Below, in pieces: positions 1-64,000 of a stretch of 64,000 bases of DNA (positions are counted from its first letter, which is position 1; each line of letters starts with the position of its first letter). This stretch comes from Bacteroidota bacterium (GTDB lineage Bacteria; Bacteroidota; Bacteroidia; Palsa-965). A program made the position numbers and the translations under genes. The notes beneath the pieces were generated by a model. That model worked only from the letters and a program-made list of their open reading frames with translations. It did no database searches and was not told the DNA's origin. The stretch spans positions 124,001 through 188,000 of the forward strand of contig JADBYT010000009.1 in the NCBI GenBank assembly GCA_020402865.1, given 5' to 3'.

Positions 1-195
1 GTAAAACCACTCGGCGATGGTGACGAAAAAGATAAACCCGAAAACCTTTGCGTGGATGTGGTGGGCAATCTCCCACGCTGCCTCGACATGATCAGTGCCG
101 AAGAAGTGATACGGAGAATATCACTTTACTATGAGGGCGGAGCTTTAATGTTTAATGATATGAATAAAGTGACACAGCAAACAACACAATCATAG
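1..195 (+). CDS. C-terminal 64 residues of an unidentified protein (partial, runs in from left edge)
   Basis: Frame 1 is open from the first base to a TAG at 193-195, giving 64 residues with no start in the window. The fragment is soluble and mixed in composition, with a VDVVGNLPRCLDMISAEEV segment and a polar TQQTTQS tail. I do not recognise the family. Base composition is closer to the housekeeping genes further right than to the AT-rich segment that begins near 423, so it probably belongs to the chromosome or to another element. A stem-loop at 391-420 lies about 200 bases downstream, but on the strand analysis below it fits the minus strand better. Confidence 0.5.
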   Translation, partial: VKPLGDGDEKDKPENLCVDVVGNLPRCLDMISAEEVIRRISLYYEGGALMFNDMNKVTQQTTQS

Positions 196-390
196 TTGCA
201 GTCTATTCGTTAAAGAAGCTAACCACGGTTATACTTCCTATCAAAATCATAAAATCGGTTTAATATGCATAATTAGTAACACAACAGCACTGGTTATTGG
301 TACTGGTTTGTATAATTGAACAATGCTTCATTATGCAAAAAATCAACCATTTACCAGGAATGCTGAGAGGCTGTATAAAGGGAAAATAAA

Positions 391-420
391 TAACCGGATC
401 AAAATAAATTGATCCGGTTA
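391..420 (-). terminator. Perfect 12-bp hairpin, probable displaced ssrA terminator
   Basis: 391-402 and 409-420 are perfect inverted copies (TAACCGGATCAA / TTGATCCGGTTA) around a 6-base loop. Read on the minus strand the stem is followed by a T-rich run (TTTATTTTCCC). It sits 2 bases from the 20-bp tmRNA-like repeat at 423-442. The real tmRNA terminator (3295-3324) has the same 2-base spacing from its own copy of that repeat. Confidence 0.6.
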
Positions 421-422
421 TC

Positions 423-442
423 TGATCTGTGGAGCCGGAGAG
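423..442. repeat. 20-bp copy of the tmRNA 3' end (candidate attachment site)
   Basis: The sequence TGATCTGTGGAGCCGGAGAG here is identical to 3327-3346, which is the 3' end of the intact tmRNA plus its flank. Similarity stops after this: the rest of the T-arm is absent, so this is not a second RNA gene. The two direct copies lie 2,904 bp apart and bound the AT-rich kinase/regulator segment. This is the geometry left by site-specific integration into the ssrA 3' end. No integrase is visible between the copies. Confidence 0.6.
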
Positions 443-616
443 CAACAACGTTCGAATCTTTTGAGGGAGGATTTGGAGAAATTTTTAAAGGAGGATATTG
501 ATCGCATTACAACATTCGTGCACAAGTCGCACCCTATTCGTTTACAAGCGATTATTACCGACTATATTCTCCAAGTTCATATATGTTTATAGAGTCAAAC
601 CTAGCATAATTCGAAT

Positions 617-2131
617 ATGGAAATTTTCACTTGGGTATTATTTATACTTTCTTTATCAGCAATACTTGGTAGTCTCATTATACTTTATCCAGCGACTGAT
701 TCAGATGATATGGACGACATTAATATTTATACATCGCTAATACCATTTGTTTTTATTGGATTTTCATTCTTTTTGGCTAAATCTCTGCTTGCATTAAATA
801 CTTCTGTTTTGCTTTGGAAAATAGAAAATATCATTGCTATAATAAACTTGGCTATCTGTTCTTTGATAAAAAGAGAACAAATCGAAATTCATTGGAGAAT
901 ATGTGTTGGTTTCTCTATTTTTTTCTCAGCAATTCCATTTATTATAAATGTCAACTTCACAGACATAAATACCCCGTTATCTATCCTAAACGAGTTTAGC
1001 AATAATTATCCAAAGATAATTTTTTCGTTTTGGCTTCCGATTCTAGCTTTGATCCTGTTTAGTTTTATATTATTCGGTTTTACAGATAAATCAAAAAGAA
1101 AAAGACAAGAAGGACTCCTGCTTTATCTTTTAGATAAGGATGGGCGCTCGTCAAATGACTCTTCTTATTACGATACAAATGAAAAGTATAGATTCAGGGA
1201 ATTTGATATTAAAATACGGCAAAACCTATATGAGGAGTTTCAACATATTTTTGAAATAAATTTCAGAAAACTTGAAGAACTAACCGCACGTCAAAGTAAT
1301 TTAATAGAGTCTGTCATCATCAAGATAAACTCCAACTCTAATAATTCTCCAAAACAATCTAACACTGACGACCGAAATATTGCTGAGATAGTAAGGGCAA
1401 TTCATGATATTAATTCAAAGCTAGATATAAAAAATGATGAATCGCTTCATGAAAAGTTAGGGCCATATTCGAATTCCCAAAATCAAAATTTCATTCGTGA
1501 GCTCAATCACTTTCTGATTACTCCACTTTCTCAGATTGAGTCAAAAATCATAATATTTAACCAAAATCCTAGCCTTTTTTTTGAAAATGAAGGTAAATTT
1601 AAAACAGCAGTTTCCACCATTAAAACAAGCGTCGATATATGTAAGGCCGTTCTGTCTGCATATAGGGAATTAGCCTTCGTAACGCCTTCATCTGAATCTT
1701 CACCAGATTTTTTGAGATCTAAATTACAGGACGCAGCAAACTTCTATAAAGAGAGCATGGAAAAAGAGGTTAATTTTATTCTTAATATGCCCGATAAATT
1801 TCCAGCGTATTCGACTAATTATTTATTAGCGGTAATACTTCCATTGGTGGAAAACGCTATAAAGGCCTCTCCTCCAAACAAAAATATTCTAATAGCATTT
1901 CAAACGTTAGACTCAATGATTAATATTAAAATTGAGAACGAGACGCAAAATCCCCTTACAATTAATCAGTTAAATACTCCAGGTTTTTCCTCTAAACATG
2001 ATCACACAGGTACTGGCTTGTTTATTGCAAGGCATTTAGTCGAAGGGCACTATAAAGGATCAATAGCTTTTGAGATAGATAAAAATGTAGTCATAGCTAC
2101 AATTTCGATTCCTTTTAAAAATAGTCAATAA
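617..2131 (+). CDS. Membrane-bound sensor histidine kinase
   Basis: 504 residues. Four hydrophobic segments occupy roughly residues 4-25, 38-62, 95-117 and 134-156, followed by a basic cytoplasmic start (KSKRKRQ), a charged linker and a kinase core. The phosphoacceptor region reads NHFLITPLSQIE with His298, matching the H-box pattern HxxxTPLxxI. The ATPase domain has an N-box (LVENAIKAS, Asn413) and a G-box (HTGTGLFIAR, Gly465/Gly467). No PAS, HAMP or extracellular sensor domain is recognisable, so the signal may be sensed in the membrane. The stop lies one base before the response-regulator start, so the two are a cotranscribed cognate pair. The gene is clearly more AT-rich than the rest of the window and lies between the ssrA-like repeats, which suggests horizontal acquisition. 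Confidence 0.85.
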   Translation: MEIFTWVLFILSLSAILGSLIILYPATDSDDMDDINIYTSLIPFVFIGFSFFLAKSLLALNTSVLLWKIENIIAIINLAICSLIKREQIEIHWRICVGFSIFFSAIPFIINVNFTDINTPLSILNEFSNNYPKIIFSFWLPILALILFSFILFGFTDKSKRKRQEGLLLYLLDKDGRSSNDSSYYDTNEKYRFREFDIKIRQNLYEEFQHIFEINFRKLEELTARQSNLIESVIIKINSNSNNSPKQSNTDDRNIAEIVRAIHDINSKLDIKNDESLHEKLGPYSNSQNQNFIRELNHFLITPLSQIESKIIIFNQNPSLFFENEGKFKTAVSTIKTSVDICKAVLSAYRELAFVTPSSESSPDFLRSKLQDAANFYKESMEKEVNFILNMPDKFPAYSTNYLLAVILPLVENAIKASPPNKNILIAFQTLDSMINIKIENETQNPLTINQLNTPGFSSKHDHTGTGLFIARHLVEGHYKGSIAFEIDKNVVIATISIPFKNSQ

Positions 2132-2132
2132 T

Positions 2133-3140
2133 ATGAATATTATTCCGGAAATTCTGATAGTAGATGATGCTCCAAATGCCGCGAAGGATTTTGGAGATTT
2201 AATTGAGGCTAAATATAGATTCGCTGTAATAACAACTGACAACCCAGCGGAAGCTTTAGAAATAGTAAAAAGATACGCAATTAAAGTAGTTGTTCTTGAT
2301 CAAAGAATGCCTAACAAAAAAGGTACGGATTTATATAGAGAAATCCAAAATATCAACCCTTTGGTCAAGGCTTTAATGTTTAGTGGGGAAGCGGATAGGC
2401 AAGAGGTAAGTGATGCCTATTTATCAGGCTTTCTTTCTTTTCTTGAAAAATCACAAATTGCTCTTCTTCCTGAAAAAGTATTTGAACTTTATACAAGATA
2501 TGAAATTGATTTTGCTAGACAGCATCAAGTAGCCAATTTTCCTATCATTTTATCTGATGAAGTTTCGTTCTTGAGAAAATTTTTCTCGACACAGCATACT
2601 GTCAATTTTCATTTTTTGAGTATAGAAAAAATAAACGATAATTTTATCTTTGACAATAAGTGGATAACAACTGTAGAAGTAAATGCCGGACAAAATTTAG
2701 AATTCGAAGATACTTTTACTTATGAAGAAGCGATAATACTAAACGAAGACTTTGAGCAGAAGATAAAATCGGGTTTTGCTTTCTCAAGTAAAAAACTTGA
2801 TTTATTAAAGATAGGTATTAATACTGAAATTAATAAGAAACTTTCCCTTTCTACTTCAACGAGTAAGATTTTAACAAAAAAGAGAAAGACGACTTATACT
2901 TTACCAGCTCAACCTTCTGATTTGAACTCAAATTATATTGTAAAACGAATTTTCGAGTATGCCCCTGTTTATATGGAATTTAGGGGTGTACTTTGTAAAA
3001 GTTGTACATTTTGTGGTTCATACCAACTAATACAGATTATTTTTTATAAACAAACTAAAAAAATTTCCTCACGACAGACAAATATAATGAAGGATCAAAA
3101 GAAAGAAATTATTGATACAGGAATTACTCAGTATTTCTAA
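2133..3140 (+). CDS. Response regulator with an unrecognised C-terminal output domain
   Basis: 335 residues. Residues 5-120 form a receiver domain: acidic pocket Asp11/Asp12 (ILIVDD), phosphoacceptor Asp56 (VVLDQRMPNKKG), switch Ser near 84 (LMFSGEA) and Lys106 (FLEKSQ). The remaining ~215 residues match no output domain I know. I see no helix-turn-helix, GGDEF, HD-GYP or sigma54 ATPase motif. That part has alternating Ser/Thr-rich strand-like stretches (around 220-265) and then a cysteine cluster CKSCTFC near residue 290. It starts one base after the kinase stop. The output may act through protein or membrane contact rather than DNA binding. Receiver identity is firm; the function of the C-terminal part is unknown. 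Confidence 0.8.
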   Translation: MNIIPEILIVDDAPNAAKDFGDLIEAKYRFAVITTDNPAEALEIVKRYAIKVVVLDQRMPNKKGTDLYREIQNINPLVKALMFSGEADRQEVSDAYLSGFLSFLEKSQIALLPEKVFELYTRYEIDFARQHQVANFPIILSDEVSFLRKFFSTQHTVNFHFLSIEKINDNFIFDNKWITTVEVNAGQNLEFEDTFTYEEAIILNEDFEQKIKSGFAFSSKKLDLLKIGINTEINKKLSLSTSTSKILTKKRKTTYTLPAQPSDLNSNYIVKRIFEYAPVYMEFRGVLCKSCTFCGSYQLIQIIFYKQTKKISSRQTNIMKDQKKEIIDTGITQYF

Positions 3141-3294
3141 AAGTAAAGATGTAAAAATCAACCTAGCATTCGGCTGTCGGTTGGGATGGTACATGTAGAG
3201 GTCAAACGTACTGTGTTTGCCTATCTACTTCATGGGGCACGTTAAGATGGAACTCTGTTTAATATGCAGGGCTATATTTCTCTGATTATATGAT

Positions 3295-3324
3295 AAAAAA
3301 AGCGTCCCTACTGAGGACGCTTTT
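3295..3324 (-). terminator. tmRNA intrinsic terminator (possibly bidirectional)
   Basis: AAAAGCGTCC (3298-3307) and GGACGCTTTT (3315-3324) form a 10-bp stem with a 7-base loop. On the minus strand it ends in a T run and lies two bases past the ssrA repeat copy. On the plus strand it is about 155 bases beyond the response-regulator stop and could also close that operon. 3141-3294 shows no other feature. Confidence 0.7.
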
Positions 3325-3326
3325 AA

Positions 3327-3346
3327 TGATCTGTGGAGCCGGAGAG
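3327..3346. repeat. 20-bp direct repeat inside the ssrA 3' end (candidate attachment site)
   Basis: Identical to 423-442. Thirteen of its bases (3334-3346) are the acceptor stem and start of the T-arm of the intact tmRNA, so integration here would restore a functional tmRNA end. Confidence 0.6.
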
Positions 3347-3696
3347 AATCGAACTCTCGTCCAAACAAGCAACGACTGTGCTTTCTACATGCGTAGCTTC
3401 TTATTCATTGTAGGGAAAAAGCCGGTCCAGAAGCGCACCTACTGTTTCCTTAGTTCCTTAATGTCGTGCAGACGCGGAACCTTACTGCACCAGCCTTATC
3501 TTTTCGGTGCTTCGGATCGGGCCGCCATAAGGCAGGGCTTCCCGCGAAGCATTGCCGGTTAATACCTTGTATTAAGCAGCAAGGGCGTAGTTAGACTCGC
3601 CAGTTGTTGTTTTGAGAATTGAGATTTACGGGCCACTTTCCCAATGCCCGGCATGCTTACACACCCGCCAACCCGCTGTCAAAACCGGTCGGCCCC
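3334..3696 (-). ncRNA. ssrA: Transfer-messenger RNA (tmRNA)
   Basis: tmRNA with SmpB rescues stalled ribosomes and tags the nascent peptide for proteolysis. On the minus strand the 5' end begins GGGGCCGACCGGTTTTGACA at 3696. The 3' end closes with a T-arm (GGACGAGAGTTCGATTCTCTCC) and GGCTCCA at 3334. The 5' GGGGCCG pairs with the 3' CGGCTCC as a 7-bp acceptor stem with one G-U. The CCA tail is not encoded. The tag frame at 3572-3601 reads GESNYALAA then TAA, a typical Bacteroidota tag. Length is 363 nt, normal for the family. A strong promoter lies just upstream (3711-3743) and a terminator just downstream (3295-3324). Confidence 0.95.
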
Positions 3697-3710
3697 GGTA
3701 AGAAGTTGTA

Positions 3711-3743
3711 CAAAGGTACGCAATTGCAGCGGGCTTTGTCAAA
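3711..3743 (-). promoter_or_regulatory. ssrA promoter, Bacteroidota sigma-A type
   Basis: On the minus strand, -33 TTTG (3740-3743) is separated by 21 bases from -7 TACCTTTG (3711-3718). The mature tmRNA 5' end is 15 bases beyond the -7 box, which leaves a short leader for RNase P to remove. Confidence 0.8.
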
Positions 3744-3802
3744 TTTCATTTTTCCAAGCCAATTCTGCAGCCATTATCAATCGCGCAAAGGCCTATAAAT
3801 CG

Positions 3803-3810
3803 TATCTTTG
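3803..3810 (+). promoter_or_regulatory. -7 element TATCTTTG for the LYS1-like gene
   Basis: TATCTTTG matches the TAnnTTTG consensus 49 bases before the ATG at 3859. No good -33 TTTG is seen at the expected distance. Its position argues against the in-frame TTG at 3808 as the translation start. Confidence 0.55.
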
Positions 3811-3858
3811 CGGGCTTTCCGGACCCTTTGCATTCATTCCCGGAAGCGGCATACAACT

Positions 3859-5058
3859 ATGAAAATTGGAATTCTCCGCGAAGGCAAACAGCCCCGCGAC
3901 AAACGCGTTCCCTTTACGCCTGCTCAATGCGTAGCCCTGCAACGCGATTTAAACGTTGAAATACGGGTACAGCCCAGTGAATGGCGTGGCTTTTCTGATG
4001 ATGAATACCGCGCGGCCGGCGTAACACTGGCCGAAGATCTTTCAGACTGCGACGTACTTATGGGCATTAAAGAAGTTCCGGTTGCCGATCTGATCCCGGG
4101 TAAACAATACCTGTTCTTTTCACACACCATTAAAGAACAACCGCACAACAAAAAACTCATGCTGGCGCTCATCGAGAAGCGCATACAAATGATTGATTAC
4201 GAATGCCTCACCGATCCGGAATTTAACCGCATTATCGGTTTTGGCTATTACGCCGGCATTGTGGGCGCCTACAACGGTATCCGCGGCTACGGACTTCGTT
4301 TCGGCTTCTTTGATCTGAAGCCGGCCTGGCTATGCCACGACATGCAGGAGTTAAAGGAAGAACTCCGCAAAGTGCGCCTGCCAAACATACAACTCATCAT
4401 TACCGGAAATGGCCGCGTAGCAAACGGCGCCATTGCCCTGCTCGGTTTTCTCGGGCTGCGCCGCGTTACCCCTTACGAGTTCACTCATTACTCATTCCGC
4501 GAAGCGGTGTACACCCAGCTTCACTCCAATAATTACAACGAGCCGCTCGACGGAAGTCAGTGGGATACACAACGCTTTTATTCGCATCCGGAGGAATTCC
4601 GCAGCACATTCGGTAAATACACACCGCATTGCGACCTGCTCATTCATTGCTCATACTGGAATCCGAAAGCGCCGCGCCTGTTTGAAAAAGCGTCTATGCG
4701 CACACCCGATTTCCGCATCAGCGTAATAGCCGATGTAACCTGCGATATCGACGGCTCCATTCCCAGCACCATGCGCCCCAGCACCATTGCCGAACCTTTC
4801 TACGGCTACAATCCCGAAACCGAACAGCTTACCGATAAAGCATTCGGTAAAGATGAAATTACGGTAATGGCTGTGGACAATCTGCCTTGTGAACTGCCGC
4901 GCGATGCTTCCGAGAACTTCGGTAAGGAACTCATGGAAAAAGTAATTCCGGCCCTTCTCGGTAACGATACTGACGAACTCATTGACCGCGCCAGTATTTG
5001 CAAAAACGGCAAACTCATGCCGAGGTTTGAATACCTTGCAAACTACGCCAAAGCATAA
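3859..5058 (+). CDS. LYS1-like saccharopine dehydrogenase / alanine dehydrogenase family protein
   Basis: 399 residues. The N-terminal half is an AlaDH/PNT N-terminal domain (MKIGILREGKQPRDKRVPFTP, GIKEVP, FFSHTIKEQPHN). The second half is a NAD-binding Rossmann-type domain with IITGNGRVANGA near residue 185. The C-terminal VDNLPCELPRDASENFGKEL segment is characteristic of NAD-dependent saccharopine dehydrogenases (lysine-forming) rather than true alanine dehydrogenases. The likely reaction is NAD-linked oxidation of saccharopine or a related opine-type amino acid in the cytoplasm; the substrate is inferred. ATG at 3859 is chosen because the promoter box overlaps the only upstream in-frame start. 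It is a single-gene unit, convergent with the BNR protein. Confidence 0.75.
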   Translation: MKIGILREGKQPRDKRVPFTPAQCVALQRDLNVEIRVQPSEWRGFSDDEYRAAGVTLAEDLSDCDVLMGIKEVPVADLIPGKQYLFFSHTIKEQPHNKKLMLALIEKRIQMIDYECLTDPEFNRIIGFGYYAGIVGAYNGIRGYGLRFGFFDLKPAWLCHDMQELKEELRKVRLPNIQLIITGNGRVANGAIALLGFLGLRRVTPYEFTHYSFREAVYTQLHSNNYNEPLDGSQWDTQRFYSHPEEFRSTFGKYTPHCDLLIHCSYWNPKAPRLFEKASMRTPDFRISVIADVTCDIDGSIPSTMRPSTIAEPFYGYNPETEQLTDKAFGKDEITVMAVDNLPCELPRDASENFGKELMEKVIPALLGNDTDELIDRASICKNGKLMPRFEYLANYAKA

Positions 5059-5136
5059 TTTATTACCCACAAGCTGCCAGCCAAAAGCGCCTGCTGCATT
5101 ACTTGCAACAGGCGCTTTTCAGTTTTCATTTATTGC

Positions 5137-8100
5137 TTACTTGCCATCCCAAACCGGCAGGCGGCCCGGGGTGTAGGGAGCTTTCGAATTTTCAAGCTGC
5201 TTTTCAATCGCAGCAAGTTTTTCGTCGGCTTGTTTTACCTGCGCGTAGAGCGGAGCAAACTGTGTTTTGGCATCGGCCAGCTTCTGTTCGTAAGTGCCGG
5301 TTTGCTGGCCGCTGGTGGCCCAAAGGTTAAACACAATATTTTCAATTACACCGGTGAGACCGGGCAATGTTTCAAACTCGCGGCCGGCCATCGACTGATC
5401 ACCGTTGAACGCAATGTTCAATGCGGTAAGCATGTTTTCGGCTTCGCGGATTTGTTTAAGCAATTCGGGCGATGCATTGGGTGTTTGCAGCACGGCCTGC
5501 TTCAAAAATTTGATGCGGCTGCGCTGATCCTGCATGTAAGCCTCGGTACCAAGTGCCACGCGACGGAAATCGGCCAGACGTTTGTTGAAATCGGCCAGTT
5601 TCGCAGCATCCACAGCCAGTGTGGGCGTAAGCAGTGTGCGCAGGTTGAAGAATACGGGTTGTGTGATTTGCTCGCTCACACCGTTTACTACTTTCACAAG
5701 ATAGGTCTGATAACGGCCGGGCAAGGCCAGCGGGCCCACATCTTCGCTTTCGTATGGGTTATCAGGATCGGGCGTATAAAACGAAACCGGGCTGGTACGC
5801 TCGATGCGACCGTTCCACGTAGTGCGGTGCAAACCTTTTTTGGCCGATTGTTTCATGCGGCGCACAATGTTGCCCTGCTCATCGGCAATTACCATCAGAA
5901 TATAAGGCGCTTCTTCCTGATCTTCCAGACGAATACTGTCGGCTGAAGGATACGGAACCGGCTTATTATTTTTTACCAGCTCCTTTTCTTTCGCCTTGCG
6001 AATTTCTTTCAGCGTTTTGTAATCGTCTTTCAGATACCACGTAATGGTGGCACCCGGTCCGGGAGTTTCTGTATTGTAGAGTGAAGCGCCCTGAAACGAT
6101 TTGCCTTTGTGTCCGAAAGGTGTGGACTGAATAAACGCCAGTCCGTCGCGCACGGGAAGCACGGCAGCTGTTTGTTTGAAGGTTTCGGGGGTAATATTTT
6201 GCAGGGGCGAATAATCATCGAGGATATAAAAACCGCGACCGAATGTGGCAATCACCAGATCGTTTTCGCGTTCCTGAATGGCAATTTCGCGCACGGCAAC
6301 TGTGGGCAAACCACCGTTGAGCTGCACCCAGTTTTTACCACCGTCGGCCGAAAAGTGCATGCCAAATTCAGTACCTGCAAAAATCAGATTCGGATTTTTC
6401 GAATCTTCCGTAATGCAGTACACTGAACCACGCTCAGGTAATGTGCTGCCAATATTGGTCCAGGTATTTCCCTTATCGCTGCTCTTCATCAGATACGGCT
6501 TGAAATCGCCGCTGCGGTGATTGTTGAACACCGCGTAAATCACATTCTCATCGTGACGTGAAGCAAGCACGTTTTGCACAAGTGTCTGATTGGGCACACC
6601 GGCTACAGTTTCAACTTTGCGCCAGTTTTTACCACCATCGGTGGTAATCTGAATCAGCCCGTCGTCGGTACCGGCCACAAGCAGGTTTTCGTTCTTCCAC
6701 GATTCAGACAGTGCAGTTACGTTTCCGTAAATTGATGTAGAGCCGTTTTTAGCTACCGCATCCATGCCCCACACCTTACCCATTACAGGCAGTTTGTTGC
6801 GGTCAATACCACGACTGAGGTCGCTGCTTACTGCGTTCCATGAATTGCCACGGTCATTGCTTCGGAAAACTACATTGGCTGCAAAGTAAACGCGCTTATT
6901 ATCAAAATGACTGATTAAAATAGGCGCATCCCAGTTCCAGCGGTAAGCTGCAGCACCGGCAGGCTCCTGGGGTTTAATGTCAATCTGTTCGCCGGTGCGG
7001 CGGTCGTAGCGTACAAGGCCACCATACTGCCACTGGGAATACACAATATTCGGATCGGTGGGATCAACCACACTCTTGAATCCGTCGCCGCCCACAGTTA
7101 CAAACCAGTCGGAATTGATTATTCCGGTAGCACTTACCGTGCGCGAAGGCCCGCCAAGTGTATTGTTGTCCTGCGTGCCGCCATACACATTGTAAAACGG
7201 CAGGGCATTGTCCACAGTTACATGATAAAACTGGGTAATGGGCAGATTGGCTTTGTAATGCCAGTTGGCAGCCGCGTCAAATGTTTCATACAAGCCACCG
7301 TCGCAGCCGGCCAGCATGTGGTTAGTGTTTAAAGGATCAATCCAAAGTGCATGATTATCCACATGCTTGTTACGTTCGCCGAGGCCGGAGAATGTTTTTC
7401 CGCCATCGTTGGACACCTGTATCCATACATCCATAGCATACACACGATCAGGATTTACCGGATCGCATACAATTTCCTGATAGTAGTTGCCGGAGGTGGA
7501 ATATCCGCCACGCTTTTCCCAGCTTGCGCCACGGTCGGTACTGCGGTACACGCCTTTTCCGTCCCGTGCTTCCACAATAGCGTAAACCATATCGGTATTC
7601 ACCGGCGAAATGGCAAGGCCAATGCGGCCTACATCACCTTTGGGAAGACCATTCGTAAGCTTGTCCCAATTGGCACCACCGTCGGTACTGCGGTAAACAG
7701 CTGTTTCCGGTCCTCCGCCCACATACGTCCACTCGTGGCGGCGGCGCTGGTGCGCAGCTGCATACACAATGTTCGGATGCTTCGGGTCGATGAGTACATC
7801 GTTGAAGCCCGTATTTTCACTTACAGTTAGCACAGCTTTCCAGGTTTTGCCGCCATCAATGGTTTTGTAAATACCACGCTCGCCGCCAGCCGACCAGAGC
7901 GGCCCATAAGCAGCTACAAAAACCACATCGGAATTGGTGGGATCAATGGCAATACGGCCAATGTGCTCTGAAGTTTTCAGCCCCACATTCTTCCAGCTTT
8001 TGCCACCATCTTCTGATTTGTACAAACCATCGCCGTAACCTACACTACGCTGGTTATTGTTTTCTCCCGAACCAATCCACACCACATTGGGGTTTTGCGG

Positions 8101-8439
8101 ATCAAGTGCCACGCAACCGATGGAGTATGAACCTTCGCCATCAAATACAGGCTCGAAGGTTACGCCGGCATTCACCGTTTTCCATACACCGCCGGAAGCC
8201 GCTACAATGTACCAGATTGATTTATCATAAGGATGCACGGCAATATCGCCTATGCGTCCTGAAGTTACAGCCGGTCCGATGCTGCGGAAATTAAGTGCCG
8301 AATAGCTGGCCGGATCGAGATGTGCCTCTTTGGGCTTTTCGGTCGCAGCGGCCACAGGTGCGCCGCCTTTTTTCTGTGCCTGTAGCGGTGTAAAACCAAC
8401 AACCGCTGCCGACACGAGTAACAAGGATAGATAGTTCAT
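5137..8439 (-). CDS. Large secreted BNR/sortilin-like beta-propeller protein
   Basis: 1,100 residues with a Sec signal peptide (MNYLSLLLVSAAVVGFTPLQAQ). The first ~750 residues contain repeated BNR/Asp-box motifs such as SEDGGKSW, TIDGGKTW, STDGGANW and SADGGKNW, separated by IAIDPTNSD-type spacers. This is the VPS10/sialidase-like propeller of the COG4447 kind. The C-terminal ~300 residues contain a mixed beta region followed by an alpha-helical charged segment. I see no T9SS sorting domain, so a periplasmic or membrane-associated location is likely. Proteins of this size and architecture are common in Bacteroidota and usually annotated as glycosyl hydrolase, but catalytic sialidase residues are not evident. 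It is a monocistronic gene; function is unknown beyond ligand or glycan binding. Confidence 0.85.
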   Translation of the reverse strand: MNYLSLLLVSAAVVGFTPLQAQKKGGAPVAAATEKPKEAHLDPASYSALNFRSIGPAVTSGRIGDIAVHPYDKSIWYIVAASGGVWKTVNAGVTFEPVFDGEGSYSIGCVALDPQNPNVVWIGSGENNNQRSVGYGDGLYKSEDGGKSWKNVGLKTSEHIGRIAIDPTNSDVVFVAAYGPLWSAGGERGIYKTIDGGKTWKAVLTVSENTGFNDVLIDPKHPNIVYAAAHQRRRHEWTYVGGGPETAVYRSTDGGANWDKLTNGLPKGDVGRIGLAISPVNTDMVYAIVEARDGKGVYRSTDRGASWEKRGGYSTSGNYYQEIVCDPVNPDRVYAMDVWIQVSNDGGKTFSGLGERNKHVDNHALWIDPLNTNHMLAGCDGGLYETFDAAANWHYKANLPITQFYHVTVDNALPFYNVYGGTQDNNTLGGPSRTVSATGIINSDWFVTVGGDGFKSVVDPTDPNIVYSQWQYGGLVRYDRRTGEQIDIKPQEPAGAAAYRWNWDAPILISHFDNKRVYFAANVVFRSNDRGNSWNAVSSDLSRGIDRNKLPVMGKVWGMDAVAKNGSTSIYGNVTALSESWKNENLLVAGTDDGLIQITTDGGKNWRKVETVAGVPNQTLVQNVLASRHDENVIYAVFNNHRSGDFKPYLMKSSDKGNTWTNIGSTLPERGSVYCITEDSKNPNLIFAGTEFGMHFSADGGKNWVQLNGGLPTVAVREIAIQERENDLVIATFGRGFYILDDYSPLQNITPETFKQTAAVLPVRDGLAFIQSTPFGHKGKSFQGASLYNTETPGPGATITWYLKDDYKTLKEIRKAKEKELVKNNKPVPYPSADSIRLEDQEEAPYILMVIADEQGNIVRRMKQSAKKGLHRTTWNGRIERTSPVSFYTPDPDNPYESEDVGPLALPGRYQTYLVKVVNGVSEQITQPVFFNLRTLLTPTLAVDAAKLADFNKRLADFRRVALGTEAYMQDQRSRIKFLKQAVLQTPNASPELLKQIREAENMLTALNIAFNGDQSMAGREFETLPGLTGVIENIVFNLWATSGQQTGTYEQKLADAKTQFAPLYAQVKQADEKLAAIEKQLENSKAPYTPGRLPVWDGK

Positions 8440-8515
8440 AGTTTATCTGTGTGGTAATGCAAAGCTAACCGGTTATGTGAAATAATGAAGTAGGTTGTGA
8501 TGAACGGTGGAAAAT

Positions 8516-8622
8516 CTGTCATTTCCCGGCTACGCCCGAAATGACAAATGAGATTATCCTTTACTGTCATCCCGAAAAGCATCCCATTCCTTGTCATTTC
8601 GGGCGGAGCCGGGAAATGACAA
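8516..8622. repeat. Long inverted repeat of a dispersed palindromic element
   Basis: 8516-8547 and 8591-8622 are inverted copies matching at 30 of 32 positions, with a 43-base spacer that carries a further partial copy (TGTCATCCCGAA). Each arm is itself partly palindromic (TGTCATTTC...GAAATGACA). It lies in the intergenic stretch 8440-8681 between two minus-strand genes, and has the look of a REP-like or MITE-like element. No coding content. Confidence 0.7.
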
Positions 8623-8631
8623 GAAAGCAAA

Positions 8632-8662
8632 AAACCCGCTCCGGGAATACCGAAGCGGGTTT
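8632..8662 (-). terminator. Terminator of the OmpA/TPR lipoprotein gene
   Basis: AAACCCGCT (8632-8640) and AGCGGGTTT (8654-8662) form a stem that on the minus strand ends in TTTTTT, 20 bases past the stop at 8682. Confidence 0.8.
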
Positions 8663-8681
8663 CTATAATTATTAAAACAGA

Positions 8682-10397
8682 TTACTGAGTGATTGACTTG
8701 AACTCAGAATCATCTTTGTATTTCTGGAATTCAGCGTCCTGAGCAGCTTTTGCTTTCAGTGAACCATCTTTGCTGATTGCAGTGCGCAGGTTGTTGTTCA
8801 TCATCGCAGTGTCGCCTTTGCGGGCACCAATGATGGCGCGGAGGTAGTAAGCCATAGCAGATTCTTTGTCGGGGCTGGCATCAAGTGTGCGTGAAGCACC
8901 GTCGAGATCGCCGTTGAGTACCTGAGCAAGAGCCGCATTGAAATCTTTATTGCTGCCGAAATAAGAAACAGCATCGGTGTACATACCATCCTGAACAGCA
9001 ATAATACCGAGGTTGTAGTTTACTTCCGGACCAGCTGCACCAGCTTTTTTGAGCATTTCTTTAGCGCCTTTGCGGTCGCCCATCCAACGCATGCAGATAG
9101 CCTGGTTGTTCATGATGATGGGGTTGTTAGCCGAAACTTTGGCTGCTTTGTCAAACTGGGCTTTTGCGTCCTGAAGTTTGTTCTGCTGGAGCAGGATGCA
9201 ACCTACGTTGTTAGAGGTACGCCAGTCGTTGGGATACATACGCTCGGCCGAACGGTAGAAGGTAAGTTTCTCGTTTACGTCGGTGGTAAGCGTAGCTGCA
9301 TAAAGAATTTCTTCTACAGAAAGGCTGTCGGCCGATTTGCGGGCGAGCTCCAGAATGCGGGCATCCGTGCGGCTGTATTCTACAGCGTTGAAGGTGATTA
9401 CCGAACGACGGAGCTGGGGGAGAATGTCGCGGGCTACTTCTTCGTAGGCAGCAGCAATGTTTTTGATTTCCTGCTCACGCTTTTCGCCATCAGGATACTG
9501 ACGGAGTACGTTAAGGATGATGTCTTTGTCTTTGATAGACGACTTAGACATGAGGTCCTGGAAACCAGCCCAGTCTTCGGCGGTGGTTTGCTTGGTGTAG
9601 AAAGTTTCGGCCTGAGCAGCGGGAAGCGGGCTCTTTTTGTCTTTAGCCATGTTCACCATAGCGCCTTTAGCGGAGGTAAAACGCTCTTCGGCCAGGTTTT
9701 CGTTGAGTGACATTTCACCATCAGGTGAGGCATAGGAAGAAATGGTAGCGCCTTTAAACTCGTAGGCTTTGCCTTTGCCAAGTGCTACAAAATCGTTCAG
9801 GGGCTTCATGCCTTCTGATTTCATTTCGTTCGGACGAACGTTTGATTTGTTGATTTCGTAGTAAATTTTGCCTTCGGCTGAACGATTCACAAACTTCACG
9901 AATTTGTCAGCACCGATTACCGACTTATCGGTGTTCATCAGCAGCTGGGGGGTGAGTTTGATGTCGTTGCAGATAGCGCGCTCGGGCATATCTTTTGTTT
10001 TGGATTTTACCTGACCGGTAGCTTTTACTACGAGGTTGGCATTGTCCATTGAAGCGTTGTAAGCTACTTTATCGGTATAGGTGAAAGAACCACCCGTTTT
10101 GTAATTGATGCGGGTACCGGTTCCCTGCGCTTTTTCGCCGAGCAGGGTAGCCGATTTAAACTTAATACCGCCCATTTCGGGAGTAACGGTAAGTACAGCT
10201 TTTTTAGCAAAATACTTGGCCGGGTAGGTTACGTTAACCGTAACAGCTACGCTGTCGCCGTGCATTTCAAGCGGACAGGGAGTAACAGTGTAAACTACGG
10301 TCGGCTCTTTTTTCGCCATTTTCTTGAGACCGGAGCATGAGGCAAGGCTCATAACAGCAATCGCAGCGAGGCCGAGGGCAGAAAGGTGGTTTTTCAT
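8682..10397 (-). CDS. Lipoprotein with OmpA-like and TPR domains
   Basis: 571 residues. The N-terminus is a lipoprotein signal with lipobox LASC (Cys21). Residues ~22-160 are beta-rich. Residues ~165-260 resemble an OmpA-like peptidoglycan-binding domain (YYEINKSNVRPNEMKSE then ISSYASPDGEMSLNENLAEER), in which the Asp and Arg contacts are recognisable. Residues ~340-540 contain TPR-like helices (YPNDWRTSNNVGCILLQQNKLQDAKAQFDKA). The protein is probably anchored in the outer membrane facing the periplasm and bound to peptidoglycan, with TPRs as a docking surface. The order OmpA then TPR is the reverse of PorE-type proteins. It has its own promoter (TAATTTTG at 10433-10440) and terminator, so it is monocistronic and probably abundant. 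The specific role is unknown. Confidence 0.8.
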   Translation of the reverse strand: MKNHLSALGLAAIAVMSLASCSGLKKMAKKEPTVVYTVTPCPLEMHGDSVAVTVNVTYPAKYFAKKAVLTVTPEMGGIKFKSATLLGEKAQGTGTRINYKTGGSFTYTDKVAYNASMDNANLVVKATGQVKSKTKDMPERAICNDIKLTPQLLMNTDKSVIGADKFVKFVNRSAEGKIYYEINKSNVRPNEMKSEGMKPLNDFVALGKGKAYEFKGATISSYASPDGEMSLNENLAEERFTSAKGAMVNMAKDKKSPLPAAQAETFYTKQTTAEDWAGFQDLMSKSSIKDKDIILNVLRQYPDGEKREQEIKNIAAAYEEVARDILPQLRRSVITFNAVEYSRTDARILELARKSADSLSVEEILYAATLTTDVNEKLTFYRSAERMYPNDWRTSNNVGCILLQQNKLQDAKAQFDKAAKVSANNPIIMNNQAICMRWMGDRKGAKEMLKKAGAAGPEVNYNLGIIAVQDGMYTDAVSYFGSNKDFNAALAQVLNGDLDGASRTLDASPDKESAMAYYLRAIIGARKGDTAMMNNNLRTAISKDGSLKAKAAQDAEFQKYKDDSEFKSITQ

Positions 10398-10432
10398 GAT
10401 TAAGGTTTATTATCCTTTTTTCAGGTACGCGG

Positions 10433-10440
10433 CAAAATTA
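10433..10440 (-). promoter_or_regulatory. -7 element TAATTTTG for the OmpA/TPR lipoprotein
   Basis: On the minus strand TAATTTTG lies 35 bases upstream of the ATG at 10397 and matches TAnnTTTG. A TTTC about 20 bases further upstream could serve as a weak -33 element. Confidence 0.55.
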
Positions 10441-10504
10441 ATTAAATTCTTTACACCTGAAAGTAGTTTTTTCGGTAGATGGATGGGCGGGAAAAATCAT
10501 TCGA

Positions 10505-11140
10505 TCAAAAACGGGCGACAATTGGATGCAAACCGGGGGGCCGTTGGTCGTAAATCATCGATAGTATGTATTTCGCCATTACTTCGGCTGATACCGGTTT
10601 TTCGTCGTTTTCCTCGATCCAGAGCACGGGCATGCGGTGTTCTTCTTTAAAAAACCGGTGGTATCCGGCGCTTACTTTGTCTAAATATTCAGATGGTATC
10701 TGTTGTTCATAACTCCTTCCGCGCATACCAATTTGTTGTTGAAGACGGGATGTGGAGCGATGCAGGTAAATTACCAGGTCCGGACTCCGTAACTGACCGG
10801 CGAGATGCCTGTAAAACCGCTGAAAAAGCGCCCATTCGTGCCCGTGCAGGGTTACTCCGGCAAAAACAAACGACTTTTCCCATATATAATCAGAAATTAA
10901 CCTTTTATTTCCATCCATTGCGGCTTTCTGCTGGCGGAAACGCTCTTCGAGGAAGGAAAGTTCGAGCGGTAAGGCATACCGTTCGGGGTTTTCGTAAAAG
11001 GGGGCCAGAAAAGGATTATCGGCAAATTCTTCGAGCAGGGGGGCGGCTCCGAGTTCGTTCGCAAGCAGGTGTGTGAGCGTGGTTTTGCCCGCACCAATAT
11101 TTCCTTCAATGGCGATGTATGAGTAAGGCGGATAAGACAT
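10505..11140 (-). CDS. Deoxynucleoside kinase (dNK/dGK-dCK family)
   Basis: 211 residues. It phosphorylates deoxynucleosides for dNTP salvage in the cytoplasm. The P-loop GNIGAGKTT is at residues 14-22, the LEEF segment carries the substrate-binding Glu, DYIWEKS follows near residue 85, and the LID-type arginine region is RGRSYEQQIPSEYLDKV. Length is typical of bacterial dNKs. The ATG shares its A with the folK stop (TAATG on the minus strand), so folK and this gene are translationally coupled. Whether it prefers purine or pyrimidine deoxynucleosides cannot be told from the sequence. Confidence 0.88.
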   Translation of the reverse strand: MSYPPYSYIAIEGNIGAGKTTLTHLLANELGAAPLLEEFADNPFLAPFYENPERYALPLELSFLEERFRQQKAAMDGNKRLISDYIWEKSFVFAGVTLHGHEWALFQRFYRHLAGQLRSPDLVIYLHRSTSRLQQQIGMRGRSYEQQIPSEYLDKVSAGYHRFFKEEHRMPVLWIEENDEKPVSAEVMAKYILSMIYDQRPPGLHPIVARF

Positions 11141-11661
11141 TATGAGCTGAGTGGTGAAATGGGTTCAGGCAAAACGGTAACGTCCAGCAGATCAGGGCAG
11201 CGGGCGGCAAGGCTGGCAATGGTTTCCTTTTCGCCGGGATGGATAAAACCGGAGGCGATATCGGCCAGCGGCAACAGTACAAAACGACGGCGATGGAGCT
11301 CGGGGTGCGGAACCACAAGGCGGTTGGTGGTAAGCTGTACATCGCCCCAGAACAGCAGATCAATATCAATGGTGCGCGGGCCCCAGCGTTCCAGCCTTTC
11401 GCGCCCAAGTGCTCGCTCGGTAGCCAAAAGCACATCAAGCAGGGCTTCGGGCGCCAGACTGGTGGAAATTTCCGCGGCACAATTGAAAAAATCAGGCTGC
11501 TCGGTCTTACCCCAGGCAGCCGTCTGGTAAACAGGCGAAACAGAAACAACCTTTACCGAATCATGCCGATGCAGTAATTCAAGTGCGGCATGCAACATGT
11601 GCAGCCGGTTGCCCAGATTTGAACCCAGCGAAAGAAAAGCCCTGACGGAATTTGACTGCAT
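11140..11661 (-). CDS. folK: 2-amino-4-hydroxy-6-hydroxymethyldihydropteridine pyrophosphokinase
   Basis: 173 residues. It transfers pyrophosphate from ATP to 6-hydroxymethyl-dihydropterin in folate synthesis. Hallmarks are the N-terminal AFLSLGSNLGNR, YQTAAWG, and the signature RWGPRTIDIDLLFWG with two metal-binding Asp residues, then VPHPELHRRRFVLLPL. ATG at 11661 (MQSNSVRAFL) is chosen because longer in-frame extensions run into the divergent sppA gene. A near-consensus TATCTTCG (11666-11673) lies only four bases upstream, so the transcript may be leaderless. It forms a two-gene operon with the deoxynucleoside kinase. Confidence 0.93.
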   Translation of the reverse strand: MQSNSVRAFLSLGSNLGNRLHMLHAALELLHRHDSVKVVSVSPVYQTAAWGKTEQPDFFNCAAEISTSLAPEALLDVLLATERALGRERLERWGPRTIDIDLLFWGDVQLTTNRLVVPHPELHRRRFVLLPLADIASGFIHPGEKETIASLAARCPDLLDVTVLPEPISPLSS

Positions 11662-11680
11662 GGTGCGAAGATATGCTGCG

Positions 11681-11688
11681 TATCTTTG
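11681..11688 (+). promoter_or_regulatory. -7 element TATCTTTG for sppA in the folK/sppA divergent region
   Basis: TATCTTTG ends 28 bases before the sppA ATG. The intergenic region is only 55 bases, so the folK and sppA promoters overlap on opposite strands. Confidence 0.6.
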
Positions 11689-11716
11689 CATCCAATCAAA
11701 CAGATTCGTATTTCTG

Positions 11717-13492
11717 ATGAAAAACTTTTTTGGCTCTCTGCTCGGCGCACTTGTGGGCGTGGCTGTTGTGGGAATTGTATTTGTGATCATCCTGATAAGT
11801 GGCGTAAAATCGGCTTTTAAAGACGACCGGATGATAACCGAGGTGGTTCCGGGCAGTGTGCTGCACCTCAAACTGGATGCACCAATTGCTGAACGCGAAC
11901 CGCTTAATCCGTTTCCCAAACTCAATGCACTGAGCGGCGAAGAAAGCAGCATTGGCCTTAATCTTATTCTCGACCAGATTGCAAAAGCTAAAACTGACGC
12001 CAACATCAAAGGCATATACCTCGAAGCGCCCGACGTGGCCGCAGGCATGGCTACGGTGGAAGAAATACGCAATGCGCTGGCCGATTTCCGCCAATCAGGA
12101 AAATTTGTGGTCAGCTACAGTGAAATGTACGCGCAGAAAGGCTACTACTTAGCAAGCGTGGCCGACGAGGTACTTGTACACCCTGAAGGCGGGCTTGAAT
12201 GGGTGGGCCTGAGTGCAGAAATCACCTTTTACAAAAAAATGCTTGATAAGCTGGAGATTGACGTGCAGATTTTCCGCCACGGCAAGTTTAAAAGCGCGGT
12301 TGAACCTTTCGATCTCGAAAAAATGAGCGAATCGAACCGTTTGCAAACCGCGTCATACGTAAATGCGCTCTGGAAACAAATGCTTCAGCGGATTTCCCGC
12401 TCGCGCAATATTCCCGAAAATCAGCTGCAAGCGCTGGCCGCCGGACTTATGATCCGATCTTCGAAGGAAGCCATTTCCTTCCGCATGGTTGATAAACAGG
12501 TTTACAGCGATGAGATAATGCCCCTACTCGCCCAACGTTGTGGTGGTAACAATCCGGCACTGGTAACCTTGCGCAAGTACCAGTATGCCGCAGCCGAAAC
12601 ACCCGAAGAAGAGACGGACGAAAATCAGGGCGCCGTGGCTGTGGTGTATGCCGTGGGCGACATAGAAAGCGGACAGGGCGACGACGAAACCATTGGTTCG
12701 GCTCGCATTGCACAGGCCATAAGCGATGCCCGCAACGACAATAATGTAAAAGCCATTGTGCTGCGTGTAAACTCGCCCGGAGGAAGTGCGCTGGCCTCTG
12801 ACGTAATCTGGCGCGAAGTAAGCCTCACCAAAGGTAAAAAGCCCATTGTGGTTTCTATGGGCGATGTGGCGGCCTCCGGCGGCTACTACATTGCCTGCGC
12901 AGCCGATAAAATTCTGGCTCAGCCCAACACCATTACCGGCTCCATCGGCGTATTCGGCCTGCTGCCCAACCTGAAAAACATGCTCGAAAACAAAATCGGC
13001 CTCACACACGATACTGTAAACTCTGCTCCCCATGCCGATTTTGGCACCACCCTGCGCGCCACCGATACACTTGAAGCACAGGTGTTTCAGGATGGTGTGG
13101 AAAACGTTTATCAAACCTTTATCACTCGCGTGGCAGAAGGACGAAAACTCACACTGGCTCAGGTTGACAGCATCGGGCAGGGCCGTGTGTGGAGCGGTGT
13201 GGATGCAAAGCGCATCGGGCTGGTTGACGAACTGGGCGGCTTGCAGGAAGCCATTGCCTTAGCGGCACAAATGGGCAAACTGGGCAAGAAATACAGCATA
13301 AAAAGCTTTCCCGCACAGAAAAGTCCGTTCGACGATTTCCTCAAAAATGCAGGCACCGAAGCCCGCCTCGCCGCCGCTCATTATGAACTCGGCCTGCTGA
13401 GCGACGAATACCGGCGCTTCCTGCGTGCACGCAAACTGCTTCAGTTGCGGGGCGTACAGGCACGCATGGAATACGAAGTGGAGATTCGTTAA
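11717..13492 (+). CDS. sppA: Signal peptide peptidase SppA, 67-kDa type
   Basis: 591 residues. It is a membrane-anchored serine protease that degrades cleaved signal peptides. A single N-terminal membrane segment (FFGSLLGALVGVAVVGIVFVIILI) is followed by two ClpP-like domains. The catalytic Lys is in GKFKSAVEPF (Lys192) and the nucleophile Ser in VNSPGGSALASDVIW (Ser357), the Ser-Lys dyad split over the two domains as in E. coli SppA. MGDVAASGGYYIACAADKI and TITGSIGVFG are also typical. ATG at 11717 is chosen because it begins the membrane anchor and lies just past the promoter; the upstream in-frame extension overlaps folK. It may be read through to menG, though menG has its own promoter box. 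Confidence 0.93.
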   Translation: MKNFFGSLLGALVGVAVVGIVFVIILISGVKSAFKDDRMITEVVPGSVLHLKLDAPIAEREPLNPFPKLNALSGEESSIGLNLILDQIAKAKTDANIKGIYLEAPDVAAGMATVEEIRNALADFRQSGKFVVSYSEMYAQKGYYLASVADEVLVHPEGGLEWVGLSAEITFYKKMLDKLEIDVQIFRHGKFKSAVEPFDLEKMSESNRLQTASYVNALWKQMLQRISRSRNIPENQLQALAAGLMIRSSKEAISFRMVDKQVYSDEIMPLLAQRCGGNNPALVTLRKYQYAAAETPEEETDENQGAVAVVYAVGDIESGQGDDETIGSARIAQAISDARNDNNVKAIVLRVNSPGGSALASDVIWREVSLTKGKKPIVVSMGDVAASGGYYIACAADKILAQPNTITGSIGVFGLLPNLKNMLENKIGLTHDTVNSAPHADFGTTLRATDTLEAQVFQDGVENVYQTFITRVAEGRKLTLAQVDSIGQGRVWSGVDAKRIGLVDELGGLQEAIALAAQMGKLGKKYSIKSFPAQKSPFDDFLKNAGTEARLAAAHYELGLLSDEYRRFLRARKLLQLRGVQARMEYEVEIR

Positions 13493-13522
13493 GTTTTAAC
13501 CCGCTCCGGCATAAATACTAAC

Positions 13523-13530
13523 TACCTTTG
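13523..13530 (+). promoter_or_regulatory. -7 element TACCTTTG directly before menG (leaderless start)
   Basis: TACCTTTG ends four bases before the menG ATG at 13535. Transcription starting at the usual 4-8 bases past the box would begin at or inside the start codon. Confidence 0.55.
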
Positions 13531-13534
13531 TATC

Positions 13535-14266
13535 ATGGCTTCCAGTGTAACTCCGTACAATACCGAAGAAAGTAAAAAAGCGCAGGTTGCGTCGATGTTT
13601 GATAACATTGCCCACCGTTACGATTTTCTCAATCAACTGCTTTCCTTAGGCATTCACAAAGGCTGGAGACGAAAAGCCACCCGCAAGCTAACTGCACTCA
13701 AACCGCAGCAGGTACTCGATGTAGCTACCGGCACCGGTGATTTTGCCATTGAAATAAACAAGCAGCTAAAACCCGCACACATCACCGGTGTGGATATTTC
13801 CGAAGGTATGCTCAGCCACGGCCGCGTGAAAATAAATGAGCAGGGGCTTGCACAAAAAATCACGCTCACCTACGGCGACTCCGAAAACCTTCCGTTTAAC
13901 GAGGCTTCGTTCGATGCAATTACGGTTGCTTTTGGTGTACGCAACTTCGAAACACTCGACAAGGGCCTCAGCGGCATGTTCCGTGTCCTTCGCCCCGGCG
14001 GTATGCTGGTTGTACTCGAGTTTTCACGCCCGCGAAAATTCCCGGTTAAACAACTCTATTCATTTTATTTCCTGAAAATGCTGCCTTTCATCGGCAAACT
14101 TTTCTCGAAAGATGCACGCGCATACACCTATCTCCCCGAATCAGTAAACGCTTTCCCCGATGGTGATCAGTTCCTCGAAAGGCTGCGCAAAGCAGGTTAC
14201 ACCGATGTGACCTGCCAGCCCCTCACCTTTGGCATTGCCTCCATCTACACCGGAATCAAAAAATAA
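13535..14266 (+). CDS. menG: Demethylmenaquinone methyltransferase
   Basis: 243 residues. It uses S-adenosylmethionine to methylate demethylmenaquinol in the last step of menaquinone synthesis (UbiE/MenG family). Visible motifs are MFDNIAHRYDFLNQLLSLGIHKGWRR, the SAM-binding motif I VLDVATGTGDFAIEI, ITGVDISEGML, AFGVRNFETLDKGLSGMFRVLRPGG and LEFSRP. Length is standard. It is followed 89 bases later by porT, a linkage often seen in Bacteroidota. Menaquinone use fits the phylum, which generally lacks ubiquinone. Confidence 0.93.
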   Translation: MASSVTPYNTEESKKAQVASMFDNIAHRYDFLNQLLSLGIHKGWRRKATRKLTALKPQQVLDVATGTGDFAIEINKQLKPAHITGVDISEGMLSHGRVKINEQGLAQKITLTYGDSENLPFNEASFDAITVAFGVRNFETLDKGLSGMFRVLRPGGMLVVLEFSRPRKFPVKQLYSFYFLKMLPFIGKLFSKDARAYTYLPESVNAFPDGDQFLERLRKAGYTDVTCQPLTFGIASIYTGIKK

Positions 14267-14327
14267 CACCCAACCTTTTACAGCTGCTACGTCTTTTTAT
14301 TCAGTCGTTAAACTCGCTGCAATAACT

Positions 14328-14335
14328 TACATTTG
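14328..14335 (+). promoter_or_regulatory. -7 element TACATTTG for porT
   Basis: TACATTTG matches TAnnTTTG and ends 20 bases before the porT ATG. 14267-14327 holds nothing else recognisable. Confidence 0.5.
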
Positions 14336-14355
14336 ATACCGTTAGAGATTTAGGT

Positions 14356-15078
14356 ATGAAACTGATCCGCCTCCTGCTGCTCATTGTTTTGTTGCTGCCA
14401 CTGTCTGGCAATGCCCAACGCTACAAAGCTTCGCAAAACCGTCCGGGATATTACAAGGAAGTCATTCACTTTGGCTTTTTCCTCGGCGCAAACCGCTGTA
14501 ATTTTCTAGTGACCCCCATAAACGATTTCACGAATGTGGTGGGCGGCGATTCCCTCAAAACCATACTTTCCTCACCTTCTACCGGTTTCAATCTCGGTAT
14601 TGTTTCCGAACTCCGGTTGCACGAATACCTCACCCTGCGCTTTACTCCTGATATCGCGTTCGGGCAGCGCAACCTCGATTATCATTTCGAAACCAATACC
14701 GGATCATACGATATTCAGCGTAAAATAGAATCCACCTTTCTTGATTTTCCCCTCAACCTGAAAGTGCGCTCCAAACGTATGAATAATTTTGCGGCATACA
14801 TGATTGGCGGCGGTCGCTACACACTGGATCTGGCTTCGCAGCGCGATGCTAAGAACCAGATTCCGGGGCAGGAAATTGTAAAAATAAATAAACATGATTT
14901 TGCCTACGACGTGGGTGCCGGTATTGATCTTTTCCTCCCCTACTTCAAATTCGGTGTCGAACTCAAACTTACTCAGGGACTTCGCAACCTGCATGTAAAA
15001 GACGTAGGCATCTACTCACAATCACTCGATCGTTTGCGTTCGCAGGTGTTTTGGATTACACTCACCTTTGAAGGCTAA
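14356..15078 (+). CDS. porT: PorT-like outer-membrane protein of the type IX secretion system
   Basis: 240 residues with a Sec signal peptide ending SGNAQ, then an eight-stranded-barrel-like pattern: GFFLGANRCNFLV, GFNLGIVSELRLHEYLTLRFTPDIAFGQR, FLDFPLNLKVRSKRMNNFAAYMIGGGRYTLDL, DVGAGIDLFLPYFKFGVELKL and a terminal VFWITLTFEG. PorT is required for secretion and maturation of T9SS cargo in Porphyromonas and relatives. The location immediately after menG is the conserved neighbourhood in Bacteroidota and supports the call. A T9SS-dependent cargo protein is encoded at 52813-55095. Confidence 0.85.
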   Translation: MKLIRLLLLIVLLLPLSGNAQRYKASQNRPGYYKEVIHFGFFLGANRCNFLVTPINDFTNVVGGDSLKTILSSPSTGFNLGIVSELRLHEYLTLRFTPDIAFGQRNLDYHFETNTGSYDIQRKIESTFLDFPLNLKVRSKRMNNFAAYMIGGGRYTLDLASQRDAKNQIPGQEIVKINKHDFAYDVGAGIDLFLPYFKFGVELKLTQGLRNLHVKDVGIYSQSLDRLRSQVFWITLTFEG

Positions 15079-15081
15079 GGT

Positions 15082-16659
15082 ATGATCAGGCAGCTTGATC
15101 TGGTTGTTGCGCCGCAAATTGCTTATCACGACGGACATTTGCGCGGTTTTCTCTGCGAATACCTCTCTGTTTCCGACGAATCGCTGAGTGGCTGGCGTTT
15201 GCTGCGCCGGTCTGTTGATGCGCGTAACCGGCAAATTAAGATAAACCTGCGGCTGGAGGTTTTTATAAACGAACAAGTAAACGATGAATTGCCCCAATGG
15301 CCGTTGCGCGATGTGAGCAAGGCCAAACCTGTGCTTATTGTAGGCGCCGGTCCGGCCGGACTTTTTGCTGCACTGCGTTTAATTGAACTCGGACTGAAGC
15401 CGGTAATTCTCGAACGCGGCAAAGATGTACAACGCCGCCGCCGCGATCTGGCCGCACTCAATAAAGAGCATATTGTAAATCCCGATTCAAACTACTGTTT
15501 TGGCGAAGGCGGCGCGGGCACCTATTCCGACGGAAAGCTTTACACCCGTTCGGGTAAACGCGGCGACATTAACCGCGTGCTTGAATTGTTTGTAGCGCAT
15601 GGTGCCGACCCGGTCATTCTTGCCGAAGCACATCCGCACATTGGCACAAACCGACTGCCCAAAATTATCGTGGCCATGCGCGAAAATATCCGTGCCTGTG
15701 GCGGCGAAGTACATTTTGACACCAAAGTAACAGGCATTGAACGCAGCGGCAGCGAAATCTCAGCCCTCATTGCCACACAAAACGGCAGCGAGGTGCGCTT
15801 TGCCGCCGCACAAATCATACTCGCCACCGGCCACTCGGCGCGCGATATTTTCGAGCTGCTGCACAGCAACAACATCCGCATCGAATCGAAAGCCTTTGCC
15901 ATGGGCGTCCGCGCCGAACATCCTCAGGCACTCATCGACTCGGTGCAATATCATTGCCCCACATCCAAAGTACCGCTCGTGCGCGAATACCTGCCGGCCT
16001 CGTCATACAGCCTTGTGCAGCAGGTAAACGGACTTGGCGTGTATTCGTTTTGCATGTGTCCGGGCGGCATTATTGCTCCCTGCGCCACCGGCCCTGAGCA
16101 AGTGGTTACCAATGGCTGGTCGCCCTCACGCCGCAACAATCCCTACGCCAATTCAGGCATTGTGGTGGCGGTTGATCCGGCCGCACTGAAGCAATACGAA
16201 AAGCACGGGCCGTTTGCGGCACTGCGCTATCAGCAGGCGCTCGAACGTATGGCCTGGGAAGCAGGCGGTAAAACACAAACCGCACCCGCACAGGCGCTGA
16301 GCGATTTTGTGAACGGCAAACTCTCGGCACAGCTTCCGGGCTGCTCGTACCAGCCCGGTGTAGTTTCGGCTCCGCTGCACGAACTCCTCCCGCCCGAAAT
16401 AGGCAAACGCCTGCAGGAAGGCTTCCGCGCATTCGGCCAGAAAATGAAAGGCTACCTGAGCAACGAAGCATTAATCGTGGGCGTCGAATCACGCACCTCA
16501 TCGCCAGTGCGCATCCCGCGCGAGAACGATACACTTCAGCATCCGCAAATTACAAACCTCTACCCCTGCGGCGAAGGAGCCGGTTACGCCGGTGGCATTG
16601 TATCCGCTGCAATAGACGGACAACGTTGTGCCGAGGCTATTGCAAAAAAACTGGCGTAA
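15082..16659 (+). CDS. FAD-dependent oxidoreductase (COG2509-type dehydrogenase)
   Basis: 525 residues. An N-terminal ~85-residue lead domain (RQLDLVVAPQIAY...SLSGWRLLRRSVDARNRQIKINLRLEVF) precedes the dinucleotide-binding fold VLIVGAGPAGLFAALRLIELGLKPVILERG. FGEGGAGTYSDGKLYTR follows, then a second FAD-contacting stretch IILATGHSARDIF, and a C-terminal YPCGEGAGYAGGIVSAAIDGQRCAEAI. This is the architecture of the widespread uncharacterised COG2509 flavoproteins. Cytoplasmic, with no signal or membrane segment. The ATG is three bases after the porT stop, so it is in the same transcript. The physiological substrate is unknown. Confidence 0.85.
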   Translation: MIRQLDLVVAPQIAYHDGHLRGFLCEYLSVSDESLSGWRLLRRSVDARNRQIKINLRLEVFINEQVNDELPQWPLRDVSKAKPVLIVGAGPAGLFAALRLIELGLKPVILERGKDVQRRRRDLAALNKEHIVNPDSNYCFGEGGAGTYSDGKLYTRSGKRGDINRVLELFVAHGADPVILAEAHPHIGTNRLPKIIVAMRENIRACGGEVHFDTKVTGIERSGSEISALIATQNGSEVRFAAAQIILATGHSARDIFELLHSNNIRIESKAFAMGVRAEHPQALIDSVQYHCPTSKVPLVREYLPASSYSLVQQVNGLGVYSFCMCPGGIIAPCATGPEQVVTNGWSPSRRNNPYANSGIVVAVDPAALKQYEKHGPFAALRYQQALERMAWEAGGKTQTAPAQALSDFVNGKLSAQLPGCSYQPGVVSAPLHELLPPEIGKRLQEGFRAFGQKMKGYLSNEALIVGVESRTSSPVRIPRENDTLQHPQITNLYPCGEGAGYAGGIVSAAIDGQRCAEAIAKKLA

Positions 16660-16808
16660 CTCGCTTTCCCTTATTGCAATTATCCTGTTAATATTCCAAC
16701 ACTTTACTTACTAATTTCCTGTAACTGACATCAGTTTACAAAACAAATTCATGTCCTGTCTTACGGAAATCTCTCACTACAAACCGCTTTTCAGTTATCC
16801 ACAAAAAA

Positions 16809-16841
16809 GAAGCGGCTGCGCAACCAACACGCAGCCGCTTC
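16809..16841 (-). terminator. Terminator of the DUF4476 gene
   Basis: GAAGCGGCTGCG (16809-16820) and CGCAGCCGCTTC (16830-16841) form a perfect 12-bp stem with a 9-base loop, followed on the minus strand by TTTTTTG. It lies in the 267-base convergent gap between the FAD oxidoreductase and DUF4476 genes. Confidence 0.85.
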
Positions 16842-16926
16842 AAAGTGCCGGCCGGGAAAAACGCTACTAAAACCCGGCCTTGTTGCCCCGATACCGAGCG
16901 GATGGTATCTGAGGTATTGTGGTGTA

Positions 16927-17667
16927 CTAACGGCCTGTGCCGCTGGTAAAATTCGTCAACTCGCTGATGCTGCTGCTAAACGTAAAGGCATCGTTTACGA
17001 GGTAATAGTTGTTACGGTCCACACAGTTGGCATACGCCGCCTTGGCCAGTTCAAGTTTACTGCTTTCAAAAGTCAGCATCCTTACTAATCCTGCTACCTG
17101 TGCCGCTGTCATCCGGTTGGCGGCTGCTGCCTGCTTGGCAATTGCCAGCTTGTTACTGTCAAACGACTGGTTATCAATCGTGGTTTTCAGCCGCAGGTAA
17201 TCCGCTTCAGGCATTCCCATTTGCAGGTTCGGGAAAGGCCATCCCGGAGGAAAAGGCCAAGGTATATACGAAGGGTTTTGCCCGTTCGGATTGGTGTTGC
17301 CTCCCTGCTGCCACGGCCAGTTTATTCCAAGAATCTGCAAGCCGTTCAGGATGTCGATGCGGGCATCGGTTTGTCCGCCTTGGGTAAGATTAATCCAGCC
17401 GCTGTATAAATGGCGCGGAGGAACAATACGGCCATTGGCACCTGTAGTTTGCACACTGCTTACACGTATAAACTGATTGCCGGGTGTGAGGTTATTAATT
17501 TCAAGCACGGGAGATGTCGATTCGTAACGCTGCCCGTTAATTGTAACAGTCATGGCCTCGTTTGAAGCATTGGTAAGTTTAAGGCCGGTCTGTTGGGCCA
17601 TTAACAACGCGGGCAGCATACACGCAACGCCCAGCAACATAAGTAAGAGGTTTCTTTTCTTTTTCAT
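16927..17667 (-). CDS. Secreted DUF4476 domain protein
   Basis: 246 residues. It begins with a basic signal peptide MKKKRNLLLMLLGVACMLPALLMAQQ. A small beta-rich domain follows (~25-115, LKLTNASNEAMTVTINGQRY, FIRVSSVQTTG), then a Trp/Pro/Gly/Asn-rich linker (NWPWQQGGNTNPNGQNPSY, PFPPGWPFP), and a C-terminal helical DUF4476 domain (LRLKTTIDNQSFDSNKLAIAKQ, VRMLTFESSKLELAKAAYANCVDRNNYYLVNDAF). ATG at 17667 is chosen because it starts the signal peptide and has the Shine-Dalgarno-like AAAGGAG ten bases upstream; the longer in-frame extension overlaps the divergent gene. DUF4476 proteins are Bacteroidota-specific and of unknown function. Confidence 0.85.
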   Translation of the reverse strand: MKKKRNLLLMLLGVACMLPALLMAQQTGLKLTNASNEAMTVTINGQRYESTSPVLEINNLTPGNQFIRVSSVQTTGANGRIVPPRHLYSGWINLTQGGQTDARIDILNGLQILGINWPWQQGGNTNPNGQNPSYIPWPFPPGWPFPNLQMGMPEADYLRLKTTIDNQSFDSNKLAIAKQAAAANRMTAAQVAGLVRMLTFESSKLELAKAAYANCVDRNNYYLVNDAFTFSSSISELTNFTSGTGR

Positions 17668-17817
17668 GGCTAAACTCCTTTCAGGATGTTTTCCTTGTGT
17701 TATACATACCAAGAGCTGTGCCAAAATTTTCATGAGAGCAGTTGTACCGGTACCAAAAGCCCTAAAAGTTGTGAAGAAGAAAGTAAAGCGTAATGCCACT
17801 GCTTCGGGCTGATCGCT

Positions 17818-17825
17818 TAACTTTG
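17818..17825 (+). promoter_or_regulatory. -7 element TAACTTTG directly before the holin-like gene (leaderless start)
   Basis: TAACTTTG ends five bases before the ATG at 17831, so the transcript would start at or next to the start codon. Confidence 0.5.
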
Positions 17826-17830
17826 AACAC

Positions 17831-18220
17831 ATGAAATTCATTATTCGCATACTCATATCCACACTGGCGGTTTTGCTTACCTGCTACATCCTGCCTGACC
17901 GTATGGTGCATGTGGACGGATTTACCACCGCGCTCATTGTGGCTGCTGCACTGGCTTTTCTCAATAGTGTGATTAAACCCATACTCATTGTGCTTACCAT
18001 TCCCATCACGTTTATTACGCTGGGGCTTTTCCTGCTTGTGATCAATGCCGGAATGGTCATGCTGGCCGACAAGTTTATTGATGGGTTTGGCGTGGGCGGC
18101 TTCTGGTCGGCATTACTTTTCAGCTTACTGTTGTCTCTTATTACCGGCGTATTCGAAGGCATTCGCAAACGTGATGAGCAGCGGGCCGATGGCACCAACA
18201 ATTTCAATCGTTTCAACTGA
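17831..18220 (+). CDS. Four-TM membrane protein of the phage holin 4_2 superfamily
   Basis: 129 residues with four hydrophobic segments (~3-20, 31-50, 55-78, 92-113) and the family pattern ALAFLNSVIKPILIVLTIPITFITLGLFLLVINAGMVMLADKFIDGF. The family (PF04020) is named for a phage holin, but members are widespread as chromosomal inner-membrane proteins of unknown function. No other phage gene is near. It is followed 15 bases later by dgt in the same direction and may share a transcript. Confidence 0.85.
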   Translation: MKFIIRILISTLAVLLTCYILPDRMVHVDGFTTALIVAAALAFLNSVIKPILIVLTIPITFITLGLFLLVINAGMVMLADKFIDGFGVGGFWSALLFSLLLSLITGVFEGIRKRDEQRADGTNNFNRFN

Positions 18221-18235
18221 TTTTTTCGCTTGCGT

Positions 18236-19612
18236 ATGCAATGGTCAACCCTGTTTTCAGAAACCCGCCCCGGCGATAGCAGCCCGCGACAAACCTCTGA
18301 AGACCGCACCAACTTTGAGCGCGATTTCGACCGCGTGGTTTTTTCATCGGCCTTTCGCCGGCTGCAGGATAAAACACAGGTAATTCCGCTGCCCGATAAT
18401 GATTTTGTACACACGCGCCTTACGCATAGTCTCGAAGTGTCGTGCGTAGGCCGCTCACTGGGCAAAATGGTAGGGCGCGAAATCATTGCCCGGCACAAGC
18501 TGCAAAACCTGCACTCGTCAGACTTTGGCGCCGTGGTAGCCGCAGCGGCTTTGGCACACGATATTGGTAATCCGCCTTTCGGTCATTCGGGCGAGGCTGC
18601 CATCAGCGACTATTTCCTCAATGGAAACGGAAAGCGGTTTAAAGACGCCATCGGCGACGAAACACTCTGGCAGGATCTTGTAAACTTCGAAGGCAATGCA
18701 AACGGGTTTCGCCTGCTCACTGCCTACGACCAGTCAACAGGCGGCGGCAGCATCAACCTTACGTTTTCTTCCCTTGCCGCATTTGCCAAATATCCCACGC
18801 GTTCGCACAAAACCAATACCGAACATCAGTGGCGTGGCAGCCAGAAAAAATACGGCTACTTTGCCGATGATCAGGCCCTCTTCGAACGCATTTTCACCGA
18901 ACTCGGCATCGAAAAACTTCCCGGCACCGACTACGCCTGGCATCGTCACCCGCTGGCCTTTCTGGTTGAAGCGGCTGATGATATCTGCTACCGCATCATC
19001 GACTTCGAAGACGGCCTGCGCATGCGCCTCATCGGCGACAAAGAAGGCACTGATCTGCTGAAAAAAGTGGCCGGCCATTTTTACAACGAAGAGCGTTTCA
19101 AACGCATCGACCCAAAAAACAAAAACGAGCAGCGGGGCTATCTCCGCGCCGTATGCATAAGTCGTCTTATTGATGAGGCTTTCACCGCTTTTATGGATCA
19201 TGAAAGTGAAATTCTTTCCGGAAAATTTGACAAAGCACTTTTAAAAGTTTTTCCGGCCGAACTCGAACAACCACTCAAACAAATTAATGATCTCTCAGTA
19301 AACAACATTTACAAAAGCCGCTCCGTACTCGAAATAGAAGCTGCAGGGTTCAATGTGGTAGCGGAGTTGCTTGATCTTTTTATCAATGCCGCCATAGACG
19401 ATCATCAATATGGTAAAGAGTTGAAGAAGAAAAAGCCTTACAGCGAAAAAATCCTCAGCATCCTGCCCGATCAGTTTCTCTTCAAAGGCGAGGCGCATGG
19501 CCGCGATCTTTATCTGCGCATCCTCCGCATCTGCGAGTTTGTGGCGGGCATGACAGATACTTATGCCGTGAATATTTACCGGAAATTAAAAGGCATCGAA
19601 TTGCCCCGGTAA
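18236..19612 (+). CDS. dgt: Deoxyguanosinetriphosphate triphosphohydrolase (dGTPase, HD family)
   Basis: 458 residues. It hydrolyses dGTP (or dNTPs) to the nucleoside and tripolyphosphate, controlling dNTP pools. The HD-domain metal ligands are seen as HTRLTHSLEVS and AAALAHDIGNPPFGHSGE, with SSAFRRLQDKTQV near the N-terminus and VEAADDICYRIIDFEDGLR giving the last Asp. The ATG at 18236 (MQWSTLFSETRPGD) is chosen over a TTG six bases upstream because the protein family starts here. Length matches dGTPases of the Bacteroidota type. It has tandem terminator structures ~235 bases downstream. Confidence 0.92.
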   Translation: MQWSTLFSETRPGDSSPRQTSEDRTNFERDFDRVVFSSAFRRLQDKTQVIPLPDNDFVHTRLTHSLEVSCVGRSLGKMVGREIIARHKLQNLHSSDFGAVVAAAALAHDIGNPPFGHSGEAAISDYFLNGNGKRFKDAIGDETLWQDLVNFEGNANGFRLLTAYDQSTGGGSINLTFSSLAAFAKYPTRSHKTNTEHQWRGSQKKYGYFADDQALFERIFTELGIEKLPGTDYAWHRHPLAFLVEAADDICYRIIDFEDGLRMRLIGDKEGTDLLKKVAGHFYNEERFKRIDPKNKNEQRGYLRAVCISRLIDEAFTAFMDHESEILSGKFDKALLKVFPAELEQPLKQINDLSVNNIYKSRSVLEIEAAGFNVVAELLDLFINAAIDDHQYGKELKKKKPYSEKILSILPDQFLFKGEAHGRDLYLRILRICEFVAGMTDTYAVNIYRKLKGIELPR

Positions 19613-19790
19613 ATAAAATAAGGAGCGAATTGGGGGAAGCAATAAAAAACCGTTCGGCTCCTGCCCTCCCTGCAAATCTCGGTAAATTGTGATTTGGTTG
19701 GCATTCTGCACCCTGCGGGCTTTCCGTTCGGTCAGGGCTATAACTAATTACCGTCCGGTGCATCAAATTCACAAATATTCTACACTAAGC

Positions 19791-19856
19791 CTAAGCTGCG
19801 GAAAGTTTCAGCAGTCCTAAGCTGCGGAAAGTTTCACTAAGCTGCGGAAAGTTTCA
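19791..19856. repeat. Three tandem copies of a 20-bp unit
   Basis: CTAAGCTGCGGAAAGTTTCA occurs exactly at 19791-19810, 19817-19836 and 19837-19856, the last two abutting. The core CGGAAAGTTT in each copy is complementary to AAACTTTCCG at 19872-19881, so any copy could form the 5' arm of the terminator stem that follows. Confidence 0.9.
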
Positions 19857-19919
19857 ATCAGCGAAGCTGATAAACTTTCCGTTTTTTATACTCAAGTCTC
19901 CAGACTTGAGTATAAAAAG
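19845..19919. terminator. Two consecutive terminator hairpins between convergent genes
   Basis: Hairpin A: CGGAAAGTTT (19845-19854) pairs with AAACTTTCCG (19872-19881), with an inner ATCAGC/GCTGAT stem, and is followed by TTTTTT on the plus strand. Hairpin B: TATACTCAAGTCT (19887-19899) pairs with AGACTTGAGTATA (19902-19914), flanked by a T run on the left and an A run on the right, so it works on both strands. They separate dgt (plus) from the DUF2779 gene (minus). 19613-19790 and 19920-20037 show nothing else. Confidence 0.8.
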
Positions 19920-20037
19920 AAGCACATACTGCAACATGCAGATCAGTAATTGGAAAATCAACTCAACGGCAAAAGGCTACGTAAAAACGTGTACTCACCG
20001 ACTAAAGCAAAACGAATACATCGGCCTGCTTAGCTTT

Positions 20038-21522
20038 TCAGCCCGCGGCTTTCTCAAGCACTTCAAAAATCTTCACCATCGCCAGTGTGTCCAGCCGGCA
20101 ATATTCGCGGAGCTCTTCTTTGCGTTCTTCGCGCAAAAACATGTCAGTTACCAGATGCAACTGATCGTACACCGCCATGGCGTGGCTGCCGTTTTTAATT
20201 ACCAGGGCCTCATGGCTGAGTTCAGGAATTAGCGCAGGCAAAACATTTTTGAGCGAAATAGAGCCATTTTGCGCCGGAGCGTGGTACCAGCCTTCGGCAA
20301 AAGGTTGCATAAGATCGCGCAATCGGTCAAGCCTTTGTTTAATTTCTATGGCAAATGCAGGAAACTGCTGTGCCAGTTGATGCAATGTATAACGCTCGGC
20401 AGATATATCATAAGCCAGTATCAGGTTGCTGCCTTCGGTATGCGCCAGAAAGTGCTTTATGAATTCCGGGCGCGGATCTTCACCCGGTTCGGCCAGAAAG
20501 TTTAAATGTGTTAAGGCATCCCGCCCCGCATTGCGGCGGTGTAATGAGTAGGCAAAAGGCAATGCCATAAACGGCCGGGTACCCGAAAATCGCGGAACCG
20601 CAGGCTGAAAATTTTCGATATCCAAAAAGTCAAGCTCACCTTGCAATGCAGTTAAGTAAGTCTTTAGCTTTTCCTTATTCACAAAGGGTAATCCAGTTTT
20701 CCGGGTTGCAATTTGCAACTTTGCCAAAGGCAAAAGCTCTTCACTCTCCGGAACCTGCTCGGGCGTACGCATTCCCTTTGCAAATAATAATTGTTGATCG
20801 GCCCGCGACATACCGGCCAGATCAAACACTGAAGGCTGGGGCAAATTTTTCCAGCAATGCCCCATATAATCACAGTTGTAGGGTGTAAAGCAACGTGCCC
20901 CCACATCTACATCAGGTATTTGCGGCGAATTCAACCACTGCTTCTGCTCTTCTATACGTGCCGCAATTAAGTCAACCTGGCTCTGTGCAAAAGCAAGCAC
21001 TGAGGTTTTTCTGAAAAACTGCTGCAGGTTTAGCACTCCGTTACGCGTGTAACTTCCGTTAATATGAATCAGCGCCAATTCACTCACCTGCAAACCGGAA
21101 CCTGAAATTACATAGTATTGTAAAGCCGCATCCTGCTGATTAGAAAGCGAAGTACGCAATGAGCTTTTCACTTCATATACTTCCCACGCCTCTCCGTTTC
21201 GCACAAGTATATCGGCCAGCACCAGCACATCCTGATATACAAATGCAGCCTCATAAATTACAGCTGTGCCCGAGGCAATTAATGACTGCGTTTTCTCTAC
21301 CGCCTCAATTGCCCGCGGTCCGCTACCTTGTGTTGCATCAGTGCCTCCCGGATAAAGCTGCCTCGCCAGCAAACCCACATCATGCCCGCGATTGAGTGCT
21401 GCCTGACGAGATGGTGGCAGCGGATCACGATATTGCGGATAATAACGATACAGGAACAATGCTTTTGCACATTGTACACCCCGCATATAAGAGGTCTTAC
21501 TGAGCAGATAATGAGTTGCCAA
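20038..21522 (-). CDS. DUF2779 protein with Cas4-like PD-(D/E)XK nuclease module
   Basis: 494 residues. The N-terminal LLSKTSYMRGVQCAKALFLYRY carries the first Cys of a probable iron-sulfur cluster. The nuclease-like core is YEAAFVYQDVLVLADILVRNG...YEVKSS with Asp and Glu-x-Lys residues. A three-Cys group CFTPYNCDYMGHC near residue 220 completes a Cas4/AddB-like 4-Cys site. The C-terminal half is the DUF2779 region, with RNase-H-like acidic positions (ILAYDISAERYTLHQLA, YCRLDTLAMVKIFEVL near the end, as in DEDD exonucleases). No ATG precedes the conserved N-terminal motif; the start is TTG at 21522, since the internal ATG (21486) would delete that motif. No CRISPR or cas gene is nearby. Role unknown, probably nucleic-acid processing or repair. 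Confidence 0.75.
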   Translation of the reverse strand: MATHYLLSKTSYMRGVQCAKALFLYRYYPQYRDPLPPSRQAALNRGHDVGLLARQLYPGGTDATQGSGPRAIEAVEKTQSLIASGTAVIYEAAFVYQDVLVLADILVRNGEAWEVYEVKSSLRTSLSNQQDAALQYYVISGSGLQVSELALIHINGSYTRNGVLNLQQFFRKTSVLAFAQSQVDLIAARIEEQKQWLNSPQIPDVDVGARCFTPYNCDYMGHCWKNLPQPSVFDLAGMSRADQQLLFAKGMRTPEQVPESEELLPLAKLQIATRKTGLPFVNKEKLKTYLTALQGELDFLDIENFQPAVPRFSGTRPFMALPFAYSLHRRNAGRDALTHLNFLAEPGEDPRPEFIKHFLAHTEGSNLILAYDISAERYTLHQLAQQFPAFAIEIKQRLDRLRDLMQPFAEGWYHAPAQNGSISLKNVLPALIPELSHEALVIKNGSHAMAVYDQLHLVTDMFLREERKEELREYCRLDTLAMVKIFEVLEKAAG

Positions 21523-21815
21523 AACAGGACTAAGGTAATAATTGCTTTCGAGCTATGAATTCAATGCAATATCCCGCATCAATAAAACAATTACTCCATT
21601 CAGCCTGAATCTTGCCACCCTGATTACTATACCTGCATATACATGCCCCCAAACCTACGCTAACCAATCAGTCCAAGTCAACACAAACCAGCCCGGCTCT
21701 GTAAAACAATTCCCCCAAAAACAGCTGAATAGTACCGTCAAATTGTTTGCCTCGGTGCACAAACCCTACGAAACTACTCCCCACACATACCAGCCAGTAC
21801 ACATCAATATTTTCA
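21523..21815. other. Intergenic, nothing recognised
   Basis: About 290 bases between two minus-strand genes. I find no open frame with coding character, hairpin terminator or repeat. It probably carries the promoter of the DUF2779 gene, but no clear TAnnTTTG box is placed. Confidence 0.4.
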
Positions 21816-22388
21816 CTACCCCAATCGGCCTGAATGATGCCGGCCTAACGATAGTAGCTGTTCATAAATACCTCTGAACTGATCCAAACCAATGAGCACG
21901 AGCAGATACAAACCAACCTTCATCAATAAATACAGTATTCTGAACCTTAACCAGGGTACAAACGCACGAAACGCCATTGCCATGGCATCACCTGCCTTGC
22001 GCTGCAGATTTACCACATCCTTGTCATGTGCCATTGCTAATGTCTGCGACTCTTCATTTCTTATGCCTTCAATACTAAACCGGAGATAATTGAACAACGT
22101 AAAATAGTTCTTCCGGTTCGCTTTTAATTGATGAATATCAGACGACAGACGATCAATAATTTTCCTCAAAAAAATCAAATCAGTAGGTGAAAGATTTTTC
22201 TGTGAAAACACGCCGTCAAAAAGCATCATTGTTGCCTCGCTGTGAAGCATACGAAACCGTGCTTCAACAACCTGGCGATTATAAATTGATTTTAAATAAA
22301 TGTGCTGTATTAAAAACACAGCCGAACATGCAACTGTAAGAATAATTAATAGTACCATTTTTATATTTTTAAGATTAATCAATACCAT
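21816..22388 (-). CDS. Hypothetical membrane protein
   Basis: 190 residues, family not recognised. One hydrophobic segment lies at ~10-32 (MVLLIILTVACSAVFLIQHIYL) and another at ~150-170 (ILYLLMKVGLYLLVLIGL). Between them is a charged, probably helical soluble part (RQVVEARFRMLHSEATMMLFDG, IIDRLSSDIHQLKANRKNYFTLFNYLR). The layout suggests two anchors with a cytoplasmic or periplasmic coiled helix bundle. ATG at 22388 or the internal ATG at 22358 is possible. It is the first of three small minus-strand unknowns beside the ECF sigma gene, though spacings of over 80 bases give no proof of an operon. Confidence 0.55.
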   Translation of the reverse strand: MVLINLKNIKMVLLIILTVACSAVFLIQHIYLKSIYNRQVVEARFRMLHSEATMMLFDGVFSQKNLSPTDLIFLRKIIDRLSSDIHQLKANRKNYFTLFNYLRFSIEGIRNEESQTLAMAHDKDVVNLQRKAGDAMAMAFRAFVPWLRFRILYLLMKVGLYLLVLIGLDQFRGIYEQLLSLGRHHSGRLG

Positions 22389-22472
22389 TCACCGCAAATC
22401 ACATTTGTTATACCTGCTTATGTAAGACAAACACAAGCAGCATACTCCTGTAAAATGAATTCAAAAAAGCAA

Positions 22473-22709
22473 TCAGGCAGCTGGTAACGCATCTGCCTCC
22501 GGATACTGTATTCTTTGATCGATCACAAACATTAGCCGTTTGCTTACAGCCTCTTCGCGCAGAATCAACCTCTCAATTTCCTGATCTTTAGCCATTATTA
22601 CCCGCTTAAACCATCTGAACTGCATAATCATAAATGAAATTTGCAGCATTAATATTAATCCCAGGTAAGGGCCGTACGCTTCAATAATTTCTTTAAAATT
22701 AACCATCAT
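22473..22709 (-). CDS. Small single-pass membrane protein, unknown
   Basis: 78 residues. A hydrophobic segment (YLGLILMLQISFMIMQFRWF, ~14-33) is followed by a basic, coiled-coil-like stretch (VIMAKDQEIERLILREEAVSKRLMFVIDQRI). The arrangement is N-terminal anchor plus cytoplasmic helix. Two adjacent ATGs (22709 and 22706) could start it. No family recognised. The downstream neighbour at 21816 has a similar short-anchor design. Confidence 0.5.
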   Translation of the reverse strand: MMVNFKEIIEAYGPYLGLILMLQISFMIMQFRWFKRVIMAKDQEIERLILREEAVSKRLMFVIDQRIQYPEADALPAA

Positions 22710-22901
22710 GAATACAATTTCGTTCGCTGTCTCGTTTTATTTCCCCACAAAAGTATCCCCTCCCCAACCCCCTTGTCAAGTTCAAAACTATTTCTGTTAA
22801 TATCTTTCCCTCTTTACTTCATACTTATGCTACGCATAAATAAAACTGCACAATTTGCATCTCCCACAAGATATGCATCATTAATACTCCGATAAACACG
22901 T

Positions 22902-22930
22902 AAAAAAAAGCTGCCTTTGCAGACAGCCTT
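22902..22930 (-). terminator. Terminator after the 62-residue gene
   Basis: On the minus strand AAGGCTGTC pairs (with two G-U pairs) with GGCAGCTTT, and is followed by TTTTTA. It begins six bases past the stop of the gene at 22936. The close placement supports that small gene being real. Confidence 0.65.
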
Positions 22931-22935
22931 TACTT

Positions 22936-23124
22936 TTAGTTGTAGATTAATTCTGTTTTACCAGTGATTTCTGAGTTTCGGACTTCAAGCGATTTTGAAA
23001 AACGAAGCAGGGCTTCTATCACATGATCTCCAGGCTCTTCTCCGGCATTGTTTTCCACATAGCGAAGCAATTCTGCATGATCTATCGGAAAACTGTTTAA
23101 TTCTCGTGTAGATGTTTTATTCAT
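22936..23124 (-). CDS. Small acidic soluble protein, unknown
   Basis: 62 residues, no signal or membrane segment, acidic (FPIDHAELLRYVENNAGEEPGDHVIEALLRFSKSLEV). It has a dedicated terminator six bases downstream and lies on the same strand as the ECF sigma factor, but a strong terminator (23182-23218) separates them, so it is transcribed from its own promoter. Family not recognised. Confidence 0.5.
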   Translation of the reverse strand: MNKTSTRELNSFPIDHAELLRYVENNAGEEPGDHVIEALLRFSKSLEVRNSEITGKTELIYN

Positions 23125-23181
23125 TAAACTGAAGATTGGTTTCTATTGCTTAACGCACCCGGTATGCGCATATTGTGCCTG

Positions 23182-23218
23182 AATAAAAAAAACCGGGAAA
23201 ATCCCGGTTTTTTTTATT
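23182..23218. terminator. Strong terminator of the ECF sigma gene
   Basis: AATAAAAAAAACCGGGA (23182-23198) and its perfect complement TCCCGGTTTTTTTTATT (23202-23218) form a 17-bp stem with a 3-base loop, 17 bases past the sigma factor stop. A and T tracts on both sides make it bidirectional. Confidence 0.88.
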
Positions 23219-23235
23219 CAATGGCCTAACACCTA

Positions 23236-23820
23236 TCAGGCGGACAGGGCAATATTGTGTTTCTCCATCATGCGGCGCATATTGATCAGCGCATAACGCA
23301 TGCGGCCTAGTGCAGTGTTGATACTAACATTCGTAAAATCTGCTATCTCCTTGAAACTCATATCCATATAATGACGCATCAACAATACTTCCCGCTGCTC
23401 TTGCGGAAGTTTATCGATTAATCGACGGATGTCGGAACGAACTTGTTTTTTCACCAGTTTGTCCTCATGGTTGCCCTGTCGGAGCACCAATACCGAGAAA
23501 ATATCAAAATCTTCTCCGGCATCCACCAGCGGCATACGCTTCTGACGGCGGAAATGGTCGATAATCAGGTTGTGCGATATACGCAGCACCCAGGGTAAAA
23601 ACTTCCCTTCGTCGCTGTAAGAACCGCGTTTGAGGGTTTGGATTACCTTAATAAAGGTGTCCTGAAAAATATCTTCCGCCAGATGACGGTCGCGAACAAC
23701 CATCATAATGTAAGAAAATACACGCTTTTTATGGCGTTGAATCAGTAATTCGAGGCAGGATTCGTCTCCGGCAACATACAGGTCAACCAGTTCCTGGTCA
23801 TTCAGTTGGTCATAGCGCAT
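23236..23820 (-). CDS. RNA polymerase sigma factor, ECF subfamily
   Basis: 194 residues. Region 2 spans ~15-85 (YVAGDESCLELLIQRHKKRVFSYI, AEDIFQDTFIKVIQTL, FLPWVLRISHNLIIDHFRRQKR). Region 4 spans ~130-185 (LIDKLPQEQREVLLMRHYMDMSFKEIADFTNVSINTALGRMRYALINMRR). No anti-sigma gene is adjacent: the next gene on the strand is a 62-residue unknown behind a strong terminator. A clear Shine-Dalgarno AAAGGAGG sits eight bases before the ATG, notable in a phylum that rarely uses one. It is divergent from uvrA across a 270-base gap. Target genes are unknown. Confidence 0.9.
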   Translation of the reverse strand: MRYDQLNDQELVDLYVAGDESCLELLIQRHKKRVFSYIMMVVRDRHLAEDIFQDTFIKVIQTLKRGSYSDEGKFLPWVLRISHNLIIDHFRRQKRMPLVDAGEDFDIFSVLVLRQGNHEDKLVKKQVRSDIRRLIDKLPQEQREVLLMRHYMDMSFKEIADFTNVSINTALGRMRYALINMRRMMEKHNIALSA

Positions 23821-24065
23821 AGTGGCCTCCTTTCGGGTTTTCAGCTGTGGGTCTGTTTGAAAACGTAGAGGTGTTTCGCTATTCCTGACTTGTATTTTGG
23901 CCTTTTTTAAGACCTGTGAGACAATAAAAGAAGTTTATGTATTCCTAAACGAAATCCGTTTTGATTTGTTGCATGAAAATAAAAAAAATTCCCGGGCAAC
24001 CTCTTTTTCAGAAATCGTCTATGGCAAATATAGACGCTTTCGGTAAAAAATCAAGCATCGTGCCG

Positions 24066-24073
24066 TAATTTTG
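24066..24073 (+). promoter_or_regulatory. -7 element TAATTTTG for uvrA
   Basis: TAATTTTG matches TAnnTTTG and ends 17 bases before the uvrA GTG start. The rest of the divergent gap 23821-24065 shows no other clear site. Confidence 0.55.
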
Positions 24074-24090
24074 CACTTTATTTTCCGAAC

Positions 24091-26967
24091 GTGGCTAAAT
24101 CCTCTATTGAACAACTCGATCCGAAACAGCACATTATTATTAAAGGTGCGCGGATGCATAATCTTAAAAACGTTGATCTGGCGCTGCCCCGCAACCGCTT
24201 TGTGGTGATTACAGGGCTTTCCGGGTCAGGGAAATCATCGCTGGCTTTCGACACGCTCTATGCCGAAGGGCAGCGACGCTATGTGGAAAGTCTATCGGCC
24301 TATGCCCGGCAGTTTCTGGGCAAAATAGAAAAGCCGGCCATCGAATACATTAAAGGTATTTCGCCCGCTGTGGCTATTGAGCAAAAGGTGAACACACGCA
24401 ACCCGCGCTCTACTGTGGGCACATCAACCGAAATTTACGATTATCTCAAGCTACTGTTTGCCCGGGTAGGCCAAACCTACTCGCCGGTAAGCGGCAATCT
24501 GGTAAAACGCCATTCGGTGAGCGATGTGGTGGATGCTATTCTGGCCCTTCCCGACCAGACACGTTTATATATTCTCTCGCCGCTGCCCAAAAAAGAAGGA
24601 AAATTGCTCAAAGAACAACTTGGCCTGCTTTTGCAACAAGGTTTTACACGCATACTCTACAAAGGCGAAATGCTGCGCCTGAACGAGATAAACGTGTCGG
24701 AGCTATCAGCTAAAGAGGAATTGTTTATTGTTATTGACCGTGTGGCTGTAAATGCTGGCGACGAAGATTCGCGCTCACGGCTGGCCGACTCGGTACAAAC
24801 GGCTTTTTACGAGGGCGAAGGCGATTGTATCATTCAACTGGCCGATGCAGCTGCACCAGATCCGGCACCAACAAAAGGAAAAAAGAAAAAAGCTGAAGCC
24901 CCGGAAACGCCCGGCCAGCTGCTGTTCTCCAACCGCTTTGAGGCCGACGGCATTCAGTTTGATGAGCCAAACGTACATTTCTTCAGCTTCAATAATCCTA
25001 TTGGTGCCTGCAAAACCTGTGAAGGATTTGGCAACGTAATCGGTATTGATGAAGACCTCGTGATTCCCAACAAAGGCCTGTCCATTTACGAAGATGCCGT
25101 GGCCTGCTGGAAAGGTGAAAAAATGGGCGAATGGAAAGAGAAGCTGGTTATGAATGCCTATAAATTCGATTTCCCCATTCATAAACCGGTATATGAACTT
25201 ACCGAAGCCCAGCGCAAACTGCTGTGGACAGGCAACAAATATTTTTGGGGACTGAACGACTTTTTCAAATTCCTAGAAGAGCAGAGCTACAAAATTCAAT
25301 ACCGCGTGATGCTTTCCCGCTACCGGGGCAAAACTACCTGTCCCGACTGCCGTGGCACACGTTTGCGCAAAGATGCCAACTATGTAAAAGTGGCTGATAA
25401 GTCGATAAGCGATATTGTGCTCATGCAGGTGCAGGATGCGCTGGTGTTTTTTGAGCAAATAAAGCTCGACAAACATGCGCAGCTTGTGGCCAAACGCCTG
25501 CTGGCCGAAATTACAAACCGCCTGCGTTTCCTTTGCGACGTAGGTTTAGGTTACCTCACACTCAACCGCTTGTCATCAACCCTTTCCGGCGGCGAATCGC
25601 AACGTATTAACCTGGCTACTTCGCTTGGAAGCAGTCTGGTGGGTTCGATGTATATTCTCGACGAGCCCAGCATTGGCCTGCATCCGCGCGATACAGAGCG
25701 TCTGATACGCGTGCTGCACGGTTTGCGCGACATTGGCAATACCGTAATTGTGGTGGAGCACGACGAAGAAATCATGCGTGCGTCGGATGCGATGGTTGAC
25801 ATGGGCCCCATGGCCGGAAGCCTCGGCGGTGAAGTAGTATTCAGCGGCACACACAAAGATTTGCTCCTCTCCAACGGCCTCACCGCAAAATACCTCACCG
25901 GACGCGAAGTAATTCCGATTCCCGCAAAACGCCGTCCGTGGAAAGCCCACATTGAAGTAAACGGCGCCCGCGAAAACAACCTCAAAAATATCTCGGTAAA
26001 ATTTCCGCTCGATGTAATGACGGTTGTAACCGGCGTTAGCGGATCGGGTAAATCAACACTCGTGAAACGCATCCTCTACCCTGCCGTGCAGAAACACCTG
26101 GGCGGCTACGGCGAGCAGACCGGCCATTTCGACCGGCTTGGCGGCGATTTCAGACATATTGCTGCAGTTGAATTTATCGACCAGAATCCCATCGGCAAAT
26201 CATCACGTTCCAATCCGGTAACGTATGTAAAAGCCTACGACGAAATACGCGCACTTTATGCCGAGCAGCAACTTTCGAAAATGCGCGGCTACAAGGCTTC
26301 ACACTTCTCATTTAATGTAGAAGGCGGCCGCTGCGAAGTATGCGAAGGCGAAGGCGAAGTAGTAGTGGAAATGCAGTTTATGGCCGATGTGCATTTGCTT
26401 TGCGAAGGCTGCAAGGGCAAACGCTTTAAAGAGGAAGTGCTGGAAGTACAGCACAACGGCAAACACATTGCCGATGTACTGGAAATGACCGTTGATGATG
26501 CCATTACCTTCTTCAACGACGGCAGCAACCACGGCAAAAAAATTGTAAACAAGCTCCGCCCGCTGCAAGACACCGGCTTAGGTTATGTTCACCTCGGCCA
26601 GTCGTCAAGCACACTTTCCGGCGGCGAGGCACAACGTATCAAACTTGCTTCGTTCCTCGGTTTAGGCCACAACCAGCCGCCCACACTTTTCATTTTCGAC
26701 GAACCCACCACCGGCCTGCATTTCCACGACATACGCAAACTGCTCGATGCATTTCATGCACTGCTTGCGCAGGGGCATTCGCTCATTATTATTGAGCATA
26801 ACATGGATGTAGTGAAATGCGCCGACTGGGTAATTGACCTCGGCCCCGAAGGCGGACAGGAGGGCGGCCATCTGGTGTTTGAAGGTACGCCGGAGCAGAT
26901 GGTGAAAAGTAAAACATCGGCTACTGGAATGTATTTGAAGGAAAAACTGAGCGGAGGAAAAAAGTAA
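24091..26967 (+). CDS. uvrA: Excinuclease ABC subunit A
   Basis: 958 residues, full length. It is the ATP-dependent damage-recognition subunit of nucleotide excision repair. Two ABC modules are present: Walker [24 protein letters not shown] near residue 45 and [15 protein letters not shown] near 650; signatures [16 protein letters not shown] and [16 protein letters not shown]; Walker [15 protein letters not shown] and [14 protein letters not shown]. Zinc-binding CxxC pairs are CKTC/CPDC and CEVC/CEGC. A Lys-rich insertion ([13 protein letters not shown], ~267-280) lies in the linker before the first zinc module. The start is GTG at 24091 directly after the promoter box. Monocistronic. Confidence 0.97.
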
Positions 26968-27093
26968 TTTGTTACAGATATATTTAGACACTGTAAATCA
27001 ATTCTGTTTTGGAAGTGATTATTTTACCCGAACGAATTACTTGCCTGAGCTAATTTATTCCTAACTTCATTCACCGTAAAGGAGCAAAACAAA

Positions 27094-28083
27094 ATGCGCA
27101 TAAACCGCCGCAACAACGCCATCAGCAACGACCTCGGTTTTGGCACCAAAAACACCGCTGCCCGGAATTTAAATAAAGATGGTTCCTTTAACGTAAACCG
27201 CATCGGGTTGCCCCGCTTCAAAACCTATGAACTGTACAACACGCTCGTGTTCATGTCGTGGGGCAAACTGCTTTTTCTCATCTTCACAATCTATTTTGTT
27301 GTCAATATCATCTTTGCCGGAATATATGTATTGATTGGCGTTGAGCATCTTGCCGGAATTGAAGGCACAACCCCGCTGGCGCGTTTTTTTGATGCTTTTT
27401 TCTTCAGTTCGCAAACACTTACCACACTGGGCTACGGAAGAATAAGCCCTACAGGTACACTTGCAAGTACGGTGGCGGCAATTGAATCAATGATTGGTCT
27501 TTTGGGATTTGCCATGGCCACGGGTTTGCTCTACGGACGTTTCTCAAAACCAAAAGCAAATATTCTTTACAGCACACACGCCATAATTGCGCCCTACCGC
27601 GAAACACAGCGTGGCCTCATGTTTCGTATGACCAACAAACGAAGCAACCAGCTTATTGAGGTGGAGGTGGATGTAACCATGGCAATGGTTGAACCCGGTG
27701 CGGGCAACCGATCTTTTTATCAGCTCAATCTCGAACGAAAAAAAATTAACCTTTTCCCCCTGAGCTGGACACTGGTTCATCCTATTGATGAAAACAGCCC
27801 GCTTTACGGCATGTCTGAACAGGAAATTGTTGATCAGCAGGTAGAGTTGTTTATTCTCGTGAAAGCGTTCGACGATTCGTTTTCGCAAACGGTGTACAGC
27901 CGTACCTCTTATCAGGGCAGAGAAATTATCTTGGGCGCAAAATTCATTCCCATGTTTTCGCTTCAATCCGACGGAAGCACCCAAATTGATATGCGCCTGA
28001 TTGATGCTATTGAACATGTAGAACTGCCGCCGCTTGCCCAACCTGTACCCGAACTTGCAGCGGCTGAAGATCCCACTGTATAG
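27094..28083 (+). CDS. Inward-rectifier (Kir-type) potassium channel
   Basis: 329 residues. Two membrane helices (~53-78 and ~125-147) flank a pore loop whose filter reads TTLGYG (residues 110-115; most Kir channels have TxGYG with Ile or Val). The C-terminal ~170 residues are the cytoplasmic immunoglobulin-like Kir domain (RLMFRMTNKRSNQLIEVEVDVTMAM, LFPLSWTLVHPIDENSPLYGMSEQEI, GREIILGAKFIPMF). The N-terminal RINRRNNAISNDLGFG segment and interfacial helix also fit KirBac channels. A Shine-Dalgarno-like AAAGGAG lies 11 bases upstream of the ATG. It is convergent with cdsA 12 bases away. The ligand, perhaps anionic lipid as in eukaryotic Kir, is not known. Confidence 0.88.
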   Translation: MRINRRNNAISNDLGFGTKNTAARNLNKDGSFNVNRIGLPRFKTYELYNTLVFMSWGKLLFLIFTIYFVVNIIFAGIYVLIGVEHLAGIEGTTPLARFFDAFFFSSQTLTTLGYGRISPTGTLASTVAAIESMIGLLGFAMATGLLYGRFSKPKANILYSTHAIIAPYRETQRGLMFRMTNKRSNQLIEVEVDVTMAMVEPGAGNRSFYQLNLERKKINLFPLSWTLVHPIDENSPLYGMSEQEIVDQQVELFILVKAFDDSFSQTVYSRTSYQGREIILGAKFIPMFSLQSDGSTQIDMRLIDAIEHVELPPLAQPVPELAAAEDPTV

Positions 28084-28095
28084 CTGCTGCAATTG

Positions 28096-28869
28096 CTAAT
28101 CGAGAAACGGACGTAAAATTGCATACACGCCCCCCAACACCCCGGCCGCTCCAATAAAACCATCAAACCGATCAAGGATACCTCCGTGTGCGGGAATCCA
28201 GCTGCCGTAATCCTTAACTCCTGCCAAACGCTTCCATTTTGAAGCCAGCAAATCGCCCGCAACTGCTCCTGATGCGATAAGCAGAGAAAGTAATGCGGCA
28301 CTCAAAATCATTTCCGGCTTTAAATTTCCCGGCAGGATTAACAGCGTGAGCAAAATGGCTGTAAAGCCTCCCGCCAGACCTTCCCATGTTTTTGCCGGAC
28401 TTATCTGCGGAGCGAGTTTATGCCTGCCAAATAAGAGTCCGGCAAGCTGGCTAAACCCGTCAAACAACACGATTAGCGCGTAAAGCCAGAACAAATAATG
28501 GCCAACATAAAATGTGAGATAAAAAGCGCCACCGCATATCACCAGATAGAGCAATAAGACCTGCGGCAGATTTTGTTTTGTGACTGGGTTATGACTGATA
28601 CGAATGATCTCATAAAAACCTGTTCCGCAAATTAATCCCAGCCACCAAAGTTCGAAATTGGTGAGTATAGCCGCAGCACTGAGAAGCACCACAAGCAAAT
28701 ACACCATGTACTTGGTCCAGAGTTCCCGCTTCAGTTCGGGGCGTTTTTTCAGAATCAAAAAAATAAGTAATGCCCCTGCGGCAAAGCTGACGATAATTGT
28801 TTTCACGAAGAAATCAGTGGCAAAACCATACATGATTTCCTCAACCTGCAGCCCAAGTGATTTCGCCAT
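28096..28869 (-). CDS. cdsA: Phosphatidate cytidylyltransferase family protein
   Basis: 257 residues with seven or eight hydrophobic helices. The family signature is complete near the C-terminus: GDLLASKWKRLAGVKDYGSWIPAHGGILDRFDG, where the S-x-x-KR, KD and HGG-x-x-DR-x-D residues bind CTP and Mg2+. GLLFGRHKLAPQISPAKTWEG is the preceding conserved loop. It makes CDP-diacylglycerol from phosphatidate and CTP in the inner membrane. The start is two bases after the stop of the CDP-alcohol phosphatidyltransferase, forming a two-gene lipid operon divergent from the HMG-CoA reductase cluster. The short length and partner leave open that it activates another lipid phosphate. Confidence 0.85.
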   Translation of the reverse strand: MAKSLGLQVEEIMYGFATDFFVKTIIVSFAAGALLIFLILKKRPELKRELWTKYMVYLLVVLLSAAAILTNFELWWLGLICGTGFYEIIRISHNPVTKQNLPQVLLLYLVICGGAFYLTFYVGHYLFWLYALIVLFDGFSQLAGLLFGRHKLAPQISPAKTWEGLAGGFTAILLTLLILPGNLKPEMILSAALLSLLIASGAVAGDLLASKWKRLAGVKDYGSWIPAHGGILDRFDGFIGAAGVLGGVYAILRPFLD

Positions 28870-28871
28870 TG

Positions 28872-29450
28872 TTATGCTATTTTACCCTGTTCACGCATCA
28901 TCCAGAAAATTCCCTTCAGATTTGAACGAAGTTGCTGAATGTATAATACCACAATTAACTCTTCAAGAAATGCAAGCACACTCACACTCCACATCACCCA
29001 GAAATAAAGTTCAGAATTTCCCCAGTTGAAATAGGTAAAAATAAAAATACCCTGAAGGTATCCGGCAAATTTATTCGACCAGAGATGAAAGTGCGGCAGG
29101 CGGTGAAACCTGATCAGACTTATTACCTGTGGCAATATCCAGAGGAAAACAAGCATTGAAAATGCCCAGCCTTTTTCACTCACAAAACTCCATTCGAGAT
29201 AAATAAAAGCTGTAAATGCGGCGATATAAGTCCCCATATCAGCCATAGAATCGAGCCGTGCGCCAAAGTTTGTTTGCAGCTTAAATACCCGCGCAATCAA
29301 TCCGTCGAGAATATCGGTAATCAGATTTATACTCAGTAATAGAATAAAGGCTTCGCGCTGAAGGGTAAAAATAAAATACATCACCAGCGGAAACGAAAGC
29401 AGCCGCCAGCCTGAGAGGATATTGGGAATTTGTTTACCGATATTTTTCAT
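28872..29450 (-). CDS. CDP-alcohol phosphatidyltransferase
   Basis: 192 residues, six hydrophobic helices. The diagnostic motif DILDGLIARVFKLQTNFGARLDSMAD is an exact D-x2-DG-x2-AR-x8-G-x3-D-x3-D. It displaces CMP from a CDP-lipid by an alcohol (glycerol phosphate, inositol, serine or similar). It is the first gene of the operon with cdsA. The acceptor alcohol cannot be deduced; size resembles PgsA-type or short inositol-phosphate transferases. Start ATG at 29450. Confidence 0.85.
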   Translation of the reverse strand: MKNIGKQIPNILSGWRLLSFPLVMYFIFTLQREAFILLLSINLITDILDGLIARVFKLQTNFGARLDSMADMGTYIAAFTAFIYLEWSFVSEKGWAFSMLVFLWILPQVISLIRFHRLPHFHLWSNKFAGYLQGIFIFTYFNWGNSELYFWVMWSVSVLAFLEELIVVLYIQQLRSNLKGIFWMMREQGKIA

Positions 29451-29650
29451 GAGACAAGTTTACAACACGAAAGATGTGCGTCAAATTTTATAAAAAGTAA
29501 TTCGTGCTGTCCTGACCGTTATTTCTTGCAAAACTTACTGTTCGGCAGGTTGCTCTTGCAAAAATTGCAAAAACCAGATCATACTCGGGTGTTTTTTGGG
29601 AAGAATAGGATATTATGCTGTTTTTTGTGTGGCCGAAGAGAAAAATCATT

Positions 29651-29680
29651 TTTGACGTTTTCACTCTGGCAATACATTTG
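29651..29680 (+). promoter_or_regulatory. Promoter of the HMG-CoA reductase / lipid cluster
   Basis: TTTG (29651-29654), an 18-base spacer and TACATTTG (29673-29680) form one of the best-matched Bacteroidota sigma-A promoters in the window, leaving a ~45-base leader before the ATG at 29734. The rest of the divergent gap 29451-29650 shows no clear structure. Confidence 0.75.
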
Positions 29681-29733
29681 CCCTGATTCTGTTCATTACC
29701 CTAAACGTAACAGAACAACTAAAACTAAACTCC

Positions 29734-31011
29734 ATGGCTTCCTCAGAAGACAAAACAAGTAAGGCTTTAAGTAAAATTGAAGCAATTTACGGTCTCGCCA
29801 AACTTACTCAGCACATCCGTACACGCGCTGCCGAGCTTCCCCCGCGCGATAGTTTCCCGATAGAAGAAATGGCTTCGGCCGCCGGACAACATACACGATT
29901 GCAGTTTCTGAAAGAGCAAACCGGCCATAGTTTTCAATACCTCAACGGAGAAACAACATTTACGGATCTCAGCCAGCTTGAAGGTAATATTGAAAACTAC
30001 ATCGGTATGACGATGGTGCCCACGGGTGTAATTGGTCCGCTGCGTGTTACAGGCACTGCCGCCAACGACGATTACTATATTCCGCTGGCCACAAGCGAAG
30101 GCGCATTGGTAGCTTCCTATCATCGTGGGGCAAAGGCTACGCGGCTTAGCGGTGGTATTACTTCAGTTTGTCTGGTTGATGGTGTGCAGCGCAGCCCGGT
30201 ATTTCGTTTTGCTGATGTATCGGGTGCGGTGAGCTTTCTGGCGTTTGCCTACAGCCGTCGTGAGCAGATGGATGAAATTGTGCGTGCGCACAGCCGCCAT
30301 GCCGTACTTAGCGATGTGCGCGCCAACATCGAAGGCAATCACCTCATCCTCACTTTCGAATTTCAAACCGGTGATGCCGCCGGCCAAAACATGGTGACCA
30401 TTTGCACCAATGCCATTTGCAGTACACTTGTGCCCGAAGCACCGGAAAAACCGCTGGCCTGGTACATTGAAAGCAATTACTCGGGCGATAAAAAGGCTAC
30501 GGCTCTTTCATTTACAAGTGTGCGCGGCAAAAAAGTAACGGCCGAGTGCGTAGTTAGCCGCATGGTGGTGGAAAAAGTGCTCAAAACCACACCCGAAGCC
30601 ATGGCCGATTACTGGCAAAGCTCAACCATTGGTGTGATTCAAAGCGGCGCTATTGGTGCGCAGGGGCATGTGGCCAACGGACTCACCGCACTTTTTCTGG
30701 CCACCGGTCAGGATGCAGCCTGCGTGGCAGAAGCGGCCACAGGCATTACCCGCATGCAGCTCACCGCCGAGGGCAACCTTTACACCAGCGTTACATTGCC
30801 CAACCTCATTGTGGGCACCGTGGGCGGCGGCACCGCATTGCCTACACAACACGAATGCCTTGAACTCATGCAATGCGCCGGCACAGGTAACGCACGCAAG
30901 TTTGCCGAAATCTGCGCCGCAGTAGCACTCTCCGGCGAAATTTCAATTGCCGCTGCACTCGCTGCCGGACACTTTGCCTCGGCACACGAAAAGCTGGGAC
31001 GTAAAAAATAA
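29734..31011 (+). CDS. Hydroxymethylglutaryl-CoA reductase, class I-like
   Basis: 425 residues. It reduces HMG-CoA to mevalonate with NAD(P)H, the committed step of the mevalonate isoprenoid route. Catalytic residues are Glu122 (ATSEGALVAS), Asp214 (TGDAAGQNM), Lys253 (SGDKKA) and His418 (ASAHEKLG). ENYIGMTMVPTGVIGPL and GTVGGGTALPTQ resemble class I enzymes, although there is no N-terminal membrane domain. No other mevalonate gene is in the window. It is the first gene of a long plus-strand run starting from the promoter at 29651-29680, so its product may feed the UbiA-type prenyltransferase two genes downstream. Confidence 0.93.
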   Translation: MASSEDKTSKALSKIEAIYGLAKLTQHIRTRAAELPPRDSFPIEEMASAAGQHTRLQFLKEQTGHSFQYLNGETTFTDLSQLEGNIENYIGMTMVPTGVIGPLRVTGTAANDDYYIPLATSEGALVASYHRGAKATRLSGGITSVCLVDGVQRSPVFRFADVSGAVSFLAFAYSRREQMDEIVRAHSRHAVLSDVRANIEGNHLILTFEFQTGDAAGQNMVTICTNAICSTLVPEAPEKPLAWYIESNYSGDKKATALSFTSVRGKKVTAECVVSRMVVEKVLKTTPEAMADYWQSSTIGVIQSGAIGAQGHVANGLTALFLATGQDAACVAEAATGITRMQLTAEGNLYTSVTLPNLIVGTVGGGTALPTQHECLELMQCAGTGNARKFAEICAAVALSGEISIAAALAAGHFASAHEKLGRKK

Positions 31012-31015
31012 GACC

Positions 31016-31384
31016 ATGAACGCGCAGTTTGTACTTATTCTGATGTATGTGTGGATTGGCTTCATACATGCCGTGTTTACGGGCATTACCGTACTGGCTT
31101 TGCTTCCGAAACGTGCAGCAAAATGGCCGGCCGCATTCATCATTCTGCTGCTCATTGCCATACAGGCTTTTCTCGAAACGTACTGGATTCCTGTGGCGCA
31201 CCACCTCGGCTTACAACTCACATCAGGCCATGCACAGGTGAATGATTTCTTTCACACCACCGCAGGCAGCAACCTCATAAACGCCCTGCATCCCGGCTGG
31301 CTTAGTCCGCTGCTCTGGGCGTTCTGGGGCATCGTAGCCTGGATGATCGGCCGTAAAATAATGTCGCGCTTCACACTCAAGTAA
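31016..31384 (+). CDS. Small membrane protein in the lipid cluster, unknown
   Basis: 122 residues with three or four hydrophobic segments (QFVLILMYVWIGFIHAVFTGITVLALL, WPAAFIILLLIAIQAFLETYWIPVA, LSPLLWAFWGIVAWMIGRKI). Family not recognised. ATG at 31016 is four bases after the HMG-CoA reductase stop and eight bases separate its stop from the UbiA-type gene, so it is part of the same transcript. It may be an accessory subunit of the prenyltransferase; this is inference from position only. Confidence 0.65.
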   Translation: MNAQFVLILMYVWIGFIHAVFTGITVLALLPKRAAKWPAAFIILLLIAIQAFLETYWIPVAHHLGLQLTSGHAQVNDFFHTTAGSNLINALHPGWLSPLLWAFWGIVAWMIGRKIMSRFTLK

Positions 31385-31392
31385 ACTCAACA

Positions 31393-32343
31393 ATGAACCC
31401 GCACAGCAAACCCGAAGAAAATAATGCACCATTGCTGAAACGGCTGTGGATCTATCAGCGCGAGCGTTTCCCGCTGTTTGGCCACGGTCCGCTGGTGGCG
31501 GCATTCAGTTTCTCTGCCATCAGCTACTCGCGAATTTGCCGTGGTGCTGATGGATTTGTGGACTGGTCGCTGTTTGCACTTGGCATTTTTACAACTGTTT
31601 CACTGTTCCTGCTTGTGCGCATATTCGATGAGCATAAGGATGCCGAAGATGATGCACGCTACCGCAACGAACTTCCGGTTCCGCGCGGCCTCGTTTCGCT
31701 TTCCGAATTACGGAAAATCGGCATCGGCATTGTGGTTTTGCAAATTATTCTCAATGCCTTGTTTGCGCCCAAACTGCTTATCATCTGGGGCATTGTCATA
31801 CTTTACCTTTCGCTCATGGGCAAAGAGTTTTTTGTGGCCGAATGGCTCAAGAAACATCAGTTCTGGTATGTGGTTTCACACATGTTCATCATTCCGCTCA
31901 TCGACATTTACGCCAGCGGGCTCGACTGGTTGCAGGAAGGTGTAAGCGCACCGAAAGGTTTGCTGTTTTTCTTCGCGGTATCCTATTTCAACGGTATTGT
32001 ACTTGAAGTAGGCCGTAAAATCCGCATCCCGGCCGATGAAAAAGAAGGCGTTCTCACCTACTCGTCGATGCATGGCCCGCACAAAGCCACTTTGCTCTGG
32101 TTGCTCATGGTACTCATCACCGCAGGCTGGGCCATTGCTGCGTCGTGGTTTGCAGGATATGGTATGCAGGGATTCATTACCATGCTTTGCATTGCATTAG
32201 TCATAAGCATTCCCGCAATTTTATTCCTGCAGAAAATGACAACCAAACGTGCAAAATTTATTGAATACGCATCCGCACTCTGGACCATTGCCATGTATTT
32301 GAGTCTGGGCGGAATTCCGATGGTAGTTGAATTGATGAAATAA
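31393..32343 (+). CDS. UbiA-family prenyltransferase-like membrane protein
   Basis: 316 residues, about eight membrane helices. Acidic, Mg-pyrophosphate-binding-type motifs occur in the expected two loops: RIFDEHKDAEDDARYRNELPVPRGLVS (~residues 75-101) and EVGRKIRIPADEKEGVLTYSSMHG (~205-228). The pattern matches UbiA enzymes, which join a prenyl chain to an aromatic or lipid acceptor in the inner membrane. The acceptor is unknown. Presence after HMG-CoA reductase and before a polyprenol-kinase-like gene suggests isoprenoid lipid chemistry rather than quinone synthesis, for which no companion gene is here. Confidence 0.75.
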   Translation: MNPHSKPEENNAPLLKRLWIYQRERFPLFGHGPLVAAFSFSAISYSRICRGADGFVDWSLFALGIFTTVSLFLLVRIFDEHKDAEDDARYRNELPVPRGLVSLSELRKIGIGIVVLQIILNALFAPKLLIIWGIVILYLSLMGKEFFVAEWLKKHQFWYVVSHMFIIPLIDIYASGLDWLQEGVSAPKGLLFFFAVSYFNGIVLEVGRKIRIPADEKEGVLTYSSMHGPHKATLLWLLMVLITAGWAIAASWFAGYGMQGFITMLCIALVISIPAILFLQKMTTKRAKFIEYASALWTIAMYLSLGGIPMVVELMK

Positions 32344-32380
32344 ACTATCTTTTATCCACCCTTTACCCAAAACCCGTCAA

Positions 32381-33232
32381 ATGCCGGCTATTCGTATTTT
32401 ACTGTTTGTCCTTGTGCTTATTCTATCCGTTTTCGGAAAGTCGGATAAAATAAACTATGATGCATTTCGTAATGCACAGGATTTTACCGTGCCTGTTTTG
32501 AATTGTGAGGAAGAAAATAAAACTGCGCTGTTTGTTTTTCCGCACGATGATGATGTGATTTGTTGTGCCGGTACGGCACAATTACTTCGTGAAAAAGCCT
32601 GGAGAATCTATTCGCTCACACTTACGCAAGATGCCGATTCGAAAGAAGCTGCAAAACGGGCTGTGGAATGGAGTAACTCAATGAAAATTCTTGGTATTAC
32701 AGAATCTGCTCATCTCTACTTACCAAACAATCCGTGGGCCAATGTAGAGCAAAACAATCTTGTATTCTGGAATGAAAAAACAGACAGTCTCGAAACGCTG
32801 ATTTACACGTTTATGATGAAATACAAACCGTCGCTGGTAGTTACATTCGATACAATTATTGGCGGATACGGGCATCCCGAGCACCGGCTTACCGGCAAAG
32901 CTGTGTATCGTGTATTTACGGCACATAAAAATGAAAGCAACTTTCCGGTAAAGCGTATTCTTCACAGCACCATGCCCGAAAAGCTCGAACAGGTGTGGCT
33001 TTCAAACAATCCGGCTTATCTGCTCACACAAAAATATGCAGGACAGGTAACACTTCCCGAACCCAATGCTGCTGTTGATGTGCGCAACTACTGGCCGGTA
33101 AAACGAAATGCTGCAGCGGCATACAAAACACAGCAGGCCACACTGAAAAAATTCATGATGCTTCCCGACATAAAAGACACAGCCGCACACTATCAGGCGT
33201 TTGCCCGCGAATATTATCTGGAGGTGAAATAG
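32381..33232 (+). CDS. PIG-L / LmbE-family deacetylase
   Basis: 283 residues. An N-terminal hydrophobic segment (AIRILLFVLVLILSVFG) may be a signal or anchor. The zinc site is visible as FVFPHDDDVICCAGT (His55 and following Asp residues) and IGGYGHPEHRLTG. PIG-L enzymes hydrolyse N-acetyl groups from amino sugars attached to lipids or small thiols. Here the N-acetylated substrate is unknown; in this cluster it could be an amino-sugar or amino-acid lipid head group. 37 bases separate it from the UbiA gene and six from the next gene. Confidence 0.82.
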   Translation: MPAIRILLFVLVLILSVFGKSDKINYDAFRNAQDFTVPVLNCEEENKTALFVFPHDDDVICCAGTAQLLREKAWRIYSLTLTQDADSKEAAKRAVEWSNSMKILGITESAHLYLPNNPWANVEQNNLVFWNEKTDSLETLIYTFMMKYKPSLVVTFDTIIGGYGHPEHRLTGKAVYRVFTAHKNESNFPVKRILHSTMPEKLEQVWLSNNPAYLLTQKYAGQVTLPEPNAAVDVRNYWPVKRNAAAAYKTQQATLKKFMMLPDIKDTAAHYQAFAREYYLEVK

Positions 33233-33238
33233 TTTTGT

Positions 33239-35812
33239 ATGATACTTTTTTCAAACACACCTGCATCCGAACGCAGTGCCGATTGCGGCGGCAAAGCCTC
33301 CAACCTGTTTTTGCTGACCGATGCAGGCTTTCCGGTTCCCGACTTTGCGGTGCTGCCCGCAGGCTTACTGCAAAGCTGGATGCCTGAAAACACAACCGAT
33401 GCCGAAGCATTTATCCGCTCTTTCCGTATTCCCGATACAATTATTCAGTTACTGCTTAACCGGTTTGGCCACGATGCGCAACTCGCCGTGCGCTCTTCGG
33501 CATTGGGCGAAGATGGTGCAGAACAATCCTTTGCCGGACAATATGAATCGTATCTCCACGTAAATGCCGATACGCTTGAAGCGCGCATACGCGATGTGTG
33601 GCGCTCAGCCTGCGAGAAACGCGTGCAGGTGTACCAGCAGTTTCACGGTATCGGAAAAAGTAATATTGCCGTGATTGTGCAGGTGATGGTGAATGCCGAT
33701 GTAGCGGGTGTAGGTTTCGGAATAAATCCGGTGAGCGGAAACAGGAATGAATGTGTGATAAGTGCGGTGTGGGGTTTGGGAGAAGGTTTGGTTTCGGGCG
33801 AGCTTGATGCGGATACGTTTACCGTGTCGGCCGAAAAAATTACGGAACAGCTTGTAACTAAACCGCGCAAGGTAACTGCATCGGCACAAGGCGGTACGGC
33901 GTTTACAGAAGTGGAAACTTCGTTGCAAAATGCACGCACGTTGAGTAATGCACAGCTGCGTCACATCGAAAGCTGGCTATATCAGTTGAAGAAACTATAC
34001 GGACGTGCGCAGGATATTGAATTTGCCGTAGCAGATGGAAATTTGTATCTCCTGCAAACACGCCCCATTACCACCACCGCACAACTTCCCGACCCCGAAG
34101 GCGAATACTTAGTGTGGGACAACAGCAACATTATTGAATCGTATCCCGGACTTACCTCGCCGCTTACGTTTTCGTTTATCCGCAAAATGTATGAGGCTGT
34201 GTATATTCAGTTCACTTCCATGATGGGAGTGAATGAGGCGGAGCGGCAGCAGCATGCGGTAGTGTATGCCAACATGCTCGGCTTGCTCAACGGCCGCGTG
34301 TATTATAATTTACGGAGCTGGTACAAATTGCTTTCGCTGCTTCCGGGTTATCAGCTAAACGCGGAGTTTATGGAGAAAATGATGGGCGTGAAAGAACGTT
34401 TTACGCTCGACGATGTAACGGTGCGCAGCAAATTCAGCGAGCGTTTGCGTGTACTGAACATGATACGTTTGCTGCTGAAAAACCAGCGGCAATTGCCCGG
34501 TATGCGCCGCGCCTTTACGCGCGATTTTGAAGCGGTGATGCAGGAATACGATGCCATTGATTTCAGCCGGCAGCGGGCCGATCAGCTTATTGTGCTGTAT
34601 GAACGCTTTGAGCAAACCCTGCTGAAAAAATGGAAAGCGCCGCTGGTAAATGATTTCTTTGCCATGATCTGGTACGGTGTGTTGCAGAAACTCACCGCGA
34701 AATATTTCCCCGGCCATGCGGCCACGCTGCACAATGATTTGCTTTGCGGTGCACGCGATATTGTGAGCACCGAACCGCTGCGCCGCATCGACGAAATTGT
34801 AAAACGGGTGCGCAGCAATGCCGCCTGGCTGGCCTTGTTTGAAAAGCCCGAAAGCGAAGTGCTGGCGTCGCTGACGCTGAAAGAAAACGAGCCTGTGCAG
34901 CAACTCATGCAAAGCTATATTGCCGCCTGGGGCGACCGCACCGTGGGCGAGCTGAAGCTCGAAACAATTACCTACCGCCAGCAGCCTGCACTTTTTGTGC
35001 GCGTAATTGCAGCGGCTTTGAAGCAGCCCGAAACCACGCATGCCAATCTCGATCTGAAGCTGCGCAGCGAGGCCGAAGCCATTGTAAAAAGTAAACTCCG
35101 CGCAAAGCCGCTTAAACGCTGGCTGTTTAATCTGGCTCTTCGCCGCTCGCGCGATCTGGTGAGCAACCGCGAAAACCTGCGCTACGCCCGCACACGGGGC
35201 TTTGGCATGGTGCGCCGCATTATGCTGGCCATTGGCGAACAATTTGCAGCCGAACAGCTAATCGATTCGCCACGCGATATTTTCTGGCTGCGTCTCGACG
35301 AAATTGCAAACTACATACGCGGCACCTCCGACCTGCGCAACCTGCGCGAACTGGTACGCATACGCAAAGCCGACTACACAAAATTTGAAACGCTGCCTTC
35401 GTCGGAGCGTGTGCCCACGCGCGGCATTGTGTATGCAGGAAATAACTTTGCACCACCCGCAGCCAGCCTGCACGAAACCGCCAACGGCAAAGCACTGAAA
35501 GGTATTGGCTGTTGCCCCGGAAAAATTACAGCCCGCGTGCAGGTCATTCACGACCCGCACAGTGTAAGCAGCCTCAACGGCGATATTCTTGTAACCGCCA
35601 GCACCGACCCGGGCTGGATTACACTCTTCCCTTCGGCCTCGGCTATTCTGGTCGAACGCGGCAGCCTGCTCAGCCATTCGGCAATCGTATCGCGCGAAAT
35701 GGGGAAACCCTGCATTGTGGGCGTAAGCGGATTACTTCAGCAACTCAAAACCGGCGACCGTGTGCAAATGGATGGCAGCACCGGCGAAATAATTATTCTC
35801 GACAATGAGTAA
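33239..35812 (+). CDS. PEP-synthase / rifampin-phosphotransferase-like dikinase
   Basis: 857 residues. Residues ~1-290 are an ATP-grasp pyruvate-phosphate-dikinase N domain (GGKASNLFLLTDAGFPVPDFAVLP, AVRSSALGEDGAEQSFAGQYESYL, GLGEGLVSGELDADTFTV, QDIEFAVADGNLYLLQTRPI). Residues ~330-760 are a long variable middle domain starting WDNSNIIESYPGLTSPLTFSF. Residues ~775-857 are the swivelling PEP-utiliser domain with catalytic His813 (GSLLSHSAIVSREMGKPCIVG). Domain order and length match rifampin phosphotransferase and the PigC-type ligases rather than true PEP synthase, because the TIM-barrel PEP domain is missing. It therefore probably phosphorylates or condenses a small molecule via phospho-His. 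The stop overlaps the next start by eight bases. Confidence 0.8.
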   Translation: MILFSNTPASERSADCGGKASNLFLLTDAGFPVPDFAVLPAGLLQSWMPENTTDAEAFIRSFRIPDTIIQLLLNRFGHDAQLAVRSSALGEDGAEQSFAGQYESYLHVNADTLEARIRDVWRSACEKRVQVYQQFHGIGKSNIAVIVQVMVNADVAGVGFGINPVSGNRNECVISAVWGLGEGLVSGELDADTFTVSAEKITEQLVTKPRKVTASAQGGTAFTEVETSLQNARTLSNAQLRHIESWLYQLKKLYGRAQDIEFAVADGNLYLLQTRPITTTAQLPDPEGEYLVWDNSNIIESYPGLTSPLTFSFIRKMYEAVYIQFTSMMGVNEAERQQHAVVYANMLGLLNGRVYYNLRSWYKLLSLLPGYQLNAEFMEKMMGVKERFTLDDVTVRSKFSERLRVLNMIRLLLKNQRQLPGMRRAFTRDFEAVMQEYDAIDFSRQRADQLIVLYERFEQTLLKKWKAPLVNDFFAMIWYGVLQKLTAKYFPGHAATLHNDLLCGARDIVSTEPLRRIDEIVKRVRSNAAWLALFEKPESEVLASLTLKENEPVQQLMQSYIAAWGDRTVGELKLETITYRQQPALFVRVIAAALKQPETTHANLDLKLRSEAEAIVKSKLRAKPLKRWLFNLALRRSRDLVSNRENLRYARTRGFGMVRRIMLAIGEQFAAEQLIDSPRDIFWLRLDEIANYIRGTSDLRNLRELVRIRKADYTKFETLPSSERVPTRGIVYAGNNFAPPAASLHETANGKALKGIGCCPGKITARVQVIHDPHSVSSLNGDILVTASTDPGWITLFPSASAILVERGSLLSHSAIVSREMGKPCIVGVSGLLQQLKTGDRVQMDGSTGEIIILDNE

Positions 35813-36905
35813 AAACGATCTTCAGCAACGGGTAGAATTCGATTTTATCCGCTACGCCAACTGCTGGGAAGATGCCGATATACTGGCCGAAGCATTGCAG
35901 GTAAAACCCGGCGAACGCGTGCTGTCAATCGCCTCGGCAGGCGACAATAGTTTTGCACTGCTCATTAATGCGCCCGAAATTGTAGTGGCTGTTGATGTAA
36001 ATGAAATTCAACTCTGGCTCGGTGAATTGAAAAAGGCGGCTTTTACACTCGATACACACGAAGAATTTCTGGCTTTTCTTGGCTTCACACCTTCATCTTC
36101 ACGCATCGAAACCTATAAAAAAATACGCAGCCAAATGCCCGAACCGGCGCAACGCTGGTGCGACAACCATTTACAGCTCATCGAAGCGGGCGTAATTATG
36201 CAGGGAAAGTTTGAACGTTACTTCGGCTACTTTCGTTCAAAATTGCTACCGCTCATTCATAATAAAAAACGTATTGCAAAACTGTTTGAAGAAAAACCGG
36301 CAGATGCACAGCAAAAATTCTACACTGAAGAATGGAATACCTGGCGCTGGCGTTTGTTTTTCCGCATTTTCTTCAGCCGTTTTGTAATGGGCAAATACGG
36401 GCGTGATCCGGAGTTTATGAATGAGGTGAAGGTTTCGGTAGGTAAGTATATTTTTGGCAAAGCCGAAACTCATTTGCAAAGCAAAGTCATGCAGCAGAAT
36501 CATTTTCTGCACCATATTCTTGCCGGTAAGTTTGAACCTCAGCTTCCGCTTTATGCCCGAAAGGAAAATTTCGAACGCATACGGTCAAATCTTTCGCGCA
36601 TTGTCTTTTTTAAAGGCTATGCCGAAGAAGCCTGCCGCGAGTATGGTCCGTTTGATGCGTTCAACCTCTCCAATATTTTCGAATACCTATCGGCCGAAAT
36701 TTCAACCACCATTGCCCAGCAGCTTTGCAGTGCATCAAAACCAGGAGCGCGTTTTGCCTACTGGAATTTAATGGTGCCGCGAAATCTTGCTGCATTGTAT
36801 CCTGAAAAACTGCAACGCCAAAACGAAGTGGCCGACCGGCTTGGCGCCAGCGACAAAGGCTTTTTCTATCACCGCTTTCATCTCGATATTCTGAAAAATG
36901 GATAA
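35805..36905 (+). CDS. BtaA-like (DUF3419) aminocarboxypropyl transferase
   Basis: 366 residues. The SAM-binding region PGERVLSIASAGDNSFALLINAPEIVVAVDVNEIQLWLGELKKAAF (~35-78) matches BtaA, which moves the 3-amino-3-carboxypropyl group of SAM onto diacylglycerol in betaine-lipid synthesis. IRYANCWEDADILAEAL at the N-terminus, GKFERYFGYFRSKLLPLIH and the C-terminal GPFDAFNLSNIFEYLSAE also fit. No BtaB-type N-methyltransferase is present, so the product may stay unmethylated or the acceptor may be different. It overlaps the genes on both sides by eight bases, strong evidence of coupling. Soluble or peripheral membrane enzyme. Confidence 0.8.
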   Translation: MSKNDLQQRVEFDFIRYANCWEDADILAEALQVKPGERVLSIASAGDNSFALLINAPEIVVAVDVNEIQLWLGELKKAAFTLDTHEEFLAFLGFTPSSSRIETYKKIRSQMPEPAQRWCDNHLQLIEAGVIMQGKFERYFGYFRSKLLPLIHNKKRIAKLFEEKPADAQQKFYTEEWNTWRWRLFFRIFFSRFVMGKYGRDPEFMNEVKVSVGKYIFGKAETHLQSKVMQQNHFLHHILAGKFEPQLPLYARKENFERIRSNLSRIVFFKGYAEEACREYGPFDAFNLSNIFEYLSAEISTTIAQQLCSASKPGARFAYWNLMVPRNLAALYPEKLQRQNEVADRLGASDKGFFYHRFHLDILKNG

Positions 36906-37602
36906 TCAGCTTATACATTGCCTCTGGCTGGGTGCGTGTTTTCTTGCACTCTTCAGCACCGGCGAAATTTTATATCATAAATTCGGCGTGCGCGCCGAAT
37001 ACACGCGCAAGCTCATTCATTTGGGTACAGGTGTACTTACACTGCTTTTCCCCGTTTTTCTGCGTTCGCATTGGTTTGTGCTTTTGCTTTGCGGTGCGTT
37101 TGCAGTAATACTGCTTACAAGTTTAAAATTCAATCTTCTTAAATCCATCAACGCCATCGACCGTAAATCGCATGGCAGTATTTCGTATCCGGCGGCCGTG
37201 TACGGTACATTTTTATTCTACGATTTCTTTTCAGGCACGCATCCGCAAAAAGCCTACTTCTACATTCCCGTACTTATGCTTGCCGTATGCGATCCGATTG
37301 CTGCACTGAGCGGAAAGCGCTGGCCGTGGAAACCTTTTCAGGTAGGAAGCGGAAAGAAAACACTAACCGGCTCGCTCATGTTTTTTATTTCCGCATCATT
37401 GCTGTCCGGCATTCTGCTTTATACACTTTCTGAAACCAGCAATTCCAATCTGATTACACTTTCATTGCTGCTGGGTGCTTTCGGGGCATTTATCGAGGCG
37501 ATAAGCCGCAACGGTTTCGACAACCTGCTTATTCCGCTCATTTCCATACTTGTACTTGCAGCAGGCTTTTTTCTTGGCTGGTATCAACCGGAAATACTGT
37601 AA
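36898..37602 (+). CDS. Dolichol/phytol kinase-like (SEC59/VTE5 family) membrane protein
   Basis: 234 residues, six or seven membrane helices. Conserved positions of the CTP-dependent polyprenol kinase family are visible: YTRKLIHLGTGVLTLLFP, DRKSHGSISYPAAVY, LAVCDPIAALSGKRW, GSGKKTLTGSLMFF and GAFGAFIEAISRNGFDNLLIPL. Such enzymes phosphorylate long-chain isoprenoid alcohols or diacylglycerol with CTP. It overlaps the BtaA-like gene by eight bases. With HMG-CoA reductase and UbiA in the same run, a polyprenol or isoprenoid-lipid substrate is a reasonable inference but diacylglycerol is also possible. Confidence 0.78.
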   Translation: MDNQLIHCLWLGACFLALFSTGEILYHKFGVRAEYTRKLIHLGTGVLTLLFPVFLRSHWFVLLLCGAFAVILLTSLKFNLLKSINAIDRKSHGSISYPAAVYGTFLFYDFFSGTHPQKAYFYIPVLMLAVCDPIAALSGKRWPWKPFQVGSGKKTLTGSLMFFISASLLSGILLYTLSETSNSNLITLSLLLGAFGAFIEAISRNGFDNLLIPLISILVLAAGFFLGWYQPEIL

Positions 37603-37620
37603 TCTGTAATTCACTCACCT

Positions 37621-38628
37621 ATGAATTTGCGCTACATCACACAACAGGAGAATGAATTCGACGCTGCATTCGGAGAACTAAATGGCACACTCTATCCCGA
37701 TGAGATGAAACCGTGGAGAAGAAAAACGGGAACCGATATCGACGGAGACCGCGCCATATTCATGCTGGTGGCAGAACAAAACGGCACAAAAGAAGCGGTG
37801 GCTGTTTTGTATCGCAGTGATGCGGATGATGCAGATGATGCACTATTTATCGGAAACTACGAAGCGGATACTGACGAAGCTGCCACCGCACTGCTGGCAG
37901 AAGCGGAAGCTTTTGCCCGTGCGCAGAATTTCAAACGCATACTCGGCCCTATGAACGGAAGCACCTGGGGCACCTATCGTTTCCGGAAAGGCAATAGCAA
38001 TGATTTATTTTTTTCCGAGCATTATCATCCCCCGCAATACCCTGAACAGTGGAAAAAAGCCGGCTTTACTGAAACACAACATTACATTTCCACCATCGAC
38101 AAATCGTTGCACTGCGATAGCCCCGAAATTCTTGCACTCGAGGCAAAACTCCCCGCTGCAGGTCTGCATATCCGCACACTAACTGAAAACGATTTCGATG
38201 CCGGCAGTCTGCGAAAACTGTACACGTTTTGCACCACCGCTTTTGCCAACAACGTACTTTATGCACCCATCCGTGCAGAAGTTTTTATGATGCGTTATGC
38301 ACATATAAGCAAATACATTGCACCGGAAAGCAGCGCAGTTATTGAAGATGCGCAGGGCGAAATACAAGGCCTTCTCCTCGCCTATCCCGATCATTTTTGT
38401 AAAACGGAAAAGCGGTTCATCATTAAAACCGTAGCTCGGCATCCGCAGTGTACATTTAAAGGCATCGGCACGTTGCTGGGCAATCTGGGTACACGCTATG
38501 CCAAACAACATGGCTACACAAGTGTAATTCACGCCTATATGCACAGTGGCAATGCTTCGGTAAACCTTTCCGGGAAATTTTCGGGCGAGTTGTTACGTGA
38601 ATATGTTTTATTTGAAAAAACACTGTAA
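37621..38628 (+). CDS. GNAT-like acyltransferase
   Basis: 335 residues, soluble. Two GNAT-like halves can be made out: residues ~60-160 (AVAVLYRSDAD, AEAFARAQNFKRILGPMNGSTWGTYRF, GFTETQHYIS) and ~170-335 (LRIRTLTENDF-like start, RFIIKTVARHPQCTFKGIGTLLGNLGTRYAKQHGYTSVIHAYMHSGN). The second half holds the better acyl-CoA-binding pattern. Bacterial relatives N-acylate or N-acetylate amines. A role in N-acylating the aminocarboxypropyl head group made by the BtaA-like enzyme is speculative but fits the order of genes. The stop shares one base with the next ATG (TAATG). Confidence 0.65.
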   Translation: MNLRYITQQENEFDAAFGELNGTLYPDEMKPWRRKTGTDIDGDRAIFMLVAEQNGTKEAVAVLYRSDADDADDALFIGNYEADTDEAATALLAEAEAFARAQNFKRILGPMNGSTWGTYRFRKGNSNDLFFSEHYHPPQYPEQWKKAGFTETQHYISTIDKSLHCDSPEILALEAKLPAAGLHIRTLTENDFDAGSLRKLYTFCTTAFANNVLYAPIRAEVFMMRYAHISKYIAPESSAVIEDAQGEIQGLLLAYPDHFCKTEKRFIIKTVARHPQCTFKGIGTLLGNLGTRYAKQHGYTSVIHAYMHSGNASVNLSGKFSGELLREYVLFEKTL

Positions 38629-39215
38629 TGAAAAACCGACGCAAACTCATTCTCCGCACATTACTTGTGTTGCCTTTTGTGGCTGCGCTGGCTGTGTGGA
38701 TTTTCAGTCGCTATAAATCGCACGACAATTTGCCGTACAAAGCCATTGCGTATTCAGTAGAAATTAATGCTTCACCCGAAGAAGTGTTTGCCTATCTCGG
38801 ACACTCGGAAAAAGCGGGCGAATGGTCGGTATTTGTGCATCACATTACCACACTGAACAGCGATAGTTTTGCCGATGGTACCGTAGGTTGCCGGCGTCGC
38901 TGCTATTGTAATGCCGATGAAAAAGGAACGCAATGGGACGAACTCATTACGGAAGTTGTGCCCGGAAAACGCCGTCAGCTGACCATTTACAACCTGGTTG
39001 ACTTCGACATGACTGCCAACGGACTTTACACAGAGCAGCTTTACACGCCGCTTGATGGCGGCAAACGATGCCGGCTTACGCTTTCGTTGTTTTACAAAAA
39101 TGCAGAACCATCAGTTTGGGAGCTTGTGAAAACACATCTCTCGTCGTGGAAAGCCGAAAGCATTTTTGCGCGTAACTTAGCCAACATCAAACGCAACATC
39201 GAGAAACAGCGATGA
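38628..39215 (+). CDS. Membrane-anchored SRPBCC-fold protein
   Basis: 195 residues. An N-terminal anchor (LILRTLLVLPFVAALAVWIF, ~6-25) is followed by a SRPBCC/polyketide-cyclase-like domain (YSVEINASPEEVFAYLGHSEKAGEWSVFVHHI, RCRLTLSLFYKNAEP, ESIFARNLANIKRNIEKQ). The fold binds hydrophobic ligands such as lipids or prenyl compounds. It is coupled on both sides: TAATG with the GNAT gene and ATGA with the ligase gene. Probably a lipid-binding or tailoring partner; catalysis cannot be shown from sequence. Confidence 0.7.
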   Translation: MKNRRKLILRTLLVLPFVAALAVWIFSRYKSHDNLPYKAIAYSVEINASPEEVFAYLGHSEKAGEWSVFVHHITTLNSDSFADGTVGCRRRCYCNADEKGTQWDELITEVVPGKRRQLTIYNLVDFDMTANGLYTEQLYTPLDGGKRCRLTLSLFYKNAEPSVWELVKTHLSSWKAESIFARNLANIKRNIEKQR

Positions 39216-40735
39216 ACATTGCAAGGCATTTTTTTACTTCGGCCGCTGCACATCCGCACAAAGCGGCAATAATCGACCGCGATGGCCGTGCAATAAGCTT
39301 TGGCGAACTTGCCAACGAAGTAAAAACAGCAGCAGCGTACTACCGCAGTAAAGGCATTGGCCGTGGCGACCGTGTGCTGGTGTTTGTGCCCATGAGTATT
39401 GAGCTTTACCGAAGCGTGCTGGCCATTTTTCACATTGGCGCCGTGGCTATTTTTCTCGACGAATGGGTGAGCCGCGAAAGGCTTGAACTGTGTTGCCGCA
39501 TGGCACAATGCAAAGCATTTATTGCCCCGTTCAAACTTCGTGCGCTAGCGTTTCTGCTTTCGCCGCAACTGCGCCGTGTGCCGGTGTGGCTGGGCAAAGG
39601 CATAAAAAAGACGGATGCTGCCACTGAAGCAGAGGCAGTAGCAGCTAATGAAACGGCGCTCATTACATTCACCACAGGCAGTACCGGCATTCCCAAAGCA
39701 GCCGACCGCACACACGCATTTTTGCAGGCGCAGTTTGATGCGCTTGTGGATGAAATACAACCCGCGCCCGATGATGTGGACATGCCCGTGCTGCCCATTG
39801 TCCTTTTGCTCAATCTCGGCAGCGGCATCACATCTGTCATTGCCGATTACAATTCGCGCAAACCTAAAAAACTGAATCCATCGCGCATTCGAACACAAAT
39901 TACAGCGCACGGCGTAAACCGTTTTATTTCGTCGCCTTATCTGGCCGAGCAGCTTGCAAAGCATTCAACTTTGTATCCGGGCAAAGACAGCACGCAGCTT
40001 CGCCGCATTTTTACCGGCGGCGCGCCCGTGTTTCCCGATCAGGCGGCAACCATGCAGCAAGGCTATGCACAGGCGCAGATAAACATAGTGTACGGCTCCA
40101 CCGAGGCTGAACCAATAAGCCGCATCACCGCTTCTGAACTTACACAGCAGGGCGAACTAAGCCGGGGGCTTGCAGTAGGTCACATTGCCAAAGCTGCTAC
40201 TGTAATCATTCTCCCTATTACCAATTCGCCCATCGAAGTAAATGATGCACAACATCTGCAAGCGATGCAACTATCTTCCGGCGAAGTGGGCGAAATTGTG
40301 GTGAGCGGCCCGCATGTGTTGCGTCATTATATTGATAACCCGGAAGCAGTGAAGCAAAACAAGATCTTTACCGGAAACACAGTCTGGCACCGCACAGGTG
40401 ATGCAGGCTTTGTAAATGACGACGGACAACTTTTTCTCTGCGGTCGCTGTAATGCAATTATTACCGACAAAGCCGGGCACATGCTTACACCGTTTTTGTG
40501 GGAAGGAAAATTACGGTTGATAGATGGTGTTGCAGCCGGCACAATAATGCAACAGGGCGAGAAAATTGTGGCCGTAATTGAACCATTAAAAAATGCAATG
40601 CTTGAAAAAATAAAACGTGAAATCAGCGAAGCGTATCCGTTTGATGAAATCCGCGTATTACCACAAATCCCAAGAGATCCGCGTCATTTTTCGAAAGTAG
40701 ATTACGGAAAGTTGAAGGAGTTGATGATGAAGTAG
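39212..40735 (+). CDS. OleC-like AMP-forming ligase
   Basis: 507 residues of the ANL (acyl-CoA synthetase) superfamily. P-loop TFTTGSTGIPKAADRTH (~residue 150), INIVYGSTEAEPISR, hinge WHRTGDAGFVNDDGQLFLCGR, and C-terminal RDPRHFSKVDYGKLKEL with the catalytic Lys. The stretch QPAPDDVDMPVLPIVLLLNLGSGITSVI is close to the one in OleC, the beta-lactone synthetase of long-chain olefin synthesis, rather than to ordinary fatty-acyl-CoA ligases. No OleA, OleB or OleD gene is present. The substrate is therefore a carboxylic or beta-hydroxy acid activated as an adenylate; its identity is unknown. ATG overlaps the previous stop by four bases. Confidence 0.8.
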   Translation: MNIARHFFTSAAAHPHKAAIIDRDGRAISFGELANEVKTAAAYYRSKGIGRGDRVLVFVPMSIELYRSVLAIFHIGAVAIFLDEWVSRERLELCCRMAQCKAFIAPFKLRALAFLLSPQLRRVPVWLGKGIKKTDAATEAEAVAANETALITFTTGSTGIPKAADRTHAFLQAQFDALVDEIQPAPDDVDMPVLPIVLLLNLGSGITSVIADYNSRKPKKLNPSRIRTQITAHGVNRFISSPYLAEQLAKHSTLYPGKDSTQLRRIFTGGAPVFPDQAATMQQGYAQAQINIVYGSTEAEPISRITASELTQQGELSRGLAVGHIAKAATVIILPITNSPIEVNDAQHLQAMQLSSGEVGEIVVSGPHVLRHYIDNPEAVKQNKIFTGNTVWHRTGDAGFVNDDGQLFLCGRCNAIITDKAGHMLTPFLWEGKLRLIDGVAAGTIMQQGEKIVAVIEPLKNAMLEKIKREISEAYPFDEIRVLPQIPRDPRHFSKVDYGKLKELMMK

Positions 40736-40739
40736 ATGT

Positions 40740-42248
40740 ATGAGTAATCCGATTCTCACAGGTTCGCTGGTTTGTGCTACAGTGGTAGCGGTTTATGCTG
40801 TTTCGGTGTATTCATTTACACGTCATAAAACGAAAACAGCAGTAGGCCTGCTCATGCTTTGCGGTGCGGTGCTGAGTATTTATGTGTCGTCGGATAATTA
40901 CCTGCACGAGTGGGACGAACGCTTTCATGCGTTGGTGGCGCGCAATATGATGGAAACACCGCTTACACCAAAACTGTATTCCAACCATGTATTGCCTTTC
41001 GATTATACCGACTGGACATCGAATAATATCTGGCTGCATAAACAACCGCTTCCGCTCTGGCTCATGGCGGGCAGCATGCACATTACAGGAATAAACGAAT
41101 GGGGAGTCCGGTTACCGTCAATCATTGCTACTACATTTCTGATACTGTTCACTTTTCGTATCGGGCAACGGTTGAAAGACACACGCACCGGCTATATTGC
41201 GGCCTTGCTCATTTCGCTTAACGGATTGATTATTGAAACGAGCGGCGGCCGTGCAGCTACCGACCATTACGATGTACTTTATCTGTTTTTTATTACGCTT
41301 GGGGTATGGATGGCATTGCGTTTTGCCGATACGAAAAAAACTGTTTTCAATTTACTTACGGCAGTGGCTGTGTCGGCGGCAATTCTTACACGCTGGCTGC
41401 CTGCGCTTATTGTATTACCACTCTGGCTGCTTGCCGTGGTGCACTCGGCGAAATTTCAGCGGCGCGAAATAATACTTCAGTTCATGTTACTTTGTACCGC
41501 AATTGCAATACTCGTACTGCCGTGGCAAATTTACTCAGCCATTTATTTTCCCGACGAGTGGAAATGGGAACAAAGCTATAATTTACGGCATTTTACAGAG
41601 GCGCTTGAAGGCCATAGTGGTCCGTGGTATTTTCACTTCGAGAAAATGTCGATTGCATTTGGCGATTACTTTCTGATTGTGCTAGGCTGGTTTATCTACA
41701 AAACACTACGCAAACCACGCTGGAATAATCTTATTCTGCTCACATGGCTTGGGGTACCGCTGCTTTTTTTCACCCTTGCCGCCACACGCATGACCGGTTA
41801 CACGTTGTTTACGGCTCCGGCCGCTTTTATCATAGCAGGTGAATTTTGCAGCATGCTGATTGATCTCAGCGAAAAAAGAAACTGGAAAATTATTTCGCCG
41901 GTGTTGCTGACTGTGTTTGCTTTTTTTACGCTTCGATACAGCAATGAACGCATTAAGTTTTTCGACGGCAACACCCGCAATCCGCGGTGGGTACAGCAGC
42001 TTCGGCAAATAAACTCGAACAACCCGCATCCGAAAACCATTTACTTCAATATGAACCGTCCTGTGGAAACGATGTTTTATACGGGGTGTTTGGCTTATCC
42101 GATAGTTCCGGATGCGGATAAGCTGAAAGCGTTGCGGGCGTTGGGCTACCGGCTGGTGATTAATGCGGATGCAGAAACGGAATTGCCCTTGTCTGATGTG
42201 GAGGTGATCAATGCGGATGCGTTGCGTGGAGCGGTGCAGGAAGATTAA
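40740..42248 (+). CDS. ArnT/GT39-type membrane glycosyltransferase
   Basis: 502 residues with ten or more hydrophobic helices. The GT39/GT83 catalytic loop YLHEWDERFHALVARNMMETPLTPKLY (Asp-Glu near residue 59) and WLHKQPLPLWLMAG are present. Such enzymes use a polyprenyl-phosphate sugar donor on the outer face of the inner membrane to glycosylate lipid A, proteins or other lipids. The gene begins four bases after the ligase stop and ends the cluster, convergent (two bases apart) with the ABC exporter gene. A role in decorating the lipid made by this cluster is inferred from position. Confidence 0.82.
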   Translation: MSNPILTGSLVCATVVAVYAVSVYSFTRHKTKTAVGLLMLCGAVLSIYVSSDNYLHEWDERFHALVARNMMETPLTPKLYSNHVLPFDYTDWTSNNIWLHKQPLPLWLMAGSMHITGINEWGVRLPSIIATTFLILFTFRIGQRLKDTRTGYIAALLISLNGLIIETSGGRAATDHYDVLYLFFITLGVWMALRFADTKKTVFNLLTAVAVSAAILTRWLPALIVLPLWLLAVVHSAKFQRREIILQFMLLCTAIAILVLPWQIYSAIYFPDEWKWEQSYNLRHFTEALEGHSGPWYFHFEKMSIAFGDYFLIVLGWFIYKTLRKPRWNNLILLTWLGVPLLFFTLAATRMTGYTLFTAPAAFIIAGEFCSMLIDLSEKRNWKIISPVLLTVFAFFTLRYSNERIKFFDGNTRNPRWVQQLRQINSNNPHPKTIYFNMNRPVETMFYTGCLAYPIVPDADKLKALRALGYRLVINADAETELPLSDVEVINADALRGAVQED

Positions 42249-42250
42249 AC

Positions 42251-44062
42251 CTACTCCCCCGCCAGCTCTTCCCTGAACTGCAATTCAAACAATTTCCGGT
42301 ACTGTCCGTTTTCGCGCAGCAACAATTCATCGTGCGTTCCCATCTCAATTATTTCACCGTGATCCATCACCATAATGCGGCTGGCGTTGCGGATGGTGGC
42401 CAGACGATGCGCGATGATGATTGATGTACGTCCTTCGGTGAGTTTGCGTGTGGCGTGCTGAATCATACGTTCTGACTCAGTATCCACAGAGGCCGTGGCT
42501 TCGTCGAGCACGAGGATGCGCGGGTTATATACATACGCACGGATGAACGCAATGAGCTGGCGCTGCCCGGCCGAGAGCATGCCGCCACGTTCCTTTACAT
42601 CATAATCATAGCCGCCGGGCAGACTCATAATAAAGTCATGAGCGCCTACGGCTTTGGCGGCTTCAATTACCTGTGTTTCGGTGATGGCGGGATTGTTGAG
42701 CGTAATGTTATTGCGGATACTGTCGGAAAAAAGGAATACATCCTGCAACACCACACCAATATTCCGGCGAAGCGAAGAAAGCTCATAGTCGCGCACTTCT
42801 TTCCCATCAATGCGGATGCTGCCTTTCTGGTACTCATAAAAGCGGCTGAGGAGATTGATGGTGGTACTTTTTCCGGAACCTGTGGAGCCTACAATGGCAA
42901 TGCTTTCGCCGGCTGAGGCCTTAAACGAAATGCCGCGAAGAATCCAATGCGTATCGGTTGCCGCTTCGTCTTCGGTCTGGTAGGTAAACCATACTTTTTC
43001 AAATTCAATATCACCATTTATGTGCGAGGCGTCGGTGCTGCCGCTGCGGCTGATCACATCGTTTGTGTCCATTACCTTAAACACACGTTCCGAAGCCACC
43101 ATGCCCATTTGGAGGGTATTGATACGATCGGCCAGCATGCGGATGGGGCGGAAAAACTGGTTGATGAGGATTACAAAAAACGCCACATCGCCCGGATCGG
43201 CATTGAAGCCGTATATCTGTTTACCGGCAAACCACACCAGCAAACCGAGTGAAATGGACACCAGAATTTCCACCACAGGAAAGAACACGGAGTAGTACCA
43301 CACCCCGCGCACGTTTGCATCGCGGTGTTTGGAATTGATTTCCCGGAAACGATCCATTTCCACGTTCTCGCGGTTGAACACCTGCACAATGCGCATGCCG
43401 GTAATGTGTTCCTGCACAAACGTATTGAGGCGCGATACTTCGTTGCGTACATCGGTAAACGACTGTTTCACGGCGTTTTTAAACCACCATGTGGCAAGGA
43501 ACATGATTGGAATGGTAGTAAGCACCACGAGCGTAATTTTCCAGCTTACAGCCAGCATGGCCACGAGGTAAATGACAATGGTGAGCATATCGCCGGCAAT
43601 AACAATGAAGCCTTGCGAGAATACATCGTTTATGGCTTCGATATCAGACACCACACGTGTAACGAGTGTACCGATGGGCGTGCGGTCGAAATAGCCGGAA
43701 CGGAAGCCGAGTACTTTTTTGTGCAGCTGTATGCGCAGGTCTTTCACAATGCGCTGGCCAAGTTTGGATGTGCTGAAGCCGTTGAAGTATTGCAGAAATG
43801 CTTCGGTAACAAGCAGCAAAATCATGGCGAGGCAAAACACAAGCAGCTGCGCTTTAAGCGACTCTGCTTCGGCAGCCGATGAAGCGGGCTGCACAAATTC
43901 GTTCACTGAATGGCGGATGAGCATGGGCCGCACCACCGAGAGAAAAGAGAGGATAACAGTAAATGCGACTGCCCGCGCAAATAAAAGTTTGTGCGGACGC
44001 ACATACGTCATAATGCGGCGCAGCAAACTCCAGTCGAACGTTTTTCCAGAAACAGCACTCAT
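42251..44062 (-). CDS. MsbA-like ABC exporter (fused permease/ATPase)
   Basis: 603 residues. Six membrane helices (~18-320) form the ABC type I exporter domain. The ATPase has Walker A GSTGSGKSTTINLL, Q-loop, signature LSAGQRQLIAF, Walker B RILVLDEATASVD and switch His in IIIAHRLATI. It acts as a homodimer or heterodimer moving lipids or drugs across the inner membrane. Only one half-transporter gene is present. The start codon overlaps the truA stop by four bases (ATGA), so it is cotranscribed with truA. The substrate is unknown; adjacency to the lipid cluster is suggestive, but it is transcribed in the opposite direction. Confidence 0.9.
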   Translation of the reverse strand: MSAVSGKTFDWSLLRRIMTYVRPHKLLFARAVAFTVILSFLSVVRPMLIRHSVNEFVQPASSAAEAESLKAQLLVFCLAMILLLVTEAFLQYFNGFSTSKLGQRIVKDLRIQLHKKVLGFRSGYFDRTPIGTLVTRVVSDIEAINDVFSQGFIVIAGDMLTIVIYLVAMLAVSWKITLVVLTTIPIMFLATWWFKNAVKQSFTDVRNEVSRLNTFVQEHITGMRIVQVFNRENVEMDRFREINSKHRDANVRGVWYYSVFFPVVEILVSISLGLLVWFAGKQIYGFNADPGDVAFFVILINQFFRPIRMLADRINTLQMGMVASERVFKVMDTNDVISRSGSTDASHINGDIEFEKVWFTYQTEDEAATDTHWILRGISFKASAGESIAIVGSTGSGKSTTINLLSRFYEYQKGSIRIDGKEVRDYELSSLRRNIGVVLQDVFLFSDSIRNNITLNNPAITETQVIEAAKAVGAHDFIMSLPGGYDYDVKERGGMLSAGQRQLIAFIRAYVYNPRILVLDEATASVDTESERMIQHATRKLTEGRTSIIIAHRLATIRNASRIMVMDHGEIIEMGTHDELLLRENGQYRKLFELQFREELAGE

Positions 44063-44841
44063 TGGCGGGGAAGCATATCGGTTTGTAAATTGAGGTGTGC
44101 CGGGTAATGCACACGGGTAAGAAAAAGTCCGCGTGCCGGCACCGACTGTCCGGCTTCGGAGCGGTTGCCCGATTGCAGGATGCGCTGCACATCTTCCACG
44201 CTGAGTTTACCGCGGCCGGCATCGAGCAACGTGCCTACGGCAGCGCGTACCATGTTGCGCAGAAAGCGGTTGGCGCCAATGGTAAAAATGAGTGTATGCC
44301 CCTCGCTGCGCCAGTATGCGCGGCTTACGCTGCAGAGCGTGGTTTTGGCATTGCCGCCGCTTTTGCAGAATGCTCCAAAATCGGTTTGCTGCAAAAAAAG
44401 TGTGGCGCAGGCGTTCATGTGTGCCACATCCAGTTCATCGCGCAGGAGCCAGGATTGTGTGCCGCCAAACGGATTTTTGATGCGGGTAATGTGATATTCG
44501 TATTCGCGGTAGGTGGCATCGAAACGGGCGTGGGCATTGTCGGGCATGCGTTGTGCGGCATACACGGCAATGTCGGCCGGGAGCACGGCGTTGAGGTGAT
44601 ACACAAAGCGTTCGGGCGATTCGGGCAGCTGTTCGGCAGTAGCATCAAAATGTGCGTAGAACGCCGAGGCATGCACGCCTGTATCGGTGCGGCCGCAGCC
44701 GGTTACTTCCACAGGCTCGCGAAGCAGCATGCTGAGTTTGGCGTTAAGCACGGCTTGCACGGTATCGGTAGTGTGCGGCTGCACCTGCCAGCCCTGATAG
44801 CGGGTACCTTCATACGCAAGAAAAAGGAAGTAACGAGCCAC
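44059..44841 (-). CDS. truA: tRNA pseudouridine(38-40) synthase
   Basis: 260 residues from the GTG at 44841 (VARYFLFLAYEGTRYQGWQVQ). The catalytic Asp lies in the TruA motif GCGRTDTGVHASAFYAHFD. FDATYREYEYHI, RNPFGG-like and NRFLRNMVRAAVGTLLDAGRGKL are also typical. It converts uridines 38-40 of many tRNAs to pseudouridine. An ATG at 44898 would give a longer protein, but it lies upstream of the -7 box TATTTTTG (44860-44867) and the extra residues are not family-like, so GTG at 44841 is preferred. Confidence 0.9.
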   Translation of the reverse strand: MARYFLFLAYEGTRYQGWQVQPHTTDTVQAVLNAKLSMLLREPVEVTGCGRTDTGVHASAFYAHFDATAEQLPESPERFVYHLNAVLPADIAVYAAQRMPDNAHARFDATYREYEYHITRIKNPFGGTQSWLLRDELDVAHMNACATLFLQQTDFGAFCKSGGNAKTTLCSVSRAYWRSEGHTLIFTIGANRFLRNMVRAAVGTLLDAGRGKLSVEDVQRILQSGNRSEAGQSVPARGLFLTRVHYPAHLNLQTDMLPRQ

Positions 44842-44859
44842 GTGCTGAATTGAGAATTG

Positions 44860-44867
44860 CAAAAATA
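44860..44867 (-). promoter_or_regulatory. -7 element TATTTTTG for truA
   Basis: On the minus strand TATTTTTG ends 18 bases upstream of the GTG at 44841. It decides the truA start codon against the upstream ATG. 44899-45091 holds no other clear feature. Confidence 0.55.
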
Positions 44868-45091
44868 CGGATTTGCGGCCGGTGTTGTGGAGTAACAAAC
44901 CGGATTTGATGCGCCGGACAGTATGAATTTATAGCCCAGACTGTAATGGAAAGCTTTCCGCGATGCTTTTAAATACAACGATGCGCTTGTAATGGAAGGC
45001 TGGAGCCGAGCGGTTTTTAATTGCTGCCTGAGGTTCGCTCCTGCTTTTTTTTTACATTTTATACCTAAAACAAAATTATTTTGTGTGCAAT

Positions 45092-45260
45092 CCTCCGAGG
45101 TTAAAAGAAACCTCGGAGGATGAATTTGTCTGTTTTGTTTTAGCGGGCTCAAGCCTCCGAGGTTAAAATCCCGGAGGATGAATTTGTCTGTTTTGTTTTA
45201 GCGGGCTCAAGCCTCCGAGGTAAAAATACCGGAGGATGAATTTGTCTGTTTTGTTTTAGG
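45092..45260. repeat. Tandem array A: three ~60-bp hairpin-bearing units
   Basis: Units begin at 45092, 45154 and 45212 (62, 58 and ~49 bp). Each starts CCTCCGAGG and holds the shared tail GATGAATTTGTCTGTTTTGT. In unit 1, CCTCCGAGG (45092-45100) and CCTCGGAGG (45111-45119) form a perfect hairpin. Units 2 and 3 have shortened centres but keep CCTCC/GGAGG pairing. The array lies in a 596-base gap (44842-45437) between minus-strand genes. Confidence 0.85.
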
Positions 45261-45302
45261 GGAATTATCGGGGGGGCTGAGATTGTCGTGGTGGCACAGC
45301 AA

Positions 45303-45430
45303 TCGGTGGCTTCGACAGGCTCAGCCACCAATTACTGAGATGCAGTCGGTGGCTTCAACAGGCTCAGCCACCAATTACTGAGATGCAGTCGGTGGCTTCA
45401 ACAAGCTCAGCCGCCGATTGCTGAGACACG
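45303..45430. repeat. Tandem array B: three 43-bp palindrome units
   Basis: Units begin at 45303, 45346 and 45389. Each has the palindrome GGTGGCTTCGACAGGCTCAG followed by CCACC (first copy), then AATTACTGAGATGCAGT as spacer. Copies 2 and 3 differ by single bases; in unit 3 the change in the right arm (GCCGCC) weakens the stem. This resembles the dispersed GGCTTCGACAGGCTCAGCC palindromes seen between genes in many bacteria. Confidence 0.85.
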
Positions 45431-45437
45431 GCAGTGA

Positions 45438-48059
45438 TCAATAGCTCCAGCGGCGCGTAAGCGCGTTGTAAAAACTGAAGCCCACTTTCCAGGTCAATGT
45501 TGGCTTTTCGAACGTGTTATCGGCCGTTACGGCGAATACTCCAAGACGGAAAAGCTGTTGGCGGATACGGATTACACGTTCCAGTCCGGCGAATACTTCC
45601 TGATGGTAGAAGCCGGCATCAGGAATAATAAGTGTGCCGCCACCCAAAGCTGCGGTAATTTTCAACCTACCGAAAAGCGGAATTTTGCTGCCGAACGCAC
45701 CTTCGAAATGGTGAATGAAGTTGATCCGCACAAAACTGCTTGCCGTACTCAGTGTAGGCCCGAGCAACTGAAACGAGCGAAGGGGATCGGAGAAAATGAA
45801 TGAATCGGAACCACGGAAATATTTGTGCTCAAGCAAACGCAGGTTGGCTTTATTGAGGAATGCGCCAAACAATACATTCCAGCTCAGAAAGCCAAAGCGT
45901 TTCATCTGCAGCTCATCAACTGAACCGAATTCGATGTAATCGAAATTCACTTCGCTGCCCAGCAGGCCGGGAATGCCTTTGCGGTAGAAGAAACGCAGTT
46001 CGGGATACTTTGAGCCGAGAATGATTTTCTGCTTTTTGCGGATCATGTATTTCTGACGGAAACGATACTTGAGTTCGAGCTTGATTTCGGTTTTTACGTA
46101 CCGGTCGAAGTTAATTGGCGTATTGAGCGAGCCAAACAACTGACCCGACCACTGCTCAAGCTGCAGACCGGTAATCGGAAACTGATCACTGTACTCGAAG
46201 GTAAGTTCGCCGAAAAGTCCGTTTACAATTTCCATCCGCTGTGCCACACTAAACTCACGGCAGCGCACCCAGTTGCTGCGGCTGAACACCTGCTGAATGG
46301 AAGCAAAATTGTTCACCATATCGTAAAAATCGCCGAAGCGGATAAAGGTGCGCACAAATTTGAGTGGTACATACGTAAGGCCCACGCCCACTTTGCCACG
46401 TAAATCGCGGTTGCGAAAACCATAGTCTATTTGCCCATCAGTTTCGAGCAGCATATTGTTGGTGAAGCGTTTGTTAAAACTGCCGCTAAGGTTATGACGA
46501 TAACCGCCAACGCCAAACGGGTTAACCTGATCGGCAAGCGGCGAGATGTAAAAATTGTAACGCTTCTCGCGGTTGCGGTGACTGATACCGTTGATCAGAA
46601 AGCTCCATACATCAAGGTGATTGTAGGCCGAGTCCTGACTCATTTTATACTCCGGACTGTTGTGATAAGCCAGAATACTGTCAACCTCATGCACATAGCG
46701 CAGTTCGCGTTCCTGCAACTGAATGGTGCGGTTTTGCACCCAGTAGGCCGAATCTTTGTCGAATGCATCTTCTTCAAAATGTTTCACCTCATCATTGAAC
46801 AATTTGGGCGGGAAAGTGGTGTTTACCTTGTACTGCGAATGATCGGAACGCATGTTACCGATAATATTGAACTTGCCTTCGCGCACGGTATAATTAAACT
46901 CACGGCGCACCGGCAAATAAATACCGGAGGCCACTTCTTCATAATCAATAATGATGTTAAACTCTCTGCAGAAAAGCAGCACGTCGGTATTCACGCTCAG
47001 GTTTACCGAGAGGATTGCCCATGTGCTGTCTTCCACAAAAATGAACCCCGAGAAAAGTGCATCGGACCGGAAAAGCGGATTGACGGCTATTTTATGAACC
47101 TGTTTACCGTTTTCGGTAAATGTGGTAAGGAAGTCGAAACGGTAATTGAGAAAAGCAGTACCTGCAGCCGGTGAGAGCAGCGGACGGCTGGCAATATTGG
47201 GCACATCAATCTGGTTGCGGTAAAAGTTAAAATCGGCCGACTGTGCATCGTTTACAAGCAGATACACATTGTCTGTGAGCACCTGCACAGGCGCAATTTC
47301 ATGCTCGCCATAGTTGAAGCCCATGCCGCTGTTGTTGTTCACATCCATTACATTGTTTGAACGCCGCTCGGTAAAATCATGCTGGGCAAGCACATTTTCC
47401 TTGAATCGGCCGGGGCGCTCGAAATAGGTTTCTGTAACCGATTCGAGAAGATTCAGGCGTTTGTCTTTAAGTGCATCCTGAGCCTCTTTCAGTTCTTTTT
47501 CCTTACGTTCCTTCTTTTGTTTAGTTTGATAACGTGCCGTTGAATCTTCCTTTTTCTTTTTCCGTTCCAGTTCGGCCAGCGACGAGTCGCGTTCAGTGGG
47601 ATTGGTACTGGCTTTTTCGAGTGATATTTTCTGATACGTACGGCACTGGTAGTTGTTTACACGATCCCAGTATTCACTCCGTTTATCAATTACCTGCTTC
47701 ATTATCTCGCGTCCTTTGTCGCGGTCGCCCTTGACACTAATTTCCACGGCGTTCATGGAAACGGTGGAAACGCGCATGGTCACATTAAGAATCGCAGGCT
47801 TTCCTTCGGCAATGGTCACAGCCTGCTCCTGCGTAGCCAGTCCGAGCTGCGAGAAGATAAGTGTATAGTTTCCGGGCTTAAGTTCAAGAAAAAAGGCGCC
47901 GTTCAGGTTGGTATTTACACCGTAAACAGAATTCTTTACAGATACCGCCACATACGGTAGCGGTTGCCCCGTAGTATCACGCACTACACCTTTTACCACA
48001 CCCGCACTGAGCAGGGCTGGGAAAGTCAAAAAAAGCAATAAAAGACGTATTCCGATCAT
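45438..48059 (-). CDS. DUF5686 / carboxypeptidase-regulatory-like outer-membrane protein (paralogue 1)
   Basis: 873 residues. Signal peptide (GIRLLLLFLTFPALLSA), then a CarbopepD_reg-like beta domain at ~20-105 (GVVKGVVRDTTGQPLPYVAVSVKNSVYGVNTNLNGAFFLEL). A charged linker and DUF5686 region follow (KGDRDKGREIMKQVIDKRSEYW, YQCRTYQKISLEK). The C-terminal ~450 residues have alternating strands typical of a TonB-receptor-like barrel, with final WKVGFSFYNALTRRWSY ending in an aromatic residue. Probably an outer-membrane protein; function unknown. ATG at 48059 is chosen because the upstream TTG at 48068 overlaps the -7 box TAACTTTG (48066-48073). The transcript appears leaderless. It is about half identical to the gene at 48308-50977. 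Confidence 0.85.
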   Translation of the reverse strand: MIGIRLLLLFLTFPALLSAGVVKGVVRDTTGQPLPYVAVSVKNSVYGVNTNLNGAFFLELKPGNYTLIFSQLGLATQEQAVTIAEGKPAILNVTMRVSTVSMNAVEISVKGDRDKGREIMKQVIDKRSEYWDRVNNYQCRTYQKISLEKASTNPTERDSSLAELERKKKKEDSTARYQTKQKKERKEKELKEAQDALKDKRLNLLESVTETYFERPGRFKENVLAQHDFTERRSNNVMDVNNNSGMGFNYGEHEIAPVQVLTDNVYLLVNDAQSADFNFYRNQIDVPNIASRPLLSPAAGTAFLNYRFDFLTTFTENGKQVHKIAVNPLFRSDALFSGFIFVEDSTWAILSVNLSVNTDVLLFCREFNIIIDYEEVASGIYLPVRREFNYTVREGKFNIIGNMRSDHSQYKVNTTFPPKLFNDEVKHFEEDAFDKDSAYWVQNRTIQLQERELRYVHEVDSILAYHNSPEYKMSQDSAYNHLDVWSFLINGISHRNREKRYNFYISPLADQVNPFGVGGYRHNLSGSFNKRFTNNMLLETDGQIDYGFRNRDLRGKVGVGLTYVPLKFVRTFIRFGDFYDMVNNFASIQQVFSRSNWVRCREFSVAQRMEIVNGLFGELTFEYSDQFPITGLQLEQWSGQLFGSLNTPINFDRYVKTEIKLELKYRFRQKYMIRKKQKIILGSKYPELRFFYRKGIPGLLGSEVNFDYIEFGSVDELQMKRFGFLSWNVLFGAFLNKANLRLLEHKYFRGSDSFIFSDPLRSFQLLGPTLSTASSFVRINFIHHFEGAFGSKIPLFGRLKITAALGGGTLIIPDAGFYHQEVFAGLERVIRIRQQLFRLGVFAVTADNTFEKPTLTWKVGFSFYNALTRRWSY

Positions 48060-48065
48060 TTTGCG

Positions 48066-48073
48066 CAAAGTTA
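48066..48073 (-). promoter_or_regulatory. -7 element TAACTTTG directly before the DUF5686 gene (leaderless start)
   Basis: On the minus strand TAACTTTG is followed by six bases and then the ATG at 48059, leaving room for no more than a few bases of leader. It fixes the start codon. Confidence 0.55.
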
Positions 48074-48198
48074 GGGTTTATCCGTACAGTCAACCCGGGT
48101 ATTATGCCAAATGGCACGGGAATATGACGAATGGCGTTGGCGTATTGTTACAGACGCAGGGAAAACATTTCGTTACCGGTAAGTCCGTGACTAGTTGC

Positions 48199-48226
48199 AA
48201 AAAAAGTCCGGACGAACTGTCCGGAC
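48199..48226 (-). terminator. Terminator of the second DUF5686 gene
   Basis: GTCCGGAC occurs at 48206-48213 and 48219-48226 (each self-complementary), forming a hairpin with a 5-base loop. On the minus strand it ends in TTTTTTT. It lies ~80 bases past the stop at 48308. With this in place, the two DUF5686 genes are separate transcripts. Confidence 0.75.
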
Positions 48227-48307
48227 AAAAATAATTTGTGATTCTTCCCTTTTTATCTGCCAGTCAAACATACTAACCGGCAACTATGGGGAATGAACAA
48301 CGGTAAA

Positions 48308-50977
48308 TTACCAGTTCCATTTGCGGGTAAACGGGTTAAATACGCCCACGCCTACTTTCCAGGTTATTTCAGGATCATTAAATGTATTATCTGATGTAAC
48401 GGCAAAGACACCCAGACGGAAAGGTTGCCCCCAGAGGGTGATTACGCGCTCAAGTCCGGCAAAAAACTCCTGATGGTAGAAATTGGATTCGGGGATAATT
48501 AATGTACCGCCCCCCACAGCCGTAGTTATTTTCAACCGTCCGAGCAGGGGTATTTTACTTCCGAAAGCACCGTCGAAATGATGGATATAATTAAATCTGA
48601 AAAACGAGGTATTGGTAAACATCATCCGCTCGCCAAGAAGTTGGAATGACTGAAGCGGTGCCACAAAAAATAAAATTTCAGAGCCCCGGAAATAGCGGTA
48701 TTCCAACCTTCGCAAGCTGGTTTTATTCAGAAACACCCCGTACTGCAGGTTAAAGTGGCTTGTCCCGAAACGTTTCAGCCGAAGGTCATCAAAAGTTCCT
48801 ACTTCGAGGTAATCGAAATTAACTTCGCTGCCCAGCAAACCGGGGATGCCTTTGCGGTAAAACACACGTAGTTCGGGATATTTGGAACCAAGTATGATTT
48901 TACGGTTTTTCTTAATTACATATTTCTGCTTATGCCGGTAGCGGAATTCCAGCCTTATTTCGGCCTTTTTGTAACGCGGAAAGTTGACCGGCGGTGCCAA
49001 TGCGGAATAAAGGCTGTCCCAGAAAGGCTGCACCTGCATATCCAGAATCGGACTCTGATCGCTGAATTCGAAGGTAAGTTCACCAAACAGGCCGTTTACA
49101 ATTTCCACGCGTTGCGCCACGCTGAACTCCCGTGTACGTGCCCAGTTTCCGAGGCTGAAGAAATCAGCGAACGACGTAAAGGGATTGATCTGCTCGTAAA
49201 AATCGCCGCCACGCACAAAGGTGCGCATAAAGCGTTTGGGGTTGTAGGTATAACCCACACCGACCTTTGCGCGAAGATCGCGGTTGTTGGGCCCGTAATC
49301 AAGCATGCCCTCGGTTTCAAGCTGCTTTCCGCTGTCGAAACGTTTGCTGTAACTGCCAATGAGCCGGTGCCGGTATCCGCCTACACCCAGCAGCACAATC
49401 TGTTCGGCCAGCGGGGCAAAGTAAAACTCGTAGCCCTTTAAACTGTTGCGGTGGCCCACACCGTTAATGAGAAAGCTCCAGATGTTGATGCGGTTAAACA
49501 GTGAGTCGCTTTCTTCAATATACTCCTGTGTGCCGAAGTAAGCCTGCACACTGTCGGCATCCTGAATAAATGCCAGCTCTTTTTCGTCGAGTTGCAGTGT
49601 GCGGTTTTCCGCCCAGAATGCCGAATCCCTGTCGAACGCATTGTCTTCAAAATGTTTTACCTCGTTATTAAAAAGCCCGCGTGGAAAATCAACGTTCACC
49701 TTGTACTGCGCGTGCTCCATACGTACATTGCCGATTACGTTAAACTCTTCTTCCAGAATGGTGTAATTAAACTCACGCTGTACGGGCAGATAAATACCCG
49801 GTTCTACTTCGCGATAACGCTGAATAACATTAAACTCTTTGCAGGAAAGAAGTACGTCGGTATTCACGCTTAAATTAACCGACACAATGGCCCAGGAGCT
49901 GTCTTCCACAAAAAGAAATCCGTTAAAAAGCGCATCCGCTTTGAAGAGCGGATTAACCGCAATTTTATGAATCTGCTTACCATTTTCACTGAAGGTGGCA
50001 ATAAACTCGAACCGGTAATTGAGTAATGCAGTTGATGCCGCCGGCGATAACAGCGGGCGATTACAGATTACCGGCACATCAATCTGATTGCGGTAAAAAT
50101 TAAAGTCGGCAGCCTGTGCATCATTCACCAGCAGATACGGATTATCGGCAATTGTGGCAACGGGAGCCATTTCGTATTCGCCGTATTGCATAGTAAGACT
50201 GGTGCCGTCGTTTACCACATACGATCCTTCTTCGCGGGTTTTCTGTTGAGTAAAATCATTTTGCGCGATGATATTCTCTTTGAAGGTAAACGGGCTGCGA
50301 AAAAATGTTTCGCCTACTGTTTCAATCAGGTTAAGCCGCTGATCTTTCAGCGCCTCCTGCATAGCCATGTATTCGGCTTCTTTACGTTTGCGTTTTCGTT
50401 CACTATCCTTCGAACCGGCTGTATCTTTTTGCCATTGCTGTTCCAGCCGGGCCATCGCCGAATCACGTTTTTCAGGCTTTTTACTCACTTTCTCCAACGA
50501 TGCTTTCTGGTATGTCCGGCATTGGTAAGTATTCACCCGTTCCCAATATACACTCCGGTTTTCAATTACTTTTTTCATTATTTCGCGCCCCTTGTCGCGG
50601 TCGCCTTTTGTGGTAATTGTAACCGTACTGAGTGTTTTGGTTTGTGTGTACAAAACCACATTCAGTACTGTTGGTGGTCCATTGGTAACCACTACCTGTT
50701 TTTCAACTGTCTGGTAGCCAAGCTGTGCAAACACAAGCGTGTAGGCTCCGGCCGGTAATTCGAGAAAAAAAGCGCCGTTCAGATTGGTATTTACACCAAG
50801 TGTGGAGTTTTTTACGCCCACAGCCACATAAGGCAACGGGACGCCTGACGTGTCACTGACCGAACCTTTAACCACACCGGCATGAAGCCCGAAAACAGGC
50901 CACAGAAAAAACAGTAACCCGGCAATGGTACTGCGTGTAATAAGAGGGATGATACTGTTATTCATTCTGTCAGGCAT
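48308..50977 (-). CDS. DUF5686 / carboxypeptidase-regulatory-like outer-membrane protein (paralogue 2)
   Basis: 889 residues with the same layout as the gene at 45438-48059: signal peptide (TIAGLLFFLWPVFGLHA), CarbopepD_reg-like domain (GVVKGSVSDTSGVPLPYVAVGVKNSTLGVNTNLNGAFFLEL), DUF5686 linker (KGDRDKGREIMKKVIENRSVYWERVNTYQCRTYQKASLEK) and a barrel-like C-terminus ending KWNW. Many blocks are identical between the two (GSKYPELR, FYRKGIPGLLGSEVNFDY), which indicates a tandem duplication followed by divergence. Either ATG at 50977 or 50965 (MNNSIIP) may be the start. The charged linker is richer in Lys/Arg/Glu repeats here. Function unknown. Confidence 0.85.
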   Translation of the reverse strand: MPDRMNNSIIPLITRSTIAGLLFFLWPVFGLHAGVVKGSVSDTSGVPLPYVAVGVKNSTLGVNTNLNGAFFLELPAGAYTLVFAQLGYQTVEKQVVVTNGPPTVLNVVLYTQTKTLSTVTITTKGDRDKGREIMKKVIENRSVYWERVNTYQCRTYQKASLEKVSKKPEKRDSAMARLEQQWQKDTAGSKDSERKRKRKEAEYMAMQEALKDQRLNLIETVGETFFRSPFTFKENIIAQNDFTQQKTREEGSYVVNDGTSLTMQYGEYEMAPVATIADNPYLLVNDAQAADFNFYRNQIDVPVICNRPLLSPAASTALLNYRFEFIATFSENGKQIHKIAVNPLFKADALFNGFLFVEDSSWAIVSVNLSVNTDVLLSCKEFNVIQRYREVEPGIYLPVQREFNYTILEEEFNVIGNVRMEHAQYKVNVDFPRGLFNNEVKHFEDNAFDRDSAFWAENRTLQLDEKELAFIQDADSVQAYFGTQEYIEESDSLFNRINIWSFLINGVGHRNSLKGYEFYFAPLAEQIVLLGVGGYRHRLIGSYSKRFDSGKQLETEGMLDYGPNNRDLRAKVGVGYTYNPKRFMRTFVRGGDFYEQINPFTSFADFFSLGNWARTREFSVAQRVEIVNGLFGELTFEFSDQSPILDMQVQPFWDSLYSALAPPVNFPRYKKAEIRLEFRYRHKQKYVIKKNRKIILGSKYPELRVFYRKGIPGLLGSEVNFDYLEVGTFDDLRLKRFGTSHFNLQYGVFLNKTSLRRLEYRYFRGSEILFFVAPLQSFQLLGERMMFTNTSFFRFNYIHHFDGAFGSKIPLLGRLKITTAVGGGTLIIPESNFYHQEFFAGLERVITLWGQPFRLGVFAVTSDNTFNDPEITWKVGVGVFNPFTRKWNW

Positions 50978-51374
50978 TGATCGCGCAATAATTGGATAAA
51001 TAGTAATTGGATAACTATTTATTGTTTGTAAATCGAAAAATGACTTTTAACTGGTCTTACTAATTGATTGAGGCGAAATACTAATGCAGTACCCGCAATG
51101 ATGCTGTATTGGTTGTAGTATTCTGAGAGCCTGAAAAGCTCCATTTTGCGTGCAAGACGCAAAAAAGTAAAAAGGTTGTGGTATGCGTTTTTAACAGGCG
51201 GCAAAAAAACAGGTATTCATGACTACAGACAAGTTAAAATAGGACAACGGAAATTTTGTGCGGTGAACGGTTATATCGTATTATTGGCAGTGACGGTAAG
51301 CATACTTAAATCGATTTTAATCTTCAAAAAACAGCTGATCACTATCTTTATCTGAAAGTAACCCTATTAAACCC
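50978..51374. other. Intergenic region between divergent genes, one small hairpin
   Basis: About 400 AT-rich bases. The only structure seen is TTTTGCGT (51144-51151) / ACGCAAAA (51157-51164), a short hairpin with a 5-base loop and A tract after it. No coding frame of convincing character. Promoters for the flanking divergent genes must lie here but no good TAnnTTTG/TTTG pair was placed. Confidence 0.4.
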
Positions 51375-52223
51375 ATGAAAAGTTTTCTTTTATCACTAAG
51401 TCTCGTGGTTTCGTTTACATGCCTTGCGCAAACAGATACGATAAATCAACGACACGAGCGTAAACGTTTCATCCTTTCAGTGATCACAGCCGGTTACAAT
51501 CGGGCAACCTCCAGTCAGTTATTAACTATAAGTGCCCCTTCCACCATGTGGTATAAAAACGGTGAATACAGGTTTGGCTCACTTGGGCAGGGTTTTCAGC
51601 TTGGAATAAAAAGTGCGTATGCGGTTAGCGACAGGCTTTCAGTAGAAGGCGGAGTCTATTATTTTTTCAGCAATGTAATTCACTATGCGTACGAATGGTC
51701 AAGAAATCCGTTTGTTATTGAAGGATATGGAAAATCGGATCAGCAGCTGCTTATGCCCCGGATTTTTGCAGGAATTTCAGTGCCTTTTTATGAATCACAA
51801 AAATGGTCATTCGCTCTTGCGGGTGGTTTCACGCTTAGCCGTCCTGAAATAACTGAGAAAATTGACCTGTATTACACCAACGATTCGCTGGCCGGGAATA
51901 TGACGACAAAAATAACCGGCAACCTGAGTGCAGGTTTCTATACCTCACTGCAATGCAATTACAGGCTGTCTGAAAACTGGGTGGTGCAGGGCGAATTGCT
52001 CGCAACAGGACAAGCATGGTCGCCTGAAAAGAAAACGATAACGGCATATACCCTAGACGGTACCGATCAGTTGCCTTTACTGAATACCTGGCAAAAAGAA
52101 ACGTTGTACACCAACGATGTGCCGGCCGCACAATCCAATACAAATGTACCTTATCAGGCGGCGGCTATCTCGTATCAGTTGAATACGCTGGGCTTTCAGT
52201 TAAGCATTTTCAGGCAATTTTAA
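51375..52223 (+). CDS. Outer-membrane beta-barrel candidate, unknown
   Basis: 282 residues. Signal peptide (SFLLSLSLVVSFTCLAQ) and then alternating amphipathic strands typical of a small barrel (FILSVITAGYNRATS, QLGIKSAYAVSDRLSVEGGVYYFF, QLLMPRIFAGISVPFYESQKWSFALAGGFTLSRP, LSAGFYTSLQCNYRLSENWVVQGELLATGQ) ending LGFQLSIFRQF with a terminal Phe. Family not recognised. Its stop overlaps, on the opposite strand, the stop of the Crp/SRPBCC remnant. Confidence 0.7.
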   Translation: MKSFLLSLSLVVSFTCLAQTDTINQRHERKRFILSVITAGYNRATSSQLLTISAPSTMWYKNGEYRFGSLGQGFQLGIKSAYAVSDRLSVEGGVYYFFSNVIHYAYEWSRNPFVIEGYGKSDQQLLMPRIFAGISVPFYESQKWSFALAGGFTLSRPEITEKIDLYYTNDSLAGNMTTKITGNLSAGFYTSLQCNYRLSENWVVQGELLATGQAWSPEKKTITAYTLDGTDQLPLLNTWQKETLYTNDVPAAQSNTNVPYQAAAISYQLNTLGFQLSIFRQF

Positions 52224-52724
52224 TCATACTGAGGCTTTTCACACTCGGCTTTCAAGGCCAGCAACCAGCTTTCGCCTCCATTACGCACATTCCGGTTCAT
52301 CATTTTCTTCAGCAGTTTCACCAGAAAACCATCCATACTTTCTTCCATATACACCACTGTTTCATTGCCTTGCGCTACGATTTTCCAGTTGTGAATGGCG
52401 GCAGCTCCCGCTGATGACCCACAGTTCACAATCAGTAAGTGCATGAATGTGCCAGCGTGCAGGCTGTTTGAACAAAAAGCTGTGCAGATCAACTGTAAAG
52501 TAACCTTTGGTGGAAATCCATTTGGTAATTTCGCGGTTATCCGTTTCAAGGTACTCGCGTAAAATGCCCGACTGCACAAAGCCCAGCCGGTCAGAAAGGC
52601 GGCCTGCTTTGAGATAGTAATCACCTTTATGCAATTTAAGCGGCTTAAAAAAGCGCGTAATCGCACCAACTTCTTCCGTGGAAACACCAAAACTGCTGAG
52701 GATGTAGCCTTCTAGTTCGGTCAT
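52220..52724 (-). pseudogene. Chimeric remnant: Crp/Fnr N-terminus joined out of frame to an SRPBCC C-terminus
   Basis: From 52724 an open frame gives ~105 residues of a Crp/Fnr-type cyclic-nucleotide-binding domain (LKLHKGDYYLKAGRLSDRLGFVQSGILREYLETDNREITKW through DCELWVIS), but it lacks the DNA-binding half and ends in out-of-frame residues at 52362. In another frame, from ~52405 down to the stop at 52220, lies the C-terminal ~57 residues of an SRPBCC/AHSA1-like protein (NWKIVAQGNETVVYMEES, ESWLLALKAECEK). Neither gene is complete. The best reading is a deletion near 52400-52415 that fused two adjacent genes out of frame, both now inactive. A short truncated cNMP-binding protein could still be made. 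Confidence 0.65.
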
Positions 52725-52759
52725 AGTTACCCAATATAGCGCGTCTGGTCATTGAGCAT

Positions 52760-52800
52760 AATAAAAAATCCGGCTCATTTTCATGGCCGGATTTTTTATT
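52760..52800. terminator. Strong terminator of the T9SS cargo gene
   Basis: AATAAAAAATCCGG (52760-52773) and CCGGATTTTTTATT (52787-52800) form a perfect 14-bp stem with A/T tracts on both sides, 13 bases past the stop at 52813. It can act on both strands. Confidence 0.88.
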
Positions 52801-52812
52801 ATGCGAATTGGA

Positions 52813-55095
52813 TTAATGCACCAGCTGTATGCGTTTATTGTAAACGGCATCACCTTTGCGAACCTTAAGCATATAGGTACCTGCAGGAAATGCAGAAAGA
52901 TCAAACTGCATATTTCCGTTTGCCGGAGTTGCCGAAACAGTGTAAACAGTTTCCCCAAGCAAATTGTAAATCACCACATTCACCACATCGGCTGTATTGC
53001 CGGTGTGCAGGTTAAATAAACCGTTTCCGGGATTGGGCATTACCTGAATACCCGTTTCCGCTAAGGGTTCTTCTACATTCACCGTTGAATTGTTGATTCT
53101 AATGTCATCGATATAAATATTGTTCCCGCTTCCGCTGGTGAAAATAAACATAAAGCGCACATCGCTCATTCCTGCATAACCAGTGAGGTTGATGCTCTCA
53201 GTGCGCCATTGCTGCGCCGAAGGTGTAAAGGCCGCACTTTGAAATGTATTTACCGTAGCCAGTGTTGCACCTGCTTTGTTATACACATTGAACCAGGTAA
53301 CTCCGCAGTCGGTAGAAACTTTCACCTGCAACCTGTCTGTTGCCGAAGCATTAAACCGGGCATGAGCCACACTGAATTCCAGTGATGTACCACTTGCGGG
53401 AGCGGCAGATAAATCAATGGCGGGCATCATCAGATAGTCATTCTGTCCGGAGTTGTTGAATACGCTGGAATAATTATCCATTTTCACCGATCCGGTGCTT
53501 AAACCAAAACCACCGGCAGAAGACCAGTGCAATTCACTGTTCGGATTATAGTGTACATAATGCCACCCGGCGGGGAGATAAGTTGTATCGAAATTTTCGG
53601 CGTATGGATAAGACAGGGTTGTGCCCATTGAACGGAAGGAGCCGCGTTTTGAATCGTTTGCCGGATTCTCATCAGGCAGGCCGTTGGGCTGTGAGGCAAC
53701 TACCCGGATCAGATGTGCACCATCAGCAATGGTGCTGGCCGGCAACGCTACTGAGGCAACAGAATCAGGGCCAAGCGAACCGCTCCAGTTAAAACTTACT
53801 GCAGGCTGATTATCTATTGAATAACTAATCACTGCCGAGGTAAGTGTATCTGTACCCGCATTGCGGATAAATACAGCAGGTGCTACGGTAGCGTTACACA
53901 CATTAAATCCGATGGAATAATAATCGGGTGTTGAATTAGTTGTTCTCGGCGACTGGATAGACAGTACTTGAATATCGTTTGCGGCAGCAGGAATATCAAT
54001 ACGATAGAGTTTATCCTGCAGGTAGTTTACAAACCATATTTTACCGTCGTGCGCAATTTTCACCCCTGCTATGCCCGGTTGCCCTGTAGAAATAACGCCC
54101 AGATATACCGGTACAGCCCCCGTAATGTCATATACGCGAATATCGCCCGTATTGTAGTTGCTTACAATTAAACGGCCATTGTACAAATCAATTCCCATCG
54201 GAGATGAGGGCATTGAATCTACCAGTTCAACCACAGCTCCCTGCACATCGTAATAACCGTCGAGTACCTCAAACGCATTTGGCGGTGGTGTGAGGTTACC
54301 CACAATGGCTCCGGTGTTGGTGTTAAGGCGTTTGAGTTTATTTTGTCCGCCATCGATATAATACAGCCAGCCGCTTGATTTATCCAGTACAAGGTGACTC
54401 GGAAGATTAGGCTTGCGGGTAAATGTAACATCGGTATATCGCCAGATAATGCCATCGGAATGATCGTCGTAACCCGGACCGTGCCCTTGCACAAAATCGT
54501 ACTTGCAAATTGTATTGTTTTGCGCATCAAGCAGCCAGTACACTTTTGCAGTATCGTGTGCAATACCTACACTGTATGGGCTTTGATGCAGCATACTGAG
54601 ATGGCTGCCCATAGGCAAACCGCTCATCCATGGATTTTGAAATACGTTGGCATAAACAGAAGTATCCCCCGACCATAATGTGGGGCCCATAAATGCACCG
54701 CTGTTGGTGGTGAGTACATCCTGCGTAGTGGCAAACTCCCCGTTTTCGGCAAACGCCAGACTGGTGGATTTAGGCATAAAATGTGATGAATGCGAATCTT
54801 TGCGGAACTGTGAAATTTGTGACGGCAAACCGGCATCATAAAAGATCACCACCGAACCACCCGATAAAACGGAGTTACACACCCAGATTTCATTTGTTCC
54901 CGGCTTCACATCCAGATCGGTTGGATTGTTAATCTGATTGGATGAATTACCTACTTCAGTCAGCACAGGCGTTGAGGTAAGATAGCGGTCGATATAATGC
55001 TGCCCGCTCAGGTATGAAGCATTGAACATCAGAATGCCTGCAAACAAAATTTTACTGCAAAGCCCCGGTTGTAGAAATGTGACATGTTGTTTCAT
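52813..55095 (-). CDS. Secreted protein with T9SS type A sorting domain
   Basis: 760 residues. Signal peptide, then an NHL/YVTN-like propeller at ~45-390 (IWVCNSVLSGGSVVIFYD, GWLYYIDGGQNKLKRLNTNTGAIVGNL, GRLIVSNYNTGDIRVYDITG, KIWFVNYLQDKLYRID). A CARDB-like domain (~400-480, SVALPASTIADGAHLIRVVAS) and a MAM/choice-of-anchor-type jelly roll (~490-670, YAENFDTTYLPAGWHYV, VKVSTDCGVTWFNVYNKAG, MFIFTSGSGNNIYIDDIRI) follow. The C-terminal ~75 residues are a Por-type sorting domain (MPNPGNGLFNLHT, VVIYNLLGETVYTV, LSAFPAGTYMLKVRKGDAVYNKRIQLVH). The sorting domain directs export by the T9SS that PorT serves, to the cell surface or medium. Ligand unknown. Confidence 0.9.
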   Translation of the reverse strand: MKQHVTFLQPGLCSKILFAGILMFNASYLSGQHYIDRYLTSTPVLTEVGNSSNQINNPTDLDVKPGTNEIWVCNSVLSGGSVVIFYDAGLPSQISQFRKDSHSSHFMPKSTSLAFAENGEFATTQDVLTTNSGAFMGPTLWSGDTSVYANVFQNPWMSGLPMGSHLSMLHQSPYSVGIAHDTAKVYWLLDAQNNTICKYDFVQGHGPGYDDHSDGIIWRYTDVTFTRKPNLPSHLVLDKSSGWLYYIDGGQNKLKRLNTNTGAIVGNLTPPPNAFEVLDGYYDVQGAVVELVDSMPSSPMGIDLYNGRLIVSNYNTGDIRVYDITGAVPVYLGVISTGQPGIAGVKIAHDGKIWFVNYLQDKLYRIDIPAAANDIQVLSIQSPRTTNSTPDYYSIGFNVCNATVAPAVFIRNAGTDTLTSAVISYSIDNQPAVSFNWSGSLGPDSVASVALPASTIADGAHLIRVVASQPNGLPDENPANDSKRGSFRSMGTTLSYPYAENFDTTYLPAGWHYVHYNPNSELHWSSAGGFGLSTGSVKMDNYSSVFNNSGQNDYLMMPAIDLSAAPASGTSLEFSVAHARFNASATDRLQVKVSTDCGVTWFNVYNKAGATLATVNTFQSAAFTPSAQQWRTESINLTGYAGMSDVRFMFIFTSGSGNNIYIDDIRINNSTVNVEEPLAETGIQVMPNPGNGLFNLHTGNTADVVNVVIYNLLGETVYTVSATPANGNMQFDLSAFPAGTYMLKVRKGDAVYNKRIQLVH

Positions 55096-55250
55096 GGGAA
55101 AAAATTAGCGCCGGCTATACAAGCCAGCATAAAAGTTTTGTGAGTACTATTAATTATTTTTATTAATTCATCACCTGAAATAAACAGCGGGGAAATTGCC
55201 GTTAAATTTCAACACATGTAACCCTGCTTTTTATTCAACAGCATACTGGT

Positions 55251-55379
55251 ATGTCTTCAATTATTTCATCAATAATCTTCGGACTTATGCTGTTGATCCT
55301 GCTTATTATTCAAAAATCTGATACGTTGAAGCCAACGCATAGGCAATTCTACAAATACTTTACTTATCATGGAAAATAA
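55251..55379 (+). CDS. Possible 42-residue single-pass membrane protein
   Basis: An ATG at 55251 opens 42 codons to a TAA at 55377-55379. The N-terminal half is a clean hydrophobic helix (IISSIIFGLMLLILLII) followed by a basic, aromatic tail (KSDTLKPTHRQFYKYFTYHGK). No ribosome site or promoter box is clear, so it may be chance. The rest of the ~400-base gap 55096-55505 shows no other structure. Confidence 0.3.
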   Translation: MSSIISSIIFGLMLLILLIIQKSDTLKPTHRQFYKYFTYHGK

Positions 55380-55505
55380 CGAGCCATTAATTTCACAAAA
55401 TACCATCTAATCACGTTAGATGGAAAACCTGAATTAGAAAATGTTATTTTAACCCTGCTTGTCGAACTCAGACATAACAGTTCAATATCCAATCAATTTA
55501 CAGTG

Positions 55506-56126
55506 ATGAAGTGGAATTTTGAAGTGAATAAAAACCGGGCAGGTAAAATGCCCGAATTGTGTATTGTTTTTTGGGCGATGATAATCTCATCCTGCAATAA
55601 TGACCAATTACCATCCGGAGGTATTGCAGATAAGGATTTGGTAAATATCAAATCAAGACAAAACCATAATACTCAAAAATCGAAAGATATTGTAAAAACT
55701 GCAAAAGTGATTACGATCCCGCTCACCGGCAATTCAACTACCGATACCACGCTAAATTTTACCGGCACCACTTTGGTTTACTGGTTTCCTCCAAACGTAA
55801 TGTCGAAACACTGTCCGGTAATTGTAAAAAACTTTGGCTGGCAATATTTTCATACAGGTGTAGATGTGATGGGGTGTTTTGAAGTAACGAGAGCGCCACG
55901 GTTAAAAGAAAAAGGAATCCGGTTTACCCGATTAAACAATTCATATTCTACAGTAACTGTAAAAAATGGTCGCTATAAAAAACATCTTGATATGAAAAGC
56001 CTGATGTATAAACCGGGATTGATAGTACTGGGAAAAAACAACAATCCGGTATTTTATCCGTTGATGAAACACGGCTGTGAGAATAAGTTGCTGGAAACAG
56101 ACTATTTAAAACTCACACGCGAATAA
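55506..56126 (+). CDS. Putative lipoprotein, unknown
   Basis: 206 residues from the ATG at 55506, or 192 from an internal ATG at 55548 that would give a better-proportioned lipoprotein signal (PELCIVFWAMIISSC, acylated Cys). The mature part is small, basic and beta-rich (VITIPLTGNSTTDTTLNFTGTTLVYWFPPN, KGIRFTRLNNSYSTVTVKNGRY) with a few Cys. No family recognised. AT-rich relative to the Bat operon that follows; monocistronic. Confidence 0.6.
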   Translation: MKWNFEVNKNRAGKMPELCIVFWAMIISSCNNDQLPSGGIADKDLVNIKSRQNHNTQKSKDIVKTAKVITIPLTGNSTTDTTLNFTGTTLVYWFPPNVMSKHCPVIVKNFGWQYFHTGVDVMGCFEVTRAPRLKEKGIRFTRLNNSYSTVTVKNGRYKKHLDMKSLMYKPGLIVLGKNNNPVFYPLMKHGCENKLLETDYLKLTRE

Positions 56127-56182
56127 GCAGGGGGCTTAACATTTTTTTTGCCTCCCGCCCCCTGCTATCTGCTCCGGCCTGT

Positions 56183-56190
56183 TACCTTTG
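56183..56190 (+). promoter_or_regulatory. -7 element TACCTTTG of the Bat operon
   Basis: TACCTTTG matches TAnnTTTG and ends 23 bases before the moxR ATG. It is the only promoter box found ahead of seven tightly spaced genes. Confidence 0.6.
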
Positions 56191-56213
56191 CTTTTTGTAC
56201 CTGACTACAGCCT

Positions 56214-57203
56214 ATGCAACAAGACATACAGGCGCTTAACGCGCGCATCCGCGAAGAAAGCGCTTTTGCCGATGCCATCAGCAAAGAACTCGACCACGCC
56301 ATTGTGGGCCAGAAGATGATGGTGGAGCGACTGCTCATTGCCCTGCTTTCAAACGGCCACATCCTGCTCGAAGGCGTGCCCGGGCTGGCCAAAACACTGG
56401 CGGTAAAGTCGCTGGCTTCCACTATTGATGCCGCGTTCAGCCGTATCCAGTTTACGCCCGATCTTTTGCCGGCCGACCTTATCGGCACCATGATTTACAG
56501 CCCCAAGCAGGAGCAGTTTACGGTGCGCAAAGGCCCCGTGTTTGCCAACTTTGTGCTGGCCGACGAGATTAACCGTGCCCCGGCAAAAGTGCAAAGCGCC
56601 CTGCTCGAAGCCATGCAGGAACGCCAGGTAACCATTGGCGATGAAACCTTTAAGCTGCCCGAGCCTTTTCTGGTGCTGGCCACCATGAACCCGGTTGAGC
56701 AGGAAGGCACCTACCCGCTGCCCGAAGCGCAGGTGGACCGTTTTATGCTGAAGGTGGTGATTTCTTACCCCAGCCGCGAAGAAGAGCAACGCATCATTCG
56801 CCAGCAACTCAGCACCACGCCGGTAAAACCCAAACAGATTCTCACCACAGCCGATATTCTCCGCGCACGCCAAACGGTAAACAGCGTATATCTCGACGAG
56901 AAGATTGAGCGTTACATTGTGGACATTGTATTTGCTACACGCTTTCCTGATCAGTACCGTTTGCCGGGGCTGACGCCGCTTATTTCGTTTGGCGGCTCAC
57001 CGCGTGCGAGTATCAACCTGGCGCTGGCTTCCAAAGCCTATGCGTTTTTGCAGCACCGCGGCTTTGTAATTCCCGAAGATGTGCGCGCCGTGTGCCACGA
57101 TGTGCTTCGACACCGCATTGGTCTTACCTACGAGGCCGAAGCCGAAAACGTGACCACCGAAGCCATCATCAACCAAATCCTCAACGTGGTGCAGGTGCCC
57201 TGA
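56214..57203 (+). CDS. MoxR-family AAA+ ATPase
   Basis: 329 residues. Walker A GVPGLAKTLAVKS near residue 50, Walker B FVLADEINRAPAKVQSALLEAMQERQVT, sensor 1 LATMNPVEQEGTYPLPEAQVDRFMLKV, and a helical lid domain. MoxR ATPases act as chaperones that assemble or load metals into proteins, usually together with VWA-domain partners such as the two encoded downstream. First gene of the moxR-DUF58-batA-batB-batC-batD operon, whose role in stress or oxygen tolerance was proposed in Bacteroides. Confidence 0.93.
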   Translation: MQQDIQALNARIREESAFADAISKELDHAIVGQKMMVERLLIALLSNGHILLEGVPGLAKTLAVKSLASTIDAAFSRIQFTPDLLPADLIGTMIYSPKQEQFTVRKGPVFANFVLADEINRAPAKVQSALLEAMQERQVTIGDETFKLPEPFLVLATMNPVEQEGTYPLPEAQVDRFMLKVVISYPSREEEQRIIRQQLSTTPVKPKQILTTADILRARQTVNSVYLDEKIERYIVDIVFATRFPDQYRLPGLTPLISFGGSPRASINLALASKAYAFLQHRGFVIPEDVRAVCHDVLRHRIGLTYEAEAENVTTEAIINQILNVVQVP

Positions 57204-57228
57204 GCACTCCACTATTGCCAGCCCGCGC

Positions 57229-58113
57229 ATGGAAACCAGCGAACTGCTGAAAAAAGTACGCCGCATTGAACTGAAAACCCGCAGCATGAGCTCGCAGGTG
57301 TTTTCGGGCGAATACCACAGTGCCTTTAAAGGACGCGGCATGACATTCAGCGAAGTGCGCGAATATCAACCGGGCGATGAAGTGCGCACCATTGACTGGA
57401 ACGTAACCGCACGCCTGAATCATCCTTATGTAAAAGTTTTTCAGGAAGAGCGCGAGCTTACGGCTATGATTCTGGTGGACATGAGTGCGTCGGGCGCTTT
57501 TGGTTCGCACGCACAGCTTAAACGCGAACTGCTTACCGAAGTATGCGCCGTGCTTTCGTTCTCGGCCATACAAAACAACGACAAAGCCGGTGTTTGCTTT
57601 TTCAGCGATTCGGTGGAACGCTTTATTGCCCCGCGCAAAGGGCGCGGACATATACTGCGCATTATCCGCGAACTGGTAGAACTGCAGCCGCTGGGCAAAG
57701 GCACAAACCTGGAATCGGCGCTCGACTATTGCACCAATGCACTGAAGCAGCGTTGTATTATGTTTGTGCTGTCTGACTTTATGGCGCCTGATGCCGAGCG
57801 TATGCTGCGCATGGCAAACCGCCGTCATGATGTAGTGTGCATCAACATCTTCGACCGACGCGAGCAGGAACTGCCCGATGCCGGTATTATTCAGATTGAA
57901 GATCCCGAAACGGGGCAGCTGCAATGGGTGGATACTTCCGATGCACGCGTGAGGCAGGAATATGCCCGGCAGGCGCGCATGCACAGGCTGCGGATAGACA
58001 ACATGTTTAAACGCTGCGGCGTGGATGCTACACACATTGCCACAGGCGATGATTACGTAAAAATTTTATCGGCCTTGTTTCATAGCCGCGAAAAACGGGC
58101 AATTAAACGATGA
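57229..58113 (+). CDS. DUF58 domain protein
   Basis: 294 residues. The DUF58 signature MTFSEVREYQPGDEVRTIDWNVTARLNHPYVKVFQEERELTAMILVDMSASGAFG spans ~40-95, with a MIDAS-like DMSASG at its end, so the protein is a VWA-like fold. It begins 25 bases after the moxR stop and ends in a four-base ATGA overlap with the next gene. Typical partner of MoxR ATPases; soluble, cytoplasmic. Confidence 0.9.
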   Translation: METSELLKKVRRIELKTRSMSSQVFSGEYHSAFKGRGMTFSEVREYQPGDEVRTIDWNVTARLNHPYVKVFQEERELTAMILVDMSASGAFGSHAQLKRELLTEVCAVLSFSAIQNNDKAGVCFFSDSVERFIAPRKGRGHILRIIRELVELQPLGKGTNLESALDYCTNALKQRCIMFVLSDFMAPDAERMLRMANRRHDVVCINIFDRREQELPDAGIIQIEDPETGQLQWVDTSDARVRQEYARQARMHRLRIDNMFKRCGVDATHIATGDDYVKILSALFHSREKRAIKR

Positions 58114-59096
58114 AACGCAGCATATACACCATTTTGCTTGTATTGCTGCACACCTTGTTGTGGGCACAAACTTCGCCACGCATCGAAGTAAATGCTGCGC
58201 TGAAACAAAACACCATACGTATTGGCGAACAAATTGAACTCCGCCTGAGTGTGCGTTACCGCGAAGGCTCCAAAAAAACAAATGTGGTGTGGCCCGCGCT
58301 GAAAGACACGCTGTGCAAAGGCGTGGAAATAATTAAAACCGACAGCCTGCACACCGATCTGCGCGACCGTACTTCGGTGCTATACGAACAGTGGAAAATT
58401 ATAACCATTACTTCTTTTGAAGAAGGACAATGGGTTATTCCGGCCATGACCTTTAAGGTGGACGATGTGCCTTTTTCGTCGCCTCCGCTGGTGCTTACGG
58501 TGAATACAGTGGCTGTTGACACTACGCAGGATATAAAAGACATTAAAGACATTATGGCGGTTCCGCCACCCATACTGAAAGAGAAAAGTGCCATTTCGAA
58601 ATGGTGGTGGATGGCCGGCGGTGCATTTATTCTGCTCGTATCTGGACTGATTCTCTGGCTGCTGAACCGCAAAAAACCAGCCACCGTTCCCACGCTCCAG
58701 ATTGTACCTGGCGGCCCCGAACCTCATGAACGGGTGCTGGAAGAACTGCTGGCGCTGGGGCGCCGCAAAATGTGGGAAGATCCGGCCGAACTGAAAAATT
58801 ACCACACCCGCCTCACCGAAATTCTCCGGAGCTGGGTGGCCGAGCGTTACCGCATGGGGGCACTGGAAATGACCACCGGCGAAATTTTGCAGCACCTTCG
58901 CTACAAGTATGCCGATGAAACCGCCGTATTGTTGCTGCGCGATGTGCTGTTGATGGCCGATACCGTGAAGTTTGCAAAAAACATTCCCGTGCCCGAAGAC
59001 AACGCCCGCAGCCTGAACACGGCCATGGAATTTGTACGCAAAACACCGTTCCCCGCGCCGCAGTATGTACCACCTCAAACACCGCCACAACCATGA
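58110..59096 (+). CDS. Bat-operon membrane protein of unknown function
   Basis: 328 residues. Signal peptide (RSIYTILLVLLHTLLWAQ), a periplasmic beta domain (~20-145, IEVNAALKQNTIRIGEQIELRLSVRY, WVIPAMTFKVDDVPFSSPPLVLTVNTV), one membrane helix (~168-188, WWMAGGAFILLVSGLILWLL) and a cytoplasmic helical tail (VLEELLALGRRKMW, HTRLTEILRSWVAERYRMGALEMTTGEIL). The layout resembles a short BatD: N-terminal beta sandwich, TM, cytoplasmic helical domain. It occupies a fixed slot between DUF58 and batA in many Bacteroidota. ATGA overlaps at both ends show tight coupling. Confidence 0.75.
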   Translation: MKRSIYTILLVLLHTLLWAQTSPRIEVNAALKQNTIRIGEQIELRLSVRYREGSKKTNVVWPALKDTLCKGVEIIKTDSLHTDLRDRTSVLYEQWKIITITSFEEGQWVIPAMTFKVDDVPFSSPPLVLTVNTVAVDTTQDIKDIKDIMAVPPPILKEKSAISKWWWMAGGAFILLVSGLILWLLNRKKPATVPTLQIVPGGPEPHERVLEELLALGRRKMWEDPAELKNYHTRLTEILRSWVAERYRMGALEMTTGEILQHLRYKYADETAVLLLRDVLLMADTVKFAKNIPVPEDNARSLNTAMEFVRKTPFPAPQYVPPQTPPQP

Positions 59097-60103
59097 TAAG
59101 CTGGTTCAGAGAACTCGTGTTTGCCTACCCGGTGGTGTTCTGGGGGCTGCTGTTGCTGCCGGTATTGCTGGTTATTGTACTCCTCCGCCGAAAAACAGAA
59201 TCAAGCGTGGTTCTTTCCTCGGCGCAGTTTATTGTGAATCCCAAAACACCCGCCCGCATTACCTGGAGGCCGGCACTCCTTGTACTGCGTATGCTGGCGC
59301 TGGTACTGCTGTTTATTATTGTGGCCAGGCCACAGTCGCGCAATGGCTGGAAACGAAATCCGAAGGAAGGCATCGACATCATGCTTTCGATTGACGTATC
59401 GCCGAGTATGAATGCGCAGGATATTCCGCCCACGCGCCTGGATGCCGCCAAACGCGAAGCCATTCACTTTGTGCAGGAGCACCCCGACGACCGCATTGGC
59501 GTGGTAGTGTTCAGCGGCGAAACTTATACGCTTAGTCCGCTCACCTCAGACCATGGTGCACTCACCGAACTCATAGACGGTATTGGCTCAAATGATCTGG
59601 AAGCGGGCACGGCCATTGGCATGGGACTGGCAAAAGCGGCCGAGCGTTTGGAAAAAAGTGAAGCCAAAAGCAAAATCGTTATTCTCCTGAGCGACGGTGA
59701 AAACAACGCCGGCGATATTGCGCCTATGGATGCGGCAAGGCTGGCAAAAACGCTGGGCATTAAAGTATATACTATTGGTGTAGGCTCAGACCATGAAGCC
59801 CTGCAGCCTGTGGGTATAAATCCCGACGGCAGCTATGTACAGACTTATCGCAAAACCGATATTGACGAGAATGAAATGCTGGCCATTGCCGAAATGACCG
59901 GCGGCCGCTATTTCCGCGCACTGGATGCCGAACGGCTTGAAAAAGTGTACAGTGAAATCAGTCGCCTCGAAAAGTCGGAGTTCGACGACAGTTCGCAAAC
60001 CGAGCAGCGCAGCGAAGAGTTTTATCCGTTTCTGATTGCTCTTCTTTTTATTCTGCTCGCCGAAGCCCTTTTACGTTACACCGTTTTTGACACCACCAAC
60101 TAA
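59093..60103 (+). CDS. batA: BatA, VWA-domain membrane protein
   Basis: 336 residues. Two N-terminal helices (~10-27, ~58-77), a VWA domain with complete MIDAS DVSPSMNAQ near residue 103 and ILLSDGENNAG further on, then a C-terminal helix (FLIALLFILLAEALL). Part of the Bat complex thought to sit in the inner membrane with the VWA domain facing the cytoplasm or periplasm and to work with MoxR. The start overlaps the previous stop by ATGA; nine bases separate it from batB. Confidence 0.9.
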   Translation: MISWFRELVFAYPVVFWGLLLLPVLLVIVLLRRKTESSVVLSSAQFIVNPKTPARITWRPALLVLRMLALVLLFIIVARPQSRNGWKRNPKEGIDIMLSIDVSPSMNAQDIPPTRLDAAKREAIHFVQEHPDDRIGVVVFSGETYTLSPLTSDHGALTELIDGIGSNDLEAGTAIGMGLAKAAERLEKSEAKSKIVILLSDGENNAGDIAPMDAARLAKTLGIKVYTIGVGSDHEALQPVGINPDGSYVQTYRKTDIDENEMLAIAEMTGGRYFRALDAERLEKVYSEISRLEKSEFDDSSQTEQRSEEFYPFLIALLFILLAEALLRYTVFDTTN

Positions 60104-60112
60104 CAGTACGCG

Positions 60113-61123
60113 ATGAGTTTTGAATATCCCTGGATGTTGCTGCTGATGCTTGCCGTTGTTCCGGTGTGGCTGCTCTTTATGTATTCAGTGCGTAAACGGC
60201 AGGAGCGTTTAAACCGTTTTGCCGACAATGTGCTGATGCGTCGTTTGCTCAAAGGCGATTCGCCGGCGCTGCGCAACTGGCGGTTTGTATTGCTTTCCGG
60301 GGCACTGCTTATTGTTTTGTTCTGCGCATCGGGGCCACGCATACGCGGTGGAAAGGAAACGGTAGTACTGAATGGTGTGGATATTCTGTTTGTTATTGAT
60401 ATTTCAAACAGCATGCGCGCCACCGATCTTCAGCCCAACCGCCTTGAACGAACCAAACTGGAAGTAGCCCGGCTGCTTCAGCAATCAGAAAACGACCGCT
60501 TCGGGATGGTAGTATTTGCCGGAAGAGCCATACCGCAACTTCCGCTCACCAACGACAAAGGCTCGGCTTTATCGGTAATTGAAGCACTTTCTACCAACGA
60601 CATCATGCGTCAGGGCACCAATATTGAAGAAGCCGTACAAATGGCCGAACGTTCATTTGGCGATGACGGAAAAGCACGTGGCATGGTCATCATCAGCGAC
60701 GGCGAATCACATGAAGGCGATCCGGTGGCTGCGGTGCGCGAACTGGCTGCAAAAAAGAATGTCGTGGTATCTTGCATTGGCGTAGGATCGGCTACCGGTT
60801 CTACCATTCCTGAAATTGATATTCATGGAAAGGAAGTGGGAGATAAAGTGGATGAGTCCGGACAAAAAGTGATTACCCGGCTGAATGAAGAGTTGCTGCG
60901 TAACATTGCCTCGGCAGGTGGTGGCACATACGTGAAAGCGAGCAGTGCTGATTTTGGACTGGGGCAGATATATGGTAATTTGCAGAAACTGAATAAAACA
61001 ACGTCCTACATTGAACGTTTCACAAATTACCGCACGCTTGTTCCCTGGCTGCTCATTGGCGCGCTGGCGCTGCTGATTGCCGAAATAATGCTGCCCGAAG
61101 GCAAACGAAAACAAACTACATGA
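60113..61123 (+). CDS. batB: BatB, VWA-domain membrane protein
   Basis: 336 residues, same architecture as BatA: N-terminal helices (~5-22, ~56-74), VWA domain with MIDAS DISNSMRAT near residue 95 and MVIISDGESHEGD, and a C-terminal helix (LVPWLLIGALALLIAEIML). The two proteins are ancient paralogues and probably form a heteromeric pair. Four-base overlap with batC. Confidence 0.9.
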   Translation: MSFEYPWMLLLMLAVVPVWLLFMYSVRKRQERLNRFADNVLMRRLLKGDSPALRNWRFVLLSGALLIVLFCASGPRIRGGKETVVLNGVDILFVIDISNSMRATDLQPNRLERTKLEVARLLQQSENDRFGMVVFAGRAIPQLPLTNDKGSALSVIEALSTNDIMRQGTNIEEAVQMAERSFGDDGKARGMVIISDGESHEGDPVAAVRELAAKKNVVVSCIGVGSATGSTIPEIDIHGKEVGDKVDESGQKVITRLNEELLRNIASAGGGTYVKASSADFGLGQIYGNLQKLNKTTSYIERFTNYRTLVPWLLIGALALLIAEIMLPEGKRKQTT

Positions 61124-61803
61124 AAACGCTTTTCTTTTTTCTGTTTGTGCTATTGCTCGATACTGTGGCTGCGCAGAATGCCGATTCGGTATTGCGCGAT
61201 CCGTGGCGGCATACACGTGCGGGCAATGACGCCTACAAACAGGGAAATTTTGACGATGCCGGTAAACGTTATGAACGAGCTATCAACCTCGACACCATTA
61301 CGGTTAAACAGGCTGCGCGATATAATCTGGGCAATGCGCGTTACCGGCAGAAAAACTTTGCCGGTGCAGTAGAAGCCTATACCAATGCGATGGAAGGAAA
61401 CAATGCCGATACGCTTTCGCGCATTTATCACAACATTGGAAACAGCATGGTAAAGCAGGAACAGCTTGAAGAAGCCGCCAATGCCTACCGCGAAGCACTG
61501 CGCAAAAATCCGAACGACGAAGACACACGTTACAACCTGGCCTGGGTGCTCGAAAAACTCAAAGCGCAGCAAAAGAAAAATCAGCAGCCTCCGCCCAACA
61601 AACAGAATCAGCAGCAGGAACAGGAGCAAAATCAGGATCAGAACCAGAATAATCAGCAGCAGCCCCAGCAGCAGATGATGACGCAGGATGAGGTACAGAA
61701 AATGCTGCGCGTAATGCGCGATCAGGAACAGCAAACCCGCAAAAAAATGCAGCGCAGCCGGCAGCAATCGGGCAGATCACGCCGTTACAGTAAAGACTGG
61801 TGA
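61120..61803 (+). CDS. batC: BatC, TPR protein with Gln-rich tail
   Basis: 227 residues. Signal peptide (TLFFFLFVLLLDTVAAQ), three TPR motifs at ~30-150 (AYKQGNFDDAGKRYERAINLD, ARYNLGNARYRQKNFAGAVEAYTNAME, IYHNIGNSMVKQEQLEEAANAYREALRKNP), then a Gln/Asn-rich low-complexity stretch (~165-200) and a basic Arg-rich C-terminus (RKKMQRSRQQSGRSRRY). The TPRs may link BatB to BatD in the periplasm. Its stop overlaps the batD GTG. Confidence 0.87.
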   Translation: MKTLFFFLFVLLLDTVAAQNADSVLRDPWRHTRAGNDAYKQGNFDDAGKRYERAINLDTITVKQAARYNLGNARYRQKNFAGAVEAYTNAMEGNNADTLSRIYHNIGNSMVKQEQLEEAANAYREALRKNPNDEDTRYNLAWVLEKLKAQQKKNQQPPPNKQNQQQEQEQNQDQNQNNQQQPQQQMMTQDEVQKMLRVMRDQEQQTRKKMQRSRQQSGRSRRYSKDW

Positions 61804-63482
61804 AAAAGGCTTGGTACATAAAGCTCTTTCTGTTTGCGGTGGTGTTTGTGCTGCCTCCCCGGCTTATTGCACAAAAAAACAAAGCCGTGCTTTCGCGCAA
61901 AACAATCAGCATGAGCGAAACCACCGAGCTTACCATTACTGCCGAAGGCGATCAGATCATTTCCGCTTTTTCAGGACCAACCTCGCCCGGTGTAATGGTG
62001 ATCAGCAATTTTACACAGCAGAATAATGTAAATGGCCATGTGCAGGTGGTGCAGCATTTTGTATTGCAGCCGCTGCAGCCCGGCACATGGACACTGGGGC
62101 CTTTTGTGGCTCAGGGCCGGCGCGGGCCGGTGCGTATTCCGGCTGTCACTCTTGTGGTTAAAGGACAGCCGGTTTCGGCAGGATTCAGCGGAAAAGAAAT
62201 CTTTCTGCAAAGCGATATTGCCGGCCGAACATTTTACGAAGGCGAAGAAATTGCCGTGAATGTCAGACTGTATGTACAGGAAAACTGTGCATGGAGACAG
62301 GGTATGATGCCGCTTTCATCGCCTTCGTATGTCGGTTTCTGGCACGAACGAGGTCCCGAAGGCATCCGCTTTGATGATACGATGATTGTAAAAAACGGGA
62401 AACGCTACTTCGGCAGCACACTGCTGCGCGAATTCCTGTTCGCCTCACGTACCGGCACGCTCACGATCCCGGCTTTTGAATATGAATGCATGCTTATTTC
62501 GGCAGTGTCAAACGGCTACCAAACTGAAACGCCTGTAAAACTGCTCAGCGATCCGCACAACCTTCAGATAAAACAGTTTCCTGCCGGCGCACCGCCCGGT
62601 TTCAGCCATCTCGCCGGTGCTTTCAACCTGCGTGCCTCACTCGATAAACCACGCGTGAAAGCATTTGACGTGGTTACACTTCGCATAACCATTTCGGGAC
62701 AGGGCAACCTGCGTACGCTGCAACTGCCTCCGCCCGTTTTGCCCGACAGTATTGACCTGCTCCCCGGCCGCAGCGACGACAGTACGACAGTAACTGCGTT
62801 CGGGGTGCTTGGCTACAAGGTTTTTACCTGGACCCTCATCCCCAAACATCCCGGCAAATACCTGCTCGATTCGGTGAACTTCGTGTATTTCAGTGCTGAC
62901 CGTAACACGTACATCACCCTCACCACACCACCTTTCGAACTGCATGTTGATCCGGCCGATCCTTCCACACTGGCTGATGCCGGCTCCGCCCAAAACACAG
63001 ATACCGGCAGCCCTTCGAACGAAAACGGTCTTACCTGGTTGTATCTGGGGCTCATCGTTGTGCCGGTTGGCGCCCTGACATGGCTCTGGTGGTGGAGAAT
63101 GCGCAAAAGAATCCGCACGGAAACACCACGCCCCTCACCCGCTCCTGATGTACCCGTGGCATCCGCAACACCGGTGATGCAGCTTACACTTGCACAACTT
63201 ACCCGCGAACTACGCCAGCAGGCTCCTGCCGAGTTCATCCGAACACTCTATACCTGCTGGCACAACGAGTTATGTCACCTCGCCGGAATTTCATCACCCA
63301 GTGCCTCCATACATACAATCCGGTATGCGCTGAGCCTCAAAAATTACCCCGACACGTTAGTGGAAGAGGCACTTCGTCCGCTCGAAGCACTTGCACTATT
63401 GCGATTTTCGGAGCCCGACGAGCAAACTTCCCGGTACTGGCTGGAAGAATGCCAGCGCCTGCACAACCTGCTTAAAGGCTGA
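61800..63482 (+). CDS. batD: BatD, membrane protein of the Bat operon
   Basis: 560 residues starting with GTG at 61800 (GTGA overlap with the batC stop). Signal-like N-terminus, three or four beta-sandwich repeats at ~30-390 (SETTELTITAEGDQIISAFSGP, EGEEIAVNVRLYVQENCAWRQGM, KAFDVVTLRITISGQGNLRTLQLPPPV), one membrane helix (~413-433, YLGLIVVPVGALTWLWWWRM) and a cytoplasmic helical tail (LTRELRQQAPAEFIRTLYTCW). Typical BatD layout and length. Last gene of the operon; no hairpin terminator was seen in 63483-63592. Confidence 0.88.
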   Translation: MKKAWYIKLFLFAVVFVLPPRLIAQKNKAVLSRKTISMSETTELTITAEGDQIISAFSGPTSPGVMVISNFTQQNNVNGHVQVVQHFVLQPLQPGTWTLGPFVAQGRRGPVRIPAVTLVVKGQPVSAGFSGKEIFLQSDIAGRTFYEGEEIAVNVRLYVQENCAWRQGMMPLSSPSYVGFWHERGPEGIRFDDTMIVKNGKRYFGSTLLREFLFASRTGTLTIPAFEYECMLISAVSNGYQTETPVKLLSDPHNLQIKQFPAGAPPGFSHLAGAFNLRASLDKPRVKAFDVVTLRITISGQGNLRTLQLPPPVLPDSIDLLPGRSDDSTTVTAFGVLGYKVFTWTLIPKHPGKYLLDSVNFVYFSADRNTYITLTTPPFELHVDPADPSTLADAGSAQNTDTGSPSNENGLTWLYLGLIVVPVGALTWLWWWRMRKRIRTETPRPSPAPDVPVASATPVMQLTLAQLTRELRQQAPAEFIRTLYTCWHNELCHLAGISSPSASIHTIRYALSLKNYPDTLVEEALRPLEALALLRFSEPDEQTSRYWLEECQRLHNLLKG

Positions 63483-63592
63483 TTTTACCCCAATCTGTTT
63501 TTACAGCTAAGATGATTTAGATGGCCATTTATACAATTCCTATCAGGCTTTACTGTTTTTTGAACTATATTTCACGTGGCAAACTAAATCCC

Positions 63593-64000
63593 ATGAAACA
63601 AATTACCTTTCTAACTTTTACGGTTAGCTGGCTCTTTGCCCTGTCCTTACAGGCTCAAAGTGGCACTACTCCCGTAAACGGACAAAACCCCATGTCGTCC
63701 GCTCCGGCCAGTCAGCCCCAGACCCAGTCTGTGGTAATTGGCAACCCGCCCACACCGCTGGACGGCAACGCGGCGCTCGGCCCCACGTATTCCTTCAGCG
63801 ATTGCGGATTAAATTATACCACCGCCAGCGCCAAACTCGGGCAACGTATTTCGCCCGCCGGTGTACCGCAGCCAGCCACATTTACCATTTCCGGTATTCC
63901 GGCCTCAGCGGTAATTGTTAAGGCATTTATCTGGTGCGACGCATCGGGTACAGGCGTTCCGATTACACTGAACATTACCAATCCGTTTTTTGTAACCCAG
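63593..64000 (+). CDS. N-terminus of a secreted protein, unknown (partial, runs off right edge)
   Basis: 136 codons to the window end with no stop. Signal peptide (KQITFLTFTVSWLFALSLQAQ), a Ser/Gln/Pro-rich mature start (TPVNGQNPMSSAPASQPQTQS) and then a beta-sandwich-like region (PTYSFSDCGLNYTTASAKLGQ, FTISGIPASAVIVKAFIWCDASGTGVPITLNITNP). The layout fits a large exported T9SS-type protein, but the C-terminus needed to show a sorting domain is outside the window. Confidence 0.65.
   Translation, partial: MKQITFLTFTVSWLFALSLQAQSGTTPVNGQNPMSSAPASQPQTQSVVIGNPPTPLDGNAALGPTYSFSDCGLNYTTASAKLGQRISPAGVPQPATFTISGIPASAVIVKAFIWCDASGTGVPITLNITNPFFVTQ

Follow-up and report, generated by a model that had tools for sequence, protein, structure and literature searches.

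Units that are bounded by attachment sites and lack an integrase gene are already known, since some ssrA islands of Dehalococcoides and the cis-mobilizable elements (CIMEs) of streptococci, as defined in PMC5704250, are of this kind. In Dehalococcoides, 15 ssrA islands carry no integration module and have been proposed to be cis-mobilizable (McMurdie 2011, PMC3146451), and in Pseudomonas the tmRNA islands I23, I44 and I55 are flanked by a 14-bp repeat made up of the last 11 bp of tmRNA and a further 3 bp (PMC12595487). With these we compare a 2.9-kb segment beside the ssrA gene of a 4.9-Mb Bacteroidota genome (49 contigs), which lies in a stretch of 64 kb that was analysed as a whole (contig C9:124001-188000, hereafter the window). 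The segment is very probably an ssrA genomic island without an integrase, CIME-like or of the hitcher type, that was integrated site-specifically; the integration event, the enzyme responsible and whatever mobility the island now has are what we infer from it.

Like the Pseudomonas islands, the segment lies directly downstream of tmRNA, is flanked by repeats of the tmRNA end and has no genes for autonomous transfer, whereas I23, I44 and I55 are larger and encode IntY, AlpA and phage-defence cargo, and the segment has no integrase. The Dehalococcoides islands differ in having a serine recombinase, in forming tandem arrays and in inserting at the T-loop; here there is a single island, its core starts at the 3' strand of the T-stem, and tyrosine integrases are found at the same site in relatives. 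As in CIMEs, an attL and an attR site are present at the two ends, and the integration and transfer genes are missing. For CIMEs, however, movement by accretion with a related ICE has been demonstrated, and the studied island has no known partner. Its likeness to Islander-type tDNA islands (PMC4383910) lies in the ends, which are marked by a regenerated, intact tmRNA gene on one side and a displaced 3' fragment in the same orientation on the other. Islander differs in requiring an integrase gene inside the island, and no tyrosine integrase gene is present inside this one; islands such as this are therefore omitted by Islander by design.

The tmRNA gene is intact, encodes the tag GESNYALAA and occupies 3331-3696 on the minus strand (ARAGORN, 3333-3696; Rfam RF00023, 138.5 bits, 3331-3696), so that downstream of ssrA means towards position 1. 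A preliminary description of this DNA had claimed an exact 20-bp repeat of the ssrA end, and TGATCTGTGGAGCCGGAGAG is indeed identical at 3327-3346 (minus strand), where it forms the 3' end of the intact gene and the attL-like junction with the island, and at 423-442 (minus strand), where it forms a displaced, attR-like fragment at the far border. Read along ssrA, this core comprises CTCTC, which is the 3' strand of the T-stem from its 5' edge, then CGGCTCC of the acceptor, the discriminator A, and CAGATCA; the acceptor strand and discriminator together are CGGCTCCA. Because the final approximately 7 nt (CAGATCA) lie at or past the CCA position and extend into the flank, tmRNA accounts for only 13-16 of the 20 bp. 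At 3327 the core has tmRNA on its upstream side and the hairpin AAAAGCGTCC...GGACGCTTTT on its downstream side. The copy at 423 is preceded by unrelated DNA, the adjoining island-side sequence being no continuation of tmRNA, and is followed by a different hairpin, AGATAACCGGATCAA...TTGATCCGGTTATTT. A scan of the whole genome at up to 2 mismatches detected no third copy beyond the two known ones, nor was one found at up to 4 mismatches in 178 kb (C9:10001-188000). A tandem array was rejected on the latter result, and the earlier suggestion that the segment belongs to a tandem island is weakened, there being no third copy within the 114 kb beyond.

That a hairpin terminator of different sequence follows each repeat was likewise borne out, as there are two strong, unrelated stem-loops with T-rich DNA after each. 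The terminator now serving ssrA (3298-3324, minus strand) has an 11-pair stem and a T tail (-17.0 kcal/mol, z -7.2), and the displaced one (388-423, minus strand) has a 15-pair stem and a T-rich tail (-21.4 kcal/mol, z -7.3). Compared with shuffled sequence both are far more stable (z of about -7), and both are directed away from ssrA. The terminator at 3298-3324 would have come in with the island, and that at 388-423 would be the original ssrA terminator; since no empty site was found, this polarity of old and new is taken from the general mechanism.

The segment between the repeats (443-3326) has a G+C content of 32.2%, compared with 48.8% in the right flank, and the lowest-G+C windows of 2.9 kb in the 178 kb are all located at or around it. 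The GC3 values of its two genes are 0.27 and 0.23, whereas 31 long ORFs on the right side average 0.53 and have a minimum of 0.41. The segment had been described as visibly AT-richer and as containing only a kinase/regulator pair and no integrase; the comparison of G+C and codon usage agrees with the former, and the latter stands as well, with two ORFs of note and no integrase similarity. The island is compact, with only 174 bp and 186 bp outside its two intact genes. Foreign composition and the absence of the cargo from relatives, which are expected of an ssrA genomic island, are both observed here.

The first gene (617-2131, plus strand) encodes a membrane histidine kinase of 504 aa, recognised by Pfam (HATPase_c_5, 1e-6; HATPase_c, 6e-6), hydropathy and motifs, with five predicted TM helices, an H-box near residue 298, an N-box and a C-terminal GHKL ATPase. 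The second (2133-3140, plus strand) starts 1 bp past the kinase stop codon and encodes a response regulator of 335 aa (Pfam Response_reg, 4e-17), in which a receiver (residues 1-107) with its aspartate in an LDQRMP motif is joined to a C-terminal domain of some 215 aa that belongs to no recognised family; no DNA-binding domain was recognised in it. Judged by their sequences, the two form a plausible intact two-component pair, and most likely act as an ordinary signalling pair of this type. The N-terminal 310 residues of the kinase have no homologue in 394 other Bacteroidota genomes, and the full-length kinase has no close relative in 58 relatives, six of them from the same genus. The output domain of the regulator (residues 116-335) was compared with 394 other Bacteroidia genomes, phages, plasmids and PDB chains without any convincing match; its weak matches, where inspected, were unrelated or broken frames, and regulator matches in plasmids and genomes are essentially confined to the receiver domain. 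Viral contigs yielded no relatives of either protein and no copy of the 20-bp core, and phage records yielded no relatives of the kinase or the output domain. Single-sequence AlphaFold models of the kinase and regulator were unusable (mean pLDDT 35 and 39). The traits of a phage satellite were looked for and not seen, the island having no packaging, capsid-interference or phage-derived regulatory genes and no phage or viral-contig match. The sole PADLOC match, to SduA (E = 0.0014), is limited to residues 5-65 of the receiver and does not indicate defence; that the pair might serve defence, by analogy with islands described below, is a guess.

Neither an integrase nor an integrase remnant or pseudogene was found within the island, and its sole weak integrase match was discarded, as the query frame starts inside tmRNA. 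The host genome has six places with tyrosine recombinases, and none in the 49-contig assembly is a close relative of the ssrA-adjacent tyrosine integrases; since the best identity to these, over a long stretch, is 32%, the assembly offers no obvious helper.

In relatives the same site looks different. A single terminator follows tmRNA within approximately 70 bp in 10 of them (G001-G004, G006-G009, G011 and G018), this terminator varies by species, and neither terminator of the studied locus was found in the relatives. Upstream of ssrA, four of them (G001, G004, G009 and G011) retain an AlaDh/PNT-family gene, and the DNA downstream of ssrA is variable and without synteny to the studied genome. 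Neither of the two outcomes that the preliminary description had named as contrary to insertion appeared, since a single terminator follows tmRNA in the relatives and the arrangement as a whole is not conserved. A flank query (200-470, 271 bp) matched only itself among 29 relatives, and with one genome compared per species no unoccupied site was found in which tmRNA reads into the 391-420 hairpin. It should be noted that at species distance such a site is unrecognisable, because terminators differ between species and each species is represented by one genome. At the same site in a member of the same genus (G003), a truncated tyrosine integrase of the ssrA type lies about 0.7 kb from ssrA; it covers only profile positions 27-170 within a 250-residue open frame and is 56% identical to the integrase that G137 carries beside ssrA. 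No parent element sharing the ends or the cargo of the island was found in the genomes, phages or viral contigs searched.

To place the locus among others, up to 20 kb downstream of ssrA was screened for copies of the tmRNA tail at 104 Bacteroidia loci, with one genome per species. A displaced ssrA 3' end lies 2.4-18 kb downstream at nine of the 104, the studied one included. In eight of these nine islands the start of the core lies 15-20 nt from the tmRNA 3' end; in G080 it starts later, with 12 nt inside the tail and 26 nt in all. With reversed tails as a control the longest match was 11 nt (102 comparable loci), whereas eight real tails reach at least 13 nt; since the control never exceeds 11 nt, a chance origin of the repeats is excluded. 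Several of the surveyed islands, like the studied one, have their own distinct terminator after each core copy. A tyrosine integrase is present in two of the nine (G032 and G521) and none was seen in the other seven, a ratio that is biased because the survey cannot see islands above 20 kb, in which an integrase is more likely to have been retained. Our in-house profile failed to detect the integrase of G521, which Pfam does recognise, so the absence of integrases at other loci rests also on reading ORFs. Four further loci, G003 among them, have an integrase beside ssrA and no detected displaced end.

The G032 island (17.9 kb, G+C 0.28) encodes its tyrosine integrase about 0.2 kb from ssrA, together with an xis-like gene and a reverse-transcriptase gene recognised by its YADD motif, and the G521 island (7.7 kb) has its integrase at the far end (Pfam, 1.6e-7). 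Among those in which no integrase was seen, G595 (2.4 kb) encodes one TPR protein, G015 (4.4 kb) one nSTAND-like protein, and G313 (4.3 kb; locus L224, 774-4546) a TmtA-like HATPase (PADLOC, E = 6e-142) followed by an AlbA/TIR protein. The remaining three are G080, with metabolic genes (4.3 kb), G106, with polysaccharide-use genes (17.6 kb) and a repeat that is 78 bp long and includes the terminator, and G007, from the same family as the host (9.9 kb, 36% versus 51% G+C), with a LytTR-like sensor/regulator pair and an ABC exporter; gene names for these last three come from reading the sequences and not from a family search. Defence-like genes are thus present in two of the seven integrase-less islands (G313 and G015). 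The two G313 genes, for the HATPase and the AlbA/TIR protein, are a candidate defence cassette. In G099 (L188), G590 (L193), G609 (L210) and G033 (L127), short copies of the tmRNA 3' end lie in tandem within 0.1-0.3 kb and have no island between them, possibly left by past excisions or by small tandem duplications.

The position of the core, the unrelated terminators, the foreign composition and a cargo absent from relatives support the earlier proposal of insertion into the ssrA 3' end, which also fits the nine loci of the same geometry and different sizes, two of them with a tyrosine integrase. In such an event, a tyrosine integrase not encoded by the present segment would have recombined attP with the chromosomal ssrA end, attP carrying a copy of the ssrA 3' end from the 3' strand of the T-stem to a few bases past the gene. 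The incoming element would have restored an identical 3' end to the gene and supplied it with a new terminator, and the old 20-bp end and old terminator would have been displaced 2.9 kb downstream. The expected unoccupied site would read tmRNA, CTCTCCGGCTCCACAGATCA, then GATAACCGGATCAATTTATTTTGATCCGGTTATT directly. The outcome would be a two-gene cargo without an integrase between two potentially functional att sites, able to exit only if a matching integrase were supplied by another element, either acting in trans or, following tandem integration, in cis. It is very improbable that the repeat arose without a site-specific integrase, by recombination of incoming DNA carrying an ssrA 3' fragment with the chromosome or as a transposon target duplication. 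The lack of an integrase in the island would agree with such an origin, as would the existence of short tandem or dispersed tmRNA-end copies without an island in the four genomes named above, but the core start shared by eight of the nine islands matches that of both integrase-bearing ones, there is no transposase, and transposon duplications would not be bound to the ssrA end.

Site-specific integration itself may be read in two ways. We give somewhat less than an even chance to a decayed remnant, in which deletions would have removed the integrase and other genes from what was once a larger ssrA island (a phage, ICE or satellite), leaving just the kinase/regulator cargo flanked by the att sites. 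Decay is visible at this very site in the truncated integrase of the same-genus relative, CIMEs are defined as such decayed elements (PMC5704250), and Dehalococcoides has its 15 ssrA islands without an integration module (PMC3146451). The compactness of the segment, with no trace of an integrase, nevertheless speaks against decay, and decay would require a clean deletion in each of several integrase-less islands (2.4-4.4 kb, with one or two genes) that occur in unrelated genera. This same compactness favours a minimal cassette moved in trans, a 2.9-kb mobile unit borrowing the integrase of ssrA elements that share its core, which we regard as possible and propose tentatively. The excess of seven integrase-less over two integrase-bearing islands among the nine bounded within 20 kb and the defence-like genes of two integrase-less islands (TmtA-like plus AlbA/TIR in G313, nSTAND-like in G015) point in the same direction; against it, the ratio is biased by the invisibility of islands above 20 kb, no shared end motif or helper was shown, and no cassette was met twice. 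It seems unlikely that the Bacteroidia ssrA 3' end is a docking site for one- or few-gene cassettes that never carry an integrase and depend for movement on integrases supplied in trans by passing ssrA-specific elements, much as gene cassettes are served by an integrase encoded elsewhere; their cargo would then range over sensor/regulator pairs, TIR and HATPase pairs, STAND NTPases and single proteins.

In a survey limited to 20 kb and to a single genome for each species, compact units of one or two genes that lack an integrase recur at Bacteroidia ssrA. This recurrence is the aspect worth following up, and no earlier report of it was found in the literature searched. Integrase-less islands at this site may be as common as complete ones. 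Since defence-like genes are present in two of the seven, looking for displaced tmRNA ends is an inexpensive way to find such cargo. Should some of these units move in trans, a genome would hold more mobile DNA than its integrase content indicates.

The surroundings of the island have features of their own. To the left of the repeat the DNA has an intermediate composition, at about 42-48% G+C across some 45 kb, and within this stretch, directly past the displaced ssrA end and to the left of the window, lies a contractile injection system cluster (C9:114086-121564) with genes for sheath, tube proteins, spike/hub, PAAR, gp25 baseplate and Pvc16. The end of a glycosyltransferase-9-like gene (C9:123200-124195) occupies window positions 1-195; this gene is 74% identical to one in G018, a member of a different family, and is absent from 28 other relatives, and has therefore possibly been acquired too. 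Farther to the right, at 44929-45010 on the plus strand, a Flavo-1 RNA match scores 42.3 bits, barely at the gathering score of 42.

Follow-up and report, generated by a model that had tools for sequence, protein, structure and literature searches.

An OleC-related ligase in a conserved seven-gene cassette with partners other than those of the Ole pathway

Introduction

OleC is the beta-lactone synthetase of the oleABCD olefin pathway, and LstC-type ligases occur in lipstatin-like clusters, the reference examples of which, on Rhodococcus and Streptomyces plasmids, encode a KAS III, a second protein, the ligase, a reductase, an NRPS and a formyltransferase (called here by their lst gene names). 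In fungi, SidI and SidF are a mevalonyl-CoA ligase and a GNAT transferase, respectively. OleACD clusters that have no oleB are reported to give beta-lactones (PMC7064751), so the absence of OleB alone would not exclude a beta-lactone. Another report describes an archaeal-type ether lipid pathway for the FCB group (PMC7852524).

Here we analysed a 64-kb stretch of DNA from a Bacteroidota genome, called the window throughout, in which a first-pass annotation had pointed to an OleC-like ligase (P0001) that had no olefin partners and might activate an acid, possibly as a beta-lactone, for a different product. Our overall reading, which we hold to be moderately likely, is that P0001 is an acid-activating enzyme in a conserved seven-gene non-Ole cassette, the product of which is probably a membrane-type molecule.

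Results

P0001 belongs to a sister clade of OleC/LstC-type ligases

The ORF of P0001 was confirmed at exactly the position given in Table 1. Its sole Pfam match is AMP-binding (5.8e-45), which covers the whole N domain, and the protein carries an ATP motif TTGSTGIPK followed by YGSTEAEPIS, HRTGD, CGR and a C-terminal PRDPRHFSK, which contain the adenylation motifs TTGSTGIPK, YGSTE, TGD, GR and SK. The AMP-binding domain and the core motifs, including the C-terminal Lys, place P0001 in the ANL adenylate-forming superfamily, and because the adenylation motifs are kept, P0001 is very probably a carboxylic-acid-adenylating enzyme.

Among the NCBIfam models PRK09274 scored highest (335 bits against a cut-off of 478), followed by two OleC models on which P0001 stays below the equivalog cut-offs (201 of 900 and 170 of 850 bits); FadD, DltA and NRPS models ranked lower than all three. 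The ligase of genome G356, which lies within an oleB-oleC-oleD-like gene arrangement, is also under both OleC cut-offs (566 and 580 bits) and passes that of PRK09274 (657 bits), which P0001 fails. When P0001 was searched against the PDB, the best 60 of the 195 matches were headed by 8wev (75 bits) and included none named OleC. The structure of P0001 folded from the single sequence had a mean pLDDT of 36.6.

A ligase tree of 40 rows was constructed from P0001, 23 cassette relatives, five OleC/LstC-type rows and 11 outgroup rows. The OleC/LstC-type rows, assigned by gene context and annotation in a set that contains no biochemically characterised OleC, LstC or NltC, were the ligases of three lipstatin-type clusters located on plasmids of Rhodococcus and Streptomyces, the G356 ligase, and a G150 ligase adjoining an alpha/beta-hydrolase-like gene in an arrangement judged by eye. 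The outgroup consisted of A-domain/DltA-like, FadD/PRK06187-like and FAAL types according to NCBIfam for 8 of its 11 rows (all except L016, L018 and L020). Three rows of a first, 43-row tree had been removed, namely out_L008 (translated in the wrong frame, with a branch length of 10), out_L007 (a divergent cassette-like ligase of G048 misassigned to the outgroup) and duf_L071 (the G328 row); with these included, L007, L008 and L071 stood among the cassette rows and the cassette label took three changes versus one.

In the 40-row tree P0001 and the 23 cassette ligases form a single clade (support 100/99), and the cassette and OleC/LstC-type ligases, 29 rows together, form one clade against the 11 outgroup rows (100/99). 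The OleC/LstC-type group is weakly supported on its own (89/42), and the cassette ligases stand as a separate clade that is sister to it, not nested inside it. Six residues of P0001 (K384, H393, R394, D489, R491 and H492) are invariant in all 24 cassette ligases and all five OleC/LstC-type rows, each with an equivalent in at most one of the 11 outgroup rows, and ten positions show fixed or near-fixed differences between the cassette ligases and the five OleC/LstC-type rows. Identity to the LstC-type ligases is about 28-31%. The tree support, the six invariant residues and the ranking of PRK09274 and OleC as best NCBIfam matches show that the OleC resemblance reported by the first-pass annotation is real.

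P0001 might otherwise be an ordinary fatty-acyl-CoA or fatty-acyl-AMP ligase feeding the GNAT or general lipid acylation, a reading with which the AMP-binding match over the whole N domain, the catalytic motifs of the superfamily and the presence of a GNAT gene in 24 of 24 other loci agree; however, the FadD-type, FAAL and A-domain rows lie across the 100/99 branch from P0001, and the residues common to the OleC/LstC-type rows are nearly confined to the ingroup, so we regard it as quite unlikely. P0001 does not group with ordinary acyl-CoA ligases or FAALs, the placement that the first-pass annotation had named as speaking against its proposal. By analogy with the sister clade, a beta-hydroxy acid is probably the likeliest substrate class.

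Ole and Lst partners were not detected in the window or the cassette loci

The first-pass annotation had also reported that the olefin partners were missing, and OleA, OleB and OleD were found neither in the window nor in the genome containing it (G000, 100% complete). By tblastn at 1e-5, G356 OleB, OleD and KAS III queries had no match in the window. The three KAS III (ACP_syn_III_C) proteins of G000, of which one entered the scan with its C-terminal 251 aa only, are all best matched by FabH-type models, the top OleD model score in this genome was 84 against a cut-off of 580 bits, and the G356 OleB query was without a match at 1e-20, so that no oleABD genes, the second finding that the first-pass annotation had named as speaking against its proposal, were detected elsewhere in G000 as far as these tests reach. 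Among 26 genomes searched with PRK09258, a model linked to OleA, G356 alone gave a match at 1e-40, and there below its cut-off (148.6 of 285). Relatives of G356 OleB with 28-38% identity are present in the cassette genomes G007, G094, G213 and G309.

The same held for the other loci described below: in the 31 stretches that make up the 24 cassette loci, as in the window, tblastn at 1e-5 revealed no match to KAS III (two queries), G356 OleB or OleD, and none to LstA-, LstB-, LstD- or formyltransferase-like queries from Rhodococcus, and the Rhodococcus NRPS query matched only the ligases themselves. L121, the source of the latter queries, and L124 both carry these lipstatin-type partners, which in L122 extend as far as the NRPS.

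These results bear on whether P0001 is a true beta-lactone synthetase, adenylating a beta-hydroxy acid whose hydroxyl then attacks, in the manner of OleC and LstC, to give a beta-lactone as intermediate or warhead. The OleC/LstC-type sister clade (100/99), the shared invariant residues including those of PxDxRHxxK and HRxGD, and PRK09274 as the best NCBIfam match argue for it, and the lack of OleB alone is no counter-evidence given the beta-lactones from oleACD clusters cited above. Against it stand the clade of its own with ten fixed or near-fixed differences, the low OleC scores (although the G356 ligase also misses both cut-offs), and the cassette loci having no KAS III or OleD/LstD-like match at 1e-5 that could supply a 2-alkyl-3-hydroxy acid. 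We consider this identity possible but rather unlikely.

P0001 is encoded in an eleven-gene operon

Eleven co-directional genes run from the HMG-CoA-reductase-like (HMGR) gene to the glycosyltransferase gene (29734-42248) with intergenic gaps of -8 to +37 bases, and the first four bases of the P0001 gene are shared with the end of the SRPBCC gene (Table 1). Counts of promoter patterns (13 versus 16.6 in shuffles) and terminator patterns (21 versus 20.2) are near the shuffle level and therefore uninformative.

Table 1. Features of the operon and of the divergent genes beside it, in window coordinates
Feature	Coordinates	Strand	Remarks
CdsA-like cytidylyltransferase	28096..28869	-	PF01148; partner of the CDP-alcohol phosphatidyltransferase
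CDP-alcohol phosphatidyltransferase	28872..29450	-	divergent from the operon
Class I HMG-CoA-reductase-like	29734..31011	+	catalytic E, K, D, H kept; HMG-site Ser replaced by Glu
Small membrane protein, 121 aa	31019..31384	+	no Pfam match; no counterpart among ORFs of the other loci examined
UbiA-superfamily prenyltransferase-like	31393..32343	+	nearest PDB match of the family profile is digeranylgeranylglyceryl phosphate (DGGGP) synthase
PIG-L deacetylase-like	32381..33232	+	confined to the window operon, 0/24 other loci
PEP-synthase/rifampin-phosphotransferase-type dikinase (PEPS)	33239..35812	+	N-end ATP domain, C-end swivel domain with His
DUF3419	35805..36905	+	BtaA-like aminocarboxypropyl transferase family
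Membrane CTP-dependent kinase-like	36898..37602	+	by motif; no Pfam or NCBIfam match
GNAT-family acyltransferase	37621..38628	+	
SRPBCC / Polyketide_cyc2 protein	38628..39215	+	N-terminal membrane anchor by eye; optional, 9/24 loci
P0001, ANL ligase of OleC-sister clade, PRK09274-like	39212..40735	+	507 aa, start codon ATG
PMT_2-type glycosyltransferase	40740..42248	+	final gene of the operon; 0/24 other loci

A seven-gene core is conserved in other genomes

A search of genome contigs with P0001 as the lone query returned two loci only, both distant. Ligase matches at E 1e-60 were obtained in 24 of 395 genomes of the class, which leaves 21 cassette-type genomes, the window's included, after G356, G150 and G328 are set aside. 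Beyond the class, matches came from G407 and from four genomes of a single genus; the loci of G558, G615 and G407 contain the cassette, and G604 and G622 also have the ligase and are not among the 24 loci counted here. Among congeners of the window genome, G002 (72% complete) and G005 (66% complete) gave no ligase match, and the near-complete G001 and G003 have neither cassette nor HMGR.

In the 24 non-window loci, genes for DUF3419, GNAT and ligase are present in 24, the kinase-like gene in 23, PEPS in 22, UbiA in 21 and HMGR in 19 (20 when a plasmid copy spanning the record start is counted). Contig ends account for every absence of UbiA and PEPS and for three absences of HMGR (G094, G171, G207 and G229); in G246, HMGR and the kinase-like gene are absent from the stretch analysed although the sequence continues uninterrupted there. 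The core cassette is made up of seven genes, encoding the ligase, the HMGR-like protein, UbiA, the Rph-type dikinase, DUF3419, the CTP-kinase-like protein and the GNAT. DUF3419 is the most constant partner of the ligase (27 of 27 loci, comprising the window, the 24, and the divergent L071 and L129, in both of which it adjoins the ligase). The order of the genes present is uniform in 22 of the 24 loci and permuted in L100 and L101, and foreign genes are inserted within the cassettes of L057 and L061.

The first-pass annotation had named the SRPBCC protein and the glycosyltransferase as the neighbours of P0001; both do adjoin it, but this context is not conserved, the former being found in 9 and the latter in none of the 24 loci over the stretches analysed. 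PIG-L is likewise absent from all 24, and CdsA together with a CDP-alcohol transferase occurs in two, so that such genes adjoin the cassette in 3 of 25 loci (the window, L024 and L061). The CDP-alcohol phosphatidyltransferase gene lies inside the cassette in L061, beside it in L024, and beside the HMGR and kinase-like genes in L106.

The cassette is spread over several GTDB families, beyond the class and on at least one alphaproteobacterial plasmid, and judging from gene content the carrier families would belong to one phylum, Bacteroidota. The plasmid, of Roseinatronobacter sp. S2, encodes UbiA, a PEP/pyruvate-binding protein, DUF3419, two hypothetical proteins that match the kinase-like protein and the GNAT, and an AMP-binding protein in the same order, with the reductase gene straddling the record start. 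P0001 is almost certainly a member of this non-Ole cassette. That unrelated genes came to lie together in this operon by chance, with the ligase serving another pathway, is barely conceivable, since the PIG-L, 121-aa and glycosyltransferase genes are indeed unconserved but the core order recurs in 22 of 24 loci across families, outside the class and on the plasmid. As a fixed member of a different cassette, the ligase gene implies a different product, which upholds that part of the first-pass proposal; its beta-lactone part fared less well, given the separate clade and the cassette loci without a match at 1e-5 to KAS III, OleD-like protein, LstA, LstB or LstD.

The cassette reductase is not a housekeeping enzyme

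To place the HMGR-like protein, 19 cassette genomes and 23 others (42 in total) were surveyed for mevalonate-pathway genes. DXR was found in 16 of the 19 cassette genomes, and mevalonate-diphosphate decarboxylase (MVD) had no match in 15 of the 19, G000 included; of all 42 genomes, eight gave an MVD match (155-175 bits), four of them cassette genomes. With DXR present and MVD undetected, most carriers, including the window genome, show no mevalonate pathway in which the reductase could act, and it is not a housekeeping enzyme of a mevalonate pathway for IPP, in line with its absence from the cassette-free congeners G001 and G003. In G208, G296, G309 and G323, MVD and a second HMGR are both present. 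HMGR occurs in 7 of the 23 non-cassette genomes, with MVD in four and without it in G012, G016 and G022, so HMGR without MVD also occurs outside the cassette. Neither PF01154 nor the scan of the KAS III proteins revealed an HMG-CoA synthase in G000; PF01154 had no match in 40 of the 42 genomes, and this test is insensitive, since it is also negative in 6 of the 8 genomes in which MVD matched strongly.

The catalytic Glu, Lys, Asp and His of the reductase are retained in every alignment row that covers them (row L114, a wrong ORF, was excluded from the counts). The position of Ser684 (human numbering), the Ser that contacts HMG, is Glu in 21 of 21 rows, including that of G016, a genome without the full cassette. 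Gln replaces Asn755 in 19 of these 21 rows, and both reference chains have Ser and Asn. Since three non-cassette HMGRs (G012, G213 and G246) share the Glu, the replacement marks a group wider than the cassette. The change of Ser to Glu at the HMG site suggests that the acyl group of the substrate is altered.

Remaining cassette enzymes and related clusters

The PEPS dikinase matches 5fbs, an Rph protein filed as PEP synthase, at both ends, and the swivel His is kept in the window protein and its 15 relatives (16/16). The UbiA family profile had DGGGP synthase 6m31 as first of three chains in the PDB (E 3.2e-5); its second motif is ExGRK, not the Asp-rich one of canonical UbiA proteins. The UbiA of the ebo operon (Ubi-297/EboC) was considered as a relative and set aside, since the partners reported for it (PMC9235831) differ from those of the cassette. 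DUF3419 proteins of the cassette are about 22-26% identical to DUF3419 proteins of rhizobial plasmids, and their profile had a single weak PDB match (E 0.033). BtaA is the characterised member of the DUF3419 family, and the kinase-like protein is of the dolichol/phytol-kinase type by motif. The profile of the latter had no PDB match, and weak PF01148 matches were seen in 4 of 17 family members, the window protein not among them.

Related clusters vary this set of genes. The G048 cluster combines a ligase and an APH-like kinase with DUF3419, GNAT, PEPS and UbiA, so a kinase of another family can occupy the usual kinase-like slot, and G328 has DUF3419 and ligase together and nothing else of the cassette. 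In related clusters that have no ligase, HMGR is accompanied by kinase, CdsA/CarS-like or CDP-alcohol genes: that of G016 has HMGR, the kinase-like protein, a fatty acid desaturase, a CDP-alcohol transferase and a CdsA-like protein, and in those of G246 and G022 an HMGR fused to an extra domain is followed by a short protein and then PEPS. In G246, where the proteins were scanned, the fused domain is APH-like and the short protein CarS-like (22.6 bits against a cut-off of 22).

Discussion

P0001 resembles OleC in its sister-clade position, shared invariant residues and adenylation motifs, and differs from it in falling under the OleC and PRK09274 cut-offs and in having other partners, with no OleA, OleB or OleD found in the window or genome. 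The LstC-type ligases are likewise in the sister clade, but at 1e-5 neither the cassette loci nor the window gave a match to the KAS III, second protein, reductase or formyltransferase of the Rhodococcus cluster.

In the mechanism that we propose from these relationships, P0001 would adenylate a carboxylic acid, perhaps a beta-hydroxy acid, and the resulting acyl-AMP would on balance be transferred to an external nucleophile from the same pathway (an amine, an alcohol or CoA), such as an amino or hydroxyl group created by the DUF3419 protein and acted on by the GNAT. We favour transfer because the cassette ligases split off as their own clade, no thiolase or OleD-like reductase was detected in the loci, and GNAT and DUF3419 are constant partners; closure of a beta-lactone ring by P0001 is doubtful. 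The reductase would convert an acyl-CoA to an alcohol, the kinases would phosphorylate alcohols, and UbiA and DUF3419 may form ether or C-C bonds, with CdsA/CDP-alcohol enzymes joining in some loci. Given these reductase, kinase, UbiA, DUF3419 and CdsA/CDP-alcohol chemistries, the product would be lipid-like or amphiphilic, and family resemblance makes a membrane or lipid-type product likely.

The archaeal-type ether lipid pathway (DGGGP synthase, CarS and CDP-alcohol transferases) is comparable in that the cassette UbiA profile is closest to DGGGP synthase, CdsA-like/CDP-alcohol genes adjoin some loci and a CarS-like gene occurs in the G246 cluster, but the second motif of the cassette UbiA differs. 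To our knowledge, DUF3419, the dikinase, the GNAT and the ligase are no part of that pathway. SidI/SidF is alike by description only, in that one pathway joins HMGR to both an acid-activating ligase and a GNAT, and unlike in that the HMG site of the cassette HMGR is changed. It is tempting, if speculative and on present evidence improbable, to picture an undescribed bacterial pathway to an isoprenoid- or lipid-like membrane molecule, in which an alcohol from a re-purposed HMGR (mevalonate or a relative, not destined for IPP) would be phosphorylated and joined by the DGGGP-synthase-like UbiA and the BtaA-like transferase, the ligase activating a beta-hydroxy acid, possibly mevalonate, for the final coupling. 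None of the titles and abstract openings found in searches of an open-access library describes the cassette, and the four papers there that mention DUF3419 all concern eukaryotes, judging from the same parts of the text.

The cassette ligases define a sister group of the OleC/LstC-type enzymes with a fixed non-Ole gene context, and because of that context OleC-like ligases are limited as markers of beta-lactone clusters. The cassette also ties HMG-CoA reductases to a set of lipid-type genes in genomes that gave no match to mevalonate-diphosphate decarboxylase, and its product, if found, could be a new class of lipid or natural product.

Variants of the cassette and neighbours of the ligase

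Roseinatronobacter sp. S2, an alphaproteobacterium, carries the whole cassette, ligase included, on a plasmid of 137 kb (locus L120); on this plasmid the cassette adjoins genes annotated as lipopolysaccharide synthesis and glycosyl transfer. An APH/ecdysteroid-kinase-like gene occupies the usual position of the kinase-like gene in the divergent cassette of genome G048.

At two loci, L126 and L127, HMGR is fused to a further domain, which reads as APH-like in a scan of the L126 protein. The fused gene is adjoined at both by a PEPS dikinase gene and by the gene for a short membrane protein, which in L126 resembles CarS; the neighbourhood also encodes a small membrane protein that is UbiA-like by eye only, the L126 copy of which had no Pfam match. 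A desaturase gene lies upstream of the fused HMGR in L127. The HMGR-containing run of L106 is devoid of UbiA, PEPS, DUF3419 and ligase genes.

In two genomes the ligase is adjoined by a gene whose sequence reads as a cytochrome P450; the product of the L025 copy, the one scanned, matches terpene-oxidising P450 models with scores below the model cut-offs.

Features of the window and of the compared loci
Feature	Location	Strand	Remark
Divergent cassette, G048	L129:8500-16339		
HMGR fusion	L126:3928-6225	-	
HMGR fusion	L127:3188-5503	+	
HMGR, kinase-like, fatty acid desaturase, CDP-alcohol transferase, CdsA-like	L106:7071-11214		
P450-reading gene	L025:8624-9997	-	
P450-reading gene	L028:5693-7048	-	
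oleB-oleC-oleD-like arrangement, G356	L072:8333-11882		
Lipstatin-like clusters	L121, L122, L124		Plasmid-borne, in Rhodococcus qingshengii TG-1 and in two Streptomyces
Large outer-membrane-type protein (by eye), copy 1	window 45438-48068	-	
Large outer-membrane-type protein (by eye), copy 2	window 48308-50977	-	

Tandem paralogues and reference clusters

The two large outer-membrane-type proteins of the window are tandem paralogues, sharing 62% identity over 870 columns.

In G356, a KAS III-containing gene (L105) lies about 16-17 kb from the oleBCD-like genes, with a FAAL gene and PKS-type genes (PKS type by eye) in between. KAS III, ligase, reductase and NRPS are common to the three lipstatin-like clusters, two of which also encode a formyltransferase.
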